A stretch of DNA of 64,000 nucleotides from Paenirhizobium naphthalenivorans. Its GTDB lineage: Bacteria; Pseudomonadota; Alphaproteobacteria; Rhizobiales; Rhizobiaceae. A program made the position numbers and the translations under genes. Below the pieces are notes generated by a model that did no database searches, had not been told where the DNA came from, and saw only the letters and a list, made by a program, of their open reading frames with translations. This document shows positions 1 through 64,000 of this stretch, one piece after another. The stretch spans positions 1 to 64,000 of the forward strand of contig NZ_BJZP01000025.1 of NCBI RefSeq assembly GCF_007992095.1, read 5' to 3'. Each line of letters starts with the position of its first letter. The first letter of the stretch is position 1.

Positions 1-20
1 TTGTCGAGAGAGAGGGACAT
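1..20 (-). CDS. start of a gene running off the left edge
   Basis: An ATG on the minus strand at 20-18 follows a good ribosome binding site (AGGAAG, about five bases upstream), and six codons (MSLSLD) are visible before the edge. It lies 27 bases beyond the MaoC stop on the same strand, so it is probably the next gene of the same operon. Nothing can be said of its product. Confidence 0.5.
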
Positions 21-47
21 GGGTCTTCCTTTCTGGATGCTGTTCGG

Positions 48-500
48 TCAGGCGGCCTTCGGCCGGCGCTCGACGATATGGATGTGGTCGGCGGCGAGCA
101 CGACCTCGCCCTTCTGGTTGACGACCTCGGTGCGTTCGACGACGCGGCCGACCTCGGCGCGTTTCGGATCGTCGTCCTTGGAGTGGATCGTTACCCGGGT
201 ATGGATCGTGTCGCCGATGAAGACCGGGCGGATGAAGCGCATCCGGTCATAACCATATGAGAAGGCCGCCGGATTGATGACCGAGGCGGTAAGCCCGATG
301 CCGATCGAAAGCACCATGGTTCCATGGGCAATGCGCTGACCAAATGGCGTCGTCTTGGCGAATTCCGCATCCATGTGGTGCGGGAAGAAATCGCCGGTGT
401 GGCCGGCATGGACGATGAAATCGGTCTCGGTGATGGTGCGGCCGGTGGTCTGGCGCTGTTCGCCGATCTGGTAGTCTTCGTAGTATTTCAGCTGTTCCAA
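48..500 (-). CDS. MaoC-like hot-dog dehydratase
   Basis: A 150-residue protein of the MaoC / (R)-specific enoyl hydratase family, which hydrates or dehydrates acyl thioesters or related substrates in a single hot-dog fold. The motif [18 protein letters not shown] (about residues 27-44) holds the Asp/His pair typical of the family, and [15 protein letters not shown] follows as expected. The start is a TTG preceded by AGGAAG; no better ATG lies upstream. It follows the Gfo/Idh/MocA gene by 14 bases and is part of the sugar-acid operon. MaoC proteins beside mandelate-racemase-type dehydratases suggest a late step of a sugar-acid or lactone pathway, but the substrate cannot be told from sequence. 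Confidence 0.85.
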
Positions 501-514
501 TGGTGTCTTCCTTG

Positions 515-1588
515 TCAGGGCTTTTCGGCGAGCGGCGTGGCCGGGGCGGCGTTCGAGGCATAGAGCGCCTCGACCACCGCCATCGTCATCCAGGCGTCTT
601 CGACCGAGGAGACGAGCTCCTCGTCTTCACCGGCAGCGAAACGCTGTAGATTGGCCATGCGGCCGACGAAGGCATCCGGGAACCAGGTGCCTTCGAGCGG
701 CACGCTTATCCATTCGCTCCCGCCCTTCGGGTAGATTTCCAGAATGTCCGGCTCGCCGCGCGGATAGTCGAGATTGACCCCCAGCTGAACGTAAGCCGCA
801 CCTTCCGTTCCGCAGACGCGGAATTCGCAGGCCTGGTGTTTGCGTCCGAACTTGTGGTCGTGGTTGACGGACAGCGCGCAGCGCACGCGGTCGCCATAGT
901 CGAGGATCGCCGTGGTGCGGGTCTGGGCCATCTTGTGGTTGGGATGGCCGATGGATTTCGCATGCACGCCCTTCGGGTCGTTGAGCACTTGGCGGATCAA
1001 GTCGAGGTAGTGGATCGAATGCATGGCGATCTCGATACGCGGCAGGCCTTCGAGAAAGGACCAGAGCTGCCAGGGGGTATCGAGCGCGAGATAGACGTCG
1101 AAGTCGACAACGTCGCCGAGCAACCCCTTGGCGATCGCGTCCTTTAGCGCCAGCATCATCGGCGCGAAGCGCAGCTGGAAGTTGACGGCGGCCTTGAGTT
1201 TCTTTGCCCGGCAAAGCGTCAGGATCTCGGTTGCCGCGGCGAGGTCCGAACCCATCGGCTTCTGGATCAGCACGGCCGCGCCATCGGGGAGGGCGGCAAG
1301 CACCTTCGCGTGTATGCCTGGCGGTGTTGCGAGATCGAAGATGGCATTGTCAACGGCTGCGGCTTCTTCAACGGTCGCGTAAGCCTTCGCGCCCCATTTC
1401 TCAGCTAGGGCCTTCGCCTTCTCGTGGTCGGGATCATAGAGACCGGCGATGGGAAAGCCGCCTTTGCGGTAGGCCGGATAATGCGCGTCGCCGACGATCG
1501 AGCCTGCGCCGAAGGTCACGATCGGACGCGGGTTCGCGGGCAGGGCCCAGGATTGCGAGAGCGATCTGGGGTCGAACAGGTCACGCAT
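515..1588 (-). CDS. Gfo/Idh/MocA family NAD(P)-dependent oxidoreductase
   Basis: A 357-residue sugar or inositol dehydrogenase-like enzyme. The N-terminal Rossmann fold shows [17 protein letters not shown] (about residues 23-39). The catalytic EKP motif reads QKP (LIQKPMGSD), a variation seen in some family members. The C-terminal alpha/beta domain contains the [12 protein letters not shown] helix with the conserved His. The ATG at 1588 was chosen because it overlaps the mutarotase stop (ATGCGTGA) and begins the recognisable protein; an in-frame upstream extension lies inside the mutarotase gene. It probably oxidises a sugar or sugar derivative in the pathway shared with its neighbours. Confidence 0.88.
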
Positions 1589-1910
1589 GGAAGAACACCT
1601 CCTCCATCGAGGCCCACCATTCGTCCTCTTTCCGGCTGTCGAGTGGTGACTGGCAGGGCATGCAGACGGCCCACCACTCCTGGGTCTTCGGGTCGGCGGC
1701 CATCTTCGCCATGTCGGCTTCATAGTCAGTGCCGTGATATTCTAAGAAGGAGAACAGCAGGTTCTCCGGTTCCTTCAGGAAGATCGCGTAGTTGCGGATA
1801 TTGCAGTCCGAGATCATCGCCAGCACGTCCGGCCAGACGGCGGCGTGCAGCCGCTTGTATTCGGCGATCTTCTCGGGTCTTAGGCCGATCACCATTCCCT
1901 TGCGTTGCAT
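1581..1910 (-). CDS. L-rhamnose mutarotase family protein
   Basis: A 109-residue protein of the RhaM/YiiL family, which interconverts alpha and beta anomers of deoxy-hexoses. The conserved stretch EYKRLHAAVWPDVL carries the Tyr and His used in catalysis, and the paired Trp (EWWAV, DEWWA) is typical. Length matches the family (about 104-110). It overlaps the downstream oxidoreductase by 8 bases and sits 14 bases after the enolase-superfamily gene, so the four are co-translated. The presence of a mutarotase suggests the operon handles L-fucose, L-rhamnose or a similar sugar. Confidence 0.85.
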   Translation of the reverse strand: MQRKGMVIGLRPEKIAEYKRLHAAVWPDVLAMISDCNIRNYAIFLKEPENLLFSFLEYHGTDYEADMAKMAADPKTQEWWAVCMPCQSPLDSRKEDEWWASMEEVFFHA

Positions 1911-1924
1911 GATGTCCTCCTCGC

Positions 1925-3034
1925 TTACCGGATCTCGCGGTCAAATTCGGTGATCCGGCGGCTTTTGATCGCGTCCCAGTCCCATTCGATGCCAAGCCCC
2001 GCCGTCATCGGCGCAAGCGCCTGACCGTCCTCGATCACCAGACGGGAGGTGGTGATGTCGTCGAGTTGGGGGATGTATTCGACATATTTTCCGTTCTGCA
2101 CGGCACAGGTCAGGCTGACATGCAATTCCATCAGGAAATGCGGGCAGATCGGCATGTCGAAGGCCTCCGCCGCATGGGCGACCTTGAGCCACGGCGTGAT
2201 GCCGCCGATCCGGCCGGCGTCGACCTGGACGATGGAGCAGGCACCCTTCTGCATATATTCGCGGAAATGGCGGATCGAATAAAGGGACTCGCCGACCGCG
2301 ATCGGCGTCGATGTCGAACGGTTGAGCCGCACATGGCCGCCGATGTCGTCGGCCGGCAGCGGTTCTTCCAGCCAGGCAAGGTCGAGCTCGCGCAGGCGCT
2401 CGGCACGGCGGATCACCTCGTCGACGGCGAAACCCTGATTGGCATCGGTCATGATCTCGTAGGCATCGCCGACGGACTTGCGAACGGCCGACAGGCGGGC
2501 GAAGTCCTCGAAACCGCCCGGCTTGCCGATCTTCACCTTGGAACCGCGGAAGCCCTTGGACTTTGCGTCCAGCGCATCCTCGACCAGCGCCTCGGTCGGA
2601 ATATGCAGCCAGCCGCCTTCGGTGGTGTAGAGTGGGCAGCGGTCCTTGGCGCCGCCGGCGAGCTTCCATAGCGGCAGGCCCTGCTTGCGGGCGCGAAGAT
2701 CCCAAAGCGCGGTGTCGATGGCCGCAAGCGCGACCGAGGTGATCGCGCCGATTGTCGTGGCATGGGTGGCGAATTCCAGTTCGTGCCAGATGGCCTCGAT
2801 CTGGTCGGCATCGCGGCCGATCAGCCGCGGTGCGAGATGGTCGGCAAGAAGCCGCATCACCGACGATCCGCCCGTGCCGATCGTGTAGCTGTAGCCTGTG
2901 CCAATAGCGCCATCACTGTCGGTCACAGTGACCAGCGGCGTTTCCTGGCTGACGAAGCTCTGAATGGCATCGGTCCGCTCGACCTTCGGGCGAAGGTCGA
3001 CCATTCGCAGTTCCACGCGTTCGATCTGGGCCAT
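1925..3034 (-). CDS. mandelate racemase/muconate lactonizing enzyme family dehydratase
   Basis: A 369-residue enolase-superfamily enzyme. The KxK motif of the barrel (SKVKIGK), the metal ligands Asp (MTDANQG), Glu (WLEEPL) and Glu (AVGES), and the His of the His-Asp dyad (CPHFLMELH) are all present, so it should be active. Members with this layout dehydrate acid sugars such as fuconate, rhamnonate or galactonate to 2-keto-3-deoxy acids. It lies 3 bases from the upstream ATPase gene and 14 bases before the mutarotase gene. The exact substrate cannot be assigned from sequence. Confidence 0.9.
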   Translation of the reverse strand: MAQIERVELRMVDLRPKVERTDAIQSFVSQETPLVTVTDSDGAIGTGYSYTIGTGGSSVMRLLADHLAPRLIGRDADQIEAIWHELEFATHATTIGAITSVALAAIDTALWDLRARKQGLPLWKLAGGAKDRCPLYTTEGGWLHIPTEALVEDALDAKSKGFRGSKVKIGKPGGFEDFARLSAVRKSVGDAYEIMTDANQGFAVDEVIRRAERLRELDLAWLEEPLPADDIGGHVRLNRSTSTPIAVGESLYSIRHFREYMQKGACSIVQVDAGRIGGITPWLKVAHAAEAFDMPICPHFLMELHVSLTCAVQNGKYVEYIPQLDDITTSRLVIEDGQALAPMTAGLGIEWDWDAIKSRRITEFDREIR

Positions 3035-3037
3035 CGC

Positions 3038-4135
3038 TCAGCCCCTCAATGTCTTGCCGCTGTCGCGGTCGAACAGATGCGCTTGGGACAGGTCGAAGCA
3101 GAAGCCCAGCATTTCACCCATCTTCAGCGGGCGCGGGTTCAGCATGCGGCCGACCCATTCGTGACCGCCGAATTCGGAGAAGACCAGTGTCTCGTTGCCG
3201 AGCGGTTCGGTGATGCTGACCCTCAGATCCTGTGTGTGAACATCGGTCTCGTGGCCGGAATGGATGCCGTGCCCAGTCGGGTAGAGATCGTCGGGGCGCA
3301 GCCCGAAAGTGACCTTCCGGCCGGCGGAGACGCGGTCAGCGAACTGCTTCGGCAGCGGCAGGCTCTCGCCATTGGCGAAGACGATGCGGCCGTCGGCAAT
3401 CTCGGCATCCTTGAGGTTCATCGGCGGCGAGCCGATGAAGCCGGCGACGAACTTCGAATTCGGGCGCTGGAACACTTCCTCCGGGGAGCCCACCTGTTCG
3501 ATATAGCCGTCGCGCATGATGACGATGCGGTCGGCGAGCGTCATCGCTTCCACTTGGTCATGGGTCACGTAGATGACGGTCGACTGCACCTTGGCGTGGA
3601 GCTTCTTGATCTCCGTGCGCATCTGGGTTCTGAGCTTGGCGTCGAGGTTCGACAGCGGCTCGTCGAACAGGAAGACTTCCGGATCGCGCACGATGGCGCG
3701 GCCCATGGCGACGCGCTGGCGCTGGCCGCCGGAGAGTTGCGAAGGACGGCGGTCGAGAAGGGCGGTGAGATCAAGGGTGCTGGCCGCTTCCTCGACACGG
3801 GGGCTGATCTCCTCCGGTTTCATGCCGGCGATCTTCAGCGAAAAGCCCATGTTCTCGCGCACGGTCATGTGCGGATAGAGCGCATAGGACTGGAACACCA
3901 TGGCGAGGTTGCGGGCCCGCGGCGGCAGGTCATTGACGATCCGGCCGCCAATCTTCAGGTTGCCGCCGGAGATCGGCTCCAGCCCGGCGATCATCCTGAG
4001 CGTCGTCGACTTGCCACAGCCGGACGGACCGACGAGCGCGATGAATTCGCGGTTGGCCACTTCGAGGTCTATGCCGTGGACCACTTCAAGGGCGCCATAG
4101 CGCTTGACCAGCTTTTCGAGGGTGACGGTTGCCAT
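3038..4135 (-). CDS. UgpC/MalK-type sugar ABC transporter ATPase
   Basis: A 365-residue ATPase with Walker A GPSGCGKST, signature LSGGQRQR, Walker B VFLFDEP and the switch His (YVTHD). A C-terminal TOBE/MalK regulatory domain of about 110 residues includes GLRPDDL. It belongs to the CUT1 carbohydrate importer group. Its cognate permease survives only as a C-terminal fragment directly upstream (3-base gap) and no matching binding protein or second permease is present, so it may be an orphan unless it energises another importer, which shared MsmK/UgpC-type ATPases can do. Confidence 0.92.
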   Translation of the reverse strand: MATVTLEKLVKRYGALEVVHGIDLEVANREFIALVGPSGCGKSTTLRMIAGLEPISGGNLKIGGRIVNDLPPRARNLAMVFQSYALYPHMTVRENMGFSLKIAGMKPEEISPRVEEAASTLDLTALLDRRPSQLSGGQRQRVAMGRAIVRDPEVFLFDEPLSNLDAKLRTQMRTEIKKLHAKVQSTVIYVTHDQVEAMTLADRIVIMRDGYIEQVGSPEEVFQRPNSKFVAGFIGSPPMNLKDAEIADGRIVFANGESLPLPKQFADRVSAGRKVTFGLRPDDLYPTGHGIHSGHETDVHTQDLRVSITEPLGNETLVFSEFGGHEWVGRMLNPRPLKMGEMLGFCFDLSQAHLFDRDSGKTLRG

Positions 4136-4138
4136 GGT

Positions 4139-4405
4139 CTATCCTTTGACTGCGCCGGAGGTGAGGCCGGAAACGAGATGCTTCTGCACGATGAAGGTCA
4201 GCACGAGGGCCGGGATGATCATCACGACGGCCAGCGCACACATGCCGCGCCAGTCGATGGTGAATTCCGCGGTATAGTCGAGCAGGCCGACAGCCAGGGT
4301 CTTGGAGGTGACGGAACGGGTGAGCTGCGAGGCGAGCGCGAATTCGTTCCACGAGGTGAGGAAGGCGAAGATGCCGGCTGACGCGATGCCGGGGCCGGCG
4401 ACCAC
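4139..4405 (-). pseudogene. C-terminal fragment of a MalG-type sugar permease
   Basis: About 88 residues survive from the C-terminal third of a CUT1 (MalG-like) permease. They include the end of the EAA loop region (AGPGIASAGIFAFLTSWNEF) and the last transmembrane segments (ALAVVMIIPALVLTFI), ending HLVSGLTSGAVKG. The N-terminal two thirds are missing. Immediately upstream, in another frame, lies a solute-binding protein of an unrelated transporter type, so the fragment is the product of a deletion. Without its first membrane segments it should not work. Confidence 0.85.
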
Positions 4406-5253
4406 ATCGACTGGATAACCACTTCACCCGAGGCCATCAGGTTGACCGACTCGTCGAACGACTTCCAGAAGGCGCGGAACTGGCCGTCCTGCTTGGCCTT
4501 GATGAGGAAGTCGATCGTGGTGTCGATCTCGGCCTTCGTCATATTGCCCTTGTCGGCATATTTGATAATGCCCATGGCTTCGCAGATCATCGCCGCATCC
4601 GTGATGCCGATCGACGGGATGTTGAGGATCGAGGTCTTGCCCTTGAAGGCCGGATCCATGATGTCGGCCCAGCTGGTGATTTCACGGCCGACGAGGTCGG
4701 GACGAATGCCCAGCGTATCCGCATTGTAAATGGTTGGAACCATCGTGAACCAACCGGTTTCACCCTTGGCGAAGGCCTTGTCACCAGGTTTGTCGACATA
4801 ACCGACGGTGTGCGGCGCCGTGCCCTGCGCAATCACGCTGTCGGGCGTCAGCTTGCCGGTTTTGAACAGCGGCACGATCTTGTCGTAATATTTCAGTTTG
4901 GACGTATCCATCGGCTGGATCACGCCCGTCGGAAAGACCTTCTTCAGGATCCAGTATTCTATGTCGGCGACGTCATAGGAGTTTGGCTGGGTCACGGCGC
5001 GCTGGGCGGCGGCGTCGGAATCTGTCGCCGTCATCTCGAGCGTTATGCCGAGGTCTTCCTTGCACTTGTCGGCAATGGCATTGATGTTCGATACGCCGGT
5101 GCCGAACTGGCGCAGCGTGATCGGGTTTTGCGCCCAGATCGTCGGAAAGCCGGTGATGACACCGGAACCGGCGGCAAGGCCAGCGGCGGCGGATGCCGTC
5201 TTCAGCAATGAGCGGCGGGTAACGCCGGTGGCTTTCTTGGTTTTCTCAGTCAT
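4393..5253 (-). pseudogene. PotD/PotF-type solute-binding protein, C-terminus deleted
   Basis: The N-terminal 285 or so residues of a periplasmic binding protein. A twin-arginine signal (RRSLLKTASAAAGLAAG) precedes a mature domain typical of iron/polyamine-type binding proteins (family 1/8). Homology stops after SGEVVIQSMWSP, where about 80 more residues are normally expected; the reading frame then runs out of frame through the permease remnant and stops at 4222. The shared stretch at 4393-4405 (GGCCGGCGACCAC on the plus strand) fits both genes and is the likely joint. The cognate ATPase lies 34 bases upstream; the two permease genes are absent. Confidence 0.85.
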
Positions 5254-5287
5254 GCGCTGTTCTCCTGTTCTGAGCTGGTATTGGCTT

Positions 5288-6376
5288 TCATTCCCCTAGG
5301 CGACCGAGAACGATCGCATCCGCCTCCACCCAGGAGAGCGGCACCGCTTCGCCGGGTTTGACCGGTTTGGCGAAATAATCGGCGTCATCGATGACAACGG
5401 TGAAGTCCTCGACGCCCGCTCCGTTGACCGAGAGCTTCACGGTGGCGCCGAGATATTCGACATTGGTGATTATGCCGGTGAGGCCGAGGGTATCGCTGTC
5501 GCTCGCGCGCAGGCGGACATGATCCGTTCGGATCGCGATATCGGCCGTCTCCTGCGTAGCCGGCGGTTGACCGAGCGCGAAGAACTTGCCGCCGCCGTTG
5601 ACCTCGATGACAGTACCATTGGCCCGACGTTCGACGATCCGCCCGGAGATGACATTGTGGTCACCCATGAAACGAGCGACGAAGGCGGTCGCTGGCTTCT
5701 CGAAAACCGCGCGCGGCGGCGCGGCCTGTTCAATACGCCCGTCATTCATCACCACGATAAGGTCGGCCAAGGCCATCGCCTCTTCCTGGCTGTGGGTCAC
5801 ATGAACGAAGGTCATTCCAAGCGATGCCTGCAGCTTCTTGAGTTCGGCCCGCATGCGAATTTTCAAGAAGGGGTCGAGCGCCGACAGCGGCTCGTCGAGC
5901 AGCAAGGCCTCCGGCTTGGTGATCAAGGCGCGCGCGAGCGCCACGCGCTGCTGCTGACCGCCGGAAAGCTGCGCCGGCCGTCGGGTAGCGTAGGGTTCCA
6001 ATTGCATGAGCTTCAGCATCTCCATCGCCTCGCGCCGGCGCGTGGGCTTGTCGATGCCCTTCATTTTCAGGCTGAAAGCGACATTGTCGACGAGATCGAG
6101 ATGCGGAAAGAGGGCGTATGATTGGAACATCATCGCGGTGCCGCGGCGGGCCGGCGGCAGGTCCGTCACGTTGACATTGCCAAGCAGCACATCGCCGCTC
6201 GATATGCTCTCGTGGCCGGCGATCATGCGAAGTGTCGAGGTCTTGCCGCAGCCGGATGGCCCAAGCAGGCAACAATAGCTTCCCGCCGGTATCTTCAGGC
6301 TTATGGCATCAACGGCCGTTGTCGTTCCGTAGACCTTGGAGACGGCGGCGATTTCAATGTCAGCGGCTTTGCTCAT
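5288..6376 (-). CDS. PotA-type ABC transporter ATPase
   Basis: A 362-residue ATPase with Walker A GPSGCGKTS, signature LSGGQQQR, Walker B ALLLDEP and switch His (HVTHS), plus a TOBE domain. It belongs to the polyamine/opine/iron group of importers and precedes the truncated binding protein in the usual ATPase-SBP order. Because both permease genes of the set are gone, the transporter is probably dead or depends on permeases elsewhere. It is the first gene of the minus-strand operon and diverges from the GntR regulator. Confidence 0.92.
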   Translation of the reverse strand: MSKAADIEIAAVSKVYGTTTAVDAISLKIPAGSYCCLLGPSGCGKTSTLRMIAGHESISSGDVLLGNVNVTDLPPARRGTAMMFQSYALFPHLDLVDNVAFSLKMKGIDKPTRRREAMEMLKLMQLEPYATRRPAQLSGGQQQRVALARALITKPEALLLDEPLSALDPFLKIRMRAELKKLQASLGMTFVHVTHSQEEAMALADLIVVMNDGRIEQAAPPRAVFEKPATAFVARFMGDHNVISGRIVERRANGTVIEVNGGGKFFALGQPPATQETADIAIRTDHVRLRASDSDTLGLTGIITNVEYLGATVKLSVNGAGVEDFTVVIDDADYFAKPVKPGEAVPLSWVEADAIVLGRLGE

Positions 6377-6636
6377 GGAGGGTCCCTTCTCGTCCCCCTT
6401 TACGATGCATAAGCCGTGCCATTTTAGCCCTATGTATCTAAGGCATTGAAATCATGAGGATCGACTGAGGTGGGCATCTTGCAGACAAGGACGTCGCAAT
6501 TTTGCATGCATAAAATTTACGCGATTGCACACAATTTCAAACAGCTTCGCACGCAATGTTTCTCGTTATTGGTTTCATATTGCTATTCCCATCGTCTGCG
6601 GGCGGCGGTAGAAATAAGTGAGATCGAAATGACAGC
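6377..6636. promoter_or_regulatory. divergent promoter region with candidate operators
   Basis: The 260 bases between the catabolic operon and the GntR gene must hold both promoters. Two dyads stand out: 6498-6518 (AATTTTGCATGCATAAAATTT, outer 6-base arms complementary) and 6524-6535 (ATTGCACACAAT, ATTG/CAAT arms), the latter resembling the ATTG-N4-CAAT shape bound by some FadR-type regulators. Autoregulation plus operon control by the adjacent GntR protein is likely, but the sites are guesses. Confidence 0.35.
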
Positions 6637-7368
6637 GTGAAGACCATGGAAAAAAGCACCACTTTTGCCGACCCGCAAAAGGAGGACAGAACCCGCGCCA
6701 TTCGAGACCAGCTCCGCGACGCGATCGTTGATCGGCGGCTGGCCCCGGGGACCAAGCTTTCCGAAGCCGAGGTCGGCGTATTGTTCGACGTCAGCCGCAC
6801 GGTGGTGCGCGACGCGCTGCAGATGCTGGCCTTCGAGGGCCTGGTCAAGACCGAACGCAACAGGGGGGCGTTTGTATCCGATCCTTCGCCAGAAGAGGCG
6901 TTACAGATTTTCGCTTCGCGTCGGTTAATCGAGCCTGGCATTGTGGCCGCCGCGGCTGAACGATTGACGGCTGACGACCTCGCCAGGTTCCGCGAACAAC
7001 TGAAGGAAGAGGCACGCTATCAAACCGAGCGCGGCGCAAGCGCCAGACGAGCGGAAATCAAAGCTTCCGGGGATTTCCACCTGATGCTGGCGAAGGTCGC
7101 GGGCAACGCCATTCTGGAGAAATTCATGGATGAGTTGGTGGCGCGATCGTCCCTCGTTATCGCCCTCTATGGCCGCACCGGCGTCTCAAGCTGCGGACAT
7201 GACGAACATGGCGAAATTCTCGACGCTCTCGAACACGGTGATGTCGCGCGAGCCACCGAATACATGCTGCGCCACATTTCCCATATAGAGGCCGATCTCG
7301 ATTTGCGCTCAAGCGAGACAATGAGCCTGCGAGAAGCGTTGCGACCTTGTCGCGAATTTCTCGGCTAA
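6637..7368 (+). CDS. GntR family (FadR/FCD subgroup) transcriptional regulator
   Basis: A 243-residue regulator. The winged helix-turn-helix spans about residues 22-85 (LSEAEVGVLFDVSRTVVRDALQMLAFEGLV), followed by an all-helical FCD ligand-binding domain. Candidate metal/ligand His residues are FHLML, GHDEHGEI and RHISH. The GTG start at 6637 gives this length; an ATG at 6646 is nearly as good. It is divergent from the sugar-acid operon and is probably its repressor, sensing a pathway acid. Confidence 0.9.
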   Translation: MKTMEKSTTFADPQKEDRTRAIRDQLRDAIVDRRLAPGTKLSEAEVGVLFDVSRTVVRDALQMLAFEGLVKTERNRGAFVSDPSPEEALQIFASRRLIEPGIVAAAAERLTADDLARFREQLKEEARYQTERGASARRAEIKASGDFHLMLAKVAGNAILEKFMDELVARSSLVIALYGRTGVSSCGHDEHGEILDALEHGDVARATEYMLRHISHIEADLDLRSSETMSLREALRPCREFLG

Positions 7369-7443
7369 CGGCATGTCGACCATCGGAAATGAAATTGCCA
7401 CTCCGAGATTTGCGGAGCGAGCCTATAATTCTGAATGCCATTG

Positions 7444-7468
7444 CTGAAAAGCTGAAGCGCCTTTTCAG
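7444..7468 (+). terminator. hairpin after gntR
   Basis: CTGAAAAG / CTTTTCAG form a perfect 8-base stem with a 9-base loop, 75 bases after the GntR stop. There is no long T tract, so termination strength is uncertain. Confidence 0.4.
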
Positions 7469-7529
7469 GCATTAACCAGATTCTTGTAACAGAGCCTCCA
7501 GTTTCACGTACAATCCAATCCGCTGCGCC

Positions 7530-7559
7530 TTGACAGGCGCGCTGGCAAGCTTTTACCCT
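7530..7559 (+). promoter_or_regulatory. sigma-70-type promoter of the thi operon
   Basis: TTGACA at 7530-7535, a spacer of 17-18 bases, then TTACCC/TACCCT at 7553-7559. Transcription would begin a few bases before the TPP aptamer, exactly where the leader should start. Confidence 0.6.
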
Positions 7560-7570
7560 TTCCCGCATTC

Positions 7571-7664
7571 ACCAGGGGGGTCCCGGCAAGGGGCTGAGAT
7601 ACTGCTATTGCGCGCAGTGACCCGTTGAACCTGATCCAGTTCATACTGGCGTAGGGACGGTGCA
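7571..7664 (+). promoter_or_regulatory. TPP riboswitch (THI element)
   Basis: The conserved elements of the thiamine pyrophosphate aptamer appear in order: ACCAGGGGGG for the P1/P2 side, GGCTGAGAT in the pyrimidine-sensing J2-3 region, ACCCGTTGAACCTGATC for the pyrophosphate helices, and GGCGTAGGGA closing P1. It precedes thiC, its usual place. TPP binding should repress the operon; the downstream platform appears to act on translation (see the RBS hairpin). Confidence 0.95.
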
Positions 7665-7734
7665 AGCGCTCGAAAGGTTCGGATTCACGGGTGGAATCCG
7701 TATCGGCGTCTTTCCATCTTTCCGGCTGACATGA

Positions 7735-9603
<1,869 letters not shown>

Positions 9604-9604
9604 C

Positions 9605-10591
9605 ATGCGGGTCCTAATCAAGGGGGCCGGCGTTGCCGGCCTTACGGTAGCCTTGGAACTCATGCGCCGAGGGATAGAGGTCGACGTCGTCGAGCGGGCG
9701 GATAAAGTGGCGACCGGCGCCTCCAGCTTTGCCGGCGGCATGCTGGCGCCTTGGTGCGAGCGCGAAAGCGCCGATGAAGCCGTGCTGACACTCGGCAGGA
9801 TGGCGGCGGACTGGTGGGAGTGGGCACTGCCCGGACAGGTGACCCGCAACGGAACGCTGGTGGTCACGCCTGGCAGGGACGTCAGCGAATTGACACGCTT
9901 TGCCGGGCGAACCCGCGGCTGCGACTGGCTTGACGGCGCGGGCATCGAGGCCCTTGAACCGTCCCTTGGCGGACGCTTCAGGAAAGCGCTGCTCTTCCGC
10001 GACGAGGCCCATCTCGACCCGCGCAAGGCTTTGGCCGGATTGCACCAGGTTCTCGTCGAAAACGGCATTCATTTTCATTTCGGTCACGATTTCGATGACA
10101 CAGTGAAGGGCTTTGACAGGGTTATCGATTGCACAGGCGCCACGGCCATCGGCACGACGAGGGGCCTTCGCGGCGTGCGCGGCGAAATGCTCTTTCTCGA
10201 AACCTCGGAGATCAGCCTTTCCCGCCCGGTGCGCTTACTGCATCCGCGCGTTCCGCTCTATGTCGTGCCACGCGACGATAACCGCTTCATGGTTGGAGCG
10301 ACAATGATCGAAAGCGACGATGCCGGACCGATGTCTGCCCGTTCGCTGATGGAACTGCTCAACTCCGCCTATGCCCTGCATCCGGCCTTCGGCGAGGCCC
10401 GTGTGGTGGAAACGGGCGTCGGCGTGCGGCCGGCCTATGCCGACAACCTGCCGCGCGTCACGGTCGAGGGCCGCCGGATCTGCGTCAACGGCTTCCACCG
10501 ACACGGCTTTCTTCTGGGGCCGGCCATGGCGCGGCAGGTGGCCGAGATTTTGACCAACACCATCCCCAACAGCGAAAGGCATTGCTCATGA
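9605..10591 (+). CDS. thiO: glycine oxidase ThiO
   Basis: A 328-residue FAD enzyme that oxidises glycine to dehydroglycine for thiazole synthesis. The N-terminal dinucleotide fold [17 protein letters not shown] and the FAD-site end ([16 protein letters not shown]) are present. The ATG at 9605 lies one base after the thiC stop and begins the fold; a longer in-frame reading would lie inside thiC and is not coding. It ends in an ATGA overlap with thiS. Confidence 0.95.
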
Positions 10592-10785
10592 CCTTCATCG
10601 TCAATGGCGAAGAACAGGCCGTTCAGGCAAACACCCTCGCCGAACTGCTAGAAGCTCTGGAATACGTCGGCGATTGGCTGGCCACAGCTGTCAACGGAGA
10701 ACTCGTCCACCGCGAGGATCGCCCGCATTATGCGCTCAAACCCCGCGACCGGATCGAAATCCTCTCGCCGATGCAGGGAGGCTGA
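10588..10785 (+). CDS. thiS: sulfur carrier protein ThiS
   Basis: A 65-residue ubiquitin-like protein ending in the essential Gly-Gly (SPMQGG) that is thiocarboxylated to deliver sulfur to ThiG. The ATG overlaps the thiO stop (ATGA); a TTG two codons upstream is less likely. Confidence 0.95.
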
Positions 10786-10787
10786 TC

Positions 10788-11561
10788 ATGCTGGAGTTTT
10801 ATGGAACGCCAGTCGCGTCACGCCTGCTGCTGGGCACTTCGCGCTATCCGTCGCCGGTCATTCTGGCCGACGCCGTGCAAGCCTCGGGCAGCGATGTCGT
10901 CACAGTCTCGCTGCGACGGGAGACGGCCGGCGGTAAATCGGGCGGCGCGTTCTTTGATCTGATCCGGAGCCTTGGTGTCAGGATCTTGCCTAACACGGCG
11001 GGCTGCCACAGCGTGTCCGAGGCGGTGCTGACCGCGAAGATGGCGCGCGAAGTCTTCGCCACCGACTGGATCAAGCTGGAGGTGATCGGCCATCATGACA
11101 CGCTGCAGCCCGACGTCTTTGCGCTCGTGGAGGCGGCCCGAATCCTGAGTGACGACGGTTTCAGGGTTTTCCCCTATACGACCGACGATCTGGTCGTGGC
11201 GGAGAGGCTGCTCGATGCCGGATGCCAGGTGCTGATGCCTTGGTGCGCACCGATCGGCAGCGCCGCGGGACCGCAGAACGTACCCGCATTGCGGGCGATG
11301 CGGCACCATTTTCCGGACGTGCCGCTGATCGTCGACGCCGGGATCGGTCGGCCATCCCATGCCTGCCGGGTGATGGAGCTGGGCTTTGACGCCGTTCTGC
11401 TCAACACCGCCGTAGCCGGCGCCGGCGATCCGGTTGTCATGGCCTCCGCCTTTGCGTCCGCCATTACCGCCGGGCGCGACGCCTATCTCGCCGACCCGTT
11501 GGAACCCCGGGATATGGCGGTCCCCTCCACGCCGGTGATCGGCAAGGCGGTGTTCGCATGA
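10788..11561 (+). CDS. thiG: thiazole synthase ThiG
   Basis: A 257-residue barrel enzyme that forms the thiazole phosphate from deoxyxylulose 5-phosphate, dehydroglycine and ThiS thiocarboxylate. The Schiff-base Lys lies in DWIKLEVIG, and phosphate-binding loops [10 protein letters not shown] and [10 protein letters not shown] are intact. It starts two bases after thiS and overlaps thiE by ATGA. Confidence 0.97.
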
Positions 11562-12181
11562 CCCTCGACCCCTTCTATCTCATCGTCGACAGTGCCAGAT
11601 GGATCGAACGCCTGGTGCCGCTCGGCGTCCGGCTTGTGCAATTGCGGATCAAGGATCGCCCGGACATAGAGCTGCGCGCCGAGATCCGCCACGCCTTGGC
11701 GCTCTGCGCCGCCCATCAATGCCAGCTGGTTGTCAATGATTACTGGCGGCTTGCGATCGAGGAAGGCTGTGACTTCGTTCATCTTGGCCAGGAAGACCTC
11801 GCGACGGCGGACCTCGGCGCCATCCGGGAAGCCGGCTTGAAACTCGGCCTTTCAACCCATGATGACACCGAATTACAGACCGCCTTGGCGGCAAGCCCTG
11901 ACTATATCGCGCTTGGACCGGTCTACGCGACAATCCTCAAGCAGATGAAATGGGCGCCGCAAGGGCTGAAAAGGCTGATTGATTGGAAGTCGCGCGTCGG
12001 CGACCTGCCTCTGGTCGCCATCGGAGGGCTGAACGTTGATCTTGTCGAGGGTGTGTTTGCCCACGGTGCCGATAGCGCGGCCGTCGTCACTGACATCATC
12101 CGCAATGACAAGCCCGAGCTAAGGACGCTGCAATGGATCGCCGCCACCGAAAAATGGCGAGGGCCCGCGGCCCTTGGATGA
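11558..12181 (+). CDS. thiE: thiamine phosphate synthase ThiE
   Basis: A 207-residue barrel that joins the pyrimidine and thiazole moieties. Visible signatures are [37 protein letters not shown] and VAIGGLN. It is the last gene of the operon; no thiD kinase follows, so the pyrimidine kinase must be encoded elsewhere, as in other rhizobia with this gene order. Confidence 0.94.
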
Positions 12182-12332
12182 TCGGCCGACATAGCGGATA
12201 GTCGGTGAAAGCGGCCAAGCGATTTCCGATCAAACTGTTGAAGAAACAGGCTGTCTGAGCAACCGGAAGTTCACAGCGCTTCGTCTCAATCGTCTCCGCT
12301 GTGTGAAATCTCTTCGCCGCCGCACTCTAAAG

Positions 12333-12350
12333 GGGCGGCAGTTGCCGCCC
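12333..12350. terminator. hairpin between convergent thiE and xre-cupin genes
   Basis: GGGCGGC / GCCGCCC form a 7-base GC stem around AGTT in the 206-base gap between two convergent genes. On the minus strand it is followed by CTTTAG. It probably serves as a bidirectional terminator. Confidence 0.45.
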
Positions 12351-12387
12351 AAATCCATTGGATCCGCCCTCCCGTGCCATAGGTTCT

Positions 12388-12966
12388 TCAGTAGAAGGCG
12401 GGTGTGCAGGCCCAGATGATTTCGCTCTCCTCGCCTTCCGCCCAGAAGCGGATGAGGGCTGTGGCGCTGAAAGCGAAAGAGTCTCCGGCGTAGAGCCGGT
12501 AGACCTCTCCGTCGATCTCAAGCGATATGGACCCTCTGAGAAGAAGGCCGCATTTGGCGCCTTCTTTCTCGTTGTAGGGCATGTCGCCGGTGGTGCCGTC
12601 GGGGCTCAGCACTAAGCGCATCATCTGAATCTGGGGCATGGAATCCGGCGTCAACATATCCTTTTCCATGCCGTTTTTCTGGAAGACGATGTGCCGTCGC
12701 TTTGCCTTGCGCACGATTAACCGGCTTTCCGTGGAGGCCGGCCCTGTATGATCGGCGCCGTCGAATAACCAACTCACTGGCATGTCGATGGCCTGGCATA
12801 GCAAGACCAGCTTGTCTACGGAGGGCATGGCGTTGCCACGCTCGATCTGACTGAGCTGTGCCGTGGAGATGCCTGCGGCTTCGGCCACCTGCGCGAGCGT
12901 CAATCTCTTCACCTTGCGGCGCAGGCGAATGCGACCACCGAGCTCGCTGACAGACGTGTTTTGCAT
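12388..12966 (-). CDS. XRE family regulator with C-terminal cupin
   Basis: A 192-residue regulator of the PuuR-like type. The helix-turn-helix spans about residues 9-62 (LTLAQVAEAAGISTAQLSQIERG) and a cupin ligand-sensing domain occupies the C-terminal 80 residues (SLEIDGEVYRLYAGDSFAF). The ATG at 12966 has GGAG five bases upstream; a TTG at 13023 with its own GGAG would add 19 residues. Its place beside a polyamine-type oxidase and transporter suggests it controls them. Confidence 0.9.
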   Translation of the reverse strand: MQNTSVSELGGRIRLRRKVKRLTLAQVAEAAGISTAQLSQIERGNAMPSVDKLVLLCQAIDMPVSWLFDGADHTGPASTESRLIVRKAKRRHIVFQKNGMEKDMLTPDSMPQIQMMRLVLSPDGTTGDMPYNEKEGAKCGLLLRGSISLEIDGEVYRLYAGDSFAFSATALIRFWAEGEESEIIWACTPAFY

Positions 12967-13202
12967 ACGGTCTCCAGCGATCGCACGTCCCGCTTCAATA
13001 GGTTCCTCGTCGTGCAAGCTCAACCTCGTCTCCTCGCCCCGTCATGGTGGCCAATCGCACCATTCCTGTTATTATAATTGTGAATTTTCGTGTCCGCGAT
13101 CGCCGACAATTAGATAGACCACATTCTACCTCGTCGATGACCGCGATGCCACCATTGCAACGCCATTCGTTTTGTATCGTCCGCCGGCGCGGTGGAGCGC
13201 GA

Positions 13203-13586
13203 TCAGCCTTGATCGTCGGGCACGATCACGACAAATACTTTGTGGGTTTTCTCAACCGTGCGCCAAACACCGGCCCAGTTTCGACGGATCAGACAGGTTT
13301 CCCCCGACCTTACATCCAGAATGGAACCGTCCCTGTTTTCAAGCTGAACGCGCCCGTCGATGACGGTAAAGAACTCATCGTTGGGATAGGCGGCGAGCGC
13401 GATTGCGCCGGGCTCACCCATCCAGAGTCCGTAGCGGACACTCTTGCCTCCAGGCAAGGGTTCGCAGGACCAGGATTCGGAACTGGGGTTTCCCGAGAGC
13501 CTCACGGCGTCGGGGACATCCGACTTGCCCTTGTATTCCAGGGTGGTGTGATCGACCAGTTTCGGATTTTCGACCGCAAACTGCAT
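13203..13586 (-). CDS. small cupin protein
   Basis: A 127-residue single-domain cupin (cupin_3/DUF861-like) with the barrel motifs NDEFFTVIDGRVQLENRDGS and SGETCLIRRNW. A strong GGAG precedes the ATG. It lies 32 bases downstream of the amine oxidase gene, so the two are one operon. Such cupins accompany amine and amino acid oxidase genes in many proteobacteria; the reaction is unknown. Confidence 0.85.
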   Translation of the reverse strand: MQFAVENPKLVDHTTLEYKGKSDVPDAVRLSGNPSSESWSCEPLPGGKSVRYGLWMGEPGAIALAAYPNDEFFTVIDGRVQLENRDGSILDVRSGETCLIRRNWAGVWRTVEKTHKVFVVIVPDDQG

Positions 13587-13618
13587 GTGGGCTCCTTCAA
13601 TGTCTCAAAATGCCTGAA

Positions 13619-14890
13619 TCAGCGCCCGCGAACCCAGTCTTTGAGACGGTTCCAGCTCATCGTGATCTCCGCGCCGGTGCGCCAGAAATCGTGGAAAGGC
13701 ACGGGCGTCAACCGGTCCCGCACTGAAAGGTCCACATCCGCTGTTCCACCCGAGGCGATCCGTTCGGCAAGCATATGCCCTGCCATCGTCGAAACGGCGA
13801 TACCACGGCCATTATAGCCGAACATGAGGTGGACGTTCTTTTCCGGCGCGACGAGATGCGGGAAGTGATCCTGTGTGATTGCCACCTGACCGTGCCACGA
13901 CCAAGGAAAGGTCGTGCCCTTGAGCTGCGGCCAGAGCTTGAAGGCGTAATCGACGAGATGCCGGTAATCGGCGTCTGTGCGGGCATCGCGTTGCGGCCCG
14001 CGTCCGCCCATCAGCAAGCGGCCCGCATCGTCCACCCGGTAATAGACGACATCCCACGCGGCCTCGTAGAGCGCCGAGCCACAGGGCATGATCGTCCGGC
14101 GAATGTGCTCCGGCAACGGATCGGTGGCGGCGATATAGGTGTAGACGGGGATTAGCGCCTGTCGCATGCCCGGCCATAGGTCGCCGGTATAGCCGTTGGT
14201 GCAGACGATGAGGTCGGACGCCGTGATTTTTCCCTTCTCCGTCGTGACGATCCAGGATGGGCCGCTTTTGCTCAGGGCAGTGGCGCGGCTGTTGGCATAG
14301 AGTCTTGCCTTGGCCTGCTGCGCCGCCAGGGCCAAGCCACGCGTATAAGCCAGCGGATTGACGTGACCGCCGCGCGCGTCAAAGGCTCCCGCTTTGTAGA
14401 CTGTGGTGCCAGTCATGTTCGCCATTTCGGCGGCATCGACATAGCGAACCGGCAGGCCGTCACGGCTGCATTGATCTGCGAGCGCACGAACCTGCCTCAC
14501 ACCGGCGGCATCGATGGCGGCGCGTATCGTGCCGGTCCGACTCGGTGCGCAATCGATGCCATACTTCTCGATGAGATCAAAAACGTAGCTAGTGGCATCC
14601 GAAGCCATTCGGTTCATCCGCTCGCCGCGTTCCGTGCCCCAATGGGCCTTCACCGTATCCGGCAGGACTTTCAGGCCGGGATTGACCTGCCCGCCATTGC
14701 GACCCGAACACCCGTGGCCGATCTCGCCGGCTTCGACCAGTGCTACGCTGATGCCCTGCTCGGCAAGATGCAGCGCGGCGGAAACGCCCGTATAGCCGCC
14801 GCCGACGATGGCCACGTCCGCCGTGATATTTTCCGATAGCGCTGGCGCGGCGACCTGTGGACGCGCCGTTTCCAAATAGAGGTTCTTCAT
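13619..14890 (-). CDS. FAD-dependent amine oxidase (DAO family, PuuB-like)
   Basis: A 423-residue oxidoreductase with N-terminal dinucleotide fold (VAIVGGGYTGVSAALHLAEQG), the GCSGRNGGQVNPG motif shared with gamma-glutamylputrescine oxidase, and the FAD-closing segment MFGYNGRGIAVSTMAG. It probably oxidises an amine or gamma-glutamyl amine taken up by the divergent ABC transporter. No gamma-glutamylputrescine synthetase is visible, so the substrate is open. Confidence 0.9.
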   Translation of the reverse strand: MKNLYLETARPQVAAPALSENITADVAIVGGGYTGVSAALHLAEQGISVALVEAGEIGHGCSGRNGGQVNPGLKVLPDTVKAHWGTERGERMNRMASDATSYVFDLIEKYGIDCAPSRTGTIRAAIDAAGVRQVRALADQCSRDGLPVRYVDAAEMANMTGTTVYKAGAFDARGGHVNPLAYTRGLALAAQQAKARLYANSRATALSKSGPSWIVTTEKGKITASDLIVCTNGYTGDLWPGMRQALIPVYTYIAATDPLPEHIRRTIMPCGSALYEAAWDVVYYRVDDAGRLLMGGRGPQRDARTDADYRHLVDYAFKLWPQLKGTTFPWSWHGQVAITQDHFPHLVAPEKNVHLMFGYNGRGIAVSTMAGHMLAERIASGGTADVDLSVRDRLTPVPFHDFWRTGAEITMSWNRLKDWVRGR

Positions 14891-15298
14891 GGTGATAGCT
14901 GAACTGTTCCCTTTTTCGCGGCGTGTTCAAAGCGTGCGGATGCACCATGACCGTCGCGTTGCCACATCAATTTATGAGCGTTGATTTTTTATGCAATAAA
15001 ATTTTTTGGCATTTTTTTTATTTACAAAAAAGTTTTACGGTGGTTTTCTTTTCTCGCAAACAACACGCGTACTCGGCGGTCAAGCCGAAAAGCGGCTCGG
15101 CGAAAAGACCGAGGGGAACAAAAACGCTGTCGGAGAAAGACAGTTCAGACCAGAACGCCCATGCCGGATGCGTATGGCGCGCGCCCTGACGGCTGCGCGC
15201 ACCGCTGCTCGGTAAGGCCACATGCTCGAAACCCGGTCGAAGGCATTGCCGCTCGACCGGACCTGTCATCATGGCTTAACTACGAGAGGGACTGCCGA
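14891..15298. other. divergent intergenic region, AT-rich core
   Basis: The 408 bases between the amine oxidase and the binding protein must contain both promoters. The stretch 14970-15045 is strikingly AT-rich (runs of T and A) against a GC-rich background, then base composition returns to normal. No clear -35/-10 pair or long dyad could be chosen. GAGAGGGA at 15284-15291 is the binding-protein RBS. Confidence 0.5.
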
Positions 15299-16372
15299 AT
15301 GAGAATTACAATCGGATTGGGTGTTTCGCTGGCCTTGGGCCTCGTCTTCTCGATGCCGGCCGCGGCCCAGGAGGCGCCGGTTGCCGGAAAGGTTGCGGAG
15401 GGATCGCTAAAGGGCAAGACGCTCACCTTCGTTTCCTACGGTGGCGTCTATCAGGACGGTCAGCTCAAGGCGCTGGAGGACTTTGTGACGGCGTCAGGGG
15501 TCAATCTCCTGTCCGACGGCCCTACCGAACAGGCCAAGATCCAGGCGCAGGTCGAAGCCGGCAACGTGATGTGGGACGTGGTCGATACCGGAGACCTCAT
15601 GCCCTTCGTCCATTGCGGCAAACTGTTCCAGAAGCTCGACTTCAGCAAGATTGACATTTCCAAGATCCCTCCAGGTCAGGTCGGCGAATGCAGTGTTCCG
15701 GCAATGAACTATGCAGTTGTGTTGATGTACAAGAAATCGACCTACGGCGACAATCCGCCGACGAGCTGGGCAGATTTCTTCGACACCAAGAAATTCCCTG
15801 GCACACGCGCCATTCCGGGCTATGGCGATGCGGAAGGATACATGATCGAGCTGGCGCTTCTCAATGACGGCGTCGAAAAGGATAAGCTGTTCCCGGCCGA
15901 TATCGACCGTGCGCTCAACAAGTATCGTGGCATGCGTGACGACCTCATTCTGTGGCAGACCGGCTCGCAGTCGCAACAGATGATGGAATCGGGCGAAACG
16001 GACATGGCCATCGTTTGGTCCGGCCGTGGCAAGGCCGCGGTCGCCAACGGCGCCGAATACGAGCCGGTGTGGAAGGACTGGGTCGTCGTCAAGGACCAGT
16101 TGACCATTCCACTCGGCACGAAGAACCTCGACGGTGCCTATGCGCTGATCAACGCCTATCTTGGTCAGAAGGCACAGGAGATCATGACCGAAACGACCTC
16201 CTATTCGCCAATCAATATCGACGCCAAGCCGAAGGTCGACGAACTGACGACCAAGTGGCTGACCAGCACACCGGAAAAGCTGGCGCAGGCCTACAACTAC
16301 AACATCAGCTACTGGGTGGATCACAACACCGAGCTGAACGAGAAGTGGGCCTCGTTCATCGCCGGTAACTGA
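15299..16372 (+). CDS. polyamine-type ABC transporter solute-binding protein
   Basis: A 357-residue periplasmic protein with a Sec signal (about residues 1-24, cut after AAAQ) and the PotD/PotF fold (LTFVSYGGVYQDGQ, VEAGNVMWDVVDTGDLM, PTSWADFFD). The ATG at 15299 was chosen for its RBS and signal peptide; the long upstream reading frame has no coding character. It probably binds putrescine, spermidine or a related amine. Confidence 0.92.
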   Translation: MRITIGLGVSLALGLVFSMPAAAQEAPVAGKVAEGSLKGKTLTFVSYGGVYQDGQLKALEDFVTASGVNLLSDGPTEQAKIQAQVEAGNVMWDVVDTGDLMPFVHCGKLFQKLDFSKIDISKIPPGQVGECSVPAMNYAVVLMYKKSTYGDNPPTSWADFFDTKKFPGTRAIPGYGDAEGYMIELALLNDGVEKDKLFPADIDRALNKYRGMRDDLILWQTGSQSQQMMESGETDMAIVWSGRGKAAVANGAEYEPVWKDWVVVKDQLTIPLGTKNLDGAYALINAYLGQKAQEIMTETTSYSPINIDAKPKVDELTTKWLTSTPEKLAQAYNYNISYWVDHNTELNEKWASFIAGN

Positions 16373-16382
16373 TCACAAGAAG

Positions 16383-16418
16383 CGTTGCGTCCGGGGCCAA
16401 GAGGTCGTGGACGCAACG
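16383..16418 (+). terminator. intercistronic hairpin after the binding-protein gene
   Basis: CGTTGCGTCC (16383-16392) and GGACGCAACG (16409-16418) form a perfect 10-base stem with a 16-base loop in the gap before the permease gene. Hairpins in this place commonly protect the binding-protein mRNA or lower permease expression; no T tract is present. Confidence 0.6.
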
Positions 16419-16467
16419 TCCCCGTCCCGGCCGGGTTCCAGGCCGATCGACGCAACAGGAGCATGCC

Positions 16468-17334
16468 ATGTCCCCCTCCAGAGCTGGAACGTCCACCGAA
16501 GAGGCTGGAAACCGGCGCAGCGGTCTTATTCTCACACTGCCGGCCCTTGCGGTGCTCATCGCCGTCATGGCCCTGCCGCTGGCCATTGTCGTCCTCCGCA
16601 GCTTCGCCGACCCGGCCCTCGGCTTCGGTAACTACCTCTGGTTCTTCAGCGCAGACATCAATCTCATCGTTCTCGGCCGCACCTTCAAGATCGCCTTCTG
16701 GGTGACGCTGTGCTGCATCGTGATCGCCTATCCTTATGCCTTTGCGATGTCGGTCGCGGGGCGCCGCCTACGGCTCTTGCTCATTCTGTGCGTGCTGGTT
16801 CCTTTCTGGGTTTCCGGCGTCGTACGGACGCTGGCCTGGGTCATTCTCCTTCAGGATTCGGGCGTGATCAACCGCACGCTACTCGCGCTCGGTTTCGAAA
16901 AGATCCGCCTTATCCGCACCCAGCTCGGTGTCATGATCGGTATGACACAGATCCTGCTGCCCTTCATGATCATGCCGCTCTACTCGGTCATGCGCGGCAT
17001 CGACCGACGCCTGTTGCAGGCGGCCGGAAGCCTCGGCGCGATGCCGCTCAAGGCCTTCTTCCAGATCTATTTGCCGCTCTCGTTGCCGGGCGTCTTTGCC
17101 GGTTCGATCATCGTCTTTATTCTGGCGCTTGGCTTTTACATCACACCGCTGCTGCTTGGCGGCCCGCAAAGCACCATGCTGTCAACCCTGATCCAGCAAC
17201 AGGCGCTATCACTGCTGAACTGGGGACGCAGCGGTGCGATGGGCGTCATCCTCCTCATCGCCACGCTGGGCTTCCTCGCCGTTACCGGCCCCTTCATGCG
17301 GCGCAAATATGACATGAGCGGGAGCGGAAAATGA
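16468..17334 (+). CDS. polyamine-type ABC permease (PotB-like)
   Basis: A 288-residue inner-membrane permease with about six transmembrane segments and the EAA-type loop (LLQAAGSLGAMPLKAFFQIYLPLSLPGVFAG). The N-terminal 22 residues are polar, as usual. It overlaps the next permease by ATGA. Confidence 0.93.
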   Translation: MSPSRAGTSTEEAGNRRSGLILTLPALAVLIAVMALPLAIVVLRSFADPALGFGNYLWFFSADINLIVLGRTFKIAFWVTLCCIVIAYPYAFAMSVAGRRLRLLLILCVLVPFWVSGVVRTLAWVILLQDSGVINRTLLALGFEKIRLIRTQLGVMIGMTQILLPFMIMPLYSVMRGIDRRLLQAAGSLGAMPLKAFFQIYLPLSLPGVFAGSIIVFILALGFYITPLLLGGPQSTMLSTLIQQQALSLLNWGRSGAMGVILLIATLGFLAVTGPFMRRKYDMSGSGK

Positions 17335-18122
17335 CCGGACTTCCTGGACGTCTCCTGCTCGGCCTGACCTGCGTGCTTGTCGCCATCTGGCTGGTCGCCC
17401 CGACGCTGGTCATCATCCCGATGTCGTTTGCGGAAAAGAAGTCGCTGGCGTTTCCGCCGACGGGTTTTTCCCTGCAATGGTACCAGAATATCTTCGCAAG
17501 CCGCGACTGGTCAGGCAGCCTGCTGAACTCGCTGAAAGTCGCCGCCATCGTGTCGGTCGTCGCGACCGTCATCGGCACGATGGCGGCTCTCGGTCTGGAA
17601 CGGATGAAGAGCCGCACCGCCGGTCTCATGCGGCTCGTCCTCATCACGCCGATGATCGTGCCGGGCGTTGTTCTGGCGGTCGGCATCTACGCGGTCTATC
17701 TGGATGCGCGTCTGGTCGGCACGTGGACTGGCTATGTGCTTGCCCACACGCTGCTTGCCTTGCCCTTCGTGTTGATTGCCGTCAGCGCCAACCTCGCCGT
17801 CTTCGACGTTCGGCTGGAAGCGGCTGCGGCCAGTCTCGGCGCCTCGCGGCTCACGACCTTTATCACTATCACCATGCCACTGATCATGCCTGGCATCCTC
17901 TCCGGTATGCTGTTCGCCTTCGTCACCTCCTTCGACGAGGTAATCGTTTCCCTTTTCATCACCAGCCCGCAACTCAAGACCCTGCCGGTACAGATTTTCG
18001 CCTCGATGACCCGCGATGCGGACCCGACCGTGGCGGCGCTCGGCTCGCTTGTCTTCGCCGTCACGACACTTCTCATCGGCGCGGGCCTTCTGATCGGAAC
18101 TCCCAAAGGACGTAAATCATGA
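17331..18122 (+). CDS. polyamine-type ABC permease (PotC-like)
   Basis: A 263-residue second permease with six transmembrane segments and the coupling loop EAAAASLGASRLTTFITITMP. It overlaps both neighbours by ATGA, so the set is tightly coupled. Confidence 0.93.
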   Translation: MTGLPGRLLLGLTCVLVAIWLVAPTLVIIPMSFAEKKSLAFPPTGFSLQWYQNIFASRDWSGSLLNSLKVAAIVSVVATVIGTMAALGLERMKSRTAGLMRLVLITPMIVPGVVLAVGIYAVYLDARLVGTWTGYVLAHTLLALPFVLIAVSANLAVFDVRLEAAAASLGASRLTTFITITMPLIMPGILSGMLFAFVTSFDEVIVSLFITSPQLKTLPVQIFASMTRDADPTVAALGSLVFAVTTLLIGAGLLIGTPKGRKS

Positions 18123-19234
18123 CGCATGCCGGACCCTCTGCCGGGGCTGCTATCGACATCTGGGGCGCTAGCAAGTTCTACGGCGACTTCACTGCCCTCG
18201 ACGATGTGAGTCTCAGGATCCAGCCGGGTGAATTCATGTCCTTTCTCGGCCCCTCCGGTTCGGGCAAGACGACGACGCTGAACCTGATTGCCGGTTTCAC
18301 TTCGCTGAGCGCGGGCAACATCAGGCTCGACGAGCGCTCCATCGGCAACCTGCCGGCCCACAAACGCAATATCGGCGTGGTCTTCCAGCACTACGCTCTT
18401 TTTCCACATATGACGGTGGCCGCCAACGTCGCCTATCCTCTGCGGCAGCGGAACATGTCGAAAGCCGAACGTGAGAAGCGCGTGCACGAGGCTCTGGCCA
18501 AAGTGAAGCTGGAGACCTTTGCCGACCGTTATCCAAGCGCCCTTTCCGGTGGCCAGCAGCAGCGTGTGGCGCTGGCCCGCGCCATGGTTTTCGCGCCGCC
18601 TCTGCTTCTGATGGACGAGCCGCTCGGCGCATTGGACAAGAAGCTGCGCGAGGTGCTGCAACTCGAAATCAAACGCATCCACCGCGAGCTGGGCAGCACG
18701 TTCGTCTATGTCACGCACGATCAGGAAGAGGCTCTGGTCCTCTCGGACCGCATCGCGGTGTTCAACAAGGGCAGGATCGAGCAAGTCGGCACGAGCGAGG
18801 AACTTTACATGCACCCGAAGACGCTGTTTGTGGGGCAGTTCATCGGCGAAAGCTCGGTGCTGCGCGGGCCATACCGGGTGATAAATGATGCAACTGCGAT
18901 GGCTATCGGCGACAAGGACGTAGTTGTGGCGATGATGCCGGAAACGACGGGCGCGCATGCCATACTTCTGCGACCGGACGCCGTCGCGGTACAGAGGATC
19001 GGCACGGGTATCGTTAATGACCGCACCAATATCTTGTCGGGCACGGTCCGTGAGAAGCTCTATCTCGGCTCATCCGCCAAATACGAGGTGGCCTTGCCGA
19101 ACGGAATGATCGTGACATCGCGAATGCCTCCGCAAGGTTCGGCATTTGACCTTGGCGAACGCGTGGAAATCGCATGGCGTCCTGAGGATGGCATCCTGCT
19201 CGCTGATGATGGAACGCAAACCGCGTCGCTTTAA
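18119..19234 (+). CDS. polyamine-type ABC ATPase (PotA-like)
   Basis: A 371-residue ATPase with Walker A GPSGSGKTT, signature LSGGQQQR, Walker B LLLMDEP, switch His (YVTHD) and a C-terminal TOBE domain. It completes an intact SBP-permease-permease-ATPase importer, in contrast to the broken one at 4139-6376. Confidence 0.95.
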   Translation: MTHAGPSAGAAIDIWGASKFYGDFTALDDVSLRIQPGEFMSFLGPSGSGKTTTLNLIAGFTSLSAGNIRLDERSIGNLPAHKRNIGVVFQHYALFPHMTVAANVAYPLRQRNMSKAEREKRVHEALAKVKLETFADRYPSALSGGQQQRVALARAMVFAPPLLLMDEPLGALDKKLREVLQLEIKRIHRELGSTFVYVTHDQEEALVLSDRIAVFNKGRIEQVGTSEELYMHPKTLFVGQFIGESSVLRGPYRVINDATAMAIGDKDVVVAMMPETTGAHAILLRPDAVAVQRIGTGIVNDRTNILSGTVREKLYLGSSAKYEVALPNGMIVTSRMPPQGSAFDLGERVEIAWRPEDGILLADDGTQTASL

Positions 19235-19309
19235 GGTCTAAACCAATCAAGCGGTTGAATGAGCTAGTGCTGTATGATTCACTATCCCCACTAACGGGAT
19301 TTTTGGACC

Positions 19310-19429
19310 ATGGCAGGAGAATTCTGGCTTCATGACCGGCAATGGGCGGTGATCGCCCCTTTGCCTCCCACGAACCAACGTGGCGCTCATCGTACTGATG
19401 ATCGCCGGGTCATAAGCGGGATCATTGAA
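19310..19429 (+). pseudogene. IS5-family transposase, N-terminal remnant
   Basis: Forty codons (MAGEFWLHDRQWAVIAPLPP ... RRVISGII) match the start of IS5/IS427-group transposases (DUF4096 region), then a stop follows where the sequence changes to an IS3 remnant on the other strand. The rest of the element is gone. Confidence 0.75.
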
Positions 19430-19430
19430 T

Positions 19431-20020
19431 AGCCTGCTTCAAGAACGTAGCCCAGTCCATGCTGGTGAACTGGGAGCCCTGATCCTTGGGCTTGCGTCGC
19501 CAAACCGCCATGAGCAAGGCCAGCAGCACGACGTCCGTGGTTTGCCGGCTCTGCATTGCCCAGCCGATGACCCGGCGGGAATAGAGGTCGATGACGACGG
19601 CGAGATAGGCGAAGCCCTCGCAGGTCCGTATGTAGGTTATGTCCGTGTCCCACGCCCTGTCCGGAGCCGCCACGTCGAATTGCCGGTCGAGCGTGTTGTC
19701 GATAGCGACGGCAGGTCTGCCGCCATAGATACCGGGCGGCGTTTGTAACCGATCTCAGCCTTGATCCCGGCAAGCCGTTTCAGACGTGCGACGCGGTTCG
19801 GGCAGCACATCTTTCCCTGGTCGAGAAGGTCGTCAAGAAGCTTGCAATAGCCATAGACCTTGCCGCTCTCCTGCCAAGCCTGAAACAGCAGATCGGTCTG
19901 TCGTTTGTCTTCGCTGGCCCGTTTGCTCAACGGGTTCTTCAGCCAAGGATAGAATCCGCTCGGGTGAACATGAAGAAGCCGACACATGATCGTGTCCCGT
20001 AGCGTGGTGTAGCTCTTAAC
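19431..20020 (-). pseudogene. IS3-family OrfB transposase remnant
   Basis: About 190 residues of an IS3 OrfB. The N-terminal part (RLLHVHPSGFYPWLKNPLSKR ... RLAGIKAEIGYKRRP) is followed, in another frame, by the catalytic part (AAPDRAWDTDITYIRT ... RRKPKDQGSQFTSMDWATFL). A frameshift lies near 19730, a short in-frame deletion before DQGSQ removes the segment around the second catalytic Asp, and the C-terminus with the catalytic Glu is missing. It is dead. Confidence 0.85.
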
Positions 20021-20054
20021 AACCACGGTGTGTTCCGGTTGGCCGGATGGGATA

Positions 20055-20204
20055 TCAGCGTGCCACGGCTGGCAGGCTGATGAGGGGATCATCGCTCATT
20101 TGTGCGATTGTTTCCAGTGTCATGTATCGAGACCGCTGGACGGCCCATTCGTCATTGTGCTCGAGCAGCAAAGCGCCGACGAGACGGACGATAGCCTGTT
20201 CGCC
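20055..20204 (-). pseudogene. IS256-family transposase C-terminal remnant
   Basis: Reading the minus strand from about 20204 gives EQAIVRLVGALLLEHNDEW ... SRYMTLETIAQMSDDPLISLPAVAR and a stop at 20055. This resembles the end of rhizobial IS256 (mutator) transposases. It abuts, in a different frame, the truncated ParB gene, so an insertion and later loss of the element removed the rest of ParB. The family assignment rests on a short stretch. Confidence 0.55.
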
Positions 20205-20740
20205 TTCCAGACCTCTTTCTGTTCATCGAGCGAAGCCGATGCAATGGTGCGCAACTGCTGTTCGTTGGGCATGTCGCCGAGTGTCATCTGGTCGAGCATC
20301 ACCGGCAGCACGTTTGCCAGCAAACGCAGCTTCCGGATCTGGCGGACCGGCAGAGCGAGTGCGACGCCGATGGCTTCCTCGGTCCAGCCCAGTGCAACCA
20401 GCCACTCAATACCACGCCACTGATCGACCGGGTTCAGAGGCTCGCGGGCGATGTTCTCGATCATGGAACGCATGGCGCCGTTGTCATTGGCGGCTTCGAC
20501 GACGATGACATCGATCTCTTCGAGGCCCGCGGCAATCGCCTGCTTCACACGACGATGGCCTGCCTGGATGACATAACCGTTTCCGCCATCGATCTGCGGC
20601 GACACCACCGGCGGCTGGATGATGCCCACGGCCTTCACCGTCGCCAGCAGCAGCGCATCGGCCTGCGGGGACGATTTGAACCGGCGCGTATCATCGGGAT
20701 TGTCCTTTAACGCACGGGGGTCGAGTTTGAGGATCTGCAT
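20200..20740 (-). pseudogene. ParB/Srx-domain plasmid protein, truncated
   Basis: The N-terminal 178 or so residues of a large plasmid/ICE ParB-like protein. The ParB nuclease-fold signatures (IIQPPVV, QAGHRRVKQA, MIENIAREPLNPVDQWRGIEWL) and a following helix-turn-helix region are present. After SLDEQKEVWKA the frame enters an IS256 remnant. Relatives are several hundred residues long, so the bulk is missing. GGAAGG precedes the ATG. No ParA partner is present in the window. Confidence 0.75.
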
Positions 20741-21074
20741 GGGAACTGTTCCTTCCGGGATCGCGGAACCGGTACCTCACCGGTCCTTCCTGCCTTCAGT
20801 TCTTTCCGAAGACATCTCCCGGACCGCAGGGCGGGCGGACCGGCGCAACTGCGCCCGAGTGGGCTTGCCCGTCAGGTCGAGCGGGGCAACGCCTTGCGAG
20901 CACGACGGGAAGGGTTGCGCAGGGGGCGGTTGAGCGACTGCGGCGGCGGGAAGGCCGAGCTGCGAGAGGAGTTTCTTCTTCCCTCCTTTTTCTTTTCCCA
21001 GAAGCGTTGAACGCCGCCATTATTGACGCTATATAGCGTCTATATTAATGGCGCTCGAAAGATGGAGGCGGACA
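20741..21074. other. divergent intergenic region, ParB remnant / antitoxin
   Basis: The 334 bases hold the ParB leader on one side and the antitoxin promoter and operator (21007-21040) on the other. The middle (20800-21000) is GC-rich with purine/pyrimidine strings on both strands; no gene is recognised there. Confidence 0.5.
21007..21040 (+). promoter_or_regulatory. toxin-antitoxin promoter with palindromic operator
   Basis: TTGAAC (21007-21012), a 17-base spacer and TATATA (21030-21035) form a good promoter. The -10 box lies in the middle of a perfect 16-base palindrome, GACGCTATATAGCGTC (21025-21040). Binding of the antitoxin or complex here would block RNA polymerase, the usual autoregulation of such pairs. 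Confidence 0.7.
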
Positions 21075-21425
21075 ATGGGCCTCGCCCAATATGCAGACGA
21101 TGGACTGTTCGCACCGCGCAAGATCGCCGATGCGTTTCGCACGACCAGTGAAGAGATCGCCCGCACTGCCGGGCTCGGGAAAGATGCGATCCAGCGCAAG
21201 GACCGTATTCGCTCCGACAGAACGCAGCGGCGCCTGCGCGAGATGATCGAGATCGTCAACAAGGTCGAACCGCGGTTCGGATCGGCATTGATGGCTTATG
21301 CCTGGTATCGCTCCGAACCACTGTCCGGTTTCTCCGGCCAGACTGCGATGCAGTTGGTCCGCAACGGTCGCGCCGACGAGGTGCTCGACTATATCGACGC
21401 GGTCGACGCCGGCGTTCACGCATAG
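21075..21425 (+). CDS. Xre/MbcA/ParS-type antitoxin
   Basis: A 116-residue antitoxin. An N-terminal HTH-like part (RKIADAFRTTSEEIARTAGLG) precedes the toxin-binding DUF2384 domain (MIEIVNKVEPRFGSALMAYAWYRSEPLSGFSGQTAMQLVRNGRADEV, shown here by its key words EPLSGF and GRADEV). The ATG at 21075 has GGAGG seven bases upstream; an ATG at 21048 has no RBS. It lies 8 bases before the RES toxin. Confidence 0.9.
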   Translation: MGLAQYADDGLFAPRKIADAFRTTSEEIARTAGLGKDAIQRKDRIRSDRTQRRLREMIEIVNKVEPRFGSALMAYAWYRSEPLSGFSGQTAMQLVRNGRADEVLDYIDAVDAGVHA

Positions 21426-21433
21426 GCCCGCCA

Positions 21434-21931
21434 ATGCACTATCAAGGAAAGCTCTACCGGGCGCTCAATCCGATCTACGCCCGTGAGCCTTTGTCCGGAC
21501 GCGGCGCGGAACTCTATGGCGGCAGGTTCAACCCGAAAGGCATGCCGGCTCTGTACACGTCGCTGACGATCATGACGGCGCTGAAGGAGGCCAATCAGGT
21601 TGGCAACCTGCAACCGACGACGCTGGTTTCCTATGAGGCCGATATCGAGAGCGTGTTCGACTGCCGCGACGACGCGGCCCTTCAGGCGCACGGCATGGAT
21701 GCGGCGGTACTCGCCGATACGACCTGGCGCGACCAGATGAAAATTGCCGGGGAGGCAAGAACGCAAACCTTCGCGCGTCAGCTTGCCGCCGACGGTTGTT
21801 GCGGGCTACTCGTGAAGAGCTTCGCCCCCGGCGCCAAGGATAACGATCTCAATCTCGTCCTGTGGACATGGGGCAGCACGGCGCCCGGCCGCGTGACCCT
21901 GATCGACGACGAACACCGGCTGTCGCGATAG
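21434..21931 (+). CDS. RES-domain toxin
   Basis: A 165-residue RES toxin. Family members degrade or modify NAD+ (MbcT phosphorolysis, ParT ADP-ribosylation). The conserved Arg (LYRALNP), the GGRFNPKGMPALYTS segment and Glu in ALKEANQ are intact, so it should be active. It forms an operon with the antitoxin. It is undamaged although the backbone genes on either side are broken. Confidence 0.92.
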   Translation: MHYQGKLYRALNPIYAREPLSGRGAELYGGRFNPKGMPALYTSLTIMTALKEANQVGNLQPTTLVSYEADIESVFDCRDDAALQAHGMDAAVLADTTWRDQMKIAGEARTQTFARQLAADGCCGLLVKSFAPGAKDNDLNLVLWTWGSTAPGRVTLIDDEHRLSR

Positions 21932-22006
21932 TCCGCGCAGGACGCCATCTGTCCTGGCACGAAAAGGCCAGTCGCATATGCGACATACGACCGGCCGGTT
22001 ATTGAA

Positions 22007-25000
22007 TCAAGCCGCGATCTCCTCCCGATCGGCATCTTCGCGCGCCGACACTGCCAGCGCCTCCTCGACCTCACGCAGTTTCTGGCGCTTGTCGGCCAGT
22101 TCGCCGGCAGAGCCGAACTCGCCAGCCTGCCGCGACTGATAGGACGCGAGCCTGCAACGATATTCTTCCAACCTCTGGCGATAGCGCTGCCGTTCCGCCT
22201 CGAACCCATCAAGCGCATATTCGAGGCGGGAGACGGCCCCAAGCGGCATCAGCGTGACCGGCAATTCGATCTCTTGGGTCGCGCCGGCGCGCTGAAGCAG
22301 CGTCTGGTAATGGCAATTGTCGCCGCGTCCAAATGTTTCGCCGTCATAAACAAGATCGAAGCCCCCGATGCTGGCGATGTGGACCTCGCCCTCCTGCCGA
22401 AGCTGAACGAGGGTGAGGATTTCCTTCATCAGGGCGCGACCGGCATCCTTGCGCTCCGTGTATGCTTTGCCATTCACGGCCATGGAGAAGGCATCGCCTG
22501 CTGTCGGGATCAGCCGCTCGATATCCTGACCGATTTCGGCGATGCGCCGCGTGGCGGTCGCGATCTCACGCTCGGCGTCGTGCAACTGGCGTCGCACGGC
22601 AAAGAGATCGTCCTCATGGGCGACACGCAGGCGTTCGAGCCGGGCGATATCGGCTTCCAGTCCCGCTTTCTGCATCAGCCGCTCATCGCCACTGGCAATG
22701 GCTTTTGCCATAGCGAACTGGCTGACCTGGCCTTCGTTGAGATCCTCAAGCCGGCGGATCGACGTGTCGCCACTGAGTGCTGCGGCAATAAAGCGGGCCT
22801 TGCGCTCGTTCTGCTGCCACATAGTCGCATCAAGCGAGCCCTGTGTGGCATAGGCAAAGATATCGACTTCTTCGTGCTGGTTGCCCTGACGCACGATACG
22901 GCCTTCCCGCTGTTCGATCTGCGAGGGCAACCACGGCACATCGAGATGATGCAGGGCTTTCAGCCTCAGTTGCGCATTAACCCCGGTGCCCATGGTCTCC
23001 GACGAACCGATCAGGAACCGTACTTTGCCAGAACGGACATCACCGAACAGGCGCTGCTTGGCTTCGGTCTTCTTGTAATCCTGCATGAAGGCGATTTCGG
23101 AGGCAGGGACGCCCATGCGGATCAACTCGCCGCGGATCCAGCGGTAGGCCGAGAAGCCGCGTGTTTTCTCGACATTGATGGTGCCGAGATCGGAGAAGAT
23201 CATCTGCGCCGCACCCGGAAGCTCGTAAACCTTTCCGTCCGGACGAAGATAGGTCAGTCCGGAGGTTTCTTTCCAGATCCGGTGTGCGTTTCTAACCAGC
23301 AGATTGAGCTTGTTTTCCGGCTCGTCATCCATGGCCGGCATGACCAGACGAAGGTCGATCGCCGCATGACGGCCGTCGGTGATGACCGAAAGCAGGATAT
23401 CTTCGCCGGTCCCTCGCGCTGTTCGATTGCCTTGATGCGGGTTTCGAGAATCTGCTGGTAGGTCTTGAACGCAGATGTCGGGGCAGCCGTCAGGATCTGA
23501 CGCTTGCCAGTGGCGATATCCGGCACCTTCACATACTGGCGCAAATCCTCCGGCATCACCACATCGGCGAAGGCGCGGAACATGGCGATCAGTTCAGGCA
23601 CGTTGACGAAGCAGGCAAAACGGCTGACCGGCTTGTATTTGCCGGAGGGCTGAAGCTCCAGTTCGGTGCGTTCGTCACCAAAGTTCGAGGCCCATGCGTC
23701 GAACTCATGCAGACCGCGCTCGTGCAGTGCCTCGTGACCGAGCAGGCGCTGGATGGAGAACATTTCTCCGAGTGTGTTGGTGATCGGGGTTCCTGATGCC
23801 AGCACAAGCGCGCGGCGCGGATTTTTCGTTTCGATGTAACGGCTTTTGAGATAGAGGTCCCAAGCCTTTTGCGAGCCGTTCGGGTCGATGCCCTTCAGCG
23901 TCGACATATTGGTCGCGAAGGATAGTTTTCTGAACTCCTGCGCCTCATCGACAACGATCTGGTCCACGCCGATCTCAGAGATGGTCAGAAGATCATCCTT
24001 GCGAGTGGAAAGCGCTTCGAGCCGTTCCTGCAGACCTTCCTTCAACCGTTCCAGCCGCTTGCGCGATACGCGATCCTCATCATCGACCTTGAGCAGAAGA
24101 TCCTCATAAAGCTGCAACTCGTCCTGGATCATCTGCTGTTCGAAGGATGAGGGCACGCCGATGAACCTGAACGCCGAATGGGTGATGATGATCGCGTCCC
24201 AGACGGCGGTGGCGGCTCGGCTCAGGAAGCGGGCGCGCTTGTCCTTGGTGAAGTTCGTTTCGTCGGCGACCAGGATGTTGGCCGAGGGATAGAGTGCCAG
24301 AAACTCGCGCGCCGCCTGCGCGAGGCAATGGCCGGGAACGACGAGCATCGCCTTGGCGATCAGTCCGAGCCGCTTCTGCTCCATGATGGCGGCCGCCATG
24401 GTCATCGTCTTGCCGACGCCGACGGCGTGGGCGAGATAGGTGGAACCGGACGAGATAATCCTCCAGATGCCGCGTTTCTGATGTCCATAAAGCGTAAAGG
24501 CGCCAGAGGCGCCCGGAAGTTGAAGATGGCTGCCGTCAAACTTGCGCGGCGCGATATTGTTGAAACGGTCGTTGTAGACACGCGCCAGCCGATCCGTGCG
24601 ATCGGGATCGGACCAGACCCATGTCTGGAACGCTTCCTTCATGCGTTGCAGTTTGTCACGCGCCGCCTCCGTATCGACGACGTTCAGCACCCTTCGCTCG
24701 CCACCGACATCCTTGATGGTGTCGAAAATCTGCGGCACGCGAGAGTTCAGGGCATCGGCCAGCAACTCACCGGCATGGCGGCGGCTGGTACCCCATTCCG
24801 ATGTGCCGGCCGCCGAATATCCGAGCTGCCGGGCTTCGACCGTCCAGGAACCGAGCTCCGCCATATGGTGGATGCGGATATCTATGCCCATCGTCTCCTT
24901 CACGAAGGCCACGACATCGGTTGCCGGGATCCACGGTGCGCCGAGCCGGGCGGTGATATCGGAGGGGCGCAGATCGGCGGGTTGGACTTGCCTCAAGGCT

Positions 25001-27132
25001 TCAACATTCCGTCTAAAGGCAGGATCAAGGTCTGCTGCTGCTTGCGCCACAACAAGCTTCGTGCGAACCGGTCCGGAGAGATAGGCGTCGGAGGCCTGCC
25101 ATGACCCATCTGCCGGATCGCGGAAGATGGCATCACCCAGATCGGCGATCACCGCATCGGCATCGCGATGCAGCAGTTCCGCGATATGGTCGATATCGAC
25201 GCGGCCGCGCTCGTTGAGCACGACGGCCAGCGCATCGGCAGGGCTGGCAATGACCGGCGGCGCGGGTGGCGAAATCACTCGTTCGGAGAAGATCGGGCCG
25301 GGTTTTGCGGTATCGGTTTCGAGATTATAATCCTCGATGGAGGCCACCAGCCAGCAATCGGGATCATCTCGGAAGGGCTGAAGGTTCGGCTGACGATGAA
25401 TTTCCCGGACTTCGCCAGTCTCTTCGTTCTCGGTGATCGACACCGTTGTATGGTTGATTGGCCCGAAATCGCGCACAAAGCCCGACCAAGCGATGCGCAG
25501 CCTGACCTGAAGACCCTTCCACGGGCAATCCTGGTCCCGGGCCTGCTCCTGGGCCTTCAACACCGCGCGCACGGCGTCCCGGACCGGGATCAGTTTTTTG
25601 ATAATGCGAATATGCTGTTCCGGCAGGCATTCGCCTGTTCCACCGTCACCACCACCGCCCTTGCGGACCTTGATTTCGACGGGAGCACCATCGACCATCT
25701 GCATCAGACCACGTCTGGTATCGATGAAGAAGCTGCCTTCGCGAACCTTCGAACTGCCGGGGCGAAAATCGACGATCTCGCCGAGTTCGCTCTCCAGATC
25801 AATGTCGATGCTGGTCGGCTCACAATCATAGAGAGCTTCCGGAAGACGGGAGATGGCGGCGTTCAGCGCTGTCTCGAGATCGACACTGGGACGCGGACGG
25901 CATGTATAGGTTTCGCCAAAAGGGCCTGACGTCAGGGCGTGGGTGCCGAGCACGAAATCCGGATGGCGGGCGAACCATCTGTTGACGCGGATAGTGCCCT
26001 CGTCCTCGGTGGCCGGGCGTACCTCATCCACATCCAGCCACATCTGGTCGCCCTCCGGTTCCCCGGCCTTGCGCTTGCGGAAGAACAGGAGGTCCACGAC
26101 AACATCTGTACCGGCATCCCGGCGGAAACTGCCTTCAGGCAGGCGAATGGCGGCAATCAGATCGGCCGATTTGGCGATATGCTCGCGAGCCGTGGTATCG
26201 GCCTTGTCCATCATGCCGGAACTGGTGACAAATGCAGCGAAGGCGCCGGGCTTCAGCAGGTCGATCGAACGCGAAATGAAATAGTCGTGCAAGCGCAGGC
26301 CGAGTGGCCGGTATTGCCGATCGGAACGCACGGTGCGATCCGAGAAGGGTGGGTTGCCGATAGCAAGATCGTAGATCGGCCCTAGATCGGTGCGGGCAAA
26401 GTCGCCCTCGATAATCCGCGCCTTCGGCTGAAGAAGCCTGACAATCCGTGCTGTCACCGGATCGAGTTCGACGCCGGTGACATAACTGTTCTCCCGGTAC
26501 GCTTCCGGCATCAGTGCCGGAAACAGGCCCGTGCCGATGCCTGGCTCCAGCACGCGGCCACCCCGCCAACCCAGGCGCCGCAACCCGGCCCATATCGCCC
26601 GGATGATGAACTCGGGGGTGAAGTAGGCATATTGGGTGCATCGCGACAGGCTGGCGTAATCCGCGTCGGAAACGGCCGTTTCGAGTGACGCACCGAGTTC
26701 ATCCCAGCCGTCCCGGAAATCGACCGCGCCCGGACGGCGAAACATGCCATTCGCAAGCTCCGATGCACCGAAGCCGGTAAAGCGGGCCAGTCGCTTCTGC
26801 TGCTCGCGTGTGACCGGAACATTATTCCGCTAGATCTCGGTCGCCGTCAGGATGGCCGCGACATTCAGGCGTGCGCGCTCCTGCCACGATACGGCAAGAC
26901 CACGGTCCTCGCCTTCCTCGAAATAGAAATTGGCGCGGTCACCCTGTTTGCGGGTGGCGGGTTTGAGTGGAGCGGGCGATATCGCAGCCCTTGCCGGAGC
27001 GGGCGCCGGCGGTGTGGGATCGGGGTCATCATCGTTCGCCGCGAAGCCGCCAAAGGCGGTGACACCAAAGCCGAGCCCCGATGACAGGGCACTCGAGCCA
27101 AACATATCGAGGGAAAAAGGATCATTACTCAT
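22007..27132 (-). pseudogene. giant DNA methylase-helicase of plasmid/ICE type, broken twice
   Basis: The remains of a protein of about 1,700 residues: a low-complexity N-terminus (MSNDPFSLDMFGSSAL), an N6-adenine methylase domain with NPPF (AIGNPPFSD), an SF2 helicase with GVGKT and VVDEAQEF, and a C-terminal helicase lobe with QREGRIVRQG. A TAG at 26832-26830 interrupts ATEI*RNNVPVTREQQ in frame. A frameshift near 23405-23425 separates EQREGPAK from EDILLSVITDGRHAA. Reconstruction suggests the second lesion is a small deletion between short CCGGCGAAG repeats. Related proteins occur on rhizobial plasmids and ICEs, and the layout recalls phage P1 DarB (antirestriction), but the function is not proven. 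Start chosen at 27132 with GGAG upstream. Confidence 0.85.
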
Positions 27133-27226
27133 GGAAATCTCCATCTGAAATGAGAGCGAGCGCCATCGTTCCGCCGGAGGTCATCTGGCAGTTAAGATGG
27201 GCTGGGAGGGTTGAATGGAAGTGGGT

Positions 27227-27831
27227 TCACACCGCGACGGTTTCAGGGAGATGGCGCAGATGCACCGGCAGCTTGGCGGAAATTTCCGCATCGCTGAGGT
27301 CGTCAAGCAGTTTCAGGATCGTGCCATCACCCTGACGATAGAGAATGACGGTGCGCTTGCCTCGATCTGCCGCGGGCCATCGTTCACCGGCATAGCCGCG
27401 ATAGTCGTCGGCAGTGGTGCTCCAGATGTGCTCGAGCCGTTCTTCGCGGCTCATCACTCGAACGGGTCTGGTTTCGCGGTCGAGGATCACGGATCGCATT
27501 GCCTCAACCGAATTCGCATCGGAGAGGTTGCAGTAGGTGTGAAAGAAGCGGACGGCGTCATCGATCCGGATGGTGTAGAACACCGAGGTCACGGAACCTG
27601 TCATGAACTCGCGCATCGCAAAGGTCAGCCCACGCATCCAGAGCGGCGGCAGGACGTCGAGCATGTAGGCGTAGGAGGTCTCGTCGATCTCGAACCATTC
27701 GCCGGCATAGACGGCAGACTGATCACCGTCAAACGGCTTGGGCGCTTCGCGTGGCGGTCGAACATGCGGAACATGTCAGCGCGTTTGGCCACACCCTGAA
27801 ACACTTTGCGAGGGAGGGATATCGAAGTCAT
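27227..27831 (-). pseudogene. DUF1419 protein, frameshifted
   Basis: A conserved plasmid/ICE protein of about 200 residues. The N-terminus (SLPRKVFQGVAKRADMFRMF) is in one frame; the rest (FDGDQSAVYAGEWFEIDE, MLDVLPPLWMRGLTFAMREF, SVTSVFYTIRIDDAVRFF) is in another. One base appears lost near 27737-27752. The function of the family is unknown. It lies between the methylase-helicase and the TOPRIM gene, the usual order in rhizobial elements. Confidence 0.8.
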
Positions 27832-27904
27832 CAGCTTGGTCCTTTCGGGGTTCTGGGACCGAAGCCTGCAAAGTCGTTTCGACCTTGCTATCCTCTTCAG
27901 CCCT

Positions 27905-28930
27905 TCATGACCCCTCCCGCGGTGCTGCGTCCGCGTGCGGCCGGGTCAAGGGCCGGCGCATGCCGGGCGAAGCCTCCCTTGATGCGGCCGACGCGCATGC
28001 GGCAGGCCTCCTCTTCTCCGTTTTCCTTTCCCGCTTCTTCCTTTCCCTGATTTGCAGGACATCGTTCCAGTCTTCAGCGGGCGGCCGGAGACGTTGCCAG
28101 TCGCAGCAGGCTCGCTCTGCGATAACACGTAGTCGCTCCGCATAGACATCCCCTTGAGAGTTGGCGTCGGTGGCGGCGACGAGATTCATCACAGAGCGAG
28201 CCGCCAGCGCAGCAAGTACCGTATCCGTCGCCGGTGACCACCCGCCGCCGGTGCTCAGATAGAGAGTTTTCTCGCGCGGGCCCTCAAGTGCTGCGAGGCT
28301 CATCGCGTCGATCGCGGCCTCGGTCACACAGAGGCGGTTGGCATCGCCTGGGCCGAGCCGGAACAGAACTTTAGAGCCACCAGTGGAAAATCCCCGCCAT
28401 TCGGGGCCGCGCTCTTCCCAACCGACCACCCGGCCATTGCTATCGACATGCGCCGCCCACATGCTGCCAAAAGGTCCTTCCCGCAGGAGTCCCTCCCGGA
28501 TCGCCAGCCGAAGGATGGCAGGTGGGATTGAGCGCTCCCAACATAAATAGCGCCAGGTGTCGGAGGCGGGCGATGGCGTACGCTGGCTTCGCCAACGCTC
28601 AGCGATGTCTCGCGCCGGCGCTGACGACCGCGGAGACGTCCATTCCGGGCGGGAAAGTCGAAGACCGACCAGCGTTGCCACTTCCTCCGCAGCAACCGGG
28701 AAAGTGACCTTGTCAAGAAACATGGCAAGCCCGAATACATCGCCTTTCCCATCACTGAGCGGATCGAACCAGCCACGTCCGCCATGCGTGACAATGACGA
28801 TATCTCCGTCACGCCTGTATTTGATGGCGCGGCGGGTGCTCTCCTTCGCATCGAGTTTGTATCCGGCCTGCTCCAGCACCACCTCGCAACTGACCTTGGC
28901 GCGTAGCGCTTCTAACTCTTCTCGTTTCAT
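27905..28930 (-). CDS. DUF3991 and TOPRIM domain protein
   Basis: A 341-residue primase-like protein. The N-terminal half matches DUF3991 (VVLEQAGYKLDAKESTRRAIKY, GRGWFDPLSDGKGDVFGL) and the C-terminal half a TOPRIM domain (LCVTEAAIDAMSLAAL, LVAATDANSQGDVYAERL) with the acidic residues present. The tail (after residue 300) is Arg-rich and probably variable. It probably acts in plasmid/ICE DNA processing. Unlike its neighbours the frame is open. Confidence 0.85.
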   Translation of the reverse strand: MKREELEALRAKVSCEVVLEQAGYKLDAKESTRRAIKYRRDGDIVIVTHGGRGWFDPLSDGKGDVFGLAMFLDKVTFPVAAEEVATLVGLRLSRPEWTSPRSSAPARDIAERWRSQRTPSPASDTWRYLCWERSIPPAILRLAIREGLLREGPFGSMWAAHVDSNGRVVGWEERGPEWRGFSTGGSKVLFRLGPGDANRLCVTEAAIDAMSLAALEGPREKTLYLSTGGGWSPATDTVLAALAARSVMNLVAATDANSQGDVYAERLRVIAERACCDWQRLRPPAEDWNDVLQIRERKKRERKTEKRRPAACASAASREASPGMRRPLTRPHADAAPREGS

Positions 28931-29113
28931 ATGTTCATCGGCCGCGCAGCGGCCGTCCCTTCATCTTCCCGCAGTGTGCGGGCCACCTTCATCCCGCCGC
29001 GAAGAGCGGAGGGGGCAAGGGCGCAGCACGCAACTGACAAAAGTTGCAGCAAGGTGCTGCGGCGAAGCTTCCCTTGCGGCCGACAGATCGTCAGCGGCAG
29101 AGACAGGCGGGTC

Positions 29114-29278
29114 TCAATGAAACCCGCGCGGGAAATATTCGTGCACGATCTCAAGATCGTCTTCGTCGGACGGAAGGACGCCGAATTCGTCTCCGGATTT
29201 GAACAGGGTGATCGGGACCATCAGGTCGTTGCAGAGGTGAAAGGCGTGAGACTGAGCGAGGGAAAGATCGTGTGCCAT
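29114..29278 (-). CDS. small conserved mobile-element protein (54 residues)
   Basis: Reading the minus strand from an ATG at 29278 gives MAHDLSLAQSHAFHLCNDLM, then a region rich in acidic residues (KSGDEFGVLPSDEDDLEIVHEYF), stop at 29114. Short proteins of this type with the core HAFHLCNDLMVPITLF accompany DUF3991/DUF1419 genes in rhizobial elements. An alternative ATG at 29293 would add five residues. Function unknown. Confidence 0.6.
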   Translation of the reverse strand: MAHDLSLAQSHAFHLCNDLMVPITLFKSGDEFGVLPSDEDDLEIVHEYFPRGFH

Positions 29279-29293
29279 GTGCAGGTGCTCCAT

Positions 29294-30116
29294 CGGAAGC
29301 GGGTCGATTCCCGCTGATGGCTCCTCAAGGGAACAGGGACGGTCGCGATCACCGCGGAGACAAAGACGGAGCGGCGGCAGCTTGCTAGCCGACCCCTTAA
29401 GGGTTGATCGACGGAGATCCGGACCTGGTCCAGGGCGACATCACAAAAAGCGGGATCGGACTGCTTTCGATGCTGCTCTGTCCCGGCGCGGTTCTTTCGG
29501 TGAACGGTTGCTGCCGCGGCTCCTACAAAGAACGGCGAGACAGCGTTTTGCTCAATATGAGAATATAATTTTAACGTTATTTTTCAATAATATAACAAAA
29601 ATCATGTAATATATATTATGGAACTCCTTGTTATGTCGGCCTGTTCGGACAACGCGATGCGAACTTCGGCAACAATATCGGATAAACGGCCTTCAAACGG
29701 GACTAGGATTTGGAATAGGAAACGCCTTGAAGGTCGTGTTCTTGAGCGAGCAATCTATTAACCATTGCCTGCTCCATAGGTTCGCAGGAGAGGTATTGAA
29801 CCGCACCGCAAGCCGCACTGAAGCTCCTGCGAAAGTAGCTGAAAAGACAAGGCGCGACGAGATGTTCTATAATTCAAGACGAAAGCATGTCAGAAACGCG
29901 ATGCTGCCGCCGGTCGCGTTCGAGCGGCTGCCGAACACGTCCCCGGAGGGTGTCGGCCAAACTCGCACTGGAATTGGTCAAAATGCGGCGACCGGTCGAA
30001 AGGGGCGGGGAGCAAACCTCTTTGGCCCATAGGACCAGTCGCAGCAATGCGAACAGTGGGGCCTTGCATGACTACTCACAAAATACTTAGGCTGGCGATA
30101 CTAGCATTGGGGAAGA
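29294..30116. other. mostly non-coding scar between backbone remnant and EamA gene
   Basis: About 820 bases with no intact gene. There is a 10-base palindrome CCCTTAAGGG at 29394-29403, a very AT-rich stretch at 29555-29630, and one recognisable IS3 fragment (listed separately). The remainder is probably eroded element DNA. Confidence 0.5.
29845..29940 (+). pseudogene. IS3-family OrfB C-terminal remnant
   Basis: About 30 codons (RRDEMFYNSRRKHVRNAMLP, then PVAFERL) match the extreme C-terminus of IS3 OrfB transposases of the same subgroup as the remnant at 19431-20020. It lies on the opposite strand, nearly 10 kb away, at the other edge of the backbone remnant. Confidence 0.7.
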
Positions 30117-30450
30117 GTGTTGCAGAAAGCATCGAGTGAATCACAGACGTACAGCGCAGCGGGCATAGTGATGATGTGCGCCGGTGTCGCGTGTCTCAGC
30201 GTCAATGACGCTATCGCGAAAAACCTCACCACAGGCTATTCACCGCTTCAGATCCTATTTTTACGCAATGTAATCGCCCTGCCCTTCACATTCCTGATCG
30301 CGTTGAAGATGGGCGGAACCGGCGCGCTGCGATCCTATCGACCCATTGCACATCTCCTGCGTGGGACGCTCTGGATTGGTGCGACAATTTTGTTCTTCAC
30401 GAGCATCATGCACCTGGGTTTGGCCGAGGCGACTGCGTTGGAATTGGTGC
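30117..30450 (+). pseudogene. EamA/DMT transporter, truncated by an IS
   Basis: The first 108 or so residues of a drug/metabolite exporter: transmembrane segments such as GIVMMCAGVACLSVNDAIAK and the motif LGLAEATAL are recognisable. Homology then ends at the left end of the IS903-group element, and the missing part is not found beyond the element. The start is GTG near GGGGAAGA. Confidence 0.75.
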
Positions 30451-31568
30451 ACGGACCAAATTTCAACGATTTTCATCTATGTGGCCGGTATCGAAAATAG
30501 CTTGATTGATCCCGGATGCCGCACAAACACAGCATCGCCCGCCGTCACCACATCGGCAAGATGAAGTTCAAGGTGGCGAACTGGCAGGAGTATGAGGCGG
30601 GCCTTCGCCGCCGTGGCAGTTTAACCCTTTGGATAACGCCGGAAGCGCTTAGCGGCTGGGTTGGCCCACTACGCAAGACGCGTGGCGGCCAGCCTCTGTA
30701 TTCGGATCTGGTGATCGAAACCACACTGATGCTGGGCATGGTATTCGGATTGCGGTTGCGCCAGAGTGAAGGGCTTCTGAGTTCGGTGCTTGGTATGATG
30801 GGACTGGATTTGCCAGTGCCCGATCACACGACACTCAGCCGACGGGCCAGAACCTGGAAGCCATCGGCCAGAAGCAACGACCGACAGTCTGTGGCGAGTG
30901 GGCCCATTCATGTTCTGATCGACAGCACCGGGCTGAAGATCTATGGCGCCGGCCAATGGTTGGAAGAAAAGCATAGGACAAAGTCCCGGCGTGGCTGGCG
31001 AAAACTGCACTTGGCCGTTGATGCCGACAGCGGCGAGATCCTTGCACATTGTCTGACAGATCGGGAAACAGGTGATGCCTCACAGCTGGAGCCGCTGCTG
31101 GATCAGATCGATGATGAGATCAGCCAGTTCACTGCCGATGGAGCTTATGATGGCACTCCAACCTACGACGCTGTTCTTCGTCACAGCAAAGGCGCAAGGG
31201 TTGTCATTCCACCGCGCTCGAACGCGGTTGAAAGGCCCAACGCCCAGGCATCCTGCCAGAGAGACGATCACGTAGCATCCATTCAGGCAGATGGCCGGCT
31301 GAAATGGCAGGTCGGCACTGGCTATGGCAAGCGGGCTTTGGTTGAAACAGCGATGGGTCGATACAAGGGCGTCATCGGGCCGCGTATGCGTGCTCGTTCA
31401 TTCCTTGCTCAACAGATAGAGGTTGCGATCGGTGTGGCCATTCTTAACCGAATGCTCGCCTGTGGACGCCCGAATTCCGTTCGTTGCCGAGCCTCAGCGG
31501 GAGCAACCAAATAAGCCGGTGCATCAAAGACCGAATGATGAACTGTCGCTGAACGCTGCACCAACGCC
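30441..31568 (+). mobile_element. IS5-family (IS903-group) insertion sequence
   Basis: An element of about 1.13 kb around a complete transposase. The outer limits are set by imperfect inverted ends (left GGAATTGGTGCA at 30441, right TGCACCAACGCC at 31557-31568). A flanking target duplication could not be confirmed, so the ends are approximate. It separates the broken EamA gene from the NRPS/PKS region. Confidence 0.65.
30516..31514 (+). CDS. IS903-group transposase
   Basis: A 332-residue DDE transposase. The catalytic residues appear in IDSTGLKIYG (Asp), TADGAYDG (Asp) and ALVETAMGRYK (Glu), with the group motif RRGWRKLHLAVD between them. The frame is open and the length normal, so the element may be active. 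An internal ATG at 30561 (MKFKVANW) is an alternative start. Confidence 0.92.
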   Translation: MPHKHSIARRHHIGKMKFKVANWQEYEAGLRRRGSLTLWITPEALSGWVGPLRKTRGGQPLYSDLVIETTLMLGMVFGLRLRQSEGLLSSVLGMMGLDLPVPDHTTLSRRARTWKPSARSNDRQSVASGPIHVLIDSTGLKIYGAGQWLEEKHRTKSRRGWRKLHLAVDADSGEILAHCLTDRETGDASQLEPLLDQIDDEISQFTADGAYDGTPTYDAVLRHSKGARVVIPPRSNAVERPNAQASCQRDDHVASIQADGRLKWQVGTGYGKRALVETAMGRYKGVIGPRMRARSFLAQQIEVAIGVAILNRMLACGRPNSVRCRASAGATK

Positions 31569-31616
31569 CATCAGAGCCCCTTTCCCGGCATGACAAAGTT
31601 AATGTGACAATACCCG

Positions 31617-33332
31617 TCAGAGCCCTTCTAGTTGCGAGCCGAGATGATCGGCGAGCTTGATCGCGAACGCCAGGATCATCAGCGTCGGGTTGGCATGGCC
31701 GCTCGTGGGGAAGACCGAACCTCCGGCGATATAGAGGTTGGGCAGGCCATGGACCTTGCAGTTTTCGTCGACCACGCCCGTCTTCGGGCTGGCCGACATC
31801 CGCGTCGTGCCGAGCGTATGCGCCATGTCGATAACGACGATATCCTGCGGACGTCGCTCGACCGCCCAGTCCTCGAGTACGGGCACGGGGAGGTTGGCGC
31901 TCGCCAGGGCGGCGCCCGAGAGCTCCGCGATCCTCAACAGCGTCTGGCGTTCGCCACCATTGATGCGCCAATCGGCCCTGGCGAGCGGGACGCCAAACCT
32001 GTCTCGGCGCGAACCGAGGCTGATCCGGCTGTCGGGGTCCGGGGCCTGTTCACAGATTGCCTCGATCCGCAGGCCCGCCAGCTTGTGGGGAAGGCCCCGG
32101 CTCTGGAACTCGTCGGCAACCATGTTCGGTGACAACCGGATCGCGGTGTTAACCACGAGATCCTTGACAAGTCGGGGCGTCCGCTCGCTCGAGAGGATCT
32201 TCATGCCGGCGCCCCGGGCGATCAGCCCCGAACCGGCCACGACCGAGCGAAGGTCTCGCCCCAGGTCCGTGCTGCGCCGGCGCAGCAGCTTCTTGAGCGC
32301 GTCCCAGGGATCGTCCGGTGCCCGCTCCGTGGCGAAATAGATCGCGGCATTCAACAGCCCCTCGCGCCGCTGAATCTCCGGTGTCAGCGCCAGCCCGTGC
32401 ATGAACATGTGCCCGCGTCCCTTGTGAGAAACGCCGTAAAAGCCGAAAAACCTGCCCACGTTCGCCATGTGCCCGCTTGAAAACCGCCCGACCCGCGTCG
32501 CCGCGTGATCCATCAGATACCGCCCAACGACATCGTGCTGATTGCCTATTCCGCGCGCATGGACGTCATTGGACGCCAGCAGGAGCCTGGCGTTCTCGAT
32601 GCCGCTCGCCGCCACGACGCAGATCCTGGCCTCGATCCTGGCCCGCTTGCCCTTGATGCTTGCCACGTCGACATGGGAGAAACGCGATCCGTCGGGACTG
32701 AGACCGATATGCGTCACCGATGCGTCAAGAAGAACACGTGTGTTTCGCGGCCTTCGCGCCAGCAATTCTCGGCCGAAACGCATGACGTCCAACCGGTCGA
32801 CCCGCGAGCGGGCGAATTGCCAATGGAAGGACTGAAGACCTTCCCTGTCGAAACGGCCGGGCGGTGCCTCGGGACAGAGGTTCAGAACCTCCATGGCACG
32901 CTCGACATAGGCCTCGATCCGACGGTGATCGACCGGCCAGCCCGAATAGGGCACCCAGGGGCGTGATTGGAAGTCCATCGCGTCGAACGGCGCCGACTTT
33001 CCCGCCCAGGCATGCGTCGACCCCCCTAGAGCCCGACAGCGCACGCCGAAGGGCTGGACCTCGTGCGACCAGAAACCGGCTTGCGGACCGTGAAACTCCC
33101 TGCGCTTGCGGAACTGCTGGTCCGAGCACGGCTCGCCCGCATTCTCGACCTCATTCAGCGCGGCATGTTCGGAATTTTCGAATTCGAGCCCGCTTTCGAC
33201 GACGAGGACCCTCTTGCCGGAACGCGCGCATTGCGCGGCAACCGTCAGGCCGGCGGGGCCCGCGCCGACGATCACAAGATCCACCGCGATGACCGAATTG
33301 TCCTCAATGTCGGCCAGATACTCGATCTTCAT
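31617..33332 (-). CDS. GMC family FAD oxidoreductase
   Basis: A 571-residue flavoenzyme. The N-terminal FAD fold DLVIVGAGPAGLTVAAQCA, the ALGGSTHAWAG substrate-side loop, the GIENARLLLAS segment and the C-terminal HTLGTTRM and GHANPTLMI motifs are all present. It oxidises an alcohol group. The ATG at 33332 starts shortly before the FAD fold; a longer reading to 33473 lacks family similarity. It flanks the NRPS/PKS genes and may tailor the product or a sugar, but it is divergent from the DegT gene and not part of the large operon. Confidence 0.85.
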   Translation of the reverse strand: MKIEYLADIEDNSVIAVDLVIVGAGPAGLTVAAQCARSGKRVLVVESGLEFENSEHAALNEVENAGEPCSDQQFRKRREFHGPQAGFWSHEVQPFGVRCRALGGSTHAWAGKSAPFDAMDFQSRPWVPYSGWPVDHRRIEAYVERAMEVLNLCPEAPPGRFDREGLQSFHWQFARSRVDRLDVMRFGRELLARRPRNTRVLLDASVTHIGLSPDGSRFSHVDVASIKGKRARIEARICVVAASGIENARLLLASNDVHARGIGNQHDVVGRYLMDHAATRVGRFSSGHMANVGRFFGFYGVSHKGRGHMFMHGLALTPEIQRREGLLNAAIYFATERAPDDPWDALKKLLRRRSTDLGRDLRSVVAGSGLIARGAGMKILSSERTPRLVKDLVVNTAIRLSPNMVADEFQSRGLPHKLAGLRIEAICEQAPDPDSRISLGSRRDRFGVPLARADWRINGGERQTLLRIAELSGAALASANLPVPVLEDWAVERRPQDIVVIDMAHTLGTTRMSASPKTGVVDENCKVHGLPNLYIAGGSVFPTSGHANPTLMILAFAIKLADHLGSQLEGL

Positions 33333-33690
33333 TCCGAATCCGCTTCCCCCTGCCACGGACGGCAAGTCGACGCCGTTTTCGATCACCGTCGTTTCTGCGC
33401 AATTCCCGATTGTTTGCCAAGGCTTACCGGGCATCGCCAGCCTAGCGACTTCGGCTATCATCGCTTGAACCAAAGGCGCAGCGCCGGACGGAGATCACGC
33501 GCGACCACCCGCTATCCTATAGGGGTAGGACGCCCGCACGGCATACCGCTTCCGTAGGGGGCGCCATCAGCGGATCGGCTCCCCGCTCAGCCGGATGTCC
33601 GTTTTGAATGCTTGGCCGTGAGCGTCTAGGCTCGATCCGCATCCTGCAAATACCGGTTTGGCAAATGCTCGCTCGAATGGAGAACAGATC
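33333..33690. other. divergent intergenic region, GMC / DegT genes
   Basis: About 360 bases between oppositely oriented genes, so both promoters should be here. No convincing -35/-10 pair or long dyad was found; GGAGA before the DegT ATG is the only clear signal. Confidence 0.4.
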
Positions 33691-34884
33691 ATGGCGCGGG
33701 TCGGCTTGAGGGAATGGCTGGCGATTGCCCCCGTCATCGCATCCGGCAGGCTGTCGCGCTACGGCGGCGGAGAAGGCGGACCTCTGGCGCGATTCGAAGC
33801 AGATTTTTCCACGTCCTTCGGTGTGCGCCACACACTCGCGGTCTGCAATGGAACCGCCGCGCTGATCGCGGCGCTGGTCTCTGCCGGCATCGGCCCTTCG
33901 GACGAGGTCCTGGTGCCCGCCTATACGTGGATCGCGACGGCCGGCGCGGTTCTCGCCACGGGCGCCGTGCCCGTCCTCGTCGATATCGACGAGACCCTGA
34001 CCATCGATCCCCTCGACATCGAGCGCAAGATCACGCCGCGCACGCGCGCGATCATACCCGTGCACATGGCCAACATGGTCTGCGACATGGACAGCATCAT
34101 GGGCATCGCCCGCCGGCACGGCCTCGTCGTGGTCGAGGATGCCTGCCAGGCGGTCGGCGCGAGCTACAAGGGTCGACGCGTCGGGACGATCGGCGACGCG
34201 GGCGCCTTCAGCTTCAATCAGTTCAAAAACATCAGCATAGGCGAAGGCGGCGCGATCGTCACCAATGACGACCGCCTGTTCGCGCGTGCCCGGATGTATC
34301 ACGACATCGGTTCGGTGTTTCGCGGCCATCTCGACAATGCCAACGAGCCTCCCTTCTGCGGCGTCAACCTGAAGGCCAGCCAGATCCAGGGCGCGATGCT
34401 CAACGTCCAGCTCGGCAAACTCGACCCAATGATCGCGCGCATGCGCCGGCGCTATGACGCGATGGCTGCGATCCTTACCGCCGCCAGGGGCCCGCGCGTG
34501 GGGCCACACAACGACCGGCCCAACGCCATCGGTCTTCACGTGATCTTCGATACCGAGAAGGACGCGCAGGCGTTCGCGTCCGAGAACCCGCGCGGCGTCC
34601 ATCGGGTTCATGACTCGAGCAGGCATGTCTACAGCTTCTGGCAACCCATATTGCAGCAGCGAGCCGCCCATCCCCGGATGGACCCGTTCGTCTGGGCCAG
34701 CCGTCCCATGGACTATTCACAGGACGTTTGTGCGCGCTCCCTCGAGATCCTGAAGCGCACATGCCGCATCAGCCTCGGTGAAAACTATCCGCTTCCGGTG
34801 ATGACGTTTCTCGCCCGCAGGATGGGGCGGCACCGCAACGTCCCTGCCCCGGTCTATGTCGCGACGCCGGATTACGGGACCTGA
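33691..34884 (+). CDS. DegT/DnrJ/EryC1/StrS family aminotransferase
   Basis: A 397-residue PLP enzyme of the sugar or antibiotic aminotransferase type. CNGTAALIAAL, PAYTWIATAGAVL, VEDACQAVGASYKG and the PLP-lysine segment FNQFKNISIGEGGAIVTND are intact. The ATG at 33691 follows GGAGA. It may aminate a keto-sugar for the polysaccharide or a precursor of the NRPS/PKS product. It is 3 bases from the phosphopantetheinyl transferase gene. Confidence 0.88.
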   Translation: MARVGLREWLAIAPVIASGRLSRYGGGEGGPLARFEADFSTSFGVRHTLAVCNGTAALIAALVSAGIGPSDEVLVPAYTWIATAGAVLATGAVPVLVDIDETLTIDPLDIERKITPRTRAIIPVHMANMVCDMDSIMGIARRHGLVVVEDACQAVGASYKGRRVGTIGDAGAFSFNQFKNISIGEGGAIVTNDDRLFARARMYHDIGSVFRGHLDNANEPPFCGVNLKASQIQGAMLNVQLGKLDPMIARMRRRYDAMAAILTAARGPRVGPHNDRPNAIGLHVIFDTEKDAQAFASENPRGVHRVHDSSRHVYSFWQPILQQRAAHPRMDPFVWASRPMDYSQDVCARSLEILKRTCRISLGENYPLPVMTFLARRMGRHRNVPAPVYVATPDYGT

Positions 34885-34887
34885 TCG

Positions 34888-35703
34888 ATGACGGGGCGCG
34901 CATCGACATCGGCGGTGGCGATCGATCTCTGGACGTGGGATCTGGACAGGCCTCCGGCCGTGGTCGCGAATTTCGCCGCGCTGCTTGCCCCCGACGAGAC
35001 CGCCCGGGCTTCCCGTTTCGTCATGGCGCGCGACGCCGGGCGCTATATCGTTGCGAGGGCCGGGTTGCGCGTAATTCTCGGCAGCCGCCTCGGGATTGCG
35101 CCCGCCGAACTGGCTTTCCTCTACAACGACTTTGGCAAACCGCGCCTCGCGCCGTGCGACATGGCGCTCCGGCACTTCAACCTCAGTCACAGTGGCGCAC
35201 TGGCGATGCTGGCGATCTCCGACCGTTTTCCGCTCGGCATCGACATCGAGGAGGCGAAACCCCTCAAGGAGGACATCGCGGGATATTTCTTCTCCACTCG
35301 CGAATGCGCCTCGCTCGATCGCTTGCCACGAAGCGGTTATCTGAACGCCTTCTATCGGTGCTGGACCCGCAAGGAGGCCTTCGTGAAGGCGCATGGGGAC
35401 GGTCTGACAATCGCGCTGGACGCCTTCGACGTGTCGGTCGGGGCAAAGGCGACTCTCGATCTCGGACGCCTCGACGGCGAAGCGTCGCGGAGCGGCCGCT
35501 GGAGACTTTTCAACATCAAGACGCCCGTCGGCTTCCAGGGTGCGTTGGTCGCCTTGACCGGTGGTGTTCCCGTACAGCTGCGTTATCACCGCTGGTCGGG
35601 CGACGACGTACCGCGCGAGAGCCTCAGTTGCGCAGCCGCGCGTCCAGGATATAGCGGTCTCCCGCTGCATCAAAATGATGACACGCGACCAGCTTCGGCT
35701 TGA
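34888..35703 (+). CDS. Sfp-type 4'-phosphopantetheinyl transferase
   Basis: A 271-residue transferase that loads phosphopantetheine on carrier domains. The signature parts FNLSHSG, LGIDIEE and the motif WTRKEAFVKAHGDGL are present. It is surely the activator of the T/ACP domains encoded opposite. Its 3' end runs 80 bases into the convergent gene at 35624, an unusually long overlap; the last 25 or so residues are Arg/Ala/Ser-rich and may not matter. Confidence 0.92.
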   Translation: MTGRASTSAVAIDLWTWDLDRPPAVVANFAALLAPDETARASRFVMARDAGRYIVARAGLRVILGSRLGIAPAELAFLYNDFGKPRLAPCDMALRHFNLSHSGALAMLAISDRFPLGIDIEEAKPLKEDIAGYFFSTRECASLDRLPRSGYLNAFYRCWTRKEAFVKAHGDGLTIALDAFDVSVGAKATLDLGRLDGEASRSGRWRLFNIKTPVGFQGALVALTGGVPVQLRYHRWSGDDVPRESLSCAAARPGYSGLPLHQNDDTRPASA

Positions 35704-37267
35704 AATCGGGGACGATGGTTCTGACGCATCGCTCGCGATAATTCTCCCGATCGAGCTGCTCGACGAGCATGACGTTCAATCCATAGCCGTAAACGCCGTA
35801 TTCATTGCGCTGCGAGGGGCGATAGAGACGCCCGTCGCGCTGAAACATCCGCCCCGCGTTGCGGGCCGTCGTGCTGTCGAGAACGACGGGATTGCGCTTG
35901 TGCGGAACGACCCGTGACAGGCCCGGGCCATCGACCTCGAAAACATGCAACTCGCTGCAATGATCCTCGTAGGCGTGGAAGTCAGACAGATTGGTGAAGA
36001 GCCACCACCGATCCCGATAGCGCGTCAATACGCTGTCGGCGGGAGAGAGGCCGTGGAGCGCTGTTGCGTGGAGTTCCCACTTCAGTGGAAACTCCACGCA
36101 ACACCAGATTTCCAGCCGGCGCGCCTGATTGGTCTCCGGCATCATGAAAAGGTCCTGTCCATGACGAAAGACGAAAGGATAGGAAAGATGGTAGTCGCGC
36201 TCTAGCGCGACGCCCAACCTCTCCAGCCTGTCGCCATTCATTCGCGCGACCGCGATATGGGCCTTGGTATCCCGCTTCGCATAGGCCTCGTAGAAGAGGT
36301 AGCACTGGCCATCGTGATGCAGCATGAACGGGTCGGCGCGAATTTCATCCCGGTCCGGCGCGATTTCAACGGATTGCCGGGGATCGAAATCCTCAATGTT
36401 TCCGTGGCCGGTGCACAGTGTCCAGACCGCCGATGCGCCGCCCACCTTCGTGTGCAATGCCTTGCCGGCGCGATAGAGGAGCTGGCCGGACAGCGCACCG
36501 GCATAGCGCAGCAGGTCTCCGGTGGAAGGCGGCGTGGCGGCATCGTCCGTCTTGGGCGCGGCCGTGACGGTGCCTAGATTCCCGGTATCCGCGACGCGGG
36601 TGAGCTCCCGCATGACGAGCGTCACCGCGCGTTCCTTGGTGAAACCGGCATTGCGCGCGGCGCTGAACTTGGTGTTGAAGGACGACGACGCCAGGCATTG
36701 GGTCTCAGGATCGGCGCCATGTCTCACATAAAGGCACAGAAGGCTGGAAGGCGCGCGACGCAGTACGCTGTCATAGCCGTGCCAATCGTCGGTATCGCTG
36801 CGCTCGTCGGAGAAGGAAAAGCTCCACTCCCCGAACGGAAGCGCCCGAACGACCTCGTCGGGCAGGCCGACGGCGGTCATGCGGACAACCAGGTCGAGGC
36901 CGAGATCCGACACCAGCCGAACCGCCCGCTTGGCATCGCAGCCATCGAAATCGACAGCCGGCGGCAATCGTTCGTGACGCTGGTTATTCATGGAAAAGGT
37001 CGTGGGCACATAGACCGGCTCGCGCGCCAGTACCGCCTGTTCCAGCCGCGCGAGCGGTCCGAACAGGGGAGAAATCGGCTGGCGCCTGAATGGTCGGGGA
37101 TGGACCAGGAAACTTACCAGCGAAAGGCCGGGAGCCGCCATGACACGGTCGAAGATGCGGAGCTCCCAGTTCTCGAATCCGGGGTTTGGTCCTACGAGAA
37201 ATCCGATCCGCAACGGCTCCGTCGCAACCGACCTCATTCGCTCGCGTTCGGTCACGAGTTTCTCCAT
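35624..37267 (-). CDS. two-domain protein: formyltransferase-like plus GINT1-like domain
   Basis: A 547-residue protein. Residues 18-225 resemble the degenerate formyltransferase fold found in bacterial glucosamine inositolphosphorylceramide transferase-type proteins (DLVVRMTAVGLPDEVVRALP, GEWSFSFSDE in place of the usual SFHHGD). Residues 280-540 resemble the N-terminal domain of plant GINT1, a five-blade-like repeat region (ADPFMLHHDGQCYLFYEAY, YHLSYPFVFRHGQDLFMMPE, DSVLTRYRDRWWLFTN). Such proteins occur in polysaccharide and natural-product loci; the reaction is not known. It begins one base after the stop of the C-T-TE gene and is the last gene of the NRPS operon. Confidence 0.75.
   Translation of the reverse strand: MEKLVTERERMRSVATEPLRIGFLVGPNPGFENWELRIFDRVMAAPGLSLVSFLVHPRPFRRQPISPLFGPLARLEQAVLAREPVYVPTTFSMNNQRHERLPPAVDFDGCDAKRAVRLVSDLGLDLVVRMTAVGLPDEVVRALPFGEWSFSFSDERSDTDDWHGYDSVLRRAPSSLLCLYVRHGADPETQCLASSSFNTKFSAARNAGFTKERAVTLVMRELTRVADTGNLGTVTAAPKTDDAATPPSTGDLLRYAGALSGQLLYRAGKALHTKVGGASAVWTLCTGHGNIEDFDPRQSVEIAPDRDEIRADPFMLHHDGQCYLFYEAYAKRDTKAHIAVARMNGDRLERLGVALERDYHLSYPFVFRHGQDLFMMPETNQARRLEIWCCVEFPLKWELHATALHGLSPADSVLTRYRDRWWLFTNLSDFHAYEDHCSELHVFEVDGPGLSRVVPHKRNPVVLDSTTARNAGRMFQRDGRLYRPSQRNEYGVYGYGLNVMLVEQLDRENYRERCVRTIVPDFKPKLVACHHFDAAGDRYILDARLRN
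36063..36102. repeat. 40-base near-perfect inverted repeat within coding sequence
   Basis: GTTGCGTGGAGTTCCCAC (36063-36080) and GTGGAAACTCCACGCAAC (36085-36102) pair at 17 of 18 positions around a TTCA loop. It lies in the GINT1-like coding region (codons for EIWCCVEFPLKWELHA). Confidence 0.85.
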
Positions 37268-37268
37268 G

Positions 37269-39812
37269 TCAGCGGGCTCGCAACCGTTCCTCGATCGACG
37301 CGGCGAGCGTGCGGATCCCGTCGAAGGTCAGGGAATTCTCATGCCAGCCCGTGAGGTCGATCACACCGGCATCACCATCAAGGGCATCTCCCCAGCCGAA
37401 CCGCACGGCGCCTGCCCGACGATGATTGGCCTGACTGCGAAAAAGCTGCAGGTCGCGAGCTTCCGTGGCCCGATAGTTCCGTGCCGCCCGGACGAGGATT
37501 TCCGTTGCATCGGCGTTCGCCTGCTCTTCCGAGGAAGGCTGGGCGGCTTTGGCACCCAGCATCCGCAGGAGCTTGAGCGTGGCGTTGAACTCCCGGAGAA
37601 AGGCGACGAGCCGCATGCGCCCGGTCAGCAGCCTTCCGGTGAAGTAGCCGATGCGTCGCACCCGCTTCTCGGTATTCCACCAGCGCTGTCGCGCCTTCGG
37701 CAGCGAACGGAAATAGCCCGGCGCCCATGAATCGATGACGGCGGTAAAGGCGATGTCCTTGCCGGCCGCCTTCAGCTGTCGCGCGACTTCCACCGCGAGC
37801 ACGCCGTTGACGCAAAGGCCAACCACGGCGATCGGGCCTGTCACCTCCGCGAGCGGCATCGCTGCGATCGCGTCCCCGGCGACCCGCTCAAGCGACGGCT
37901 CGTCCAGGCAGGAATACGACGCCCCTCGGAGAAGATTGACGTTGTAGACCGAGATGGTGTCGGCGAGTTCGCTCGCGAGACGGTAGTAGAGGAAGGGATG
38001 GTTCAGCGTGAAGACGGCGCACCGGCCGGACCCCGCTTTGTAGAGGGTCGTTTCCCAGGCGCCGGTGGACTTGTCGACCGTTTCCTCCGGCGTGTCGTCG
38101 CCGAATATCGCGCGGGCAAAGGCGCCGAGTGTCGGCGCGCGGAAAAGCAGCTCGAGATTGGGCCTGACGTCGCATTGCTCCTTCACCGCCGACAGCATGC
38201 GGAGCGCCAGCAGCGAGTGCCCGCCAAGCGCGAAGAAATCATCCTCCGGCCGGACCGATTTGACGTCGAGGATCCGCGCCCAGATATCCGTGAGGGTCGC
38301 GACGCGATCCGATGGAGACACCGGCGCGCGCAGGTCCCGCGCGGTCATCTCCGCCGCCTCAACACGACCGGCGCGAGCGCTGGAGAGGGCGACGACCGGC
38401 ACGGTCCCCACGCGGCTGCCGGTCTGGTCTGAGGAAACAACCACCCCGGGAGCGACGAGCGACGACAGCGGCGCCGTTGGCCGGCCAAGCGCAAGCTCGT
38501 AGGCGTCCTGCCACATTTGCAACAGCCGTTCGATGGTCCCTCGGTCGAAGAGATCCGTGTTGTATTCGATCGACATCCGCCAGCCGGACGGACGGCCGAT
38601 CATGATGAAGCTCAGGTCATAGATGACGCCCGGTGATTGCGATGGAGCGCTAACGAGTTCGAAGGCACCGTAGCGGCGATCCTCGAGGAAGGCCTTCTGC
38701 AGATTGAAGTTGACCGAGATCAGCGGATTGCGCGATGGGTCTCGGGGTGGGTTGACCATTTCGACCAACTTGTTGAACGGCATGCGCTGGTGATCGAGCG
38801 CGGCCGCCACGACCGTGCTCGCGGCCCGCAAGTGGTCGAGGAAGGATGTCTCCGGTGCGACATGGAAGCGAAGCACCAGATTGTTGATGAAGACGCCAAT
38901 CAGGTTTTCCAGGTCGGATTGGTCGCGCCCGGCGATCTGCGTGCCAAACAGGATATCGCCGGCACACGTATAGCGGTGTAGCATCGCGCTCATCACCGCG
39001 GCGCCGAAACTGTAGAGCGACACACGGTTCTCGCGGGCGGCGTTTTCCATCCGCTCGCCGAATTCCAGCGGCTTCACGACCGACATGATATTCCCGTTGT
39101 TCGTCTTCTGCGCCTTGCGCGGATGATCCGTCGGCACCTCGAAATAGGGCGCGCCGACCAGTTGTTCCCGCCAGAAGGTCTTCTCGGTCTCGAAACCATA
39201 GCTGTCCAGATAGGCCTTCTGCCACAGTGCGAAATCGCCGTATTGCAGGGCGAGGTCCGGAAGATTTGGTGCCCGCCCCGCGTCGAGCGCCGCCGCGATT
39301 TCCCCGACCTCCCTGCCCAGCACGCGGATCGACCATCCGTCGAAGCAGCTCTGATGCGCGGTGATCAGAATGAAGGCGCGTTCGTTCTCGACGATCAGCA
39401 GCGACACCCGTATGAGGCCAGGCCGGCCAAGGTTGAAGGGCGCGGACGCAGTCTCTTCCCCGATGGAGAGAATCCGCTGTTCGTGCTGCTCGATCGGCAT
39501 GCCCCGGAGATCGATTACCGACAGCCGGAAGTCGACGCCTTCGACGACCTGCTGATAGGGGCTGCCGTTCCGTTCGACGAAGCGCGTGCGCAGAATCTCG
39601 TGACGCTGGATGATCGTGCGCAACGTGGCCTCGATCGTCGACGCCTTGAAATCCCCGCGAATCTCCCAGCGGACCGCAACGTTCAGCGCCGGGTTGCCTG
39701 GCTTTAGCTGATCGAGGACCCAGCAGCGCAGCTGGGTCTGGGTGCAGGGGAATTCGCCGACGATCGCCGTGGTCGCATCGGGGGCCGAGGTGATGTTTCC
39801 CATATGATTCAT
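37269..39812 (-). CDS. NRPS terminal enzyme: C*-T-TE
   Basis: An 847-residue protein without an adenylation domain. The condensation domain (residues 18-450) carries AHQSCFDG near residue 153 in place of HHxxxDG, so the second, catalytic His is Gln. The carrier domain has LGGHSL (Ser about 533). The C-terminal alpha/beta hydrolase (about 600-847) has VGLCVNG near residue 666, Cys where the nucleophilic Ser is expected, and a catalytic-type His in GWHENSL near 823. The T domain must be loaded in trans or accept the chain as it is. The gene overlaps the PKS-NRPS gene (TGATG). Confidence 0.9.
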   Translation of the reverse strand: MNHMGNITSAPDATTAIVGEFPCTQTQLRCWVLDQLKPGNPALNVAVRWEIRGDFKASTIEATLRTIIQRHEILRTRFVERNGSPYQQVVEGVDFRLSVIDLRGMPIEQHEQRILSIGEETASAPFNLGRPGLIRVSLLIVENERAFILITAHQSCFDGWSIRVLGREVGEIAAALDAGRAPNLPDLALQYGDFALWQKAYLDSYGFETEKTFWREQLVGAPYFEVPTDHPRKAQKTNNGNIMSVVKPLEFGERMENAARENRVSLYSFGAAVMSAMLHRYTCAGDILFGTQIAGRDQSDLENLIGVFINNLVLRFHVAPETSFLDHLRAASTVVAAALDHQRMPFNKLVEMVNPPRDPSRNPLISVNFNLQKAFLEDRRYGAFELVSAPSQSPGVIYDLSFIMIGRPSGWRMSIEYNTDLFDRGTIERLLQMWQDAYELALGRPTAPLSSLVAPGVVVSSDQTGSRVGTVPVVALSSARAGRVEAAEMTARDLRAPVSPSDRVATLTDIWARILDVKSVRPEDDFFALGGHSLLALRMLSAVKEQCDVRPNLELLFRAPTLGAFARAIFGDDTPEETVDKSTGAWETTLYKAGSGRCAVFTLNHPFLYYRLASELADTISVYNVNLLRGASYSCLDEPSLERVAGDAIAAMPLAEVTGPIAVVGLCVNGVLAVEVARQLKAAGKDIAFTAVIDSWAPGYFRSLPKARQRWWNTEKRVRRIGYFTGRLLTGRMRLVAFLREFNATLKLLRMLGAKAAQPSSEEQANADATEILVRAARNYRATEARDLQLFRSQANHRRAGAVRFGWGDALDGDAGVIDLTGWHENSLTFDGIRTLAASIEERLRAR

Positions 39813-42800
39813 CAGACGACCCCCATTCCACGACGCGCGCCATTGCGGAAATTAGCCAGTGACGGGATCTGATAGGCCGTGGCCTCCACGTCCGTCTCTT
39901 CCAGTTCCTCCGCATAGGCCGCCAGTTCCGCGATCGAGGGATGACGCAGCAGGTGCTTGGCCTCGAGTGGCAGGCCGTCGTCCAGCATGCGCGCGGCGAT
40001 GCGGAAGATCGTCAGCGAATCCGCCCCAAGCGCATAGAGATTGTCCTCGACGCCAATGTCATCCATGTCGAGCACCGCCATCCATATCCTGGCGAGCCTC
40101 TTTTCCATCTCGGTCCGGGGCGCGGTCTTGACTGCTACCGCCTCGCGCTGCGGCAGACCGCGCTTCACCAGCGCGTCGCGGTCGAGCTTGCCGTTTCCGG
40201 TCTGCGGCAAGGCCTGCTCGATCCGCCAATGGACCGGCACCATATAGGCCGGAAGTTGCGCCCGGGCCCGCGCCGCGAGGCTTTCCCCGGACGGAGCCGA
40301 AGCACCCGGCTCGGTGACGAAATAGCAGACCAGCGACGGATCCCCCTTGCCGTTGCGAACGCCGACCACGGCGCATTGGCGCACGCCCGGAGTCTGGGCG
40401 ACGACCGATTCGATATCGCCGAGTTCGATGCGGAAGCCGCGCAGCTTGATCTGGTTGTCGCGGCGACCCAGCAGTTGCAGAGAACCATCGCGCAGCCGTT
40501 TTCCTACATCGCCCGTCTTGTAGAGACGACGGACGCCCCCAGACCCGATGTCGCAAGGGACAAAGGCTCTCTCGGTCAGGTCCGGCCGTTCGAAATAGCC
40601 GCGCGCGAGGCCGTCTCCACCGATATACAGTTCCCCCGAGACACCGACCGGCGCCAACCCGCCATTACCGTCGATGATATGAAGTTCGGTGTTTGCGACG
40701 GGATGTCCGATCGTGATCGCGGCATCGTCGTCGCGAATACGCTGCAGGGAAGACCAGATTGTTGTCTCGGTCGGGCCATACATGTTCCATAGTTCCGCGC
40801 CCACTCCGGCGAGCGCCTTCGCCAGATCCTTCGGAAGCGGCTCGCCCCCGCACAGCATCTTGAGGCCGCTCTGCTTTCCGATCCCGGCCTCAACCAGCAT
40901 CTGCCAGAGCGTCGGCGTCGCCTGCAACACCGTGGCCCCGCTCTCGCGCACGAGCCGGACAAGCGCGAATCCGTCCTGGACCTGTCCGCGATCGGCGATG
41001 ACCACCTTGCCGCCGGTTACCAGCGGCAGATAGAGCTCAAGCCCCGCGATGTCGAAGGAAACCGTCGTCACCGCGACGATCGTATCGTCCTTGGTGAAGC
41101 CGGGTTCGCGCGCCATCGACGTGAGAAAATTGACGAGCGCCCGGTGGGAGACCTCGACGCCCTTGGGCGTTCCGGTGGAGCCCGAGGTGAAGATCACGTA
41201 GACCGGCGCGTCCGTGTCGGTCGGCAGGTCCGCGAGCGGAGCCTCGGACTGCTCCTTGATGGCCTCGCTCTCCGTGTCGAGACGAATGACGCGCACCCCT
41301 TCTCTGCCGAGCCTCGCCATGGCCTCGCTGTCGCAGACGATCGCGACCGGACGCGCGGTTTCGAGCGTCTGGCGCAGGCGCGCCTCGGGGTGTTCCGGAT
41401 CGAGGGGTACATAGGCATGACCGGCCTTCATCACGGCGAGAAGCGCCGTGAGCATGCCGAGCGAACGATCCACAAGCACGACCACTCGCTGTCCGCGCTC
41501 CGGCACGCAGGCCTGGATGTGCCGGGCGAGCTGGTTGGAGCGCGCTTCGAGCTCGCCATAGGTGATCGCCTTCTCCCGATGGATCGCGGCGACGGCGTCG
41601 GGTTGCTCGGCGGCCTTCCTCGCGAACAGCGAAACGACCGTCTCGCCGCGTTCATAGTCCGCCTCGCTGCGGTTGAGACCATTCGCCAGCCAGTCGAGCT
41701 CGGCCTCGGAGAGAAGCGGCAGTTCTGCGACCGGGCGCTCCATGCTCTCGGCCAGGGCGGTGACCAGCGTGGTGAAGTGGCCAATCCAGCGGTCGACCGT
41801 CTCGGGGTCGAGCACGTCGGCGTTGTAATCGACGTCGATGCGGATGCCTTCGGGGCCCTCGATCATGTTCAGGAACATGTCGAAGTTGGAGAACGCCTTC
41901 GCATTGGGCTCGACATTCGCCGTCAGACCGGCGAACTCGGCATTGGAGGCGACGCGCTCAAGATTGAACTGGATGCCCGTGAGCGGCAACCGATGAGGAT
42001 CGCGCGGAATGTTGAGCGTCCTGACCAGCGTGCCATAGGTATAGTCCTGGTGCTCGAAGGCCTTCAGTACCAGTTGCTGGGTGGTTTTGAGGTGATCCGT
42101 AAACGAGGACGAGGCCACGACGGATTGGCGCAGCGGCAGCAGATTGACACAATGGCCGACAAGGACTTCGTCATCGAGCAGGCTTTGTCCCGCCGACGGT
42201 ACCGCGATGACGACGTCCGATTGTCCCGAAAGGCGTGAAACCATGACCTGGAGCGCTGCGAGCAGGGTGGAAAACAGCGTGGCCCCCGCCCCCGCCCCGC
42301 GCTTCTTCAGCGTCTTGTAGACCTCCTTGCCGATCGTCTTCGTGCAGGTGCCGCCGGAGAAGGTCCGGCGCTCCGGATGCGGCCGGTCGAACGGCATTTC
42401 CAGGACCTCGGGGATGTCCTTGAACTGGTCCAGCCAGAAGCGCGCGGTTTCCCCCGTCGGCTCGGATTTCGGCGCATATTCGGTCGCGTAGGTCGCGAAG
42501 GACAGCGCCGGCTCAAACCGTGCGGTCTCGCCCTGGATGGCGGCGGAATAGGTGGCGGACAGTTCCTCGATGAGAACGTTCATCGACCAGCCGTCGCATA
42601 CGATGTGATGGGCGGTAAAGACGAAGGCGTGCCTGTCGCCGGAGAGCCGCGCCAGCGTGGCCCGGGCAAGCGGTCCGTTGACCAGGTCGAAGGGAACGCG
42701 CGCCTCGGCCGCCACGAGCTCTCGAAGGATGGCGTCGCCGTCGTCCTCCTGACTCAGATCGAGGACCGGCAGGTCGAGGTTGAAATCGGGAATGAAGCCG

Positions 42801-45800
42801 AACCGGTCGCCGGAGCGGTCGAAGCGGATATGCAGCGCGTCATGGCGATCGATGACGGCCTTGAACGCGCCGGCGAATGCCGCCTCGTCGAGAACGCCGT
42901 CCAGCCTGAGCGTGAAGGACTCGTTGAAGGAGCACGAGGCCTCGGCGCCGGCCTGCGCCGCGAGCCAGATCTCGGACTGCGCTTCCGTCAGCGGCGCCGT
43001 GTCGGGCCCCGCGGTCTTTTCCAGTCCGCCCTGCGTCTCTTCCGTCGCAGCCGGCGCTGATGCGCGCTCGGTCGAACGGCCTTCCGCCCCCTTCGGCGAG
43101 AGGATGCCCACCGCCTGAAGCACCTCGACACCATCGCGGAAGGCCTTGGCGATGAAGCGGAAATCCTCCTCACTGTGCGCCGTCGTCAGGAAACATGGGT
43201 AACCGTCCTGGATATGCAGGCCGTTCAGGCGCAGGTAGGGATAGATCAGTCCTCCGAGCGGATCCTGGGCGCTGAAATCGGTCACGAACCAGCTCTTGTA
43301 GCCCTGGAGGTGCGGAGCGATCCCGCGCTTTTCGAGATCGGCGTTGATCTCGCTGATGAGCGCCTGCGTGCGCTCGGCGACGCGGTCGTAGAGCGCGGCT
43401 CCCTCGCCCTTGATGTGCCTGAGCACCGCCCGGGCGGCCGACAGCACGACCGGATGGCGCACGAAGGTGCCGGCGAAGAAGGTCGGCGCCACCATCGGTA
43501 CGGAATCGTCGCCGTAGTTCCAGTCACCGCCATCGAGGGCGTCCATGAAGCGCGGCTCGCCGGCCAGCACGCCGATCGGCATGCCACCGCCGATCACCTT
43601 GCCGTAGGTCGCCATGTCGCCCTTGATGCCCCAGATGGCCTGCATGCCACCCGGATGGACGCGGAATCCAGTCACGACCTCGTCGAACACGAGCGCGAAT
43701 TCCTCCCGCGTGGCGATCTCCCGGAGGCCGCGAACGAACTCTTCCGGCCGCAATTCCGGATGGCGGCTCTGCACCGGCTCGATAATGACGGCCGCGATAT
43801 CGCCCGCGTTGGAGCGGATCCAGTCCAGGCTCTCGGGCGCGCCGTAGCGAAGCACCATCATGTTCGAGACGGAGTTCGCCGGAATTCCCGCGGCGATCGG
43901 CAGCGCGACGGGCTTGGCGGACCGGTTGCGGCCCTTCACAAGCACCTCGTCGAACTGTCCGTGATAATCATTGGCGAACACGACGATATAGTCTCGGCCC
44001 GTCACCGTGCGCGCCACGCGCATTGCCGCCATCACGGCTTCCGAACCGGTGTTGCAGAACGTCACGCGCTGATGGCCGGTCGTCGCGCAGATCATTTCCG
44101 CGACCTCGCCCGCCAGGGGCGTTTGCGGGCCAATGGCGAAACCCGCGTCGATCTGCGTCTTCATCGCCTCAACGATGAAATCCGGGGCGTGCCCGAAGGC
44201 GGTCTGGCCGAAGCCGTTGACCAGATCGATGTATTCATGACCGTCGATGTCCCAAATCCGCGCACCCTTCGAACGGTCGGAGACGATCGGGAAGATCATT
44301 TCCTTCCAGTCGGCGCGGAAGCCGGACGCCGTTCTGGGATCGGCGAGGCGCCGCCGGTTCTTCTCGGTGAACTCCTTCGACCGGCGGTTCTTCGTCGCAT
44401 AGGCCGCGATGAGATCCTCGATGAACTGCTGCTTTTCCGGTGATAACGCGGGAGCGGCCACCTTGGCGTCGGGCCGGTAGAGCCGAATGCGCTCTCCTCC
44501 GAACTCGGCTTGATCCTCGGGGCTGCTCCCAGGTGCGGCGACCCTGGGAGCAGCCTCTGGAGCCTCAGACACTTCGGCGTCACGGGGGGACGGTGGGCGT
44601 GCCGACGATGCGGCCTGAAGCACCTGAAGTTGCTGTGTGAAAAGAGCCTGCGCCATCTGCAGCTGGGATTGAATGACGGCCTCGATGCCCGAACCACCAT
44701 CCATCCGCGCGACCGCCGCGGGCGGGGCGCCTGTAAAGGAAACGGCCGTAGCAGGTGCGGACACCGTCGTCGCCCCGGCGACGGCCGGCATGGTCGCCCG
44801 CGGCTGCGCTTCGGCTGGCTTCGCCGGAGGCGGCATTTGCAGGTCCAGGTGCCGGGCGAGATCGCCGACGGTCGGGATATTGCTCAGCAGTTCACGAAAC
44901 GACAGCTTCACGCCGAACTGCCTTTCGACCTTCTGGGTGAACTGGCCGATGAAAAGGGAATCGAAGCCGAGCTCCAGGAAGGTGCTCGTCCTGCTGCCAG
45001 CATCGAGCGCCTCTCCCGACATGTCGGCGAGGAGCGTGATCAGCGCCCCCTCCAGTTCCGGAATACGATCTGTGGTGGGGAAGGGATTCACGGCGTTCAT
45101 CGTTTCAATCTCGCCTGCTGGTTTCACTTCGGGACTGTTGGACTGGACACTGCTCGCGCGTGGCCCTCGCCGTACGGGCGGAGGCGCGTCGATCCAGTGA
45201 CGCTGACGTTGGAATGGGTAGGTGGGCAGCGGCACGGCGCGCTCGGCGGCGGTGGGCAAAGGCGGCCATGCGAGCTCGCAACCACTCGCCCAGAGCCTGC
45301 CATGCGCTTCCGCCAGAATGACGGCCGCCGCGTCGGCCCGGTCGTGCTCCGGCATCGACTGCACGATGGCCGCCGCGCCGCCGCGGCCGATCGTCTGCGC
45401 CGCGAAGGTCGACAGCGTGCGACCTGGCCCGACCTCGAGCAAGACGGGCTTCTGTTCGCTGCAGAGTGTGCCGAGACCATCCGCGAACCGTACGGCCTCC
45501 CGGCAATGCCGCGCCCAATAATCGGGTGAGGATCCGGCTTCGTCCGTCTGCCATTCGCCCGTGATGCACGAGACATAGGGAACGGTCGCTGTGCCATAGG
45601 TCACTTTCGCCGCCTGCTCGCGCAGGTCGTCGATGCACGGCTCCATCATCGCCGAGTGAAACGCATGGGAGGTCTGCAGCCGGCTGAAGGCGATCCCGGC
45701 CTTTTCCAGATCAGAGCAAACCGCGTCGATATCTTCGAACGGACCGGAGACGACGCACAGCCTGGGGGCATTGATGGCCGCGATTTCGGCGCCGCCGTGC

Positions 45801-47896
45801 AGATGGCGCCGAGCCGTTTCCGGATCACAGCGAACCGATACCATCGCGCCGGGCGGCTGTGTCTGCATCAGCCGGCCGCGCGTCGCGACGAGCCGAAGCG
45901 CATCCTCGAAGGAGATCGCGTTGGCGATGGTGGCCGCCACGAATTCCCCGACGCTATGGCCGATCATCGCATCGGGCATCAGCCCGCGATTCATCCACAT
46001 CCGCGCCATGGCATGCTCAACCAGATAGAGGCAGGGCTGGGCAATGCGTGTCTCGCGCTGTTCCTGCGCCATCGTCTCTGTCACCTGGCCCGTGTGGCAG
46101 ATATAGTCGCGCACATCGATGTTGTGGCTCATCTTTAGCACTTCGGCGCCGCGATCAATCCACCGCGCGAATTCTGGCTCGCGTCGGCAAAGCTCGGCGC
46201 CCATGCCAACATATTGCGCACCCTGCCCCGGAAACATGAATACGACGGGCGGTGCGACATCCTCGGCCTGACTGCTACTCACCCGTTCGGCGCCGAGGAG
46301 CTCAATCGCCTCGGCGGTCGTGCCCGCCACCACAGCGGCGCGGTGCGCGAAGGCGTGACGGCCGATCTGCAAGGTGCGAGCGGCCTGGGGCAGAACGATG
46401 TCGGGATGCGCCCTCAGATGAGCTGCGAGATTACGGCGCGCCGCCGTCAGTGCATCCTCCGTGCGGGCTGACAAGGGCAGGATGAACGGACCCTCGATAT
46501 GGCCCTCCGCGATGGGTCGGGGTGGAGGCGCTTCCTCCAGCACGACGTGGACATTAGTGCCGCCAACCCCGAACGAGCTGACACCGGCCCGTCGGGGCGC
46601 CGATGAGCGGGGCCAGGCCGAGATGCTCTTTGGAATGTAGAAGGCGCTGTCGTTCAAATGGATGTGCGGATTGGGCTCCGCATAATTGGCCATAGCAGGG
46701 ATTTTCGCATGGTGAAGCGCCAGCGCGGTCTTGATCAGCCCCCCCACACCCGCGGCCGCGTCCATATGGCCGATATTGCCTTTGAGCGAACCGAGTGCGC
46801 AGCCACCCCTCTTTTCCGCGATCGAGGAGAAAGCGAGTTGCAGTCCGGCGAATTCGATGGGATCTCCGAGCGGTGTCGCCGTTCCGTGACATTCCACGTA
46901 GCCGATCGTGTCCGGCTCGATCCCGGCATTGGCGAGAGCAACGGAAATGGCCTCCGCCTGTCCCTCCGCGCTTGGCGCCGTGAACCCGATCTTGTCGGAG
47001 CCGTCGTTGTTGATGCCGTAACCACGAATGACGGCATAGATCCTGTCCCTGTCATGCAGGGCATCGTCCAGCCGTTTCAGCAACACCACGCCGGCGCCGC
47101 TCGCGAAGACGGTTCCCGTCGCGTCCGCGTCGAAGGGCCGGCAGACGCCGTCGCGAGACACCATGCCACCTTCCTGGTAAATGTAGCCGCGCTTCTGCGG
47201 GATCGTCACGGACACCCCACCGGCCAGCGCCAGATCGCAGCTATAGGTCAGGAGGTTCTGGCACGCCTGACAAACCGCGAGCAGCGATGTCGAACACGCC
47301 GAATGGATCGTGAAAGCCGGCCCGCGCAGGTTGAACTTGTAGGCGATCCGGGTCGCGAGCGCGTCTGTGATCGAACCGACGATCTGGTTGAAGCAGCCGA
47401 TCTGGTAGTTCGAGGTGAACTCCTCGACCTTGGCACGGTCGCCCAGCACGTTGTTCAGAAGATAGGTCGGCATCGAGCAGCCGGCAAAAACGCCGACCAT
47501 TTCCGAGCGGCGATAGGGATCATAGCCCGCGCCTTCCAGCGCTTCCCAGCAGACCTCGAGGAAGACGCGGTGCTGCGGATCGGTGACGGCTGCCTCGCGC
47601 GGGAACATCCCGAAGAACTCGGCGTCGAACATCTCGATGTCACTGAGAAACGGGCGTGACGCGATATAGTCCGCGCCGGCGCGTTCCTCGTCGGTGAAGG
47701 CATCATCGATCTCGTTGGCGGAGAAGGAGCCGAAGCTGCTGCCTCCTTGCTCGATGAGCGACCACAAGGCCTCCACCGACGGCGCGTCCGGAAAGCGGCC
47801 GGACATGCCGATGATCGCGATACCGTCTGCGGTGCTGGGTTCGTCCGGTTCCTGGCCGCTTGCCAGTCCCTGCACGAGCTTGCCGTTCCCCTTCAT
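39812..47896 (-). CDS. hybrid PKS-NRPS: KS-AT-ACP-AMT-C-A-T
   Basis: A 2,694-residue megasynthase. KS: Cys near 201 (SACSTS), His in CHGTAT and NIGH. AT: GHSVGE (Ser about 648) and HAFH, the malonyl-CoA signature. ACP: LGFDSL (Ser about 982). After an Ala/Pro/Gln linker comes a glutamate-semialdehyde-type aminotransferase with PLP Lys near 1432 (YGKVIGGG). C domain: HHIVCDG near 1761, intact. A domain: FTSGSTGTPKG near 2235; the ten specificity residues read by eye give DILQLGMIWK, close to known glycine codes. T domain: LGADSL (Ser about 2625). No KR, DH or ER is present. AMT after ACP implies conversion of the beta-keto to a beta-amino group, as in iturin/mycosubtilin and microcystin lines. 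Confidence 0.95.
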   Translation of the reverse strand: MKGNGKLVQGLASGQEPDEPSTADGIAIIGMSGRFPDAPSVEALWSLIEQGGSSFGSFSANEIDDAFTDEERAGADYIASRPFLSDIEMFDAEFFGMFPREAAVTDPQHRVFLEVCWEALEGAGYDPYRRSEMVGVFAGCSMPTYLLNNVLGDRAKVEEFTSNYQIGCFNQIVGSITDALATRIAYKFNLRGPAFTIHSACSTSLLAVCQACQNLLTYSCDLALAGGVSVTIPQKRGYIYQEGGMVSRDGVCRPFDADATGTVFASGAGVVLLKRLDDALHDRDRIYAVIRGYGINNDGSDKIGFTAPSAEGQAEAISVALANAGIEPDTIGYVECHGTATPLGDPIEFAGLQLAFSSIAEKRGGCALGSLKGNIGHMDAAAGVGGLIKTALALHHAKIPAMANYAEPNPHIHLNDSAFYIPKSISAWPRSSAPRRAGVSSFGVGGTNVHVVLEEAPPPRPIAEGHIEGPFILPLSARTEDALTAARRNLAAHLRAHPDIVLPQAARTLQIGRHAFAHRAAVVAGTTAEAIELLGAERVSSSQAEDVAPPVVFMFPGQGAQYVGMGAELCRREPEFARWIDRGAEVLKMSHNIDVRDYICHTGQVTETMAQEQRETRIAQPCLYLVEHAMARMWMNRGLMPDAMIGHSVGEFVAATIANAISFEDALRLVATRGRLMQTQPPGAMVSVRCDPETARRHLHGGAEIAAINAPRLCVVSGPFEDIDAVCSDLEKAGIAFSRLQTSHAFHSAMMEPCIDDLREQAAKVTYGTATVPYVSCITGEWQTDEAGSSPDYWARHCREAVRFADGLGTLCSEQKPVLLEVGPGRTLSTFAAQTIGRGGAAAIVQSMPEHDRADAAAVILAEAHGRLWASGCELAWPPLPTAAERAVPLPTYPFQRQRHWIDAPPPVRRGPRASSVQSNSPEVKPAGEIETMNAVNPFPTTDRIPELEGALITLLADMSGEALDAGSRTSTFLELGFDSLFIGQFTQKVERQFGVKLSFRELLSNIPTVGDLARHLDLQMPPPAKPAEAQPRATMPAVAGATTVSAPATAVSFTGAPPAAVARMDGGSGIEAVIQSQLQMAQALFTQQLQVLQAASSARPPSPRDAEVSEAPEAAPRVAAPGSSPEDQAEFGGERIRLYRPDAKVAAPALSPEKQQFIEDLIAAYATKNRRSKEFTEKNRRRLADPRTASGFRADWKEMIFPIVSDRSKGARIWDIDGHEYIDLVNGFGQTAFGHAPDFIVEAMKTQIDAGFAIGPQTPLAGEVAEMICATTGHQRVTFCNTGSEAVMAAMRVARTVTGRDYIVVFANDYHGQFDEVLVKGRNRSAKPVALPIAAGIPANSVSNMMVLRYGAPESLDWIRSNAGDIAAVIIEPVQSRHPELRPEEFVRGLREIATREEFALVFDEVVTGFRVHPGGMQAIWGIKGDMATYGKVIGGGMPIGVLAGEPRFMDALDGGDWNYGDDSVPMVAPTFFAGTFVRHPVVLSAARAVLRHIKGEGAALYDRVAERTQALISEINADLEKRGIAPHLQGYKSWFVTDFSAQDPLGGLIYPYLRLNGLHIQDGYPCFLTTAHSEEDFRFIAKAFRDGVEVLQAVGILSPKGAEGRSTERASAPAATEETQGGLEKTAGPDTAPLTEAQSEIWLAAQAGAEASCSFNESFTLRLDGVLDEAAFAGAFKAVIDRHDALHIRFDRSGDRFGFIPDFNLDLPVLDLSQEDDGDAILRELVAAEARVPFDLVNGPLARATLARLSGDRHAFVFTAHHIVCDGWSMNVLIEELSATYSAAIQGETARFEPALSFATYATEYAPKSEPTGETARFWLDQFKDIPEVLEMPFDRPHPERRTFSGGTCTKTIGKEVYKTLKKRGAGAGATLFSTLLAALQVMVSRLSGQSDVVIAVPSAGQSLLDDEVLVGHCVNLLPLRQSVVASSSFTDHLKTTQQLVLKAFEHQDYTYGTLVRTLNIPRDPHRLPLTGIQFNLERVASNAEFAGLTANVEPNAKAFSNFDMFLNMIEGPEGIRIDVDYNADVLDPETVDRWIGHFTTLVTALAESMERPVAELPLLSEAELDWLANGLNRSEADYERGETVVSLFARKAAEQPDAVAAIHREKAITYGELEARSNQLARHIQACVPERGQRVVVLVDRSLGMLTALLAVMKAGHAYVPLDPEHPEARLRQTLETARPVAIVCDSEAMARLGREGVRVIRLDTESEAIKEQSEAPLADLPTDTDAPVYVIFTSGSTGTPKGVEVSHRALVNFLTSMAREPGFTKDDTIVAVTTVSFDIAGLELYLPLVTGGKVVIADRGQVQDGFALVRLVRESGATVLQATPTLWQMLVEAGIGKQSGLKMLCGGEPLPKDLAKALAGVGAELWNMYGPTETTIWSSLQRIRDDDAAITIGHPVANTELHIIDGNGGLAPVGVSGELYIGGDGLARGYFERPDLTERAFVPCDIGSGGVRRLYKTGDVGKRLRDGSLQLLGRRDNQIKLRGFRIELGDIESVVAQTPGVRQCAVVGVRNGKGDPSLVCYFVTEPGASAPSGESLAARARAQLPAYMVPVHWRIEQALPQTGNGKLDRDALVKRGLPQREAVAVKTAPRTEMEKRLARIWMAVLDMDDIGVEDNLYALGADSLTIFRIAARMLDDGLPLEAKHLLRHPSIAELAAYAEELEETDVEATAYQIPSLANFRNGARRGMGVV
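44521..44555. repeat. perfect 13-base inverted repeat in the ACP-AMT linker
   Basis: GGCTGCTCCCAGG (44521-44533) and CCTGGGAGCAGCC (44543-44555) pair perfectly around a 9-base loop. It lies in the sequence coding for the Ala/Pro/Ser-rich linker before the aminotransferase domain. Confidence 0.85.
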
Positions 47897-49815
47897 GATG
47901 CACTCCTGCGGAATTGGGACCTGCTCTTTCTCTGCAAAGCCGCCCTTTGATCGGTGGTCATCGACCGTGCTGTCTTCGGTATCTTGCCGTCGAGAAACCG
48001 CGCCAGTTCACGGACGGTCGAGTGCTTGAAGAGCGCGAGCACGTCCACGTTGCGCCCGAGTTCGGCGAGAAGGCCGGCCTGCATCCTGAGCAATTGCAGC
48101 GAGGTCCCCCCGAGATCGAAGAAATTGCGATCGAGCGGAATGTCCTGGATGCCAAGCACATTCCTCCACAGGCGCGCCAGCATCTCCTCGCTGCGGCTTT
48201 CGGGCGCCGCCGGCTTGGCGACTTCGATCGGTGGCGGCGGCAATTGCGCGCGATCGACCTTTCCGGCGGGCGTCAATGGCAACTCGGCAAGCGCGATCGC
48301 GGCACTGGGGATCATGTAGGCCGGAAGCGCGTGACGCAGCCGCTCCATGAAGGCCGGCACGAAATTGGGATTGCCGACATCGCTTGCCAGCCGTGGCCGC
48401 AGATAGGCGACGATCCGCTTGATCGCGGTCCCCTGCGATTGGCAGGTTACCACGCCATCCAGCAGACGAGGGTCGCGCCGGATGGCGGCTTCGATCTCGT
48501 CGAGTTCGATACGCTTGCCATTGATCTTGATCTGCCGGTCGCGGCGTCCCTTGAAGAAGAAGGTACCGTTCTCGTCCATCACGGCGAGATCACCCGTGAG
48601 GTAGCAACGCAACGGTCCCTCAGGGGTCCCGATCATGACGAACTTTTCCTCGGTCAAGTCCGGCCGGTGGGAATAGCCGAGGGCAAGACCGTCGCCCGCG
48701 AGCGCGAGCTGGCCCTCCATGCCCGCCGGCAGCGGACGCAGTCCCTCATCGAGGACCAGGACGCGTGTGTTGGCGATCGCTTCGCCGATGGGCAGTTCGA
48801 GGCTCTGGAAGTCCTGGGGAACCGTGTAGAGGGTCGCGATGCAGGAGCATTCCGTAGGCCCGTAGACATTGACCAGCACGACCTCGGGATGGCACGTCTG
48901 AAAGCGTTTCACGTGTTCGACCGATCCGGCCTCTCCGCCGAACAGCACCTTGCGCAGACTGGGCAGAGGTTCCGTCGCGAAATCGGCGAACAGGTTGAAC
49001 ATGCCGGTCGTCAGCAGGGCGGCGGTGACATCGTTCTCGCGGATGACCTCGCAGAGATCTCCGAGCGAGAAATTCGCCTCCGGCATGCCGATCAAGGCCG
49101 CACCGTTGAGCAGGGCGCTCCAGATCTCGAAGGTCGTGGCGTCGAAGGAGATGGTCGCGGTGTGCAGAACCGCGTCGCCGCGACCGAAATCGGCGACGTC
49201 CTGGTCGAGCACCAGCCGCGTGATCCCGCGATGGGGAATGGCGACGCCCTTGGGACGCCCGGTGGAACCAGATGTGTACATGACATAGGCCAGATCACCG
49301 CCTCCCACCTCGGGCAGGCCAATGGAAACGTCGACGGCAAGGGTCGGAAGCAGCGCTTCCAGATTGATCGTCACGCCCCTGACCTCGGGCAGCGACCGCA
49401 CGTGCTCGCCGTGGACGTCGTCGATGAAGATGACCTTCGGCACGCATTCGCCGATCACATAGCTGAGGTGTTCGAGAGGAAAGGCCGGGTCGATAGGCAG
49501 GTAAGCACCGCCCGCCTTAAGGATCGCGAGCTTCGCGACGACCGTGGAAAGAGCACGCGGCACGGCAAGGCCGACGATGTCGCCCTTACGAACGCCGAGC
49601 TTGATGAGATAGGCCGCCAACGCGTCCGACAGGCGATCGAGCTCGCCATAGGTCAAGGATCGGGCACCGAAGGCCGCGGCCTTGGAATAGGGAATGGCTC
49701 TCGCCTGCTGGCCAAAGACATCGTGAACGCTGCAGTCCCGGTCATAGGGCAACGCGCCCTGTCGGCGCGACGTTGACCGGGTATGGTTCCCCTTGGAGTC
49801 CGTCGAATGGTTCAT
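47893..49815 (-). CDS. NRPS loading enzyme: A-T
   Basis: A 640-residue protein with an adenylation domain (YTSGSTGRPKG, YGPTECS, YLTGDLA, KINGKRIE) and a carrier domain (FFDLGGTSL), but no condensation domain, so it starts the chain. The specificity residues read by eye give DAFLLGVCIK; the leading Asp implies an alpha-amino acid, but no known code matches clearly. The ATG at 49815 follows AGGGGG; an in-frame extension to 49893 lacks similarity. It overlaps the PKS-NRPS gene by ATGA and is the first gene of the operon. Confidence 0.92.
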   Translation of the reverse strand: MNHSTDSKGNHTRSTSRRQGALPYDRDCSVHDVFGQQARAIPYSKAAAFGARSLTYGELDRLSDALAAYLIKLGVRKGDIVGLAVPRALSTVVAKLAILKAGGAYLPIDPAFPLEHLSYVIGECVPKVIFIDDVHGEHVRSLPEVRGVTINLEALLPTLAVDVSIGLPEVGGGDLAYVMYTSGSTGRPKGVAIPHRGITRLVLDQDVADFGRGDAVLHTATISFDATTFEIWSALLNGAALIGMPEANFSLGDLCEVIRENDVTAALLTTGMFNLFADFATEPLPSLRKVLFGGEAGSVEHVKRFQTCHPEVVLVNVYGPTECSCIATLYTVPQDFQSLELPIGEAIANTRVLVLDEGLRPLPAGMEGQLALAGDGLALGYSHRPDLTEEKFVMIGTPEGPLRCYLTGDLAVMDENGTFFFKGRRDRQIKINGKRIELDEIEAAIRRDPRLLDGVVTCQSQGTAIKRIVAYLRPRLASDVGNPNFVPAFMERLRHALPAYMIPSAAIALAELPLTPAGKVDRAQLPPPPIEVAKPAAPESRSEEMLARLWRNVLGIQDIPLDRNFFDLGGTSLQLLRMQAGLLAELGRNVDVLALFKHSTVRELARFLDGKIPKTARSMTTDQRAALQRKSRSQFRRSAS

Positions 49816-50124
49816 CGCCCCCTCGTCATGATCGTTGAAACGGCGTAATCGGAGGTTTCGAACCCGCGCCATCACGGCCGGAACTGCCGCCACCGGAGTT
49901 TCAGAATTCCATGATCGGGCGAAATAAATAGATGATCATTGGGCTGAGACGTTTGATCGATCGTACCCGTGGACCTAATCCCTTTGACCGATACGGTTCA
50001 CGGCCTTGCGCTGCGTTTGTCCGATCGAGCCACTCACGGAACCGGCGGAAAGTCCGCGAAACGGCACGGTGCCGCGACCTGAAGATGACAGGCGAGATCA
50101 TCCGATCGGGCACGGCAAGCGCGA
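49816..50124. other. upstream region of the NRPS/PKS operon
   Basis: About 310 bases between the GH16 stop and the first NRPS start, both on the minus strand. It should carry the operon promoter. An AT-richer part lies around 49905-49945 and a short dyad TGATCATT near 49932. No firm promoter or terminator could be chosen. Confidence 0.4.
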
Positions 50125-50982
50125 TTACTTGAAGCTGTAGGCGCGGACATAGTCCACGAACATACTAGAGGGATTGGCAGCGGCGTTCCGGCTCTCCTCC
50201 TCGACGAGAGCGAGATTCAGCAGGATATACATCGGCTGGCGATGTGCCGGCTGTGTCGGTGTCTTCCACATGAGCTGCCGATCGAAGTATATGCGTATCT
50301 GCGACGCATCAATCTTCACACCATAGGTATGGAACTCGCTCGGATCGGCGTCGCGAAAGGCCGGAATGCGCTTGCCCTGCGAATAATGCCGCCCATCACG
50401 GTGCCAGACATGGACAATGGACGAAAAGGCGCCCGGTCGGTCGCCATAATATTCGAGCGCGTCAATCTCCGCAGTGGATTGCGATCGATCGAGGCCGATC
50501 AGCCAGAAGGCCGGCCACACGCCAGGGCCGTCCGGCAGGCGTGCCCTCATTTCGAAATATCCGTATTGCTGGGCAAATCCCCGGCCCTTGGTGTCGACGG
50601 AGGCGAGCAATCCGGAACGCCATTCCCCGTGCTCGTCGCGTCTGGCCTCGATGCGCAGGACGCCATCCGCCACGGTGAAGGGGAAACCGGGACGCGGCGC
50701 GGCGAAACGCGCGCCACCAAAATCGCCCGACCAGGGCGTATGCGCTATCCATCGCGTTCCCGGACCCCATTCCGAGACGTTCAGCCGCGAGAAATCCTCG
50801 TCGAAGGCAACCCTCATCCCCTCGATATCGAGCGCATCGCCCGTATCGCCCTCGCCGTCGCCTTTCGCGTTCACGACATAGCCCAACAGCAGCACGACCG
50901 CGAGCAAGGATGCCCGCGCCGAGCGGCGTTGAAACGCACGGCCCCCAGGGACGCACTCATGGCTTTGATCCGAGGTGAACAT
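50125..50982 (-). CDS. GH16 family endo-glycanase (ExoK-like)
   Basis: A 285-residue secreted glycosidase. An N-terminal hydrophobic segment (ASLLAVVLLLGYVVNA, about residues 24-39) acts as signal or anchor. The catalytic motif ExDxxE is intact (AEIDALEYYG), with the substrate-groove segment YGYFEMRARLPDGPGVWPAFWL before it. GH16 enzymes in exopolysaccharide loci (such as ExoK) trim nascent beta-glucans to set chain length. It is divergent from the polymerase-like gene. Confidence 0.9.
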   Translation of the reverse strand: MFTSDQSHECVPGGRAFQRRSARASLLAVVLLLGYVVNAKGDGEGDTGDALDIEGMRVAFDEDFSRLNVSEWGPGTRWIAHTPWSGDFGGARFAAPRPGFPFTVADGVLRIEARRDEHGEWRSGLLASVDTKGRGFAQQYGYFEMRARLPDGPGVWPAFWLIGLDRSQSTAEIDALEYYGDRPGAFSSIVHVWHRDGRHYSQGKRIPAFRDADPSEFHTYGVKIDASQIRIYFDRQLMWKTPTQPAHRQPMYILLNLALVEEESRNAAANPSSMFVDYVRAYSFK

Positions 50983-51193
50983 GCCGCTTTCGTAGTCGCT
51001 CGGGCCGGCGATGGGATAGAACTGAATTCGTTTCGCCAGCTACCGCAAAAGGCGTAGCCCCGGAATATGAATATGGTCAGCTTCCCCTTCCACCTGGTTT
51101 TTGATGGAATAACGACGAGATCGGACGGAGAAAGGGGTTGCAGGGCCATCCTATCCGACAGTGACCGACCTGCACCGGCGGGGGACCGGGAAT

Positions 51194-52639
51194 ATGAATC
51201 TCGAGCCGATAGGAGCAATCACGATCTTGGTCGGCCTAGTCATTCTGGCCGCGCCGATCCACTGGGCTTTTTCGGTCATGCTGGTGTCGACCTTGTTCGG
51301 CGCGGCGGCGGCGCTGAGCTTGCCGATGCTTGGAGGCGCGACGGTTCTCGTGCCCAGTCTCTTTCTACCGTTCTTCGCCCTGCGCATGTTCATGGCTGCG
51401 GGTGAAGGTTATTTCCTCGCGGCGCTTCAGCCACCCCGCGCCGGATTCTGGCTGCTGTTGCTCACTGCTTTCGGCTTGCTGACGGCGATCTTTTTCCCGC
51501 GCTTGTTCCAGGGGGTCACCGAGACGATGACAGTCGAGCGTGTCGCGAACGGACGGAATTTCATTACGCTCACGCCACTGCGTTTCTCCTCCAACAATAT
51601 CACTCAGTCGGTCTATGCGATCGGCGGCGTGGTGGCATTCGCCGCCGCCTTCTCCTATTTCCGCCAAACCGGCACGCCACGACACCTCGTCGCGGCGATC
51701 GTCCTTTTGGCCGCGATGAACATCATCTTCGCGATCATCGATGTCGCGACCTACTTCACGCGGACGGAACAGTTCATGAGCATCTTCAGGACGGCGAATT
51801 ACGCTCTGCTGACGGGATCGGAAAAGGGCGGCCTCAAACGCATCTCGGGAACCTTCCCGGAAGCATCGACCTTCGCCAGCTACGCTCTGGTGCTTTTTGC
51901 CGCGACCGCCAGCCTGTGGCTCGACCGCATGCGATCATGGACGACGGGACCGCTCGCGGCGCTCTCGCTGGCGGCCCTGCTGCTATCCACGTCGGCGACC
52001 GCCCTGATCGGAGTCATCGCCGTGGTTCCGTTTCTCTGGCTTCGAGCGCTGGTGACCGGTCTTTGGAAGCCTGCGATGGCACGGCCGACCTTTCTGGTCG
52101 TGGTGGTCGCCGTCGTTCCACTCCTGGCCCTCATTCTCCTTGTCCTTTTTCCTCAAGTCGCGGAAAGCCTGAATGACTTCATCGACGAGATGCTGCTCTC
52201 GAAGGCCGGCAGCCAGTCAGGGCGCGAACGCACGCTCTGGAACGCGATGGCGTACCAGACGTTCCTCGACACTTACGGTTTCGGCGCCGGGCTGGGAAGC
52301 GCCCGGGCCTCCAGCTATATCCTGGTCCTGCTCTCCAATGTCGGCGTCCTCGGTTTCTTGCTCTTCTCAATCTTCGTCGTCGCGGTGTTGAGGGCGCAAC
52401 CGGCAACGATGCCCGGGTCTGTGGGTGATGAATTGCTTTGCGTCGCCCGCGCCTGCAAGGCCGGCGTGCTTGCCATGATCGTCCCGGCGGCCATTTCCGG
52501 CACGGTTTATGACATGAGCGCGATGTTCTATCTTCTGACGGGCAGCCTCGCGGCCTTCGTCGTGCCCGCATCCGCCGCCGGTCGGGTGGCTTGGCGGCGG
52601 CCGTCGCGGCAGGCCGGCGCCGTGGAGGCCGTGTCATGA
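51194..52639 (+). CDS. polytopic membrane protein, ExoQ/O-antigen ligase-like
   Basis: A 481-residue inner-membrane protein with ten or more hydrophobic segments and a large periplasmic loop before the last segments (SKAGSQSGRERTLWNAMAYQ, GFGAGLGSARASSY), the layout of polysaccharide polymerases and ligases (Wzy/WaaL/ExoQ). The start at 51194 was chosen for its RBS and first membrane helix. It overlaps the pyruvyl transferase gene by ATGA. It is probably the polymerase of the locus. Confidence 0.75.
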   Translation: MNLEPIGAITILVGLVILAAPIHWAFSVMLVSTLFGAAAALSLPMLGGATVLVPSLFLPFFALRMFMAAGEGYFLAALQPPRAGFWLLLLTAFGLLTAIFFPRLFQGVTETMTVERVANGRNFITLTPLRFSSNNITQSVYAIGGVVAFAAAFSYFRQTGTPRHLVAAIVLLAAMNIIFAIIDVATYFTRTEQFMSIFRTANYALLTGSEKGGLKRISGTFPEASTFASYALVLFAATASLWLDRMRSWTTGPLAALSLAALLLSTSATALIGVIAVVPFLWLRALVTGLWKPAMARPTFLVVVVAVVPLLALILLVLFPQVAESLNDFIDEMLLSKAGSQSGRERTLWNAMAYQTFLDTYGFGAGLGSARASSYILVLLSNVGVLGFLLFSIFVVAVLRAQPATMPGSVGDELLCVARACKAGVLAMIVPAAISGTVYDMSAMFYLLTGSLAAFVVPASAAGRVAWRRPSRQAGAVEAVS

Positions 52640-53902
52640 AAGTCGCGGTGTTCAATGTCAAATTCAGCGAAAATCTCGGCGACGGCATTTTGGCGCAGTG
52701 CCTGGAAAAGGCGTTGTGCAGCCAGAGCCGTGTCGAGGTGGAGACCATCGATCTGGCGGGTCGCACGGATTTCGGTGCGACCTCCGCGCATCGGCGAATC
52801 GCCGTCCGGGTGTTGCACGTCCTTCCCTTCTTCGCCCGCCGCCTCGCCGTGACGCATGCCCTCCGCTCCCGGCTTCGCGTACTGGGCGACGAATGGGACG
52901 ATAGGATCGCCGACGCCAACGCTGTCGTCATTGGCGGAGGCAATCTTTTTCAGGACGACGATCTCAACTTTCCGCTCAAGATCGGAACCTTGCTGGACTG
53001 CGTTCGCCGCAGCGGCAAACCGCTCGCGATCCATGCCGTCGGCGTCGGCGGGACTTGGTCGCGGCGCGCGCATGAGCTGTTTCACAGGGTCGAAAACACC
53101 AACCTCGTCTACCTGTCGGTCCGTGACGCGGCGTCCCGCGACAACTGGCGACGCCATTTTCCGGGCGGACAAATACCTGCGGTCGTGCCTGATCCCGGGC
53201 TGTTCGCACGGGATCTGGTGACGACAGGCGCCGTAGCATCCACGAATGATGGAGAGCGGGTCACCGGTATTTGCGTCACCGACCCCTTGATCCTGGTGCG
53301 CCATTCCGGCAGGCGGACACGCGGCATCTGTTTTGGCACGGTCGGGGAATATGTCGATCTCGTCCGGCTGCTGGTCTCGCGGGGGTGACCGTGTCCACCT
53401 CTTTTCGAACGGCGCGCGCGAAGATCAGGCCTTCGCCGGGCGGGTCTTCTTGGACCAGCGGCTCGCGCCCAGTCGCGCCGCCGGGATGCTGCAACTGGCG
53501 GCGCGTCCTCGCACGCCGCTGGAGCTTATGGACGTGCTTCGATCGAGCTCGGTCATTCTCGCCCATCGGCTGCATGCCTGCATCGCGGCCTACGCCCTCG
53601 GAATTCCACATGTCGGCTTTGGCTGGGATCAGAAGGTCGCGAGCTTTTTCCGGTCGGTGGGACGGGAAGGCTATTTCGCCGATGGTCCGGCGACAACACC
53701 GACGCATGTGGCTTTTCTTCTCGCGCGTGCCGCGGAAAGCGGGATCGACGAGGCCACGCAAGCGGCGGGATTGGCAGCGGCGACGGACGCGGTTCGGATG
53801 CTCGCGGACCGGCTACAAGCGTCGGCGACAATGACCGGTGAACCGATGAGCAGCGGCCGTCTCCGCCAGAACAACCACGCGAAAATGGCCACCAGAAAAT
53901 GA
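52636..53902 (+). pseudogene. polysaccharide pyruvyl transferase, frameshifted
   Basis: A pyruvyl transferase family protein (NLGDGILAQCLEKAL, VIGGGNLFQDDDLNF, LAIHAVGVGG) that would ketal pyruvate to sugars. The first frame ends at TGA 53386-53388 after LLVSRG; similarity continues in another frame (DRVHLFSNGAREDQAFA ... SVILAHRLHACIAAYALGIP) to 53902. Removing one G from the GGGGG run at 53381-53385 restores a single protein of about 420 residues. This may be a true phase change, a dead gene or a sequencing error in a homopolymer. Confidence 0.8.
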
Positions 53903-54066
53903 AATCATAATTGATAAAAGTCATTTTTAGCGTTGGAAGAAAGTAAATTCTGAATTTGTTTAATAAAATTGATTTCAGTTTCGAGCAAACTGTGCTGAAT
54001 TGTACAATCCGAGGGCAATTCACCTCGTCGTGAGGAGTGTACTGTTCGGGGCCGGGGGGTGGTCGA

Positions 54067-54768
54067 ATGGGAATAGATGATCTGCCGAAACAGACACCGG
54101 CAGATATCCAGTATAGCCGCGCGTCCAACGAATTGGCCGGCGCTTGTTTGCGCCATTACGCGGTCGGCTCCACGATCTTCGAACCCGGCGATGACGATTC
54201 ATCGATCCTGTTCGTCAACAGTGGCTGGGCGATCTGCGCCAAGATCCTGCCAAACGGTACCCGGATCGTGACGGAATTTGCCCTTCGTGGCGACCTGATT
54301 TCGACGAAATCCTCCGCCCTCGCGCAAGAGACGATCCAGGCTCTGTCTCCGGTTAGCCTGTATGAATTTCCCGACCGTCTCCTTGGACAGGGATCGGACC
54401 TCTCCCCACAACTCACCAAGATCATCGTTTCGGAAATGATCAAGCGCCTGGCGCGACTGTCCGAACGGATCGCGAACATCGGCCGGCGTGATGCGCTTGA
54501 GCGAACCGGGCACTTGCTTCTGGAACTGGGAATTCGCGCGAGCGAAGGCACAAAGGCGGACTTCGATGGCTTTGTCTGCCCTCTGAAGCAGTCTGACATC
54601 GGCGACGCCGTGGGCCTGTCGACCGTGCATATCAATCGCGTGCTCAAGGACCTGAGGACGAACGGCCTTCTGTCTTTCCGCAACGGGATCGTCGAATTCC
54701 TGGATCGCAGGAGATTGATGGAACTGGTTGACTTCAACCCGGGATACCTCGCCAGCCGCATCGGCTGA
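54067..54768 (+). CDS. Crp/Fnr family transcriptional regulator
   Basis: A 233-residue regulator with an N-terminal cyclic-nucleotide-binding-like beta roll (residues 30-130), dimer helix and C-terminal winged helix (QSDIGDAVGLSTVHINRVLKDL). The N-terminal Cys cluster of FNR is absent, as is the E-xx-SR recognition motif of FNR/FixK, so it is not an oxygen-sensing FNR. An ATG at 54067 follows a G-rich RBS. It probably controls the polysaccharide genes; the ligand is unknown. Confidence 0.88.
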   Translation: MGIDDLPKQTPADIQYSRASNELAGACLRHYAVGSTIFEPGDDDSSILFVNSGWAICAKILPNGTRIVTEFALRGDLISTKSSALAQETIQALSPVSLYEFPDRLLGQGSDLSPQLTKIIVSEMIKRLARLSERIANIGRRDALERTGHLLLELGIRASEGTKADFDGFVCPLKQSDIGDAVGLSTVHINRVLKDLRTNGLLSFRNGIVEFLDRRRLMELVDFNPGYLASRIG

Positions 54769-55208
54769 ACGCCACCCGCCGCCTTGTCTCGCGAGCCTGT
54801 TTCGCCAGTTTGGATCACCGCGGCGACATCCCGCGAATATGAAGCGGGAGTACTCGAAGGCGCGTTCGCGATCCGTCTCGCCCCGAGCCCTCGGTCGCCC
54901 GTGATACAGTCACGTCGAGGTATTTCCGCTTACCAGCAAGCCTGCACGATCATCGTAGCACCACGACTGCATCGCCCAAGTGAAAAAAGTCAATAGCACA
55001 GGCGCACCCAACAATAATTACCAACAAATTAACTTAGGTTAATGCATCTTCAACAAAATTCTGAAAGACTAATATAAAGGTCAAACGCTCACCAAATTAC
55101 TCAATACTTGTCTTCGCCCGGGCGGAGAATGCGAATCCTTTTGCGAAATTTTGGGGGCTCCGCGACAGAGCTAACACAAACAGGCGGAGCTAGGGTAGGG
55201 AGAGTGCC
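54769..55208. other. long AT-rich leader of the luxR-type gene
   Basis: 440 bases without a gene. 55000-55100 is AT-rich and contains a near-palindrome TTAACTTAGGTTAA (55029-55042) that could be a regulator site. AGGGAG at 55197-55202 is the RBS of the next gene. An untranslated leader of considerable length is possible. Confidence 0.4.
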
Positions 55209-55952
55209 ATGAACACGGAAAGCATTGGACAGAACAATATTACTCCACTTCGGAGCGAGGCGTTTCGCTCCGAACATGCATTTGGAAGTAACATCGTGAC
55301 CGATGACATAACCGATGACGACGGGGACTATGTTCTCATCATCGATCCCCGCACGCTTGATCGGGAGTGCCTGTCACAAAGCCTGTCAATGTACAGTCCG
55401 GCGATGACCATCCGAACGGCTGGGTCGATCGATGAGTGGCGTAGGCAGCCGCCACGGGATGACCCCGCCGCCATACTGCTTGTTTTCAGCGGCACGAAAG
55501 TCAGCGATCCGGCAACCTGCGAGAAGATTTCGAATGCGGCGAAGGCATTCGGCGGCGTTCCGGTCATCGTGATTGCGGATTCGGATGATCTGGGCGAGAT
55601 CATGAAAGCGGTTGAGTTGGGCGCGCGGGGCTATATCCCCAACAGCGTGCGCGTCAGCGTCGCCGCCCAGGCCATCGCGCTGGCACGCGCCGGAGGGGTT
55701 TTCATTCCCGCGAGCAGCATTCTCGCGGCGAAGGACGCGATCAGTTCCGCCGTCAACGGGCCAAACTGCCATTCGGACATCTTCACGCCCCGCGAGATGG
55801 AAGTCGCGGAAGCGCTTCGTCGCGGAAAGGCCAACAAGATCATCGCTTATGAGATGAATCTCCGCGAAAGCACGGTGAAGGTGCATATCCGTAACATCAT
55901 GAAGAAGTTGCACGCCACCAACCGCACGGAAGCGGCCTTCAAGCTGAAGTAA
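55209..55952 (+). CDS. LuxR/NarL-type regulator with atypical receiver domain
   Basis: A 247-residue regulator. The receiver-like domain (about 40-165) lacks the phosphoacceptor Asp (AAILLVFSG where DLVLLD is usual), has one acidic residue instead of the DD pair (LIIDPR), and lacks the conserved Lys (GYIPNS). The C-terminal LuxR HTH (FTPREMEVAEALRRGKANKI, STVKVHIRNIMKKL) is intact. It therefore probably works without phosphorylation. It sits at the edge of the polysaccharide genes and may control them. Confidence 0.88.
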   Translation: MNTESIGQNNITPLRSEAFRSEHAFGSNIVTDDITDDDGDYVLIIDPRTLDRECLSQSLSMYSPAMTIRTAGSIDEWRRQPPRDDPAAILLVFSGTKVSDPATCEKISNAAKAFGGVPVIVIADSDDLGEIMKAVELGARGYIPNSVRVSVAAQAIALARAGGVFIPASSILAAKDAISSAVNGPNCHSDIFTPREMEVAEALRRGKANKIIAYEMNLRESTVKVHIRNIMKKLHATNRTEAAFKLK

Positions 55953-56187
55953 ACACGACTGCGGGGCATGGAGGCACCGCATGTTCTTCCAGGCACCGGC
56001 CTCGGCCCGCACGCCAAATGGGACATTCACGCGGATATCCGCCCGGTGAACGCGACGACATGGATCGTTCGGTCATAGGAAATGCCGGATGGAGCGCTTG
56101 AGCGACCGGGACCACGCGGTAGCACCCGGTTGGAACCGCTGTCATGCGCGGCAACACGCCGCTTCACCGCTCGGGCCTTCGTGGGCG

Positions 56188-56448
56188 TCATTCTTGTTCG
56201 CGCGAAACGTCCTGGTCCCGGTCAACGCCCAGCAGCCAACTGGCAAGCATCAGCAGTACGACGGTGGCCACAAGCACACCGCCGAATGTAAGGAAGACCA
56301 CGAACCCCAGGCGATGGAGCGCGAACCGCAGCGGTCTCCCCGGCCCCTTCGGCAACCTGTTCCATGGAAGCGGCCCATGTTCGTCGAACCGAGTGTAGCA
56401 CGCCATGATCTGGTTCATTCGCCACATCCTTCTGTTCGGCCCACCCAT
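56188..56448 (-). CDS. small single-span membrane protein
   Basis: An 86-residue protein with an amphipathic, basic N-terminal half and one transmembrane segment (VVFLTFGGVLVATVVLLMLA), ending in an acidic tail. Its ATG overlaps the glycosyltransferase stop (TGATG), which indicates translational coupling. No family is recognised; a partner or anchor for the glycosyltransferase is possible. Confidence 0.6.
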   Translation of the reverse strand: MGGPNRRMWRMNQIMACYTRFDEHGPLPWNRLPKGPGRPLRFALHRLGFVVFLTFGGVLVATVVLLMLASWLLGVDRDQDVSREQE

Positions 56449-57623
56449 CAATGCAGGGGAACCGGTAGTTCACCGTTGTAGCTCGAGGGCGGCGTCAGGA
56501 AATCGAAATCCCCGGAGAAGCCGGATCTCTTTGCCGCCAGCTCCTCGTCGATAATCTTGCGCATGCTCGCCTGGAAATTCTGGACGCTGAAACGCGAGGC
56601 GTGCGCGCGGATGGCTTCCGGTTGAAACAACAGAGCGCGCTCTTCGAACTCGCGAACGGCGCCTATGATCGCTTCGACGGACTGCTCGTTGAACAGCAGG
56701 CCGGTATGCCCGTGCACGACGGTCTCCAGGGCACCTCCTCGACCATAGGCGATCACCGGCCTCCCGCTCGCCATCGCCTCGACGGGCACGATGCCGAAAT
56801 CCTCCTCACCAGGAAAAAGCAATGCCCGGCAATGCGCGAGATTGGCCTTGAGGACCGGGAAGGACGTCCGGCCCAGGAAGCGCACGGTCGGGCCGGCCAG
56901 GCGCTTCAATGCCTCGACGTCCCTCGGCGCGCCGTCGCCGATGACAACCAGGTTCCGTCCCATCTCGGTGAAGGCGCGGACCGCGAGATCGACCCGCTTG
57001 TAGGGAACGATCTGTCCTGCGCAGAGGTAGAAGTCCCCCGGATCGGCGGCCAACGCGAAGTCATCGACGGATACCGGCGGCGGCACGACCGACGTCGACC
57101 TGCGGTAATATTTGCGCACGCGTTCGCTGACATGATGCGAATTGGCCACGAAGCGATCGACGCGCAGGCTCGAACTGGCATCCCAGGACCGCAGAAACGG
57201 CGCCAGCACCGGCATCATCATCCGCGTGGCAAATCCCGCCGTCGACCGGTAGATATGGTAGTGGTCCCAGAGATACCGCATGGGCGAATGGCAGTAGCAG
57301 ACATGCACGGCATGCGGAGGCGGAATAATGCCCTTCGCGGGGCCGGATTCGCTTGAGATGATCAGGTCGTAGTCCTTCAAATCCAGGCTCTCGAGCGCGA
57401 ACGGCATGAGGGGGAGCAGCGCCTGATAGTTGGAGACTGCGCCGGGAATGCGCTGAAGGAACGAGGGAATGATACGGTGGCGGCGGATCTTCTCGGACGT
57501 CTTTTCCGCGTCGTAGACCAATGTGAAGATGTCGGCGTCTGGATACATGTCGCACAGGGCTTCGACGACCTTTTCGCCCCCCCGCATGGACACAAGCCAA
57601 TAATGAACGATCGCTACCCGCAT
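56448..57623 (-). CDS. GT4 family glycosyltransferase
   Basis: A 391-residue GT-B glycosyltransferase. The N-terminal HYWLVSMRGGEKVVEALC and the GT4 donor-site motif E-x7-E (EEDFGIVPVEAMASG) with GRGGALETV are intact. It acts at the inner face of the cytoplasmic membrane on lipid-linked saccharides. It is divergent from the export genes and co-translated with the small membrane protein. Confidence 0.92.
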   Translation of the reverse strand: MRVAIVHYWLVSMRGGEKVVEALCDMYPDADIFTLVYDAEKTSEKIRRHRIIPSFLQRIPGAVSNYQALLPLMPFALESLDLKDYDLIISSESGPAKGIIPPPHAVHVCYCHSPMRYLWDHYHIYRSTAGFATRMMMPVLAPFLRSWDASSSLRVDRFVANSHHVSERVRKYYRRSTSVVPPPVSVDDFALAADPGDFYLCAGQIVPYKRVDLAVRAFTEMGRNLVVIGDGAPRDVEALKRLAGPTVRFLGRTSFPVLKANLAHCRALLFPGEEDFGIVPVEAMASGRPVIAYGRGGALETVVHGHTGLLFNEQSVEAIIGAVREFEERALLFQPEAIRAHASRFSVQNFQASMRKIIDEELAAKRSGFSGDFDFLTPPSSYNGELPVPLH

Positions 57624-57960
57624 TTTGCTCCCCCTGCCAGTGGATCAAGGGTTTCAGACTAGGTCTCGCCGGAGACCGGACACAGGCCCAACTTCAGTCT
57701 GAAGCGACATCCAAAGTGAGGAGCACCGTAGATCAGCGATAGCAAACCACGCCGCATGGCGTGCGAAGACCGGCGAAGAGGGGGAAGAGCTCATCCAATC
57801 GGAGCATTGGTTTAGACGACGTCCCCAAAAGGGACTAGCTCGGACGGACGGACAGGGAATTTACTCATTCCGTCTTCCGTCGATGATTGACGCTTCTGCG
57901 GCTCGGGCAAATCACAGGACGGTGGTGTGCCACGGACGGCAAAAACGCGAGATCAGATCG
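57624..57960. other. divergent promoter region of the export operon
   Basis: 337 bases between the glycosyltransferase and the export gene. It contains two dyads, GGTCTC/GAGACC around 57662-57677 and CTTCAG-T-CTGAAG at 57692-57704, which could be sites for the nearby regulators. No clear promoter hexamers were chosen. Confidence 0.4.
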
Positions 57961-59307
57961 ATGTCATTTCTGTCCCTTCGAACAAGACCATCCGTCTCCG
58001 GATCGGCGAGAGCACCCGTGCGGGCCGTCCGCTGCGCGCTCGGCGTTCTGCTCGCCGGCCTGCTCGCCCTTGGTGGCCCCGCGCCGGCCGGCGCGGACGA
58101 CAGCTATCTTCTTCGGCCACAGACCCGCCTGAAGGTCATGATCCTGGAATGGATCGCTGCCACGGGTGAATACAAGGAGTGGAGCGCGCTCGACGGCGAA
58201 TACCTTGTTTCTCCCGCCGGAACGATCTCGATCCCGCTGCTCGGGGAGATCGTCGTCGCCAACGACACGACCCGGAGCGTTGGCGATCGGATCGCGGCGT
58301 TGTTGAAGGAAAAGACGGGCCTCGCCACGCCGCCGACCGCCACGGTCGAAGTCGTCAAATACCCGGCGATCTATGTGACCGGAGTCGTGGAGAGGCCCGG
58401 CGAGCTGGAGTTTCGCCCGGCATTGACCGTCATGCAGGCGGTGGCGATGGCGGGCGGGCGGCAGCGCGGCACGAACCCGCTGGGCTATTCGGAGCTCGAA
58501 CAGATCCGTTACGTGGGAGAGTTGAGCCGCGGCGAACTCCAGCTCAAGCAACTTATGGCCCGGCGCGCGCGGTTGGTCGCCGAGGCGGGCGGCGCCTCGG
58601 CGGTTGAAATGCCGCCGGAACTGTCGACGCAGGCCGCGGACACTGCCACCCAGCAGATCGCGCAACGAGAACTGAGCCTCTTCGCCGCGCGGGCGGAGGC
58701 GCTGACGCGCCAGCTGGACTCCCTCGATGAACTGAAGGTCCTCCTCGGAAACGAGATCAAGGTTCTGGAGGAAAAGACGGCCGTTCAGGACCGCCAGATC
58801 GAGATCGCGCAGAAGGAACTCTCCAACATTTCCTCGCTCGTCGATAGGGGAACACTGGCGAAATCGCGAGAAACCACGCTCGAGCGGGTGGTCGCCGATC
58901 TGAGCAGCAACAAGCTGGATCTCGTGGTGGCCACCATGCGCGCCCGGCAGAAGGTCAGCGAGACGCAGCGCGATGCTGTGACGCTTCAAGGCCAATACCG
59001 GACCGAAGCGGCGCGCGACCTGCAGCTTGTCGAAGCCGAGATCGGGGACACCAAGCTGAAGCGCAACACCGCGCTGCAACTCCTGGAGGCAAGCGGTGCC
59101 TCGCTGTCGCAAGACCGCGCGCTGAAGAGCCTGGAACTGCAGCCGGTGGAGTACTGGCTGACGCGCGAGGGCGACCTGCGCTCGCCGTTCAAAGTGCAGC
59201 AGACAGCGGTCCTCGAACCCGGCGACGTGCTGAGCGTTCGTTACGACATTCCCGCCGGCATCGCCGGCCTGCTGCAGGTTTCCGTCAATTCGGAACCGCC
59301 TCGATAG
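57961..59307 (+). CDS. polysaccharide export protein (ExoF/Wza-like)
   Basis: A 448-residue periplasmic/outer-membrane export protein with a signal peptide (to about residue 45, GPAPAGA), a poly-export domain (LVSPAGTISIPLLGEIV, RIAALLKEKTG), an SLBB domain (IYVTGVVERPGELEFRPALTVMQAVAMAGG) and a long coiled coil (about 190-380). The ExoF-type layout differs from short Wza. The ATG at 57961 begins the signal peptide; the longer reading upstream lacks similarity. Confidence 0.9.
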   Translation: MSFLSLRTRPSVSGSARAPVRAVRCALGVLLAGLLALGGPAPAGADDSYLLRPQTRLKVMILEWIAATGEYKEWSALDGEYLVSPAGTISIPLLGEIVVANDTTRSVGDRIAALLKEKTGLATPPTATVEVVKYPAIYVTGVVERPGELEFRPALTVMQAVAMAGGRQRGTNPLGYSELEQIRYVGELSRGELQLKQLMARRARLVAEAGGASAVEMPPELSTQAADTATQQIAQRELSLFAARAEALTRQLDSLDELKVLLGNEIKVLEEKTAVQDRQIEIAQKELSNISSLVDRGTLAKSRETTLERVVADLSSNKLDLVVATMRARQKVSETQRDAVTLQGQYRTEAARDLQLVEAEIGDTKLKRNTALQLLEASGASLSQDRALKSLELQPVEYWLTREGDLRSPFKVQQTAVLEPGDVLSVRYDIPAGIAGLLQVSVNSEPPR

Positions 59308-59345
59308 ACAGACGCCGACCAGCCAGAGCATTCAGGGGGACGTAA

Positions 59346-61682
59346 ATGGGCCTGCACGAGTTCGGAAATATCTCAGTCGGTTCGCACGCCGAGCGAAAGG
59401 GAGCCGGCGAAAAGGAATACCTGTCCTTTCACGACGTGTTCGCCTTCCTGCGCCGGAACACCCTCGTCATCGGGGCGTTCACGGTCGCTGGGATCGTCCT
59501 GGGTGGCGTCTATGTTCTGAAGACCCAGCCGATATACCAGGCAACGACGCGGCTGGTGATGGACCCCGAACAGGGACGGGTCATCTCGCAGGACGTGTCC
59601 AGCGGCACCGTCATCATCGAGACCGCGGAAATCGCGAGCCAGGTGGAAATCGTCAAATCCGAGGCGATCGCGCTCGACGTGATCCAGCGGCTCGACCTCG
59701 TTAACGATCCCGAGTTCGCCGACACCAGTTCGTTGCGCACCATCGTCGTGGGCCTGCTGACCTCGACCGTCGACATGATAACCGGGACAACGCGGGAGGA
59801 CGCGACCACCGTCAGCGAAGAGGAACGGCTGAGGCATGTGATGGGATACTTCCTGTCGCGCGTGACCGTGCAGCGCGTGGGGCAGTCCTACGTGCTCCAG
59901 ATCGGATACAGTTCCAACGATCCGCAAAAGGCCGCCAGGACCGCGAACGCCCTGGCCGACGCCTATATTCGCAACGGCATGAACGAGCGCGCAGAGGCGG
60001 CGAAGCGTGGCGCGACGTGGCTTGAGAACCGGTTGGCCGAAATCGGCGCCAAGGCGAGAAAGGCCGCGATCACCGCCGAGGAGTTTCGCAACCGCAACGG
60101 CATCACCGCGGTCGGCAGTGTCTCGACTCTCGATCAGCAGCAGCTCTCCGAGCTCAGCAGCCAGGTGCTTGCCGCGAAGGCCGGGACGGCCGCAGAGTCC
60201 GCTAAGTTGGAGATCCTGACAAAGCTGATCTTGAAGGACCAAGCCACCGAAAGCGATCCGGAGGAAGTGGCGAACAACGCCCAGATCCAGAAGCTTCGCG
60301 AGGACATCCGATCGGCCCGCACCCGACTCGAGGGGTTGAAGAGCCGCTATAGCGACGGCAATCCGGCGATCGCGGCGACCCAGGCGGAGATCGACCGCCT
60401 GGATGCGGGGATCGGGGCGGAGCTGCGACGGATCGCGTCCGTCTACCGCGCCAATGTCGAGGTGGCGCGCACGCGGGAAAAGCTGGTCGAGGAGCAGTTC
60501 GCGGCGGCAAGTCGCAGCGGCGAGGACAAGAATATCGCCCGCGTCGAACTCGCCGAAATGGAAAGCAACGCCAACACCTATCGCCGCCTCTATGAGAGCA
60601 TCCTGCAGCAGCTGTCCGGCACGCTGCAGACGCTTTCATTTCCCTCGGCGCAGGCTCGCGTCGTTTCGGCGGCGACGGCCCCCTTCGGCAAAAGCTGGCC
60701 GAAGACCTCGATCATCCTGCCATTCTCGGCCATGCTCGGTTTTGCGGGTGGTCTGATGGTAGCCGTTTTACGCAACAGTCTCGACCGCAGGACCAGCTCC
60801 AGCGGCCGCCTGGAAAGGGAACTCGGGATCGGTTCATTGGGGCGTATCCCGGTCTACCGGCCGGAACCCCGTCACAACAAGGGTAAGCCCGCGCTGCCGG
60901 AACCGGTGCAACCACTGCGATCGATCCTGGACTCGCCCTATTCCCGCTTTTCCGAGGCGCTGCGTGGCGTAAAGAGCTCCCTCGACGCCGTCATGCCCGC
61001 CAGCGGATCGCTCGTGGTCGGCGTCACATCGGTCGGCTCGGGGGAAGGCAAGACCACGATCGCGACGAACCTCGCGCAACTCTACCAGAATGAAGGACAG
61101 TCGGTTCTTCTGATCGATGCCGATTTCATCAGCGCGCGACTGACGCGTCTGGCGGCGAATACGGCGACGGAACTCGGATTGAAGCCGCTTGAACTGGAGG
61201 AGCCTGACATTCCGCTGATCTCCTTCCCCAGTATGCGACGACGCGACACCGCCGAACTCCCGACCCCACACAGCGAGATGCGGAGAGAGCGTGATCACGC
61301 TGAAACGCCGTCCGGAGAGGCGAGCACGATCCCGGTACCCCTTTTGACGACCAACCAGACGAAGCAGATCGCCGCATCCCACCAGAGATACGGCCATCTT
61401 CCAGCCCTCAAGGAAGCCATCGAGAAGCTGCGCAAGCAGTACAAGGTCGTTATCGTCGACATGTCCGGCTTCGAGAACTCGGCCGACACGCGCACGATCT
61501 GCACCTATCTCGACGGCGTCATTCTGGTGCTCGGAAATTCGAACAAGATGACGATCGAGCGCCTTGCCGACGCCCTTGCCCTGTTCGGCCGGTCGCGTCT
61601 TGCTCTTCTGGGCGTTGTCGCCAATCGCAGTGGCGTCGAGGATTGGTTCCAGAGCCGTTTCGGCGGCGGAGGCATCGGATGA
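59346..61682 (+). CDS. polysaccharide co-polymerase with ATPase domain (ExoP/Wzc-like)
   Basis: A 778-residue inner-membrane protein. An N-terminal Wzz domain with its first membrane helix (LVIGAFTVAGIVLGGVYVL), periplasmic coiled coil, a second membrane helix (SIILPFSAMLGFAGGLMVAV) and a C-terminal P-loop domain (SGEGKTT near residue 566, LLIDADF). The later kinase motifs are degenerate (VVIVDMSGF) and there is no Tyr-rich tail, so autophosphorylation is doubtful. It sets chain length and links polymerase to export. It overlaps the next gene by ATGA. Confidence 0.92.
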   Translation: MGLHEFGNISVGSHAERKGAGEKEYLSFHDVFAFLRRNTLVIGAFTVAGIVLGGVYVLKTQPIYQATTRLVMDPEQGRVISQDVSSGTVIIETAEIASQVEIVKSEAIALDVIQRLDLVNDPEFADTSSLRTIVVGLLTSTVDMITGTTREDATTVSEEERLRHVMGYFLSRVTVQRVGQSYVLQIGYSSNDPQKAARTANALADAYIRNGMNERAEAAKRGATWLENRLAEIGAKARKAAITAEEFRNRNGITAVGSVSTLDQQQLSELSSQVLAAKAGTAAESAKLEILTKLILKDQATESDPEEVANNAQIQKLREDIRSARTRLEGLKSRYSDGNPAIAATQAEIDRLDAGIGAELRRIASVYRANVEVARTREKLVEEQFAAASRSGEDKNIARVELAEMESNANTYRRLYESILQQLSGTLQTLSFPSAQARVVSAATAPFGKSWPKTSIILPFSAMLGFAGGLMVAVLRNSLDRRTSSSGRLERELGIGSLGRIPVYRPEPRHNKGKPALPEPVQPLRSILDSPYSRFSEALRGVKSSLDAVMPASGSLVVGVTSVGSGEGKTTIATNLAQLYQNEGQSVLLIDADFISARLTRLAANTATELGLKPLELEEPDIPLISFPSMRRRDTAELPTPHSEMRRERDHAETPSGEASTIPVPLLTTNQTKQIAASHQRYGHLPALKEAIEKLRKQYKVVIVDMSGFENSADTRTICTYLDGVILVLGNSNKMTIERLADALALFGRSRLALLGVVANRSGVEDWFQSRFGGGGIG

Positions 61683-62623
61683 ACGTCTCCAGTGTTTCCC
61701 CGAAGCGCGGCGCATTGGCGCCATCGGCTGGCGCGCTCCATCTCGTGGTCGGTATTCCGAGCACGGGCAGGAAGGACATCCTCGCGAGGACGCTGCGCCA
61801 GCTGGCGCGCCAGGATCGGCAGCCGGACGAGGTCGTGGTTTGCGTCTGCTCGCAGGACGATATCGACCGGAATTGCCTGGCGGACCTTGCCTGTCCCTCC
61901 CGCGTCCTGATCTCGTCACGCGGCAGCTGCCGTCAACGCAATGGCATTCTCGATGCCGTACCGCAAGCCGATGTCGTCGTATTCCTCGACGATGACTTTC
62001 TCATGACGGCGCCCTATCTGGAGGAGATCGAGCAACTCTTCTCCGAACACCCCGATGTGGTGATTGCCACCGGAACCGTCATAGCCGACGGCATCACCGG
62101 GCCGGGCATCTCCCTCACCGAAGGGATCGACAGGATCCTGGCCGCAGAACTGGCGGCGGACTATGATCCGGATCCCTTGCACGCCGTCAATAACGGCTAT
62201 GGATGCAACATGGCCGTGCGCATGTCGGCGGTGCGCGGCGGAAACCTGCGTTTCGACGAGGATATGCCGCTGTACGGCTGGCTGGAGGACGTCGACTTCA
62301 GTCGCATGGCGGCACGCCATGGCCGAGTGGTCAAGTCCACGCGACTGACAGGCGTGCATCTCGGCACGAAGCTCTCCCGCACCTCCGGCGCCCGGTTCGG
62401 CTACTCGCAGATCGCAAATCCGATCTACCTAGCCCGCAAGGGAACCATGACCGTCCGTCATGCCGGCCTTCAGATGGCGCGCAATGTCGCCGCCAACGCC
62501 GCGAAGGTTTGGCGGCCCGAACCGTGGGTCGACCGAAAGGGGCGCCTCAGGGGAAATCTTCGTGCGTTCGCGGATCTGCTCTTCCGCCGCCTGGCCCCAG
62601 GCAACATCGAGACGATGGACTAA
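61679..62623 (+). CDS. GT2 family glycosyltransferase
   Basis: A 314-residue GT-A enzyme with LVVGIPSTGRKDIL, the DxD-type motif VVFLDDDFL and the acceptor-site ED of WLEDVDFSRMA. No membrane helices are present, so it adds a single sugar in the cytoplasm. The start overlaps the ExoP-like stop (ATGA). Confidence 0.9.
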   Translation: MNVSSVSPKRGALAPSAGALHLVVGIPSTGRKDILARTLRQLARQDRQPDEVVVCVCSQDDIDRNCLADLACPSRVLISSRGSCRQRNGILDAVPQADVVVFLDDDFLMTAPYLEEIEQLFSEHPDVVIATGTVIADGITGPGISLTEGIDRILAAELAADYDPDPLHAVNNGYGCNMAVRMSAVRGGNLRFDEDMPLYGWLEDVDFSRMAARHGRVVKSTRLTGVHLGTKLSRTSGARFGYSQIANPIYLARKGTMTVRHAGLQMARNVAANAAKVWRPEPWVDRKGRLRGNLRAFADLLFRRLAPGNIETMD

Positions 62624-62626
62624 GGC

Positions 62627-63880
62627 ATGGTGGACCGGCGGGCTGCTCACATCGTCATCATCAACGATCGCTCGAGCCGCGTTGGGGGAGCGTCCAACCT
62701 GGCGATCCTCCTGGCGAAGATGCTCGAAGACCGTGGCATCGGGACCACTTATTTCGCCGGCGACCATCCGTCCGACGAAAAGCCCGTCGCGGATACGATC
62801 CATCTTGGCGGCACGCCACTCGTCGATCAGGGCAGACTGACGGCATTTGCCAACGGTATCTACAACGCCCGGGCCTATGCCGCCCTGCGGGAACTCGTCC
62901 TCAAAAAGGATACGCCATCGACGATCTACCACGTGCACGGCTGGTCGAAAATCCTGTCCCCCTCCATCTTTCGGGCGCTGGAACCGGTGCGGCGCAGGAC
63001 GATCCTCCACGCGCATGACTATTTCCTGGCATGCCCGAATGGCGGTTTTGCCAACTATCGTTCCCAGCAAGTGTGCTCGTTGCGGCCGATGTCCACGCAA
63101 TGCCTCACCACCCAGTGCGACAAGCGCGGATACCACGAGAAGATCTGGCGCACCGCCCGGCATCTGCTCCGCGAACACTTCTACGAGACCCGCGACATGC
63201 CCGCGAACATTGTCATCGTTCACGAGCGCATGCGCGACTATTTCGCGCGCGCGGGGCTGAGCGGAGCATGTATCGATGCGATCCGCAATCCCGTGGAACC
63301 CTTCATGACCGAGCCCGGAACGCCATGGCGAAACAAGGCCTTTTTTTTCATCGGCCGGCTGGAGCAGGAAAAGGGCTTTGATGACGCCGCGCGGGCCGCG
63401 CGGCTTGCCGGCGCGCCGCTGCACGTGATCGGGGATGGCGCCGGCCGCGCCATGCTCGAGATGTCGTTTCCCGAGGTCACGCTCCACGGGTGGCGGGACC
63501 GCGACCAGATCCGCGCGCTCGTCGGCGATGCCCGCGCCGTCGTCGTCTCCTCGCGCGTGCCCGAGCCCTTCGGTCTGGTCGCGCTTGAAGCCGTTTCGAG
63601 CGGCATACCGGTGGTCATGCCCGATTCCGCCTTGCTCGCGAGCGAGATCGCCGCGCGCGGTTGCGGCATGACGTTCCGCGCCGGCGACGGCAAGAGCCTT
63701 GCCAACGTGTTGCGCCTCATCGCGACGGACGACGAGCTTGTCAGGGCCATGAGCCTTCGCTGCGCGCGGGAAGCGTCGATGCTGGCCCAGACCCAGATTT
63801 CCTGGAGCGAGGCGCTGATGAATCTCTACGAACGCGTGCTCGAACGCGCCGGGCGTGGCGCCCTCACCGGCATCTGCTGA
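62627..63880 (+). CDS. GT4 family glycosyltransferase
   Basis: A 417-residue GT-B enzyme with N-terminal GGASNLAILLAKMLEDRG, central HAHDYFLACPNGG and the C-terminal donor motif EPFGLVALEAVSSGIPVV. Four Cys near residues 143-165 (PNGGFANYRSQQVCSLRP, TQCLTTQC) could bind metal. It is 3 bases from the GT2 stop and continues the export operon. Confidence 0.92.
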   Translation: MVDRRAAHIVIINDRSSRVGGASNLAILLAKMLEDRGIGTTYFAGDHPSDEKPVADTIHLGGTPLVDQGRLTAFANGIYNARAYAALRELVLKKDTPSTIYHVHGWSKILSPSIFRALEPVRRRTILHAHDYFLACPNGGFANYRSQQVCSLRPMSTQCLTTQCDKRGYHEKIWRTARHLLREHFYETRDMPANIVIVHERMRDYFARAGLSGACIDAIRNPVEPFMTEPGTPWRNKAFFFIGRLEQEKGFDDAARAARLAGAPLHVIGDGAGRAMLEMSFPEVTLHGWRDRDQIRALVGDARAVVVSSRVPEPFGLVALEAVSSGIPVVMPDSALLASEIAARGCGMTFRAGDGKSLANVLRLIATDDELVRAMSLRCAREASMLAQTQISWSEALMNLYERVLERAGRGALTGIC

Positions 63881-63923
63881 CGCCGGCCCCTTTGCTGCAC
63901 GTTGCCGTCCGGGCGCTAACACA

Positions 63924-64000
63924 CTATTGGATGCCCACCGGCGGCCGCTCTTCCTCCCGGCGTAAATAGAACCCGGCACATTCGCTGGGGCCGAGCTCCG
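63924..64000 (-). CDS. possible C-terminus of a convergent gene
   Basis: Twenty-four codons on the minus strand (ELGPSECAGFYLRREEERPP then VGIQ, stop at 63924) enter from the right edge. The short stretch is not recognised, and could be chance. Confidence 0.25.
   Translation of the reverse strand, partial: ELGPSECAGFYLRREEERPPVGIQ

Follow-up and report, generated by a model that had tools for sequence, protein, structure and literature searches.

The window, a 64,000-nucleotide stretch of DNA from the soil bacterium Paenirhizobium naphthalenivorans, encodes a protein with a formyltransferase-like (FT) half and a GINT1_N half directly downstream of the C-PCP-TE protein of a PKS-NRPS assembly line, and this FT/GINT1_N protein has been inherited together with the NRPS-PKS/exopolysaccharide (EPS) locus. 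It most likely works on glycan and not in NRPS chemistry, because protein and assembly line each occur without the other. We give about even chances to the more specific view that it is the glycan-side enzyme of an EPS cluster that also owns a PKS-NRPS. On sequence and structure models, the best reading is a predicted active, glycan-handling propeller joined to a retired formyltransferase domain. Since the protein and the assembly line both sit in a cluster for an exported polysaccharide, a peptide-polyketide decoration of the polysaccharide is hinted at.

Gene order and the exopolysaccharide cluster

The initial annotation had described an open reading frame at 35624-37267 whose start follows the NRPS stop by one base. 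Both points are exact, the junction DNA reading TGA-C-ATG, and the minus strand can be added. The features of the region are as follows.

31617-33473, minus: GMC oxidoreductase, in 28/34 clade loci
33658-34884, plus: DegT-type aminotransferase
34888-35703, plus: 4'-phosphopantetheinyl transferase, convergent with the FT-like/GINT1_N gene and overlapping its end
35624-37267, minus: FT-like + GINT1_N gene, 547 aa, ATG start, free of internal stops
about aa 17-247 of the 547-aa protein: putative pseudo-formyltransferase domain (AlphaFold2 model, fold matches)
about aa 277-547: GINT1_N five-bladed propeller (Pfam match, AlphaFold2 model)
37269-39812, minus: C-PCP-TE protein, 847 aa
39812-47896, minus: PKS-NRPS, 2694 aa, KS-AT-ACP-aminotransferase-C-A-PCP, inspected catalytic motifs intact
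47893-49893, minus: A-PCP loading protein
50125-50982, minus: GH16 family glycoside hydrolase
51161-52639, plus: putative Wzy-like membrane protein, without Pfam family, judged by place, length and hydrophobicity
52591-53902, plus: polysaccharide pyruvyl transferase, split over two reading frames
54037-54768, plus: Crp-family regulator
55209-55952, plus: LuxR-type regulator
56448-57623, minus: GT4 glycosyltransferase
57883-59307, plus: polysaccharide export protein (Wza type)
59346-61682, plus: Wzz/Wzc-type chain-length and kinase protein
61643-62623, plus: GT2 glycosyltransferase
62627-63880, plus: GT4 glycosyltransferase

Beyond the window, the same contig (L067) carries homologues of Wzx, a sugar transferase and a TIGR04325-family methyltransferase. 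The components of a Wzx/Wzy EPS set are all represented, with Wza, Wzc, glycosyltransferases and the putative Wzy-like protein in the window and the homologues of Wzx and the sugar transferase further along the contig; an annotated gene set of this type is present in L030. Judged by its gene content, the cluster is a Wzx/Wzy-type EPS cluster with its own PKS-NRPS and a putative polymerase. A phosphopantetheinyl transferase homologue lies within 2 kb in all 34 clade loci, and the PLP Lys190 and the Asp161 of the DegT aminotransferase are kept in 33/33.

The assembly line has intact KS, AT, aminotransferase, C, A and PCP domains plus a release domain; its adenylation specificity codes were judged by eye, and no substrate was assigned. 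In the C-PCP-TE protein the PCP Ser is intact and the C motif reads HQSCFDG, with Gln in place of the second His. The terminal C domain has HQ, not HH, in 32/33 clade proteins and as such may not form a bond; the variant is not general, HH being found in L009 and in two of three Rhodobacterales proteins. The TE nucleophile is Cys (GLCVNG) in 33/33, and the TE Asp and His are conserved in the 12 rows printed. Cys for Ser as the catalytic residue is also described for the NRPS thioesterases ObiF and SulM (PMC6668435, PMC11298585). The motif is GLCVNG here as against Gln-Cys-Asn for SulM (PMC11298585), and the likeness implies no beta-lactone or beta-lactam chemistry.

The two halves of the protein

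The protein matched no NCBIfam model at E<=0.01; a PDB sequence search with the 547 aa gave zero matches at E<=1, and one with a nine-row alignment of FT/GINT1_N gave a single match at E 0.48. No signal peptide was seen by eye, and we infer a cytoplasmic protein. The AlphaFold2 model has a mean pLDDT of only 58, with the blocks aa 21-60 and 111-150 at 79-92, and a second model, of the propeller, one of 54. Both are weakest in the last two propeller blades, and the pocket is therefore not defined; probably this weakness arises because only nine close sequences were usable.

A degenerate formyltransferase-like domain had been proposed for the first half, and the model bears this out. Residues 14-271 match methionyl-tRNA formyltransferase, ArnA and WbkC (Z 12.4-14.6; best match 3r8x, Z 14.6, 182 residues aligned, rmsd 3.5, at moderate model confidence), and no Pfam formyltransferase model matched this half at E<=0.1. 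The His, the following Gly-Asp and the Arg-Gly of the motif H..GD..RG have catalytic roles in formyltransferases. In a pure pattern search with this regular expression the motif was missing from 34/34 clade members and 4/4 sister loci and was found in 3/122 other family proteins (L220, L222 and L041); the window protein reads GEWSFSFSDER at that position. In five members of the clade (L192, L193, L195-L197) one motif position is occupied by His, and for them it is less than certain that FT chemistry has been lost. The protein thus shares its fold with ArnA-N, WbkC and methionyl-tRNA formyltransferase and has a DegT aminotransferase near its gene, but, unlike these formyltransferases, it lacks the Pfam match and the motif of L220, L222 and L041. 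The ArnA pathway, too, has an aminotransferase of the DegT type beside its formyltransferase.

The second half had been likened to a domain of plant glycolipid glucosamine transferases. The domain assignment stands: Pfam GINT1_N (PF24793) covers aa 309-516 with E 1.1e-40 and 140.1 bits against a cut-off of 27. The plant analogy needs care. GINT1_N, named by Pfam after plant GINT1 (GlcNAc-containing GIPC glycosyltransferase), is common to both proteins, but plant GINT belongs to GT64 (PMC9113257), and the GT64 part was not found by Pfam in the 547 aa, which gave only GINT1_N plus a sub-threshold GH43. GINT1_N proteins are encoded in the surface-glycan loci of numerous bacteria and at least one archaeon, and the literature searched describes no activity for the domain by itself.

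The columns of D312, E327, H360, S362, E378, D411, R469, Q486 and H530 are kept in 159-161 of 161 GINT1_N proteins and that of R483 in 151/161; the window protein has all of these residues and D542. On the model, about ten near-invariant polar residues recur along successive propeller strands. A GH32 propeller was matched at Z 12.5 in the same full-protein model as the FT fold. Modelled alone, the propeller matched 7vco (Z 12.3, 214 residues, rmsd 4.2), which at pLDDT 54 indicates fold class, not detail. The fold is that of GH32, GH43, GH117, the oligomannan phosphorylase Teth514_1788 and Leishmania MPT-2 (6q4x), at Z 9.5-12.3, but sequence similarity to these enzymes is marginal (best E 0.004). 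The 6q4x structure is titled GDP-Man-dependent mannosyltransferase, so that transfer from a sugar nucleotide is within the reach of such a propeller. MPT-2 is not put forward as the nearest relative, being one of many matches; with the propeller-only model it ranks 37 (Z 9.7), level with many hydrolases.

It is rather unlikely, in our estimate, that the propeller works as a common glycoside hydrolase with a trimming or editing function on the glycan. The fold matches are mostly to GH32/GH43 hydrolases, and there is weak GH43 sequence similarity (a marginal PDB match of the 65-row GINT1_N domain profile to 4qqs, E 0.004; Pfam GH43 scores of 15.5 bits for the window protein and 30.8 bits for L048). 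However, Pfam GH43 stays under its cut-off of 32.2 in all members scanned, slightly so in L048, and the invariant set includes Arg, Gln and His besides acids. Moreover, loss of the Acinetobacter baumannii relative removes sugars, and its authors doubt the hydrolase annotation.

That relative, Ghy/orf1/2898 (L047), is GINT1_N by Pfam with 117.6 bits; L047 was equated with ghy/2898 by position only, between aspS and ilvE in opposite orientation. It shares with the window protein the domain, the family polar residues and a glycan locus, but it is a stand-alone 296-aa domain, has no FT-like part and has no adjacent NRPS. According to PMC10936431 and PMC4110982, the outer core is truncated when ghy/2898 is disrupted or deleted, the loss partly truncating outer-core HexNAc, and the function is called unclear. 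The gene is retained even in strains where the outer core has no HexNAc (PMC10936431), and this speaks against a simple role in HexNAc. Its first BLASTp match outside Acinetobacter is given, in PMC4172580, as an archaeal 'putative formyl transferase'. The near-invariant residues, together with the natural separations reported below, provide direct tests for the mutant phenotype, which its authors left unexplained (PMC10936431).

Recurrence of the pairing and its separations

A neighbourhood survey had been proposed, with lack of recurrence counting against the pairing; the survey found that it recurs. The C-PCP-TE gene is directly upstream of FT/GINT1_N in 33/34 clade loci, the 34th being a contig end; every one of the 15 Rhizobiaceae genomes that have a close homologue of C-PCP-TE also encodes the FT/GINT1_N protein, and the pairing is present in 15/15 plasmid records with near-full-length matches (H4, H5, H12 and H15, outside the locus set, had their C-PCP-TE confirmed by a separate search). 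In Rhizobiaceae the protein recurs beside the NRPS at identities of 48-63%, more than chance would give. The 34 loci are not all independent, L185 and L039 being the same protein. One-base spacing was found in 13/33 loci, TTG being the start codon in three of these; in the others the position of the nearest FT/GINT1_N start ranges from a slight overlap with C-PCP-TE to about 160 bases beyond it. Most loci were viewed to at most about 10 kb on each side and L184-L201 to about 14 kb on the upstream side and 4-5 kb on the downstream side, and absences refer to those stretches. The counts leave out G186 and G716 (below cut-off), L047 (tested alone) and most GINT1_N-only rows.

The adjacency could be without functional meaning if the whole EPS locus simply moves as one block, an explanation that we hold to be improbable. 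The locus is patchy, found in 15/394 genomes and often on large plasmids, and EPS genes are present in the NRPS-bearing clade loci. On the tree these loci form one branch (support 94/92, just below the tool's mark, with long branches flagged among the outgroups), sister to NRPS-less EPS loci, so that the pairing may be one event. Elsewhere, NRPS genes within 20 kb of GINT1_N are barely above rough chance, with 2 cases observed (G035 at about 18 kb, G146 at about 9 kb) against 0.23 expected (P 0.02); this is a weak estimate from a hand tally of 150 genomes with a guessed cluster length of 15 kb, excluding L099, where no condensation domain was seen. Yet the order of FT/GINT1_N and the adjoining NRPS is conserved across eight genera at protein identities of 48-63%, although other EPS blocks have moved, as between L030 on the one hand and L029 and the window on the other.

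The partners also occur apart. In four relatives (L198-L201) FT/GINT1_N stands in a related EPS locus without NRPS/PKS, and in five replicons or genomes the NRPS is present and a close FT/GINT1_N homologue is absent. The PKS-NRPS and a C-domain partner are found with zero GINT1_N in the whole Rhizobiaceae genome G346 (flanks not in view), and without GINT1_N on three plasmids of Rhodobacterales, there as part of an EPS cluster. Among the more distant family loci, 79/122 adjoin polysaccharide genes. Action on the glycan acceptor of the peptide-polyketide, as initially suggested, is thereby strengthened in its glycan part, by L198-L201 and the 79 distant loci, and weakened as a role specific to the peptide-polyketide, by G346 and the Rhodobacterales plasmids.

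These separations bear also on an off-loading role, in which the FT-like domain would be an N-acyltransferase passing the peptide-polyketide from the terminal PCP/Cys-TE to an amino sugar that the propeller holds in place. We consider this unlikely. The position directly behind C-PCP-TE, the one-base starts, the 15 genomes that encode both proteins and the NRPS-type genes near FT/GINT1_N in L226 and L099 would fit it; against it stand G346 and the Rhodobacterales plasmids, the same FT/GINT1_N clade without NRPS in L198-L201, the formyltransferase motif in no clade member (regular expression) and a TE owned by the assembly line itself. L226 has a PKS-NRPS, a hydrolase-like gene and then FT/GINT1_N; L099 has an A-PCP-TE, truncated where the contig begins, together with two sugar genes, FT/GINT1_N and a PPTase. 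An NRPS beside GINT1_N in at least these two other lineages hints at a link to NRPS chemistry, contrary to a role in glycan alone.

A general rule that every GINT1_N protein is paired with an NRPS was rejected: just 5/122 other loci had an adenylation domain scoring 100 bits or more no further than 12 kb away, three of them from one genus with opposite-strand genes between (L214-L216).

Proposed role in polysaccharide assembly

In the glycan-side reading, the propeller would be the working domain, acting on the repeat-unit glycan or its amino-sugar residue by transfer, phosphorolysis or trimming. The FT-like domain may descend from sugar-nucleotide N-formyltransferases that follow DegT aminotransferases and would now only bind the amino sugar or a partner. 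The PKS-NRPS would make a beta-amino-acyl peptide, which the terminal C-PCP-Cys-TE would deliver to the amino sugar; in this proposal that delivery accounts for the FT/GINT1_N and NRPS genes lying side by side. Flipping and polymerisation of the completed unit would fall to Wzx/Wzy.

A more far-reaching version, which we advance as doubtful, takes GINT1_N for a propeller-type glycosyltransferase or phosphorylase of amino-sugar glycans, comparable in fold to MPT-2. In the rhizobial cluster it would build or prime the amino-sugar unit that a dedicated PKS-NRPS ending in a Cys-thioesterase loads with a beta-amino-acyl peptide, giving an undescribed class of peptide-polyketide-decorated Wzx/Wzy EPS, with the assembly line common to rhizobia and Rhodobacterales. 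In the titles and abstract starts of the open-licence literature, no description of the cluster, the pairing or a bacterial FT/GINT1_N fusion was found. That two alphaproteobacterial orders retain the PKS-NRPS in Wzx/Wzy-type EPS clusters is suggestive of a polysaccharide whose ornament is made by an assembly line. Plant-associated strains with the cluster include Sinorhizobium fredii NXT3 and Rhizobium sp. SL42. Several carriers of the cluster are nodule isolates, and for this reason such an ornamented polysaccharide is possibly relevant to plant association.

Recurrence of the gene pair in exopolysaccharide loci

The ORF at 35624-37267 (-) is genuine, comprising 547 codons, and its ATG at 37267 lies one base past the TGA of the gene 37269-39812, the last of the NRPS line, in agreement with the initial annotation. 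The setting of the FT-like/GINT1_N (FT, formyltransferase) gene is as follows.

47893-49893, same strand, upstream: A-PCP
39812-47896, same strand, upstream: KS-AT-ACP-aminotransferase-C-A-PCP
37269-39812 (-), upstream: C-PCP-TE
opposite strand, past the FT-like/GINT1_N gene: phosphopantetheinyl transferase (PPTase), then DegT aminotransferase
FT-like/GINT1_N strand, beyond the DegT gene: GMC oxidoreductase
other side of the assembly line: exopolysaccharide (EPS) cluster with GH16, Wzy-like protein, pyruvyl transferase, Crp and LuxR regulators, two GT4, one GT2, Wza and Wzc

Homologues of Wzx, a sugar transferase and a methyltransferase are found on the 69-kb contig just outside the window, and annotated relatives have a similar EPS gene set.

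A search for related loci yielded eight relatives (53-63% identity). Among plasmids, 16 records matched with at least 80% query cover: a Cupriavidus record at 30% identity, and 15 others at 54-62%. Those 15 all have C-PCP-TE as well. Near-full-length matches were obtained in 19 of 394 Rhizobiaceae genomes (the window's own and 18 at 39-62%), below which identity falls to GINT1_N-only matches. Of the 394 genomes, 15 from eight genera contain a close C-PCP-TE homologue (C domain identity at least 62%), and all 15 belong to the 19. When 160 loci were surveyed, 34 made up the clade of the window's protein, a single group in the tree (support 94/92). In this clade C-PCP-TE is immediately upstream in 33 of 34 loci, the 34th (L006) beginning at a contig edge, so that the proposed pairing with an NRPS does recur in other genomes. 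The exact one-base stop-to-start spacing is kept in 13/33. PPTase (34/34), DegT (33/34) and GMC (28/34) genes accompany the pair. The NRPS-GINT1_N pairing is thus real and conserved.

Domains and conserved residues

In the 547-aa protein Pfam places GINT1_N (PF24793) at residues 309-516, with E 1.1e-40; its formyltransferase families give no match at E<=0.1. When the full-length protein was modeled (mean pLDDT 58), residues 14-271 resembled formyltransferases (methionyl-tRNA formyltransferase, Z 14.6; ArnA, 13.3; WbkC, 12.7) and residues 277-510 a GH32 propeller (Z 12.5). The propeller modeled separately (pLDDT 54) matched GH32, GH43, GH117, oligomannan phosphorylase and the mannosyltransferase MPT-2 with Z 9.5-12.3. 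The Pfam hit and the two fold matches together bear out the earlier description of a degenerate formyltransferase-like part joined to GINT1_N.

In a comparison of 161 GINT1_N domains, including a 65-row subset with 20-77% identity to that of the window, D312, E327, H360, S362, E378, D411, R469, Q486 and H530 were kept in 159-161, and R483 in 151. On the model these residues are spaced along successive strands, apparently one set in each of five blades, model confidence being low in the last two. Such positions are where five-bladed propellers have their pocket. The N-terminal part of 122 non-clade proteins has a formyltransferase-like motif in 3, lacks the motif in 112 and is absent in 7; the complete motif is missing from all 34 clade members, five of which (L192, L193, L195-L197) nevertheless show a His at one motif position. 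Since the propeller residues are near-invariant and the N-terminal part is variable, it is the propeller that defines the GINT1_N family, and the formyltransferase fold looks like a decaying appendage.

Occurrence of the two halves apart

In a single genus of Rhizobiaceae, four genomes (L198-L201) encode an FT-like/GINT1_N protein of 39-42% identity in a related EPS locus with Wzx, the sugar transferase and both GT4 genes, and in three of the four a Wzy homologue. No NRPS, PKS, PPTase, DegT or GMC homologue was found in the fetched stretches within 12 kb, and these genomes had no PKS-NRPS orthologue, giving generic 28-30% matches in three and nothing in the fourth. Conversely, plasmids of Rhodobacter sp. 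CZR27, Loktanella salsilacus and Jannaschia sp. M317 carry orthologues of the PKS-NRPS, C-PCP-TE, PPTase and EPS genes (45-54% identity in the C domain), and no GINT1_N was detected by profile in these loci (L238-L240) or elsewhere on the plasmids. In the Rhizobiaceae genome G346 (98% complete), the PKS-NRPS and partner C domain gave matches of 55%, and a search of the entire genome found no GINT1_N. In another genome, G487, these are at 55% and 51%, and the sole GINT1_N protein is a distant one about 19 kb from the PKS-NRPS. These observations show that either half can occur alone, and the pairing joins two modules that can be separated, within an EPS cluster. A CocE/NonD-family hydrolase gene is beside the PPTase gene in L238 and L239.

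Two distant lineages also have a GINT1_N protein beside an assembly line. In L226 a KS-AT-C-A-PCP protein, a hydrolase-like gene and the GINT1_N protein follow on one strand. In L099 an A-PCP-TE (cut by the contig start) is followed by UDP-GlcNAc 2-epimerase, nucleotide-sugar dehydrogenase, the GINT1_N protein, PPTase, GT4, a GH123-like protein and Wzy_C. L214-L216 are weaker cases, and by a rough chance estimate NRPS proximity of GINT1_N is only modestly unusual. In L214 (8766-10595; also L215 and L216, one genus) the GINT1_N protein is encoded some 5 kb away from a gene for C-A-PCP-TE, and its N-terminal part, without a Pfam family, reads unlike the formyltransferase-like one. A tblastn match to the GINT1_N part of L226 is encoded at 14875-16266 of L241, which comes from a linear plasmid of Streptomyces anulatus. 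It stands among YcaO and nucleotide-sugar genes, with a nucleotide-sugar dehydrogenase gene close by and carrier-protein and adenylation genes 10-14 kb away.

Putative role and catalytic features

The FT-like/GINT1_N protein most likely acts on a glycan, via its propeller domain. It may be a propeller glycosyltransferase or phosphorylase that readies the acceptor for the putative assembly-line product. A stand-alone GINT1_N protein (117.6 bits) of Acinetobacter baumannii (L047), between aspS and ilvE-type genes, is located and oriented as described for ghy/orf1, with which it is equated by position. Insertion in ghy shortened the lipooligosaccharide (PMC4110982), and deletion of 2898 led to partial loss of the two outermost HexNAc residues; the authors of the latter study call the role of 2898 unclear and note that strains lacking HexNAc in the outer core still retain the gene (PMC10936431).

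In the assembly line the KS Cys is intact in all 26 rows covering that site, and the AT Ser, aminotransferase Lys and inner C motif in 33/33. In 32/33 the terminal C domain reads HQxxFDG, L009 having HH instead; Cys (GLCVNG) is the nucleophile of the thioesterase in 33/33, with Asp and His conserved in the 12 rows inspected. The terminal module of the window (37269-39812, -) is unusual in combining HQ instead of HH with a Cys-type thioesterase; ObiF and SulM are known Cys thioesterases (PMC6668435, PMC11298585). The three Rhodobacterales proteins also have a Cys thioesterase, with HH in the C domain of two and HQ in one; in L238 an adenylation domain can be traced below the cut-off. A beta-amino-acyl line ending without an adenylation domain would fit transfer to an acceptor other than a carrier-bound amino acid.

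The pyruvyl transferase of the window is in two frames, 52591-53388 and 53333-53902 (+), each matching one part of PF04230; it is a single gene in the annotated relatives L029 and L030, and the split (52591-53902) is a frameshift or a sequencing error. At 22007-26745 (-), the overlapping ORFs 23254-26745 and 22007-23341 match successive portions of a DarB-like antirestriction family (phrog_10089), near ParB-like and DUF3991/Toprim genes and a DDE transposase, and these surroundings are a plasmid- or phage-like region next to the EPS cluster.
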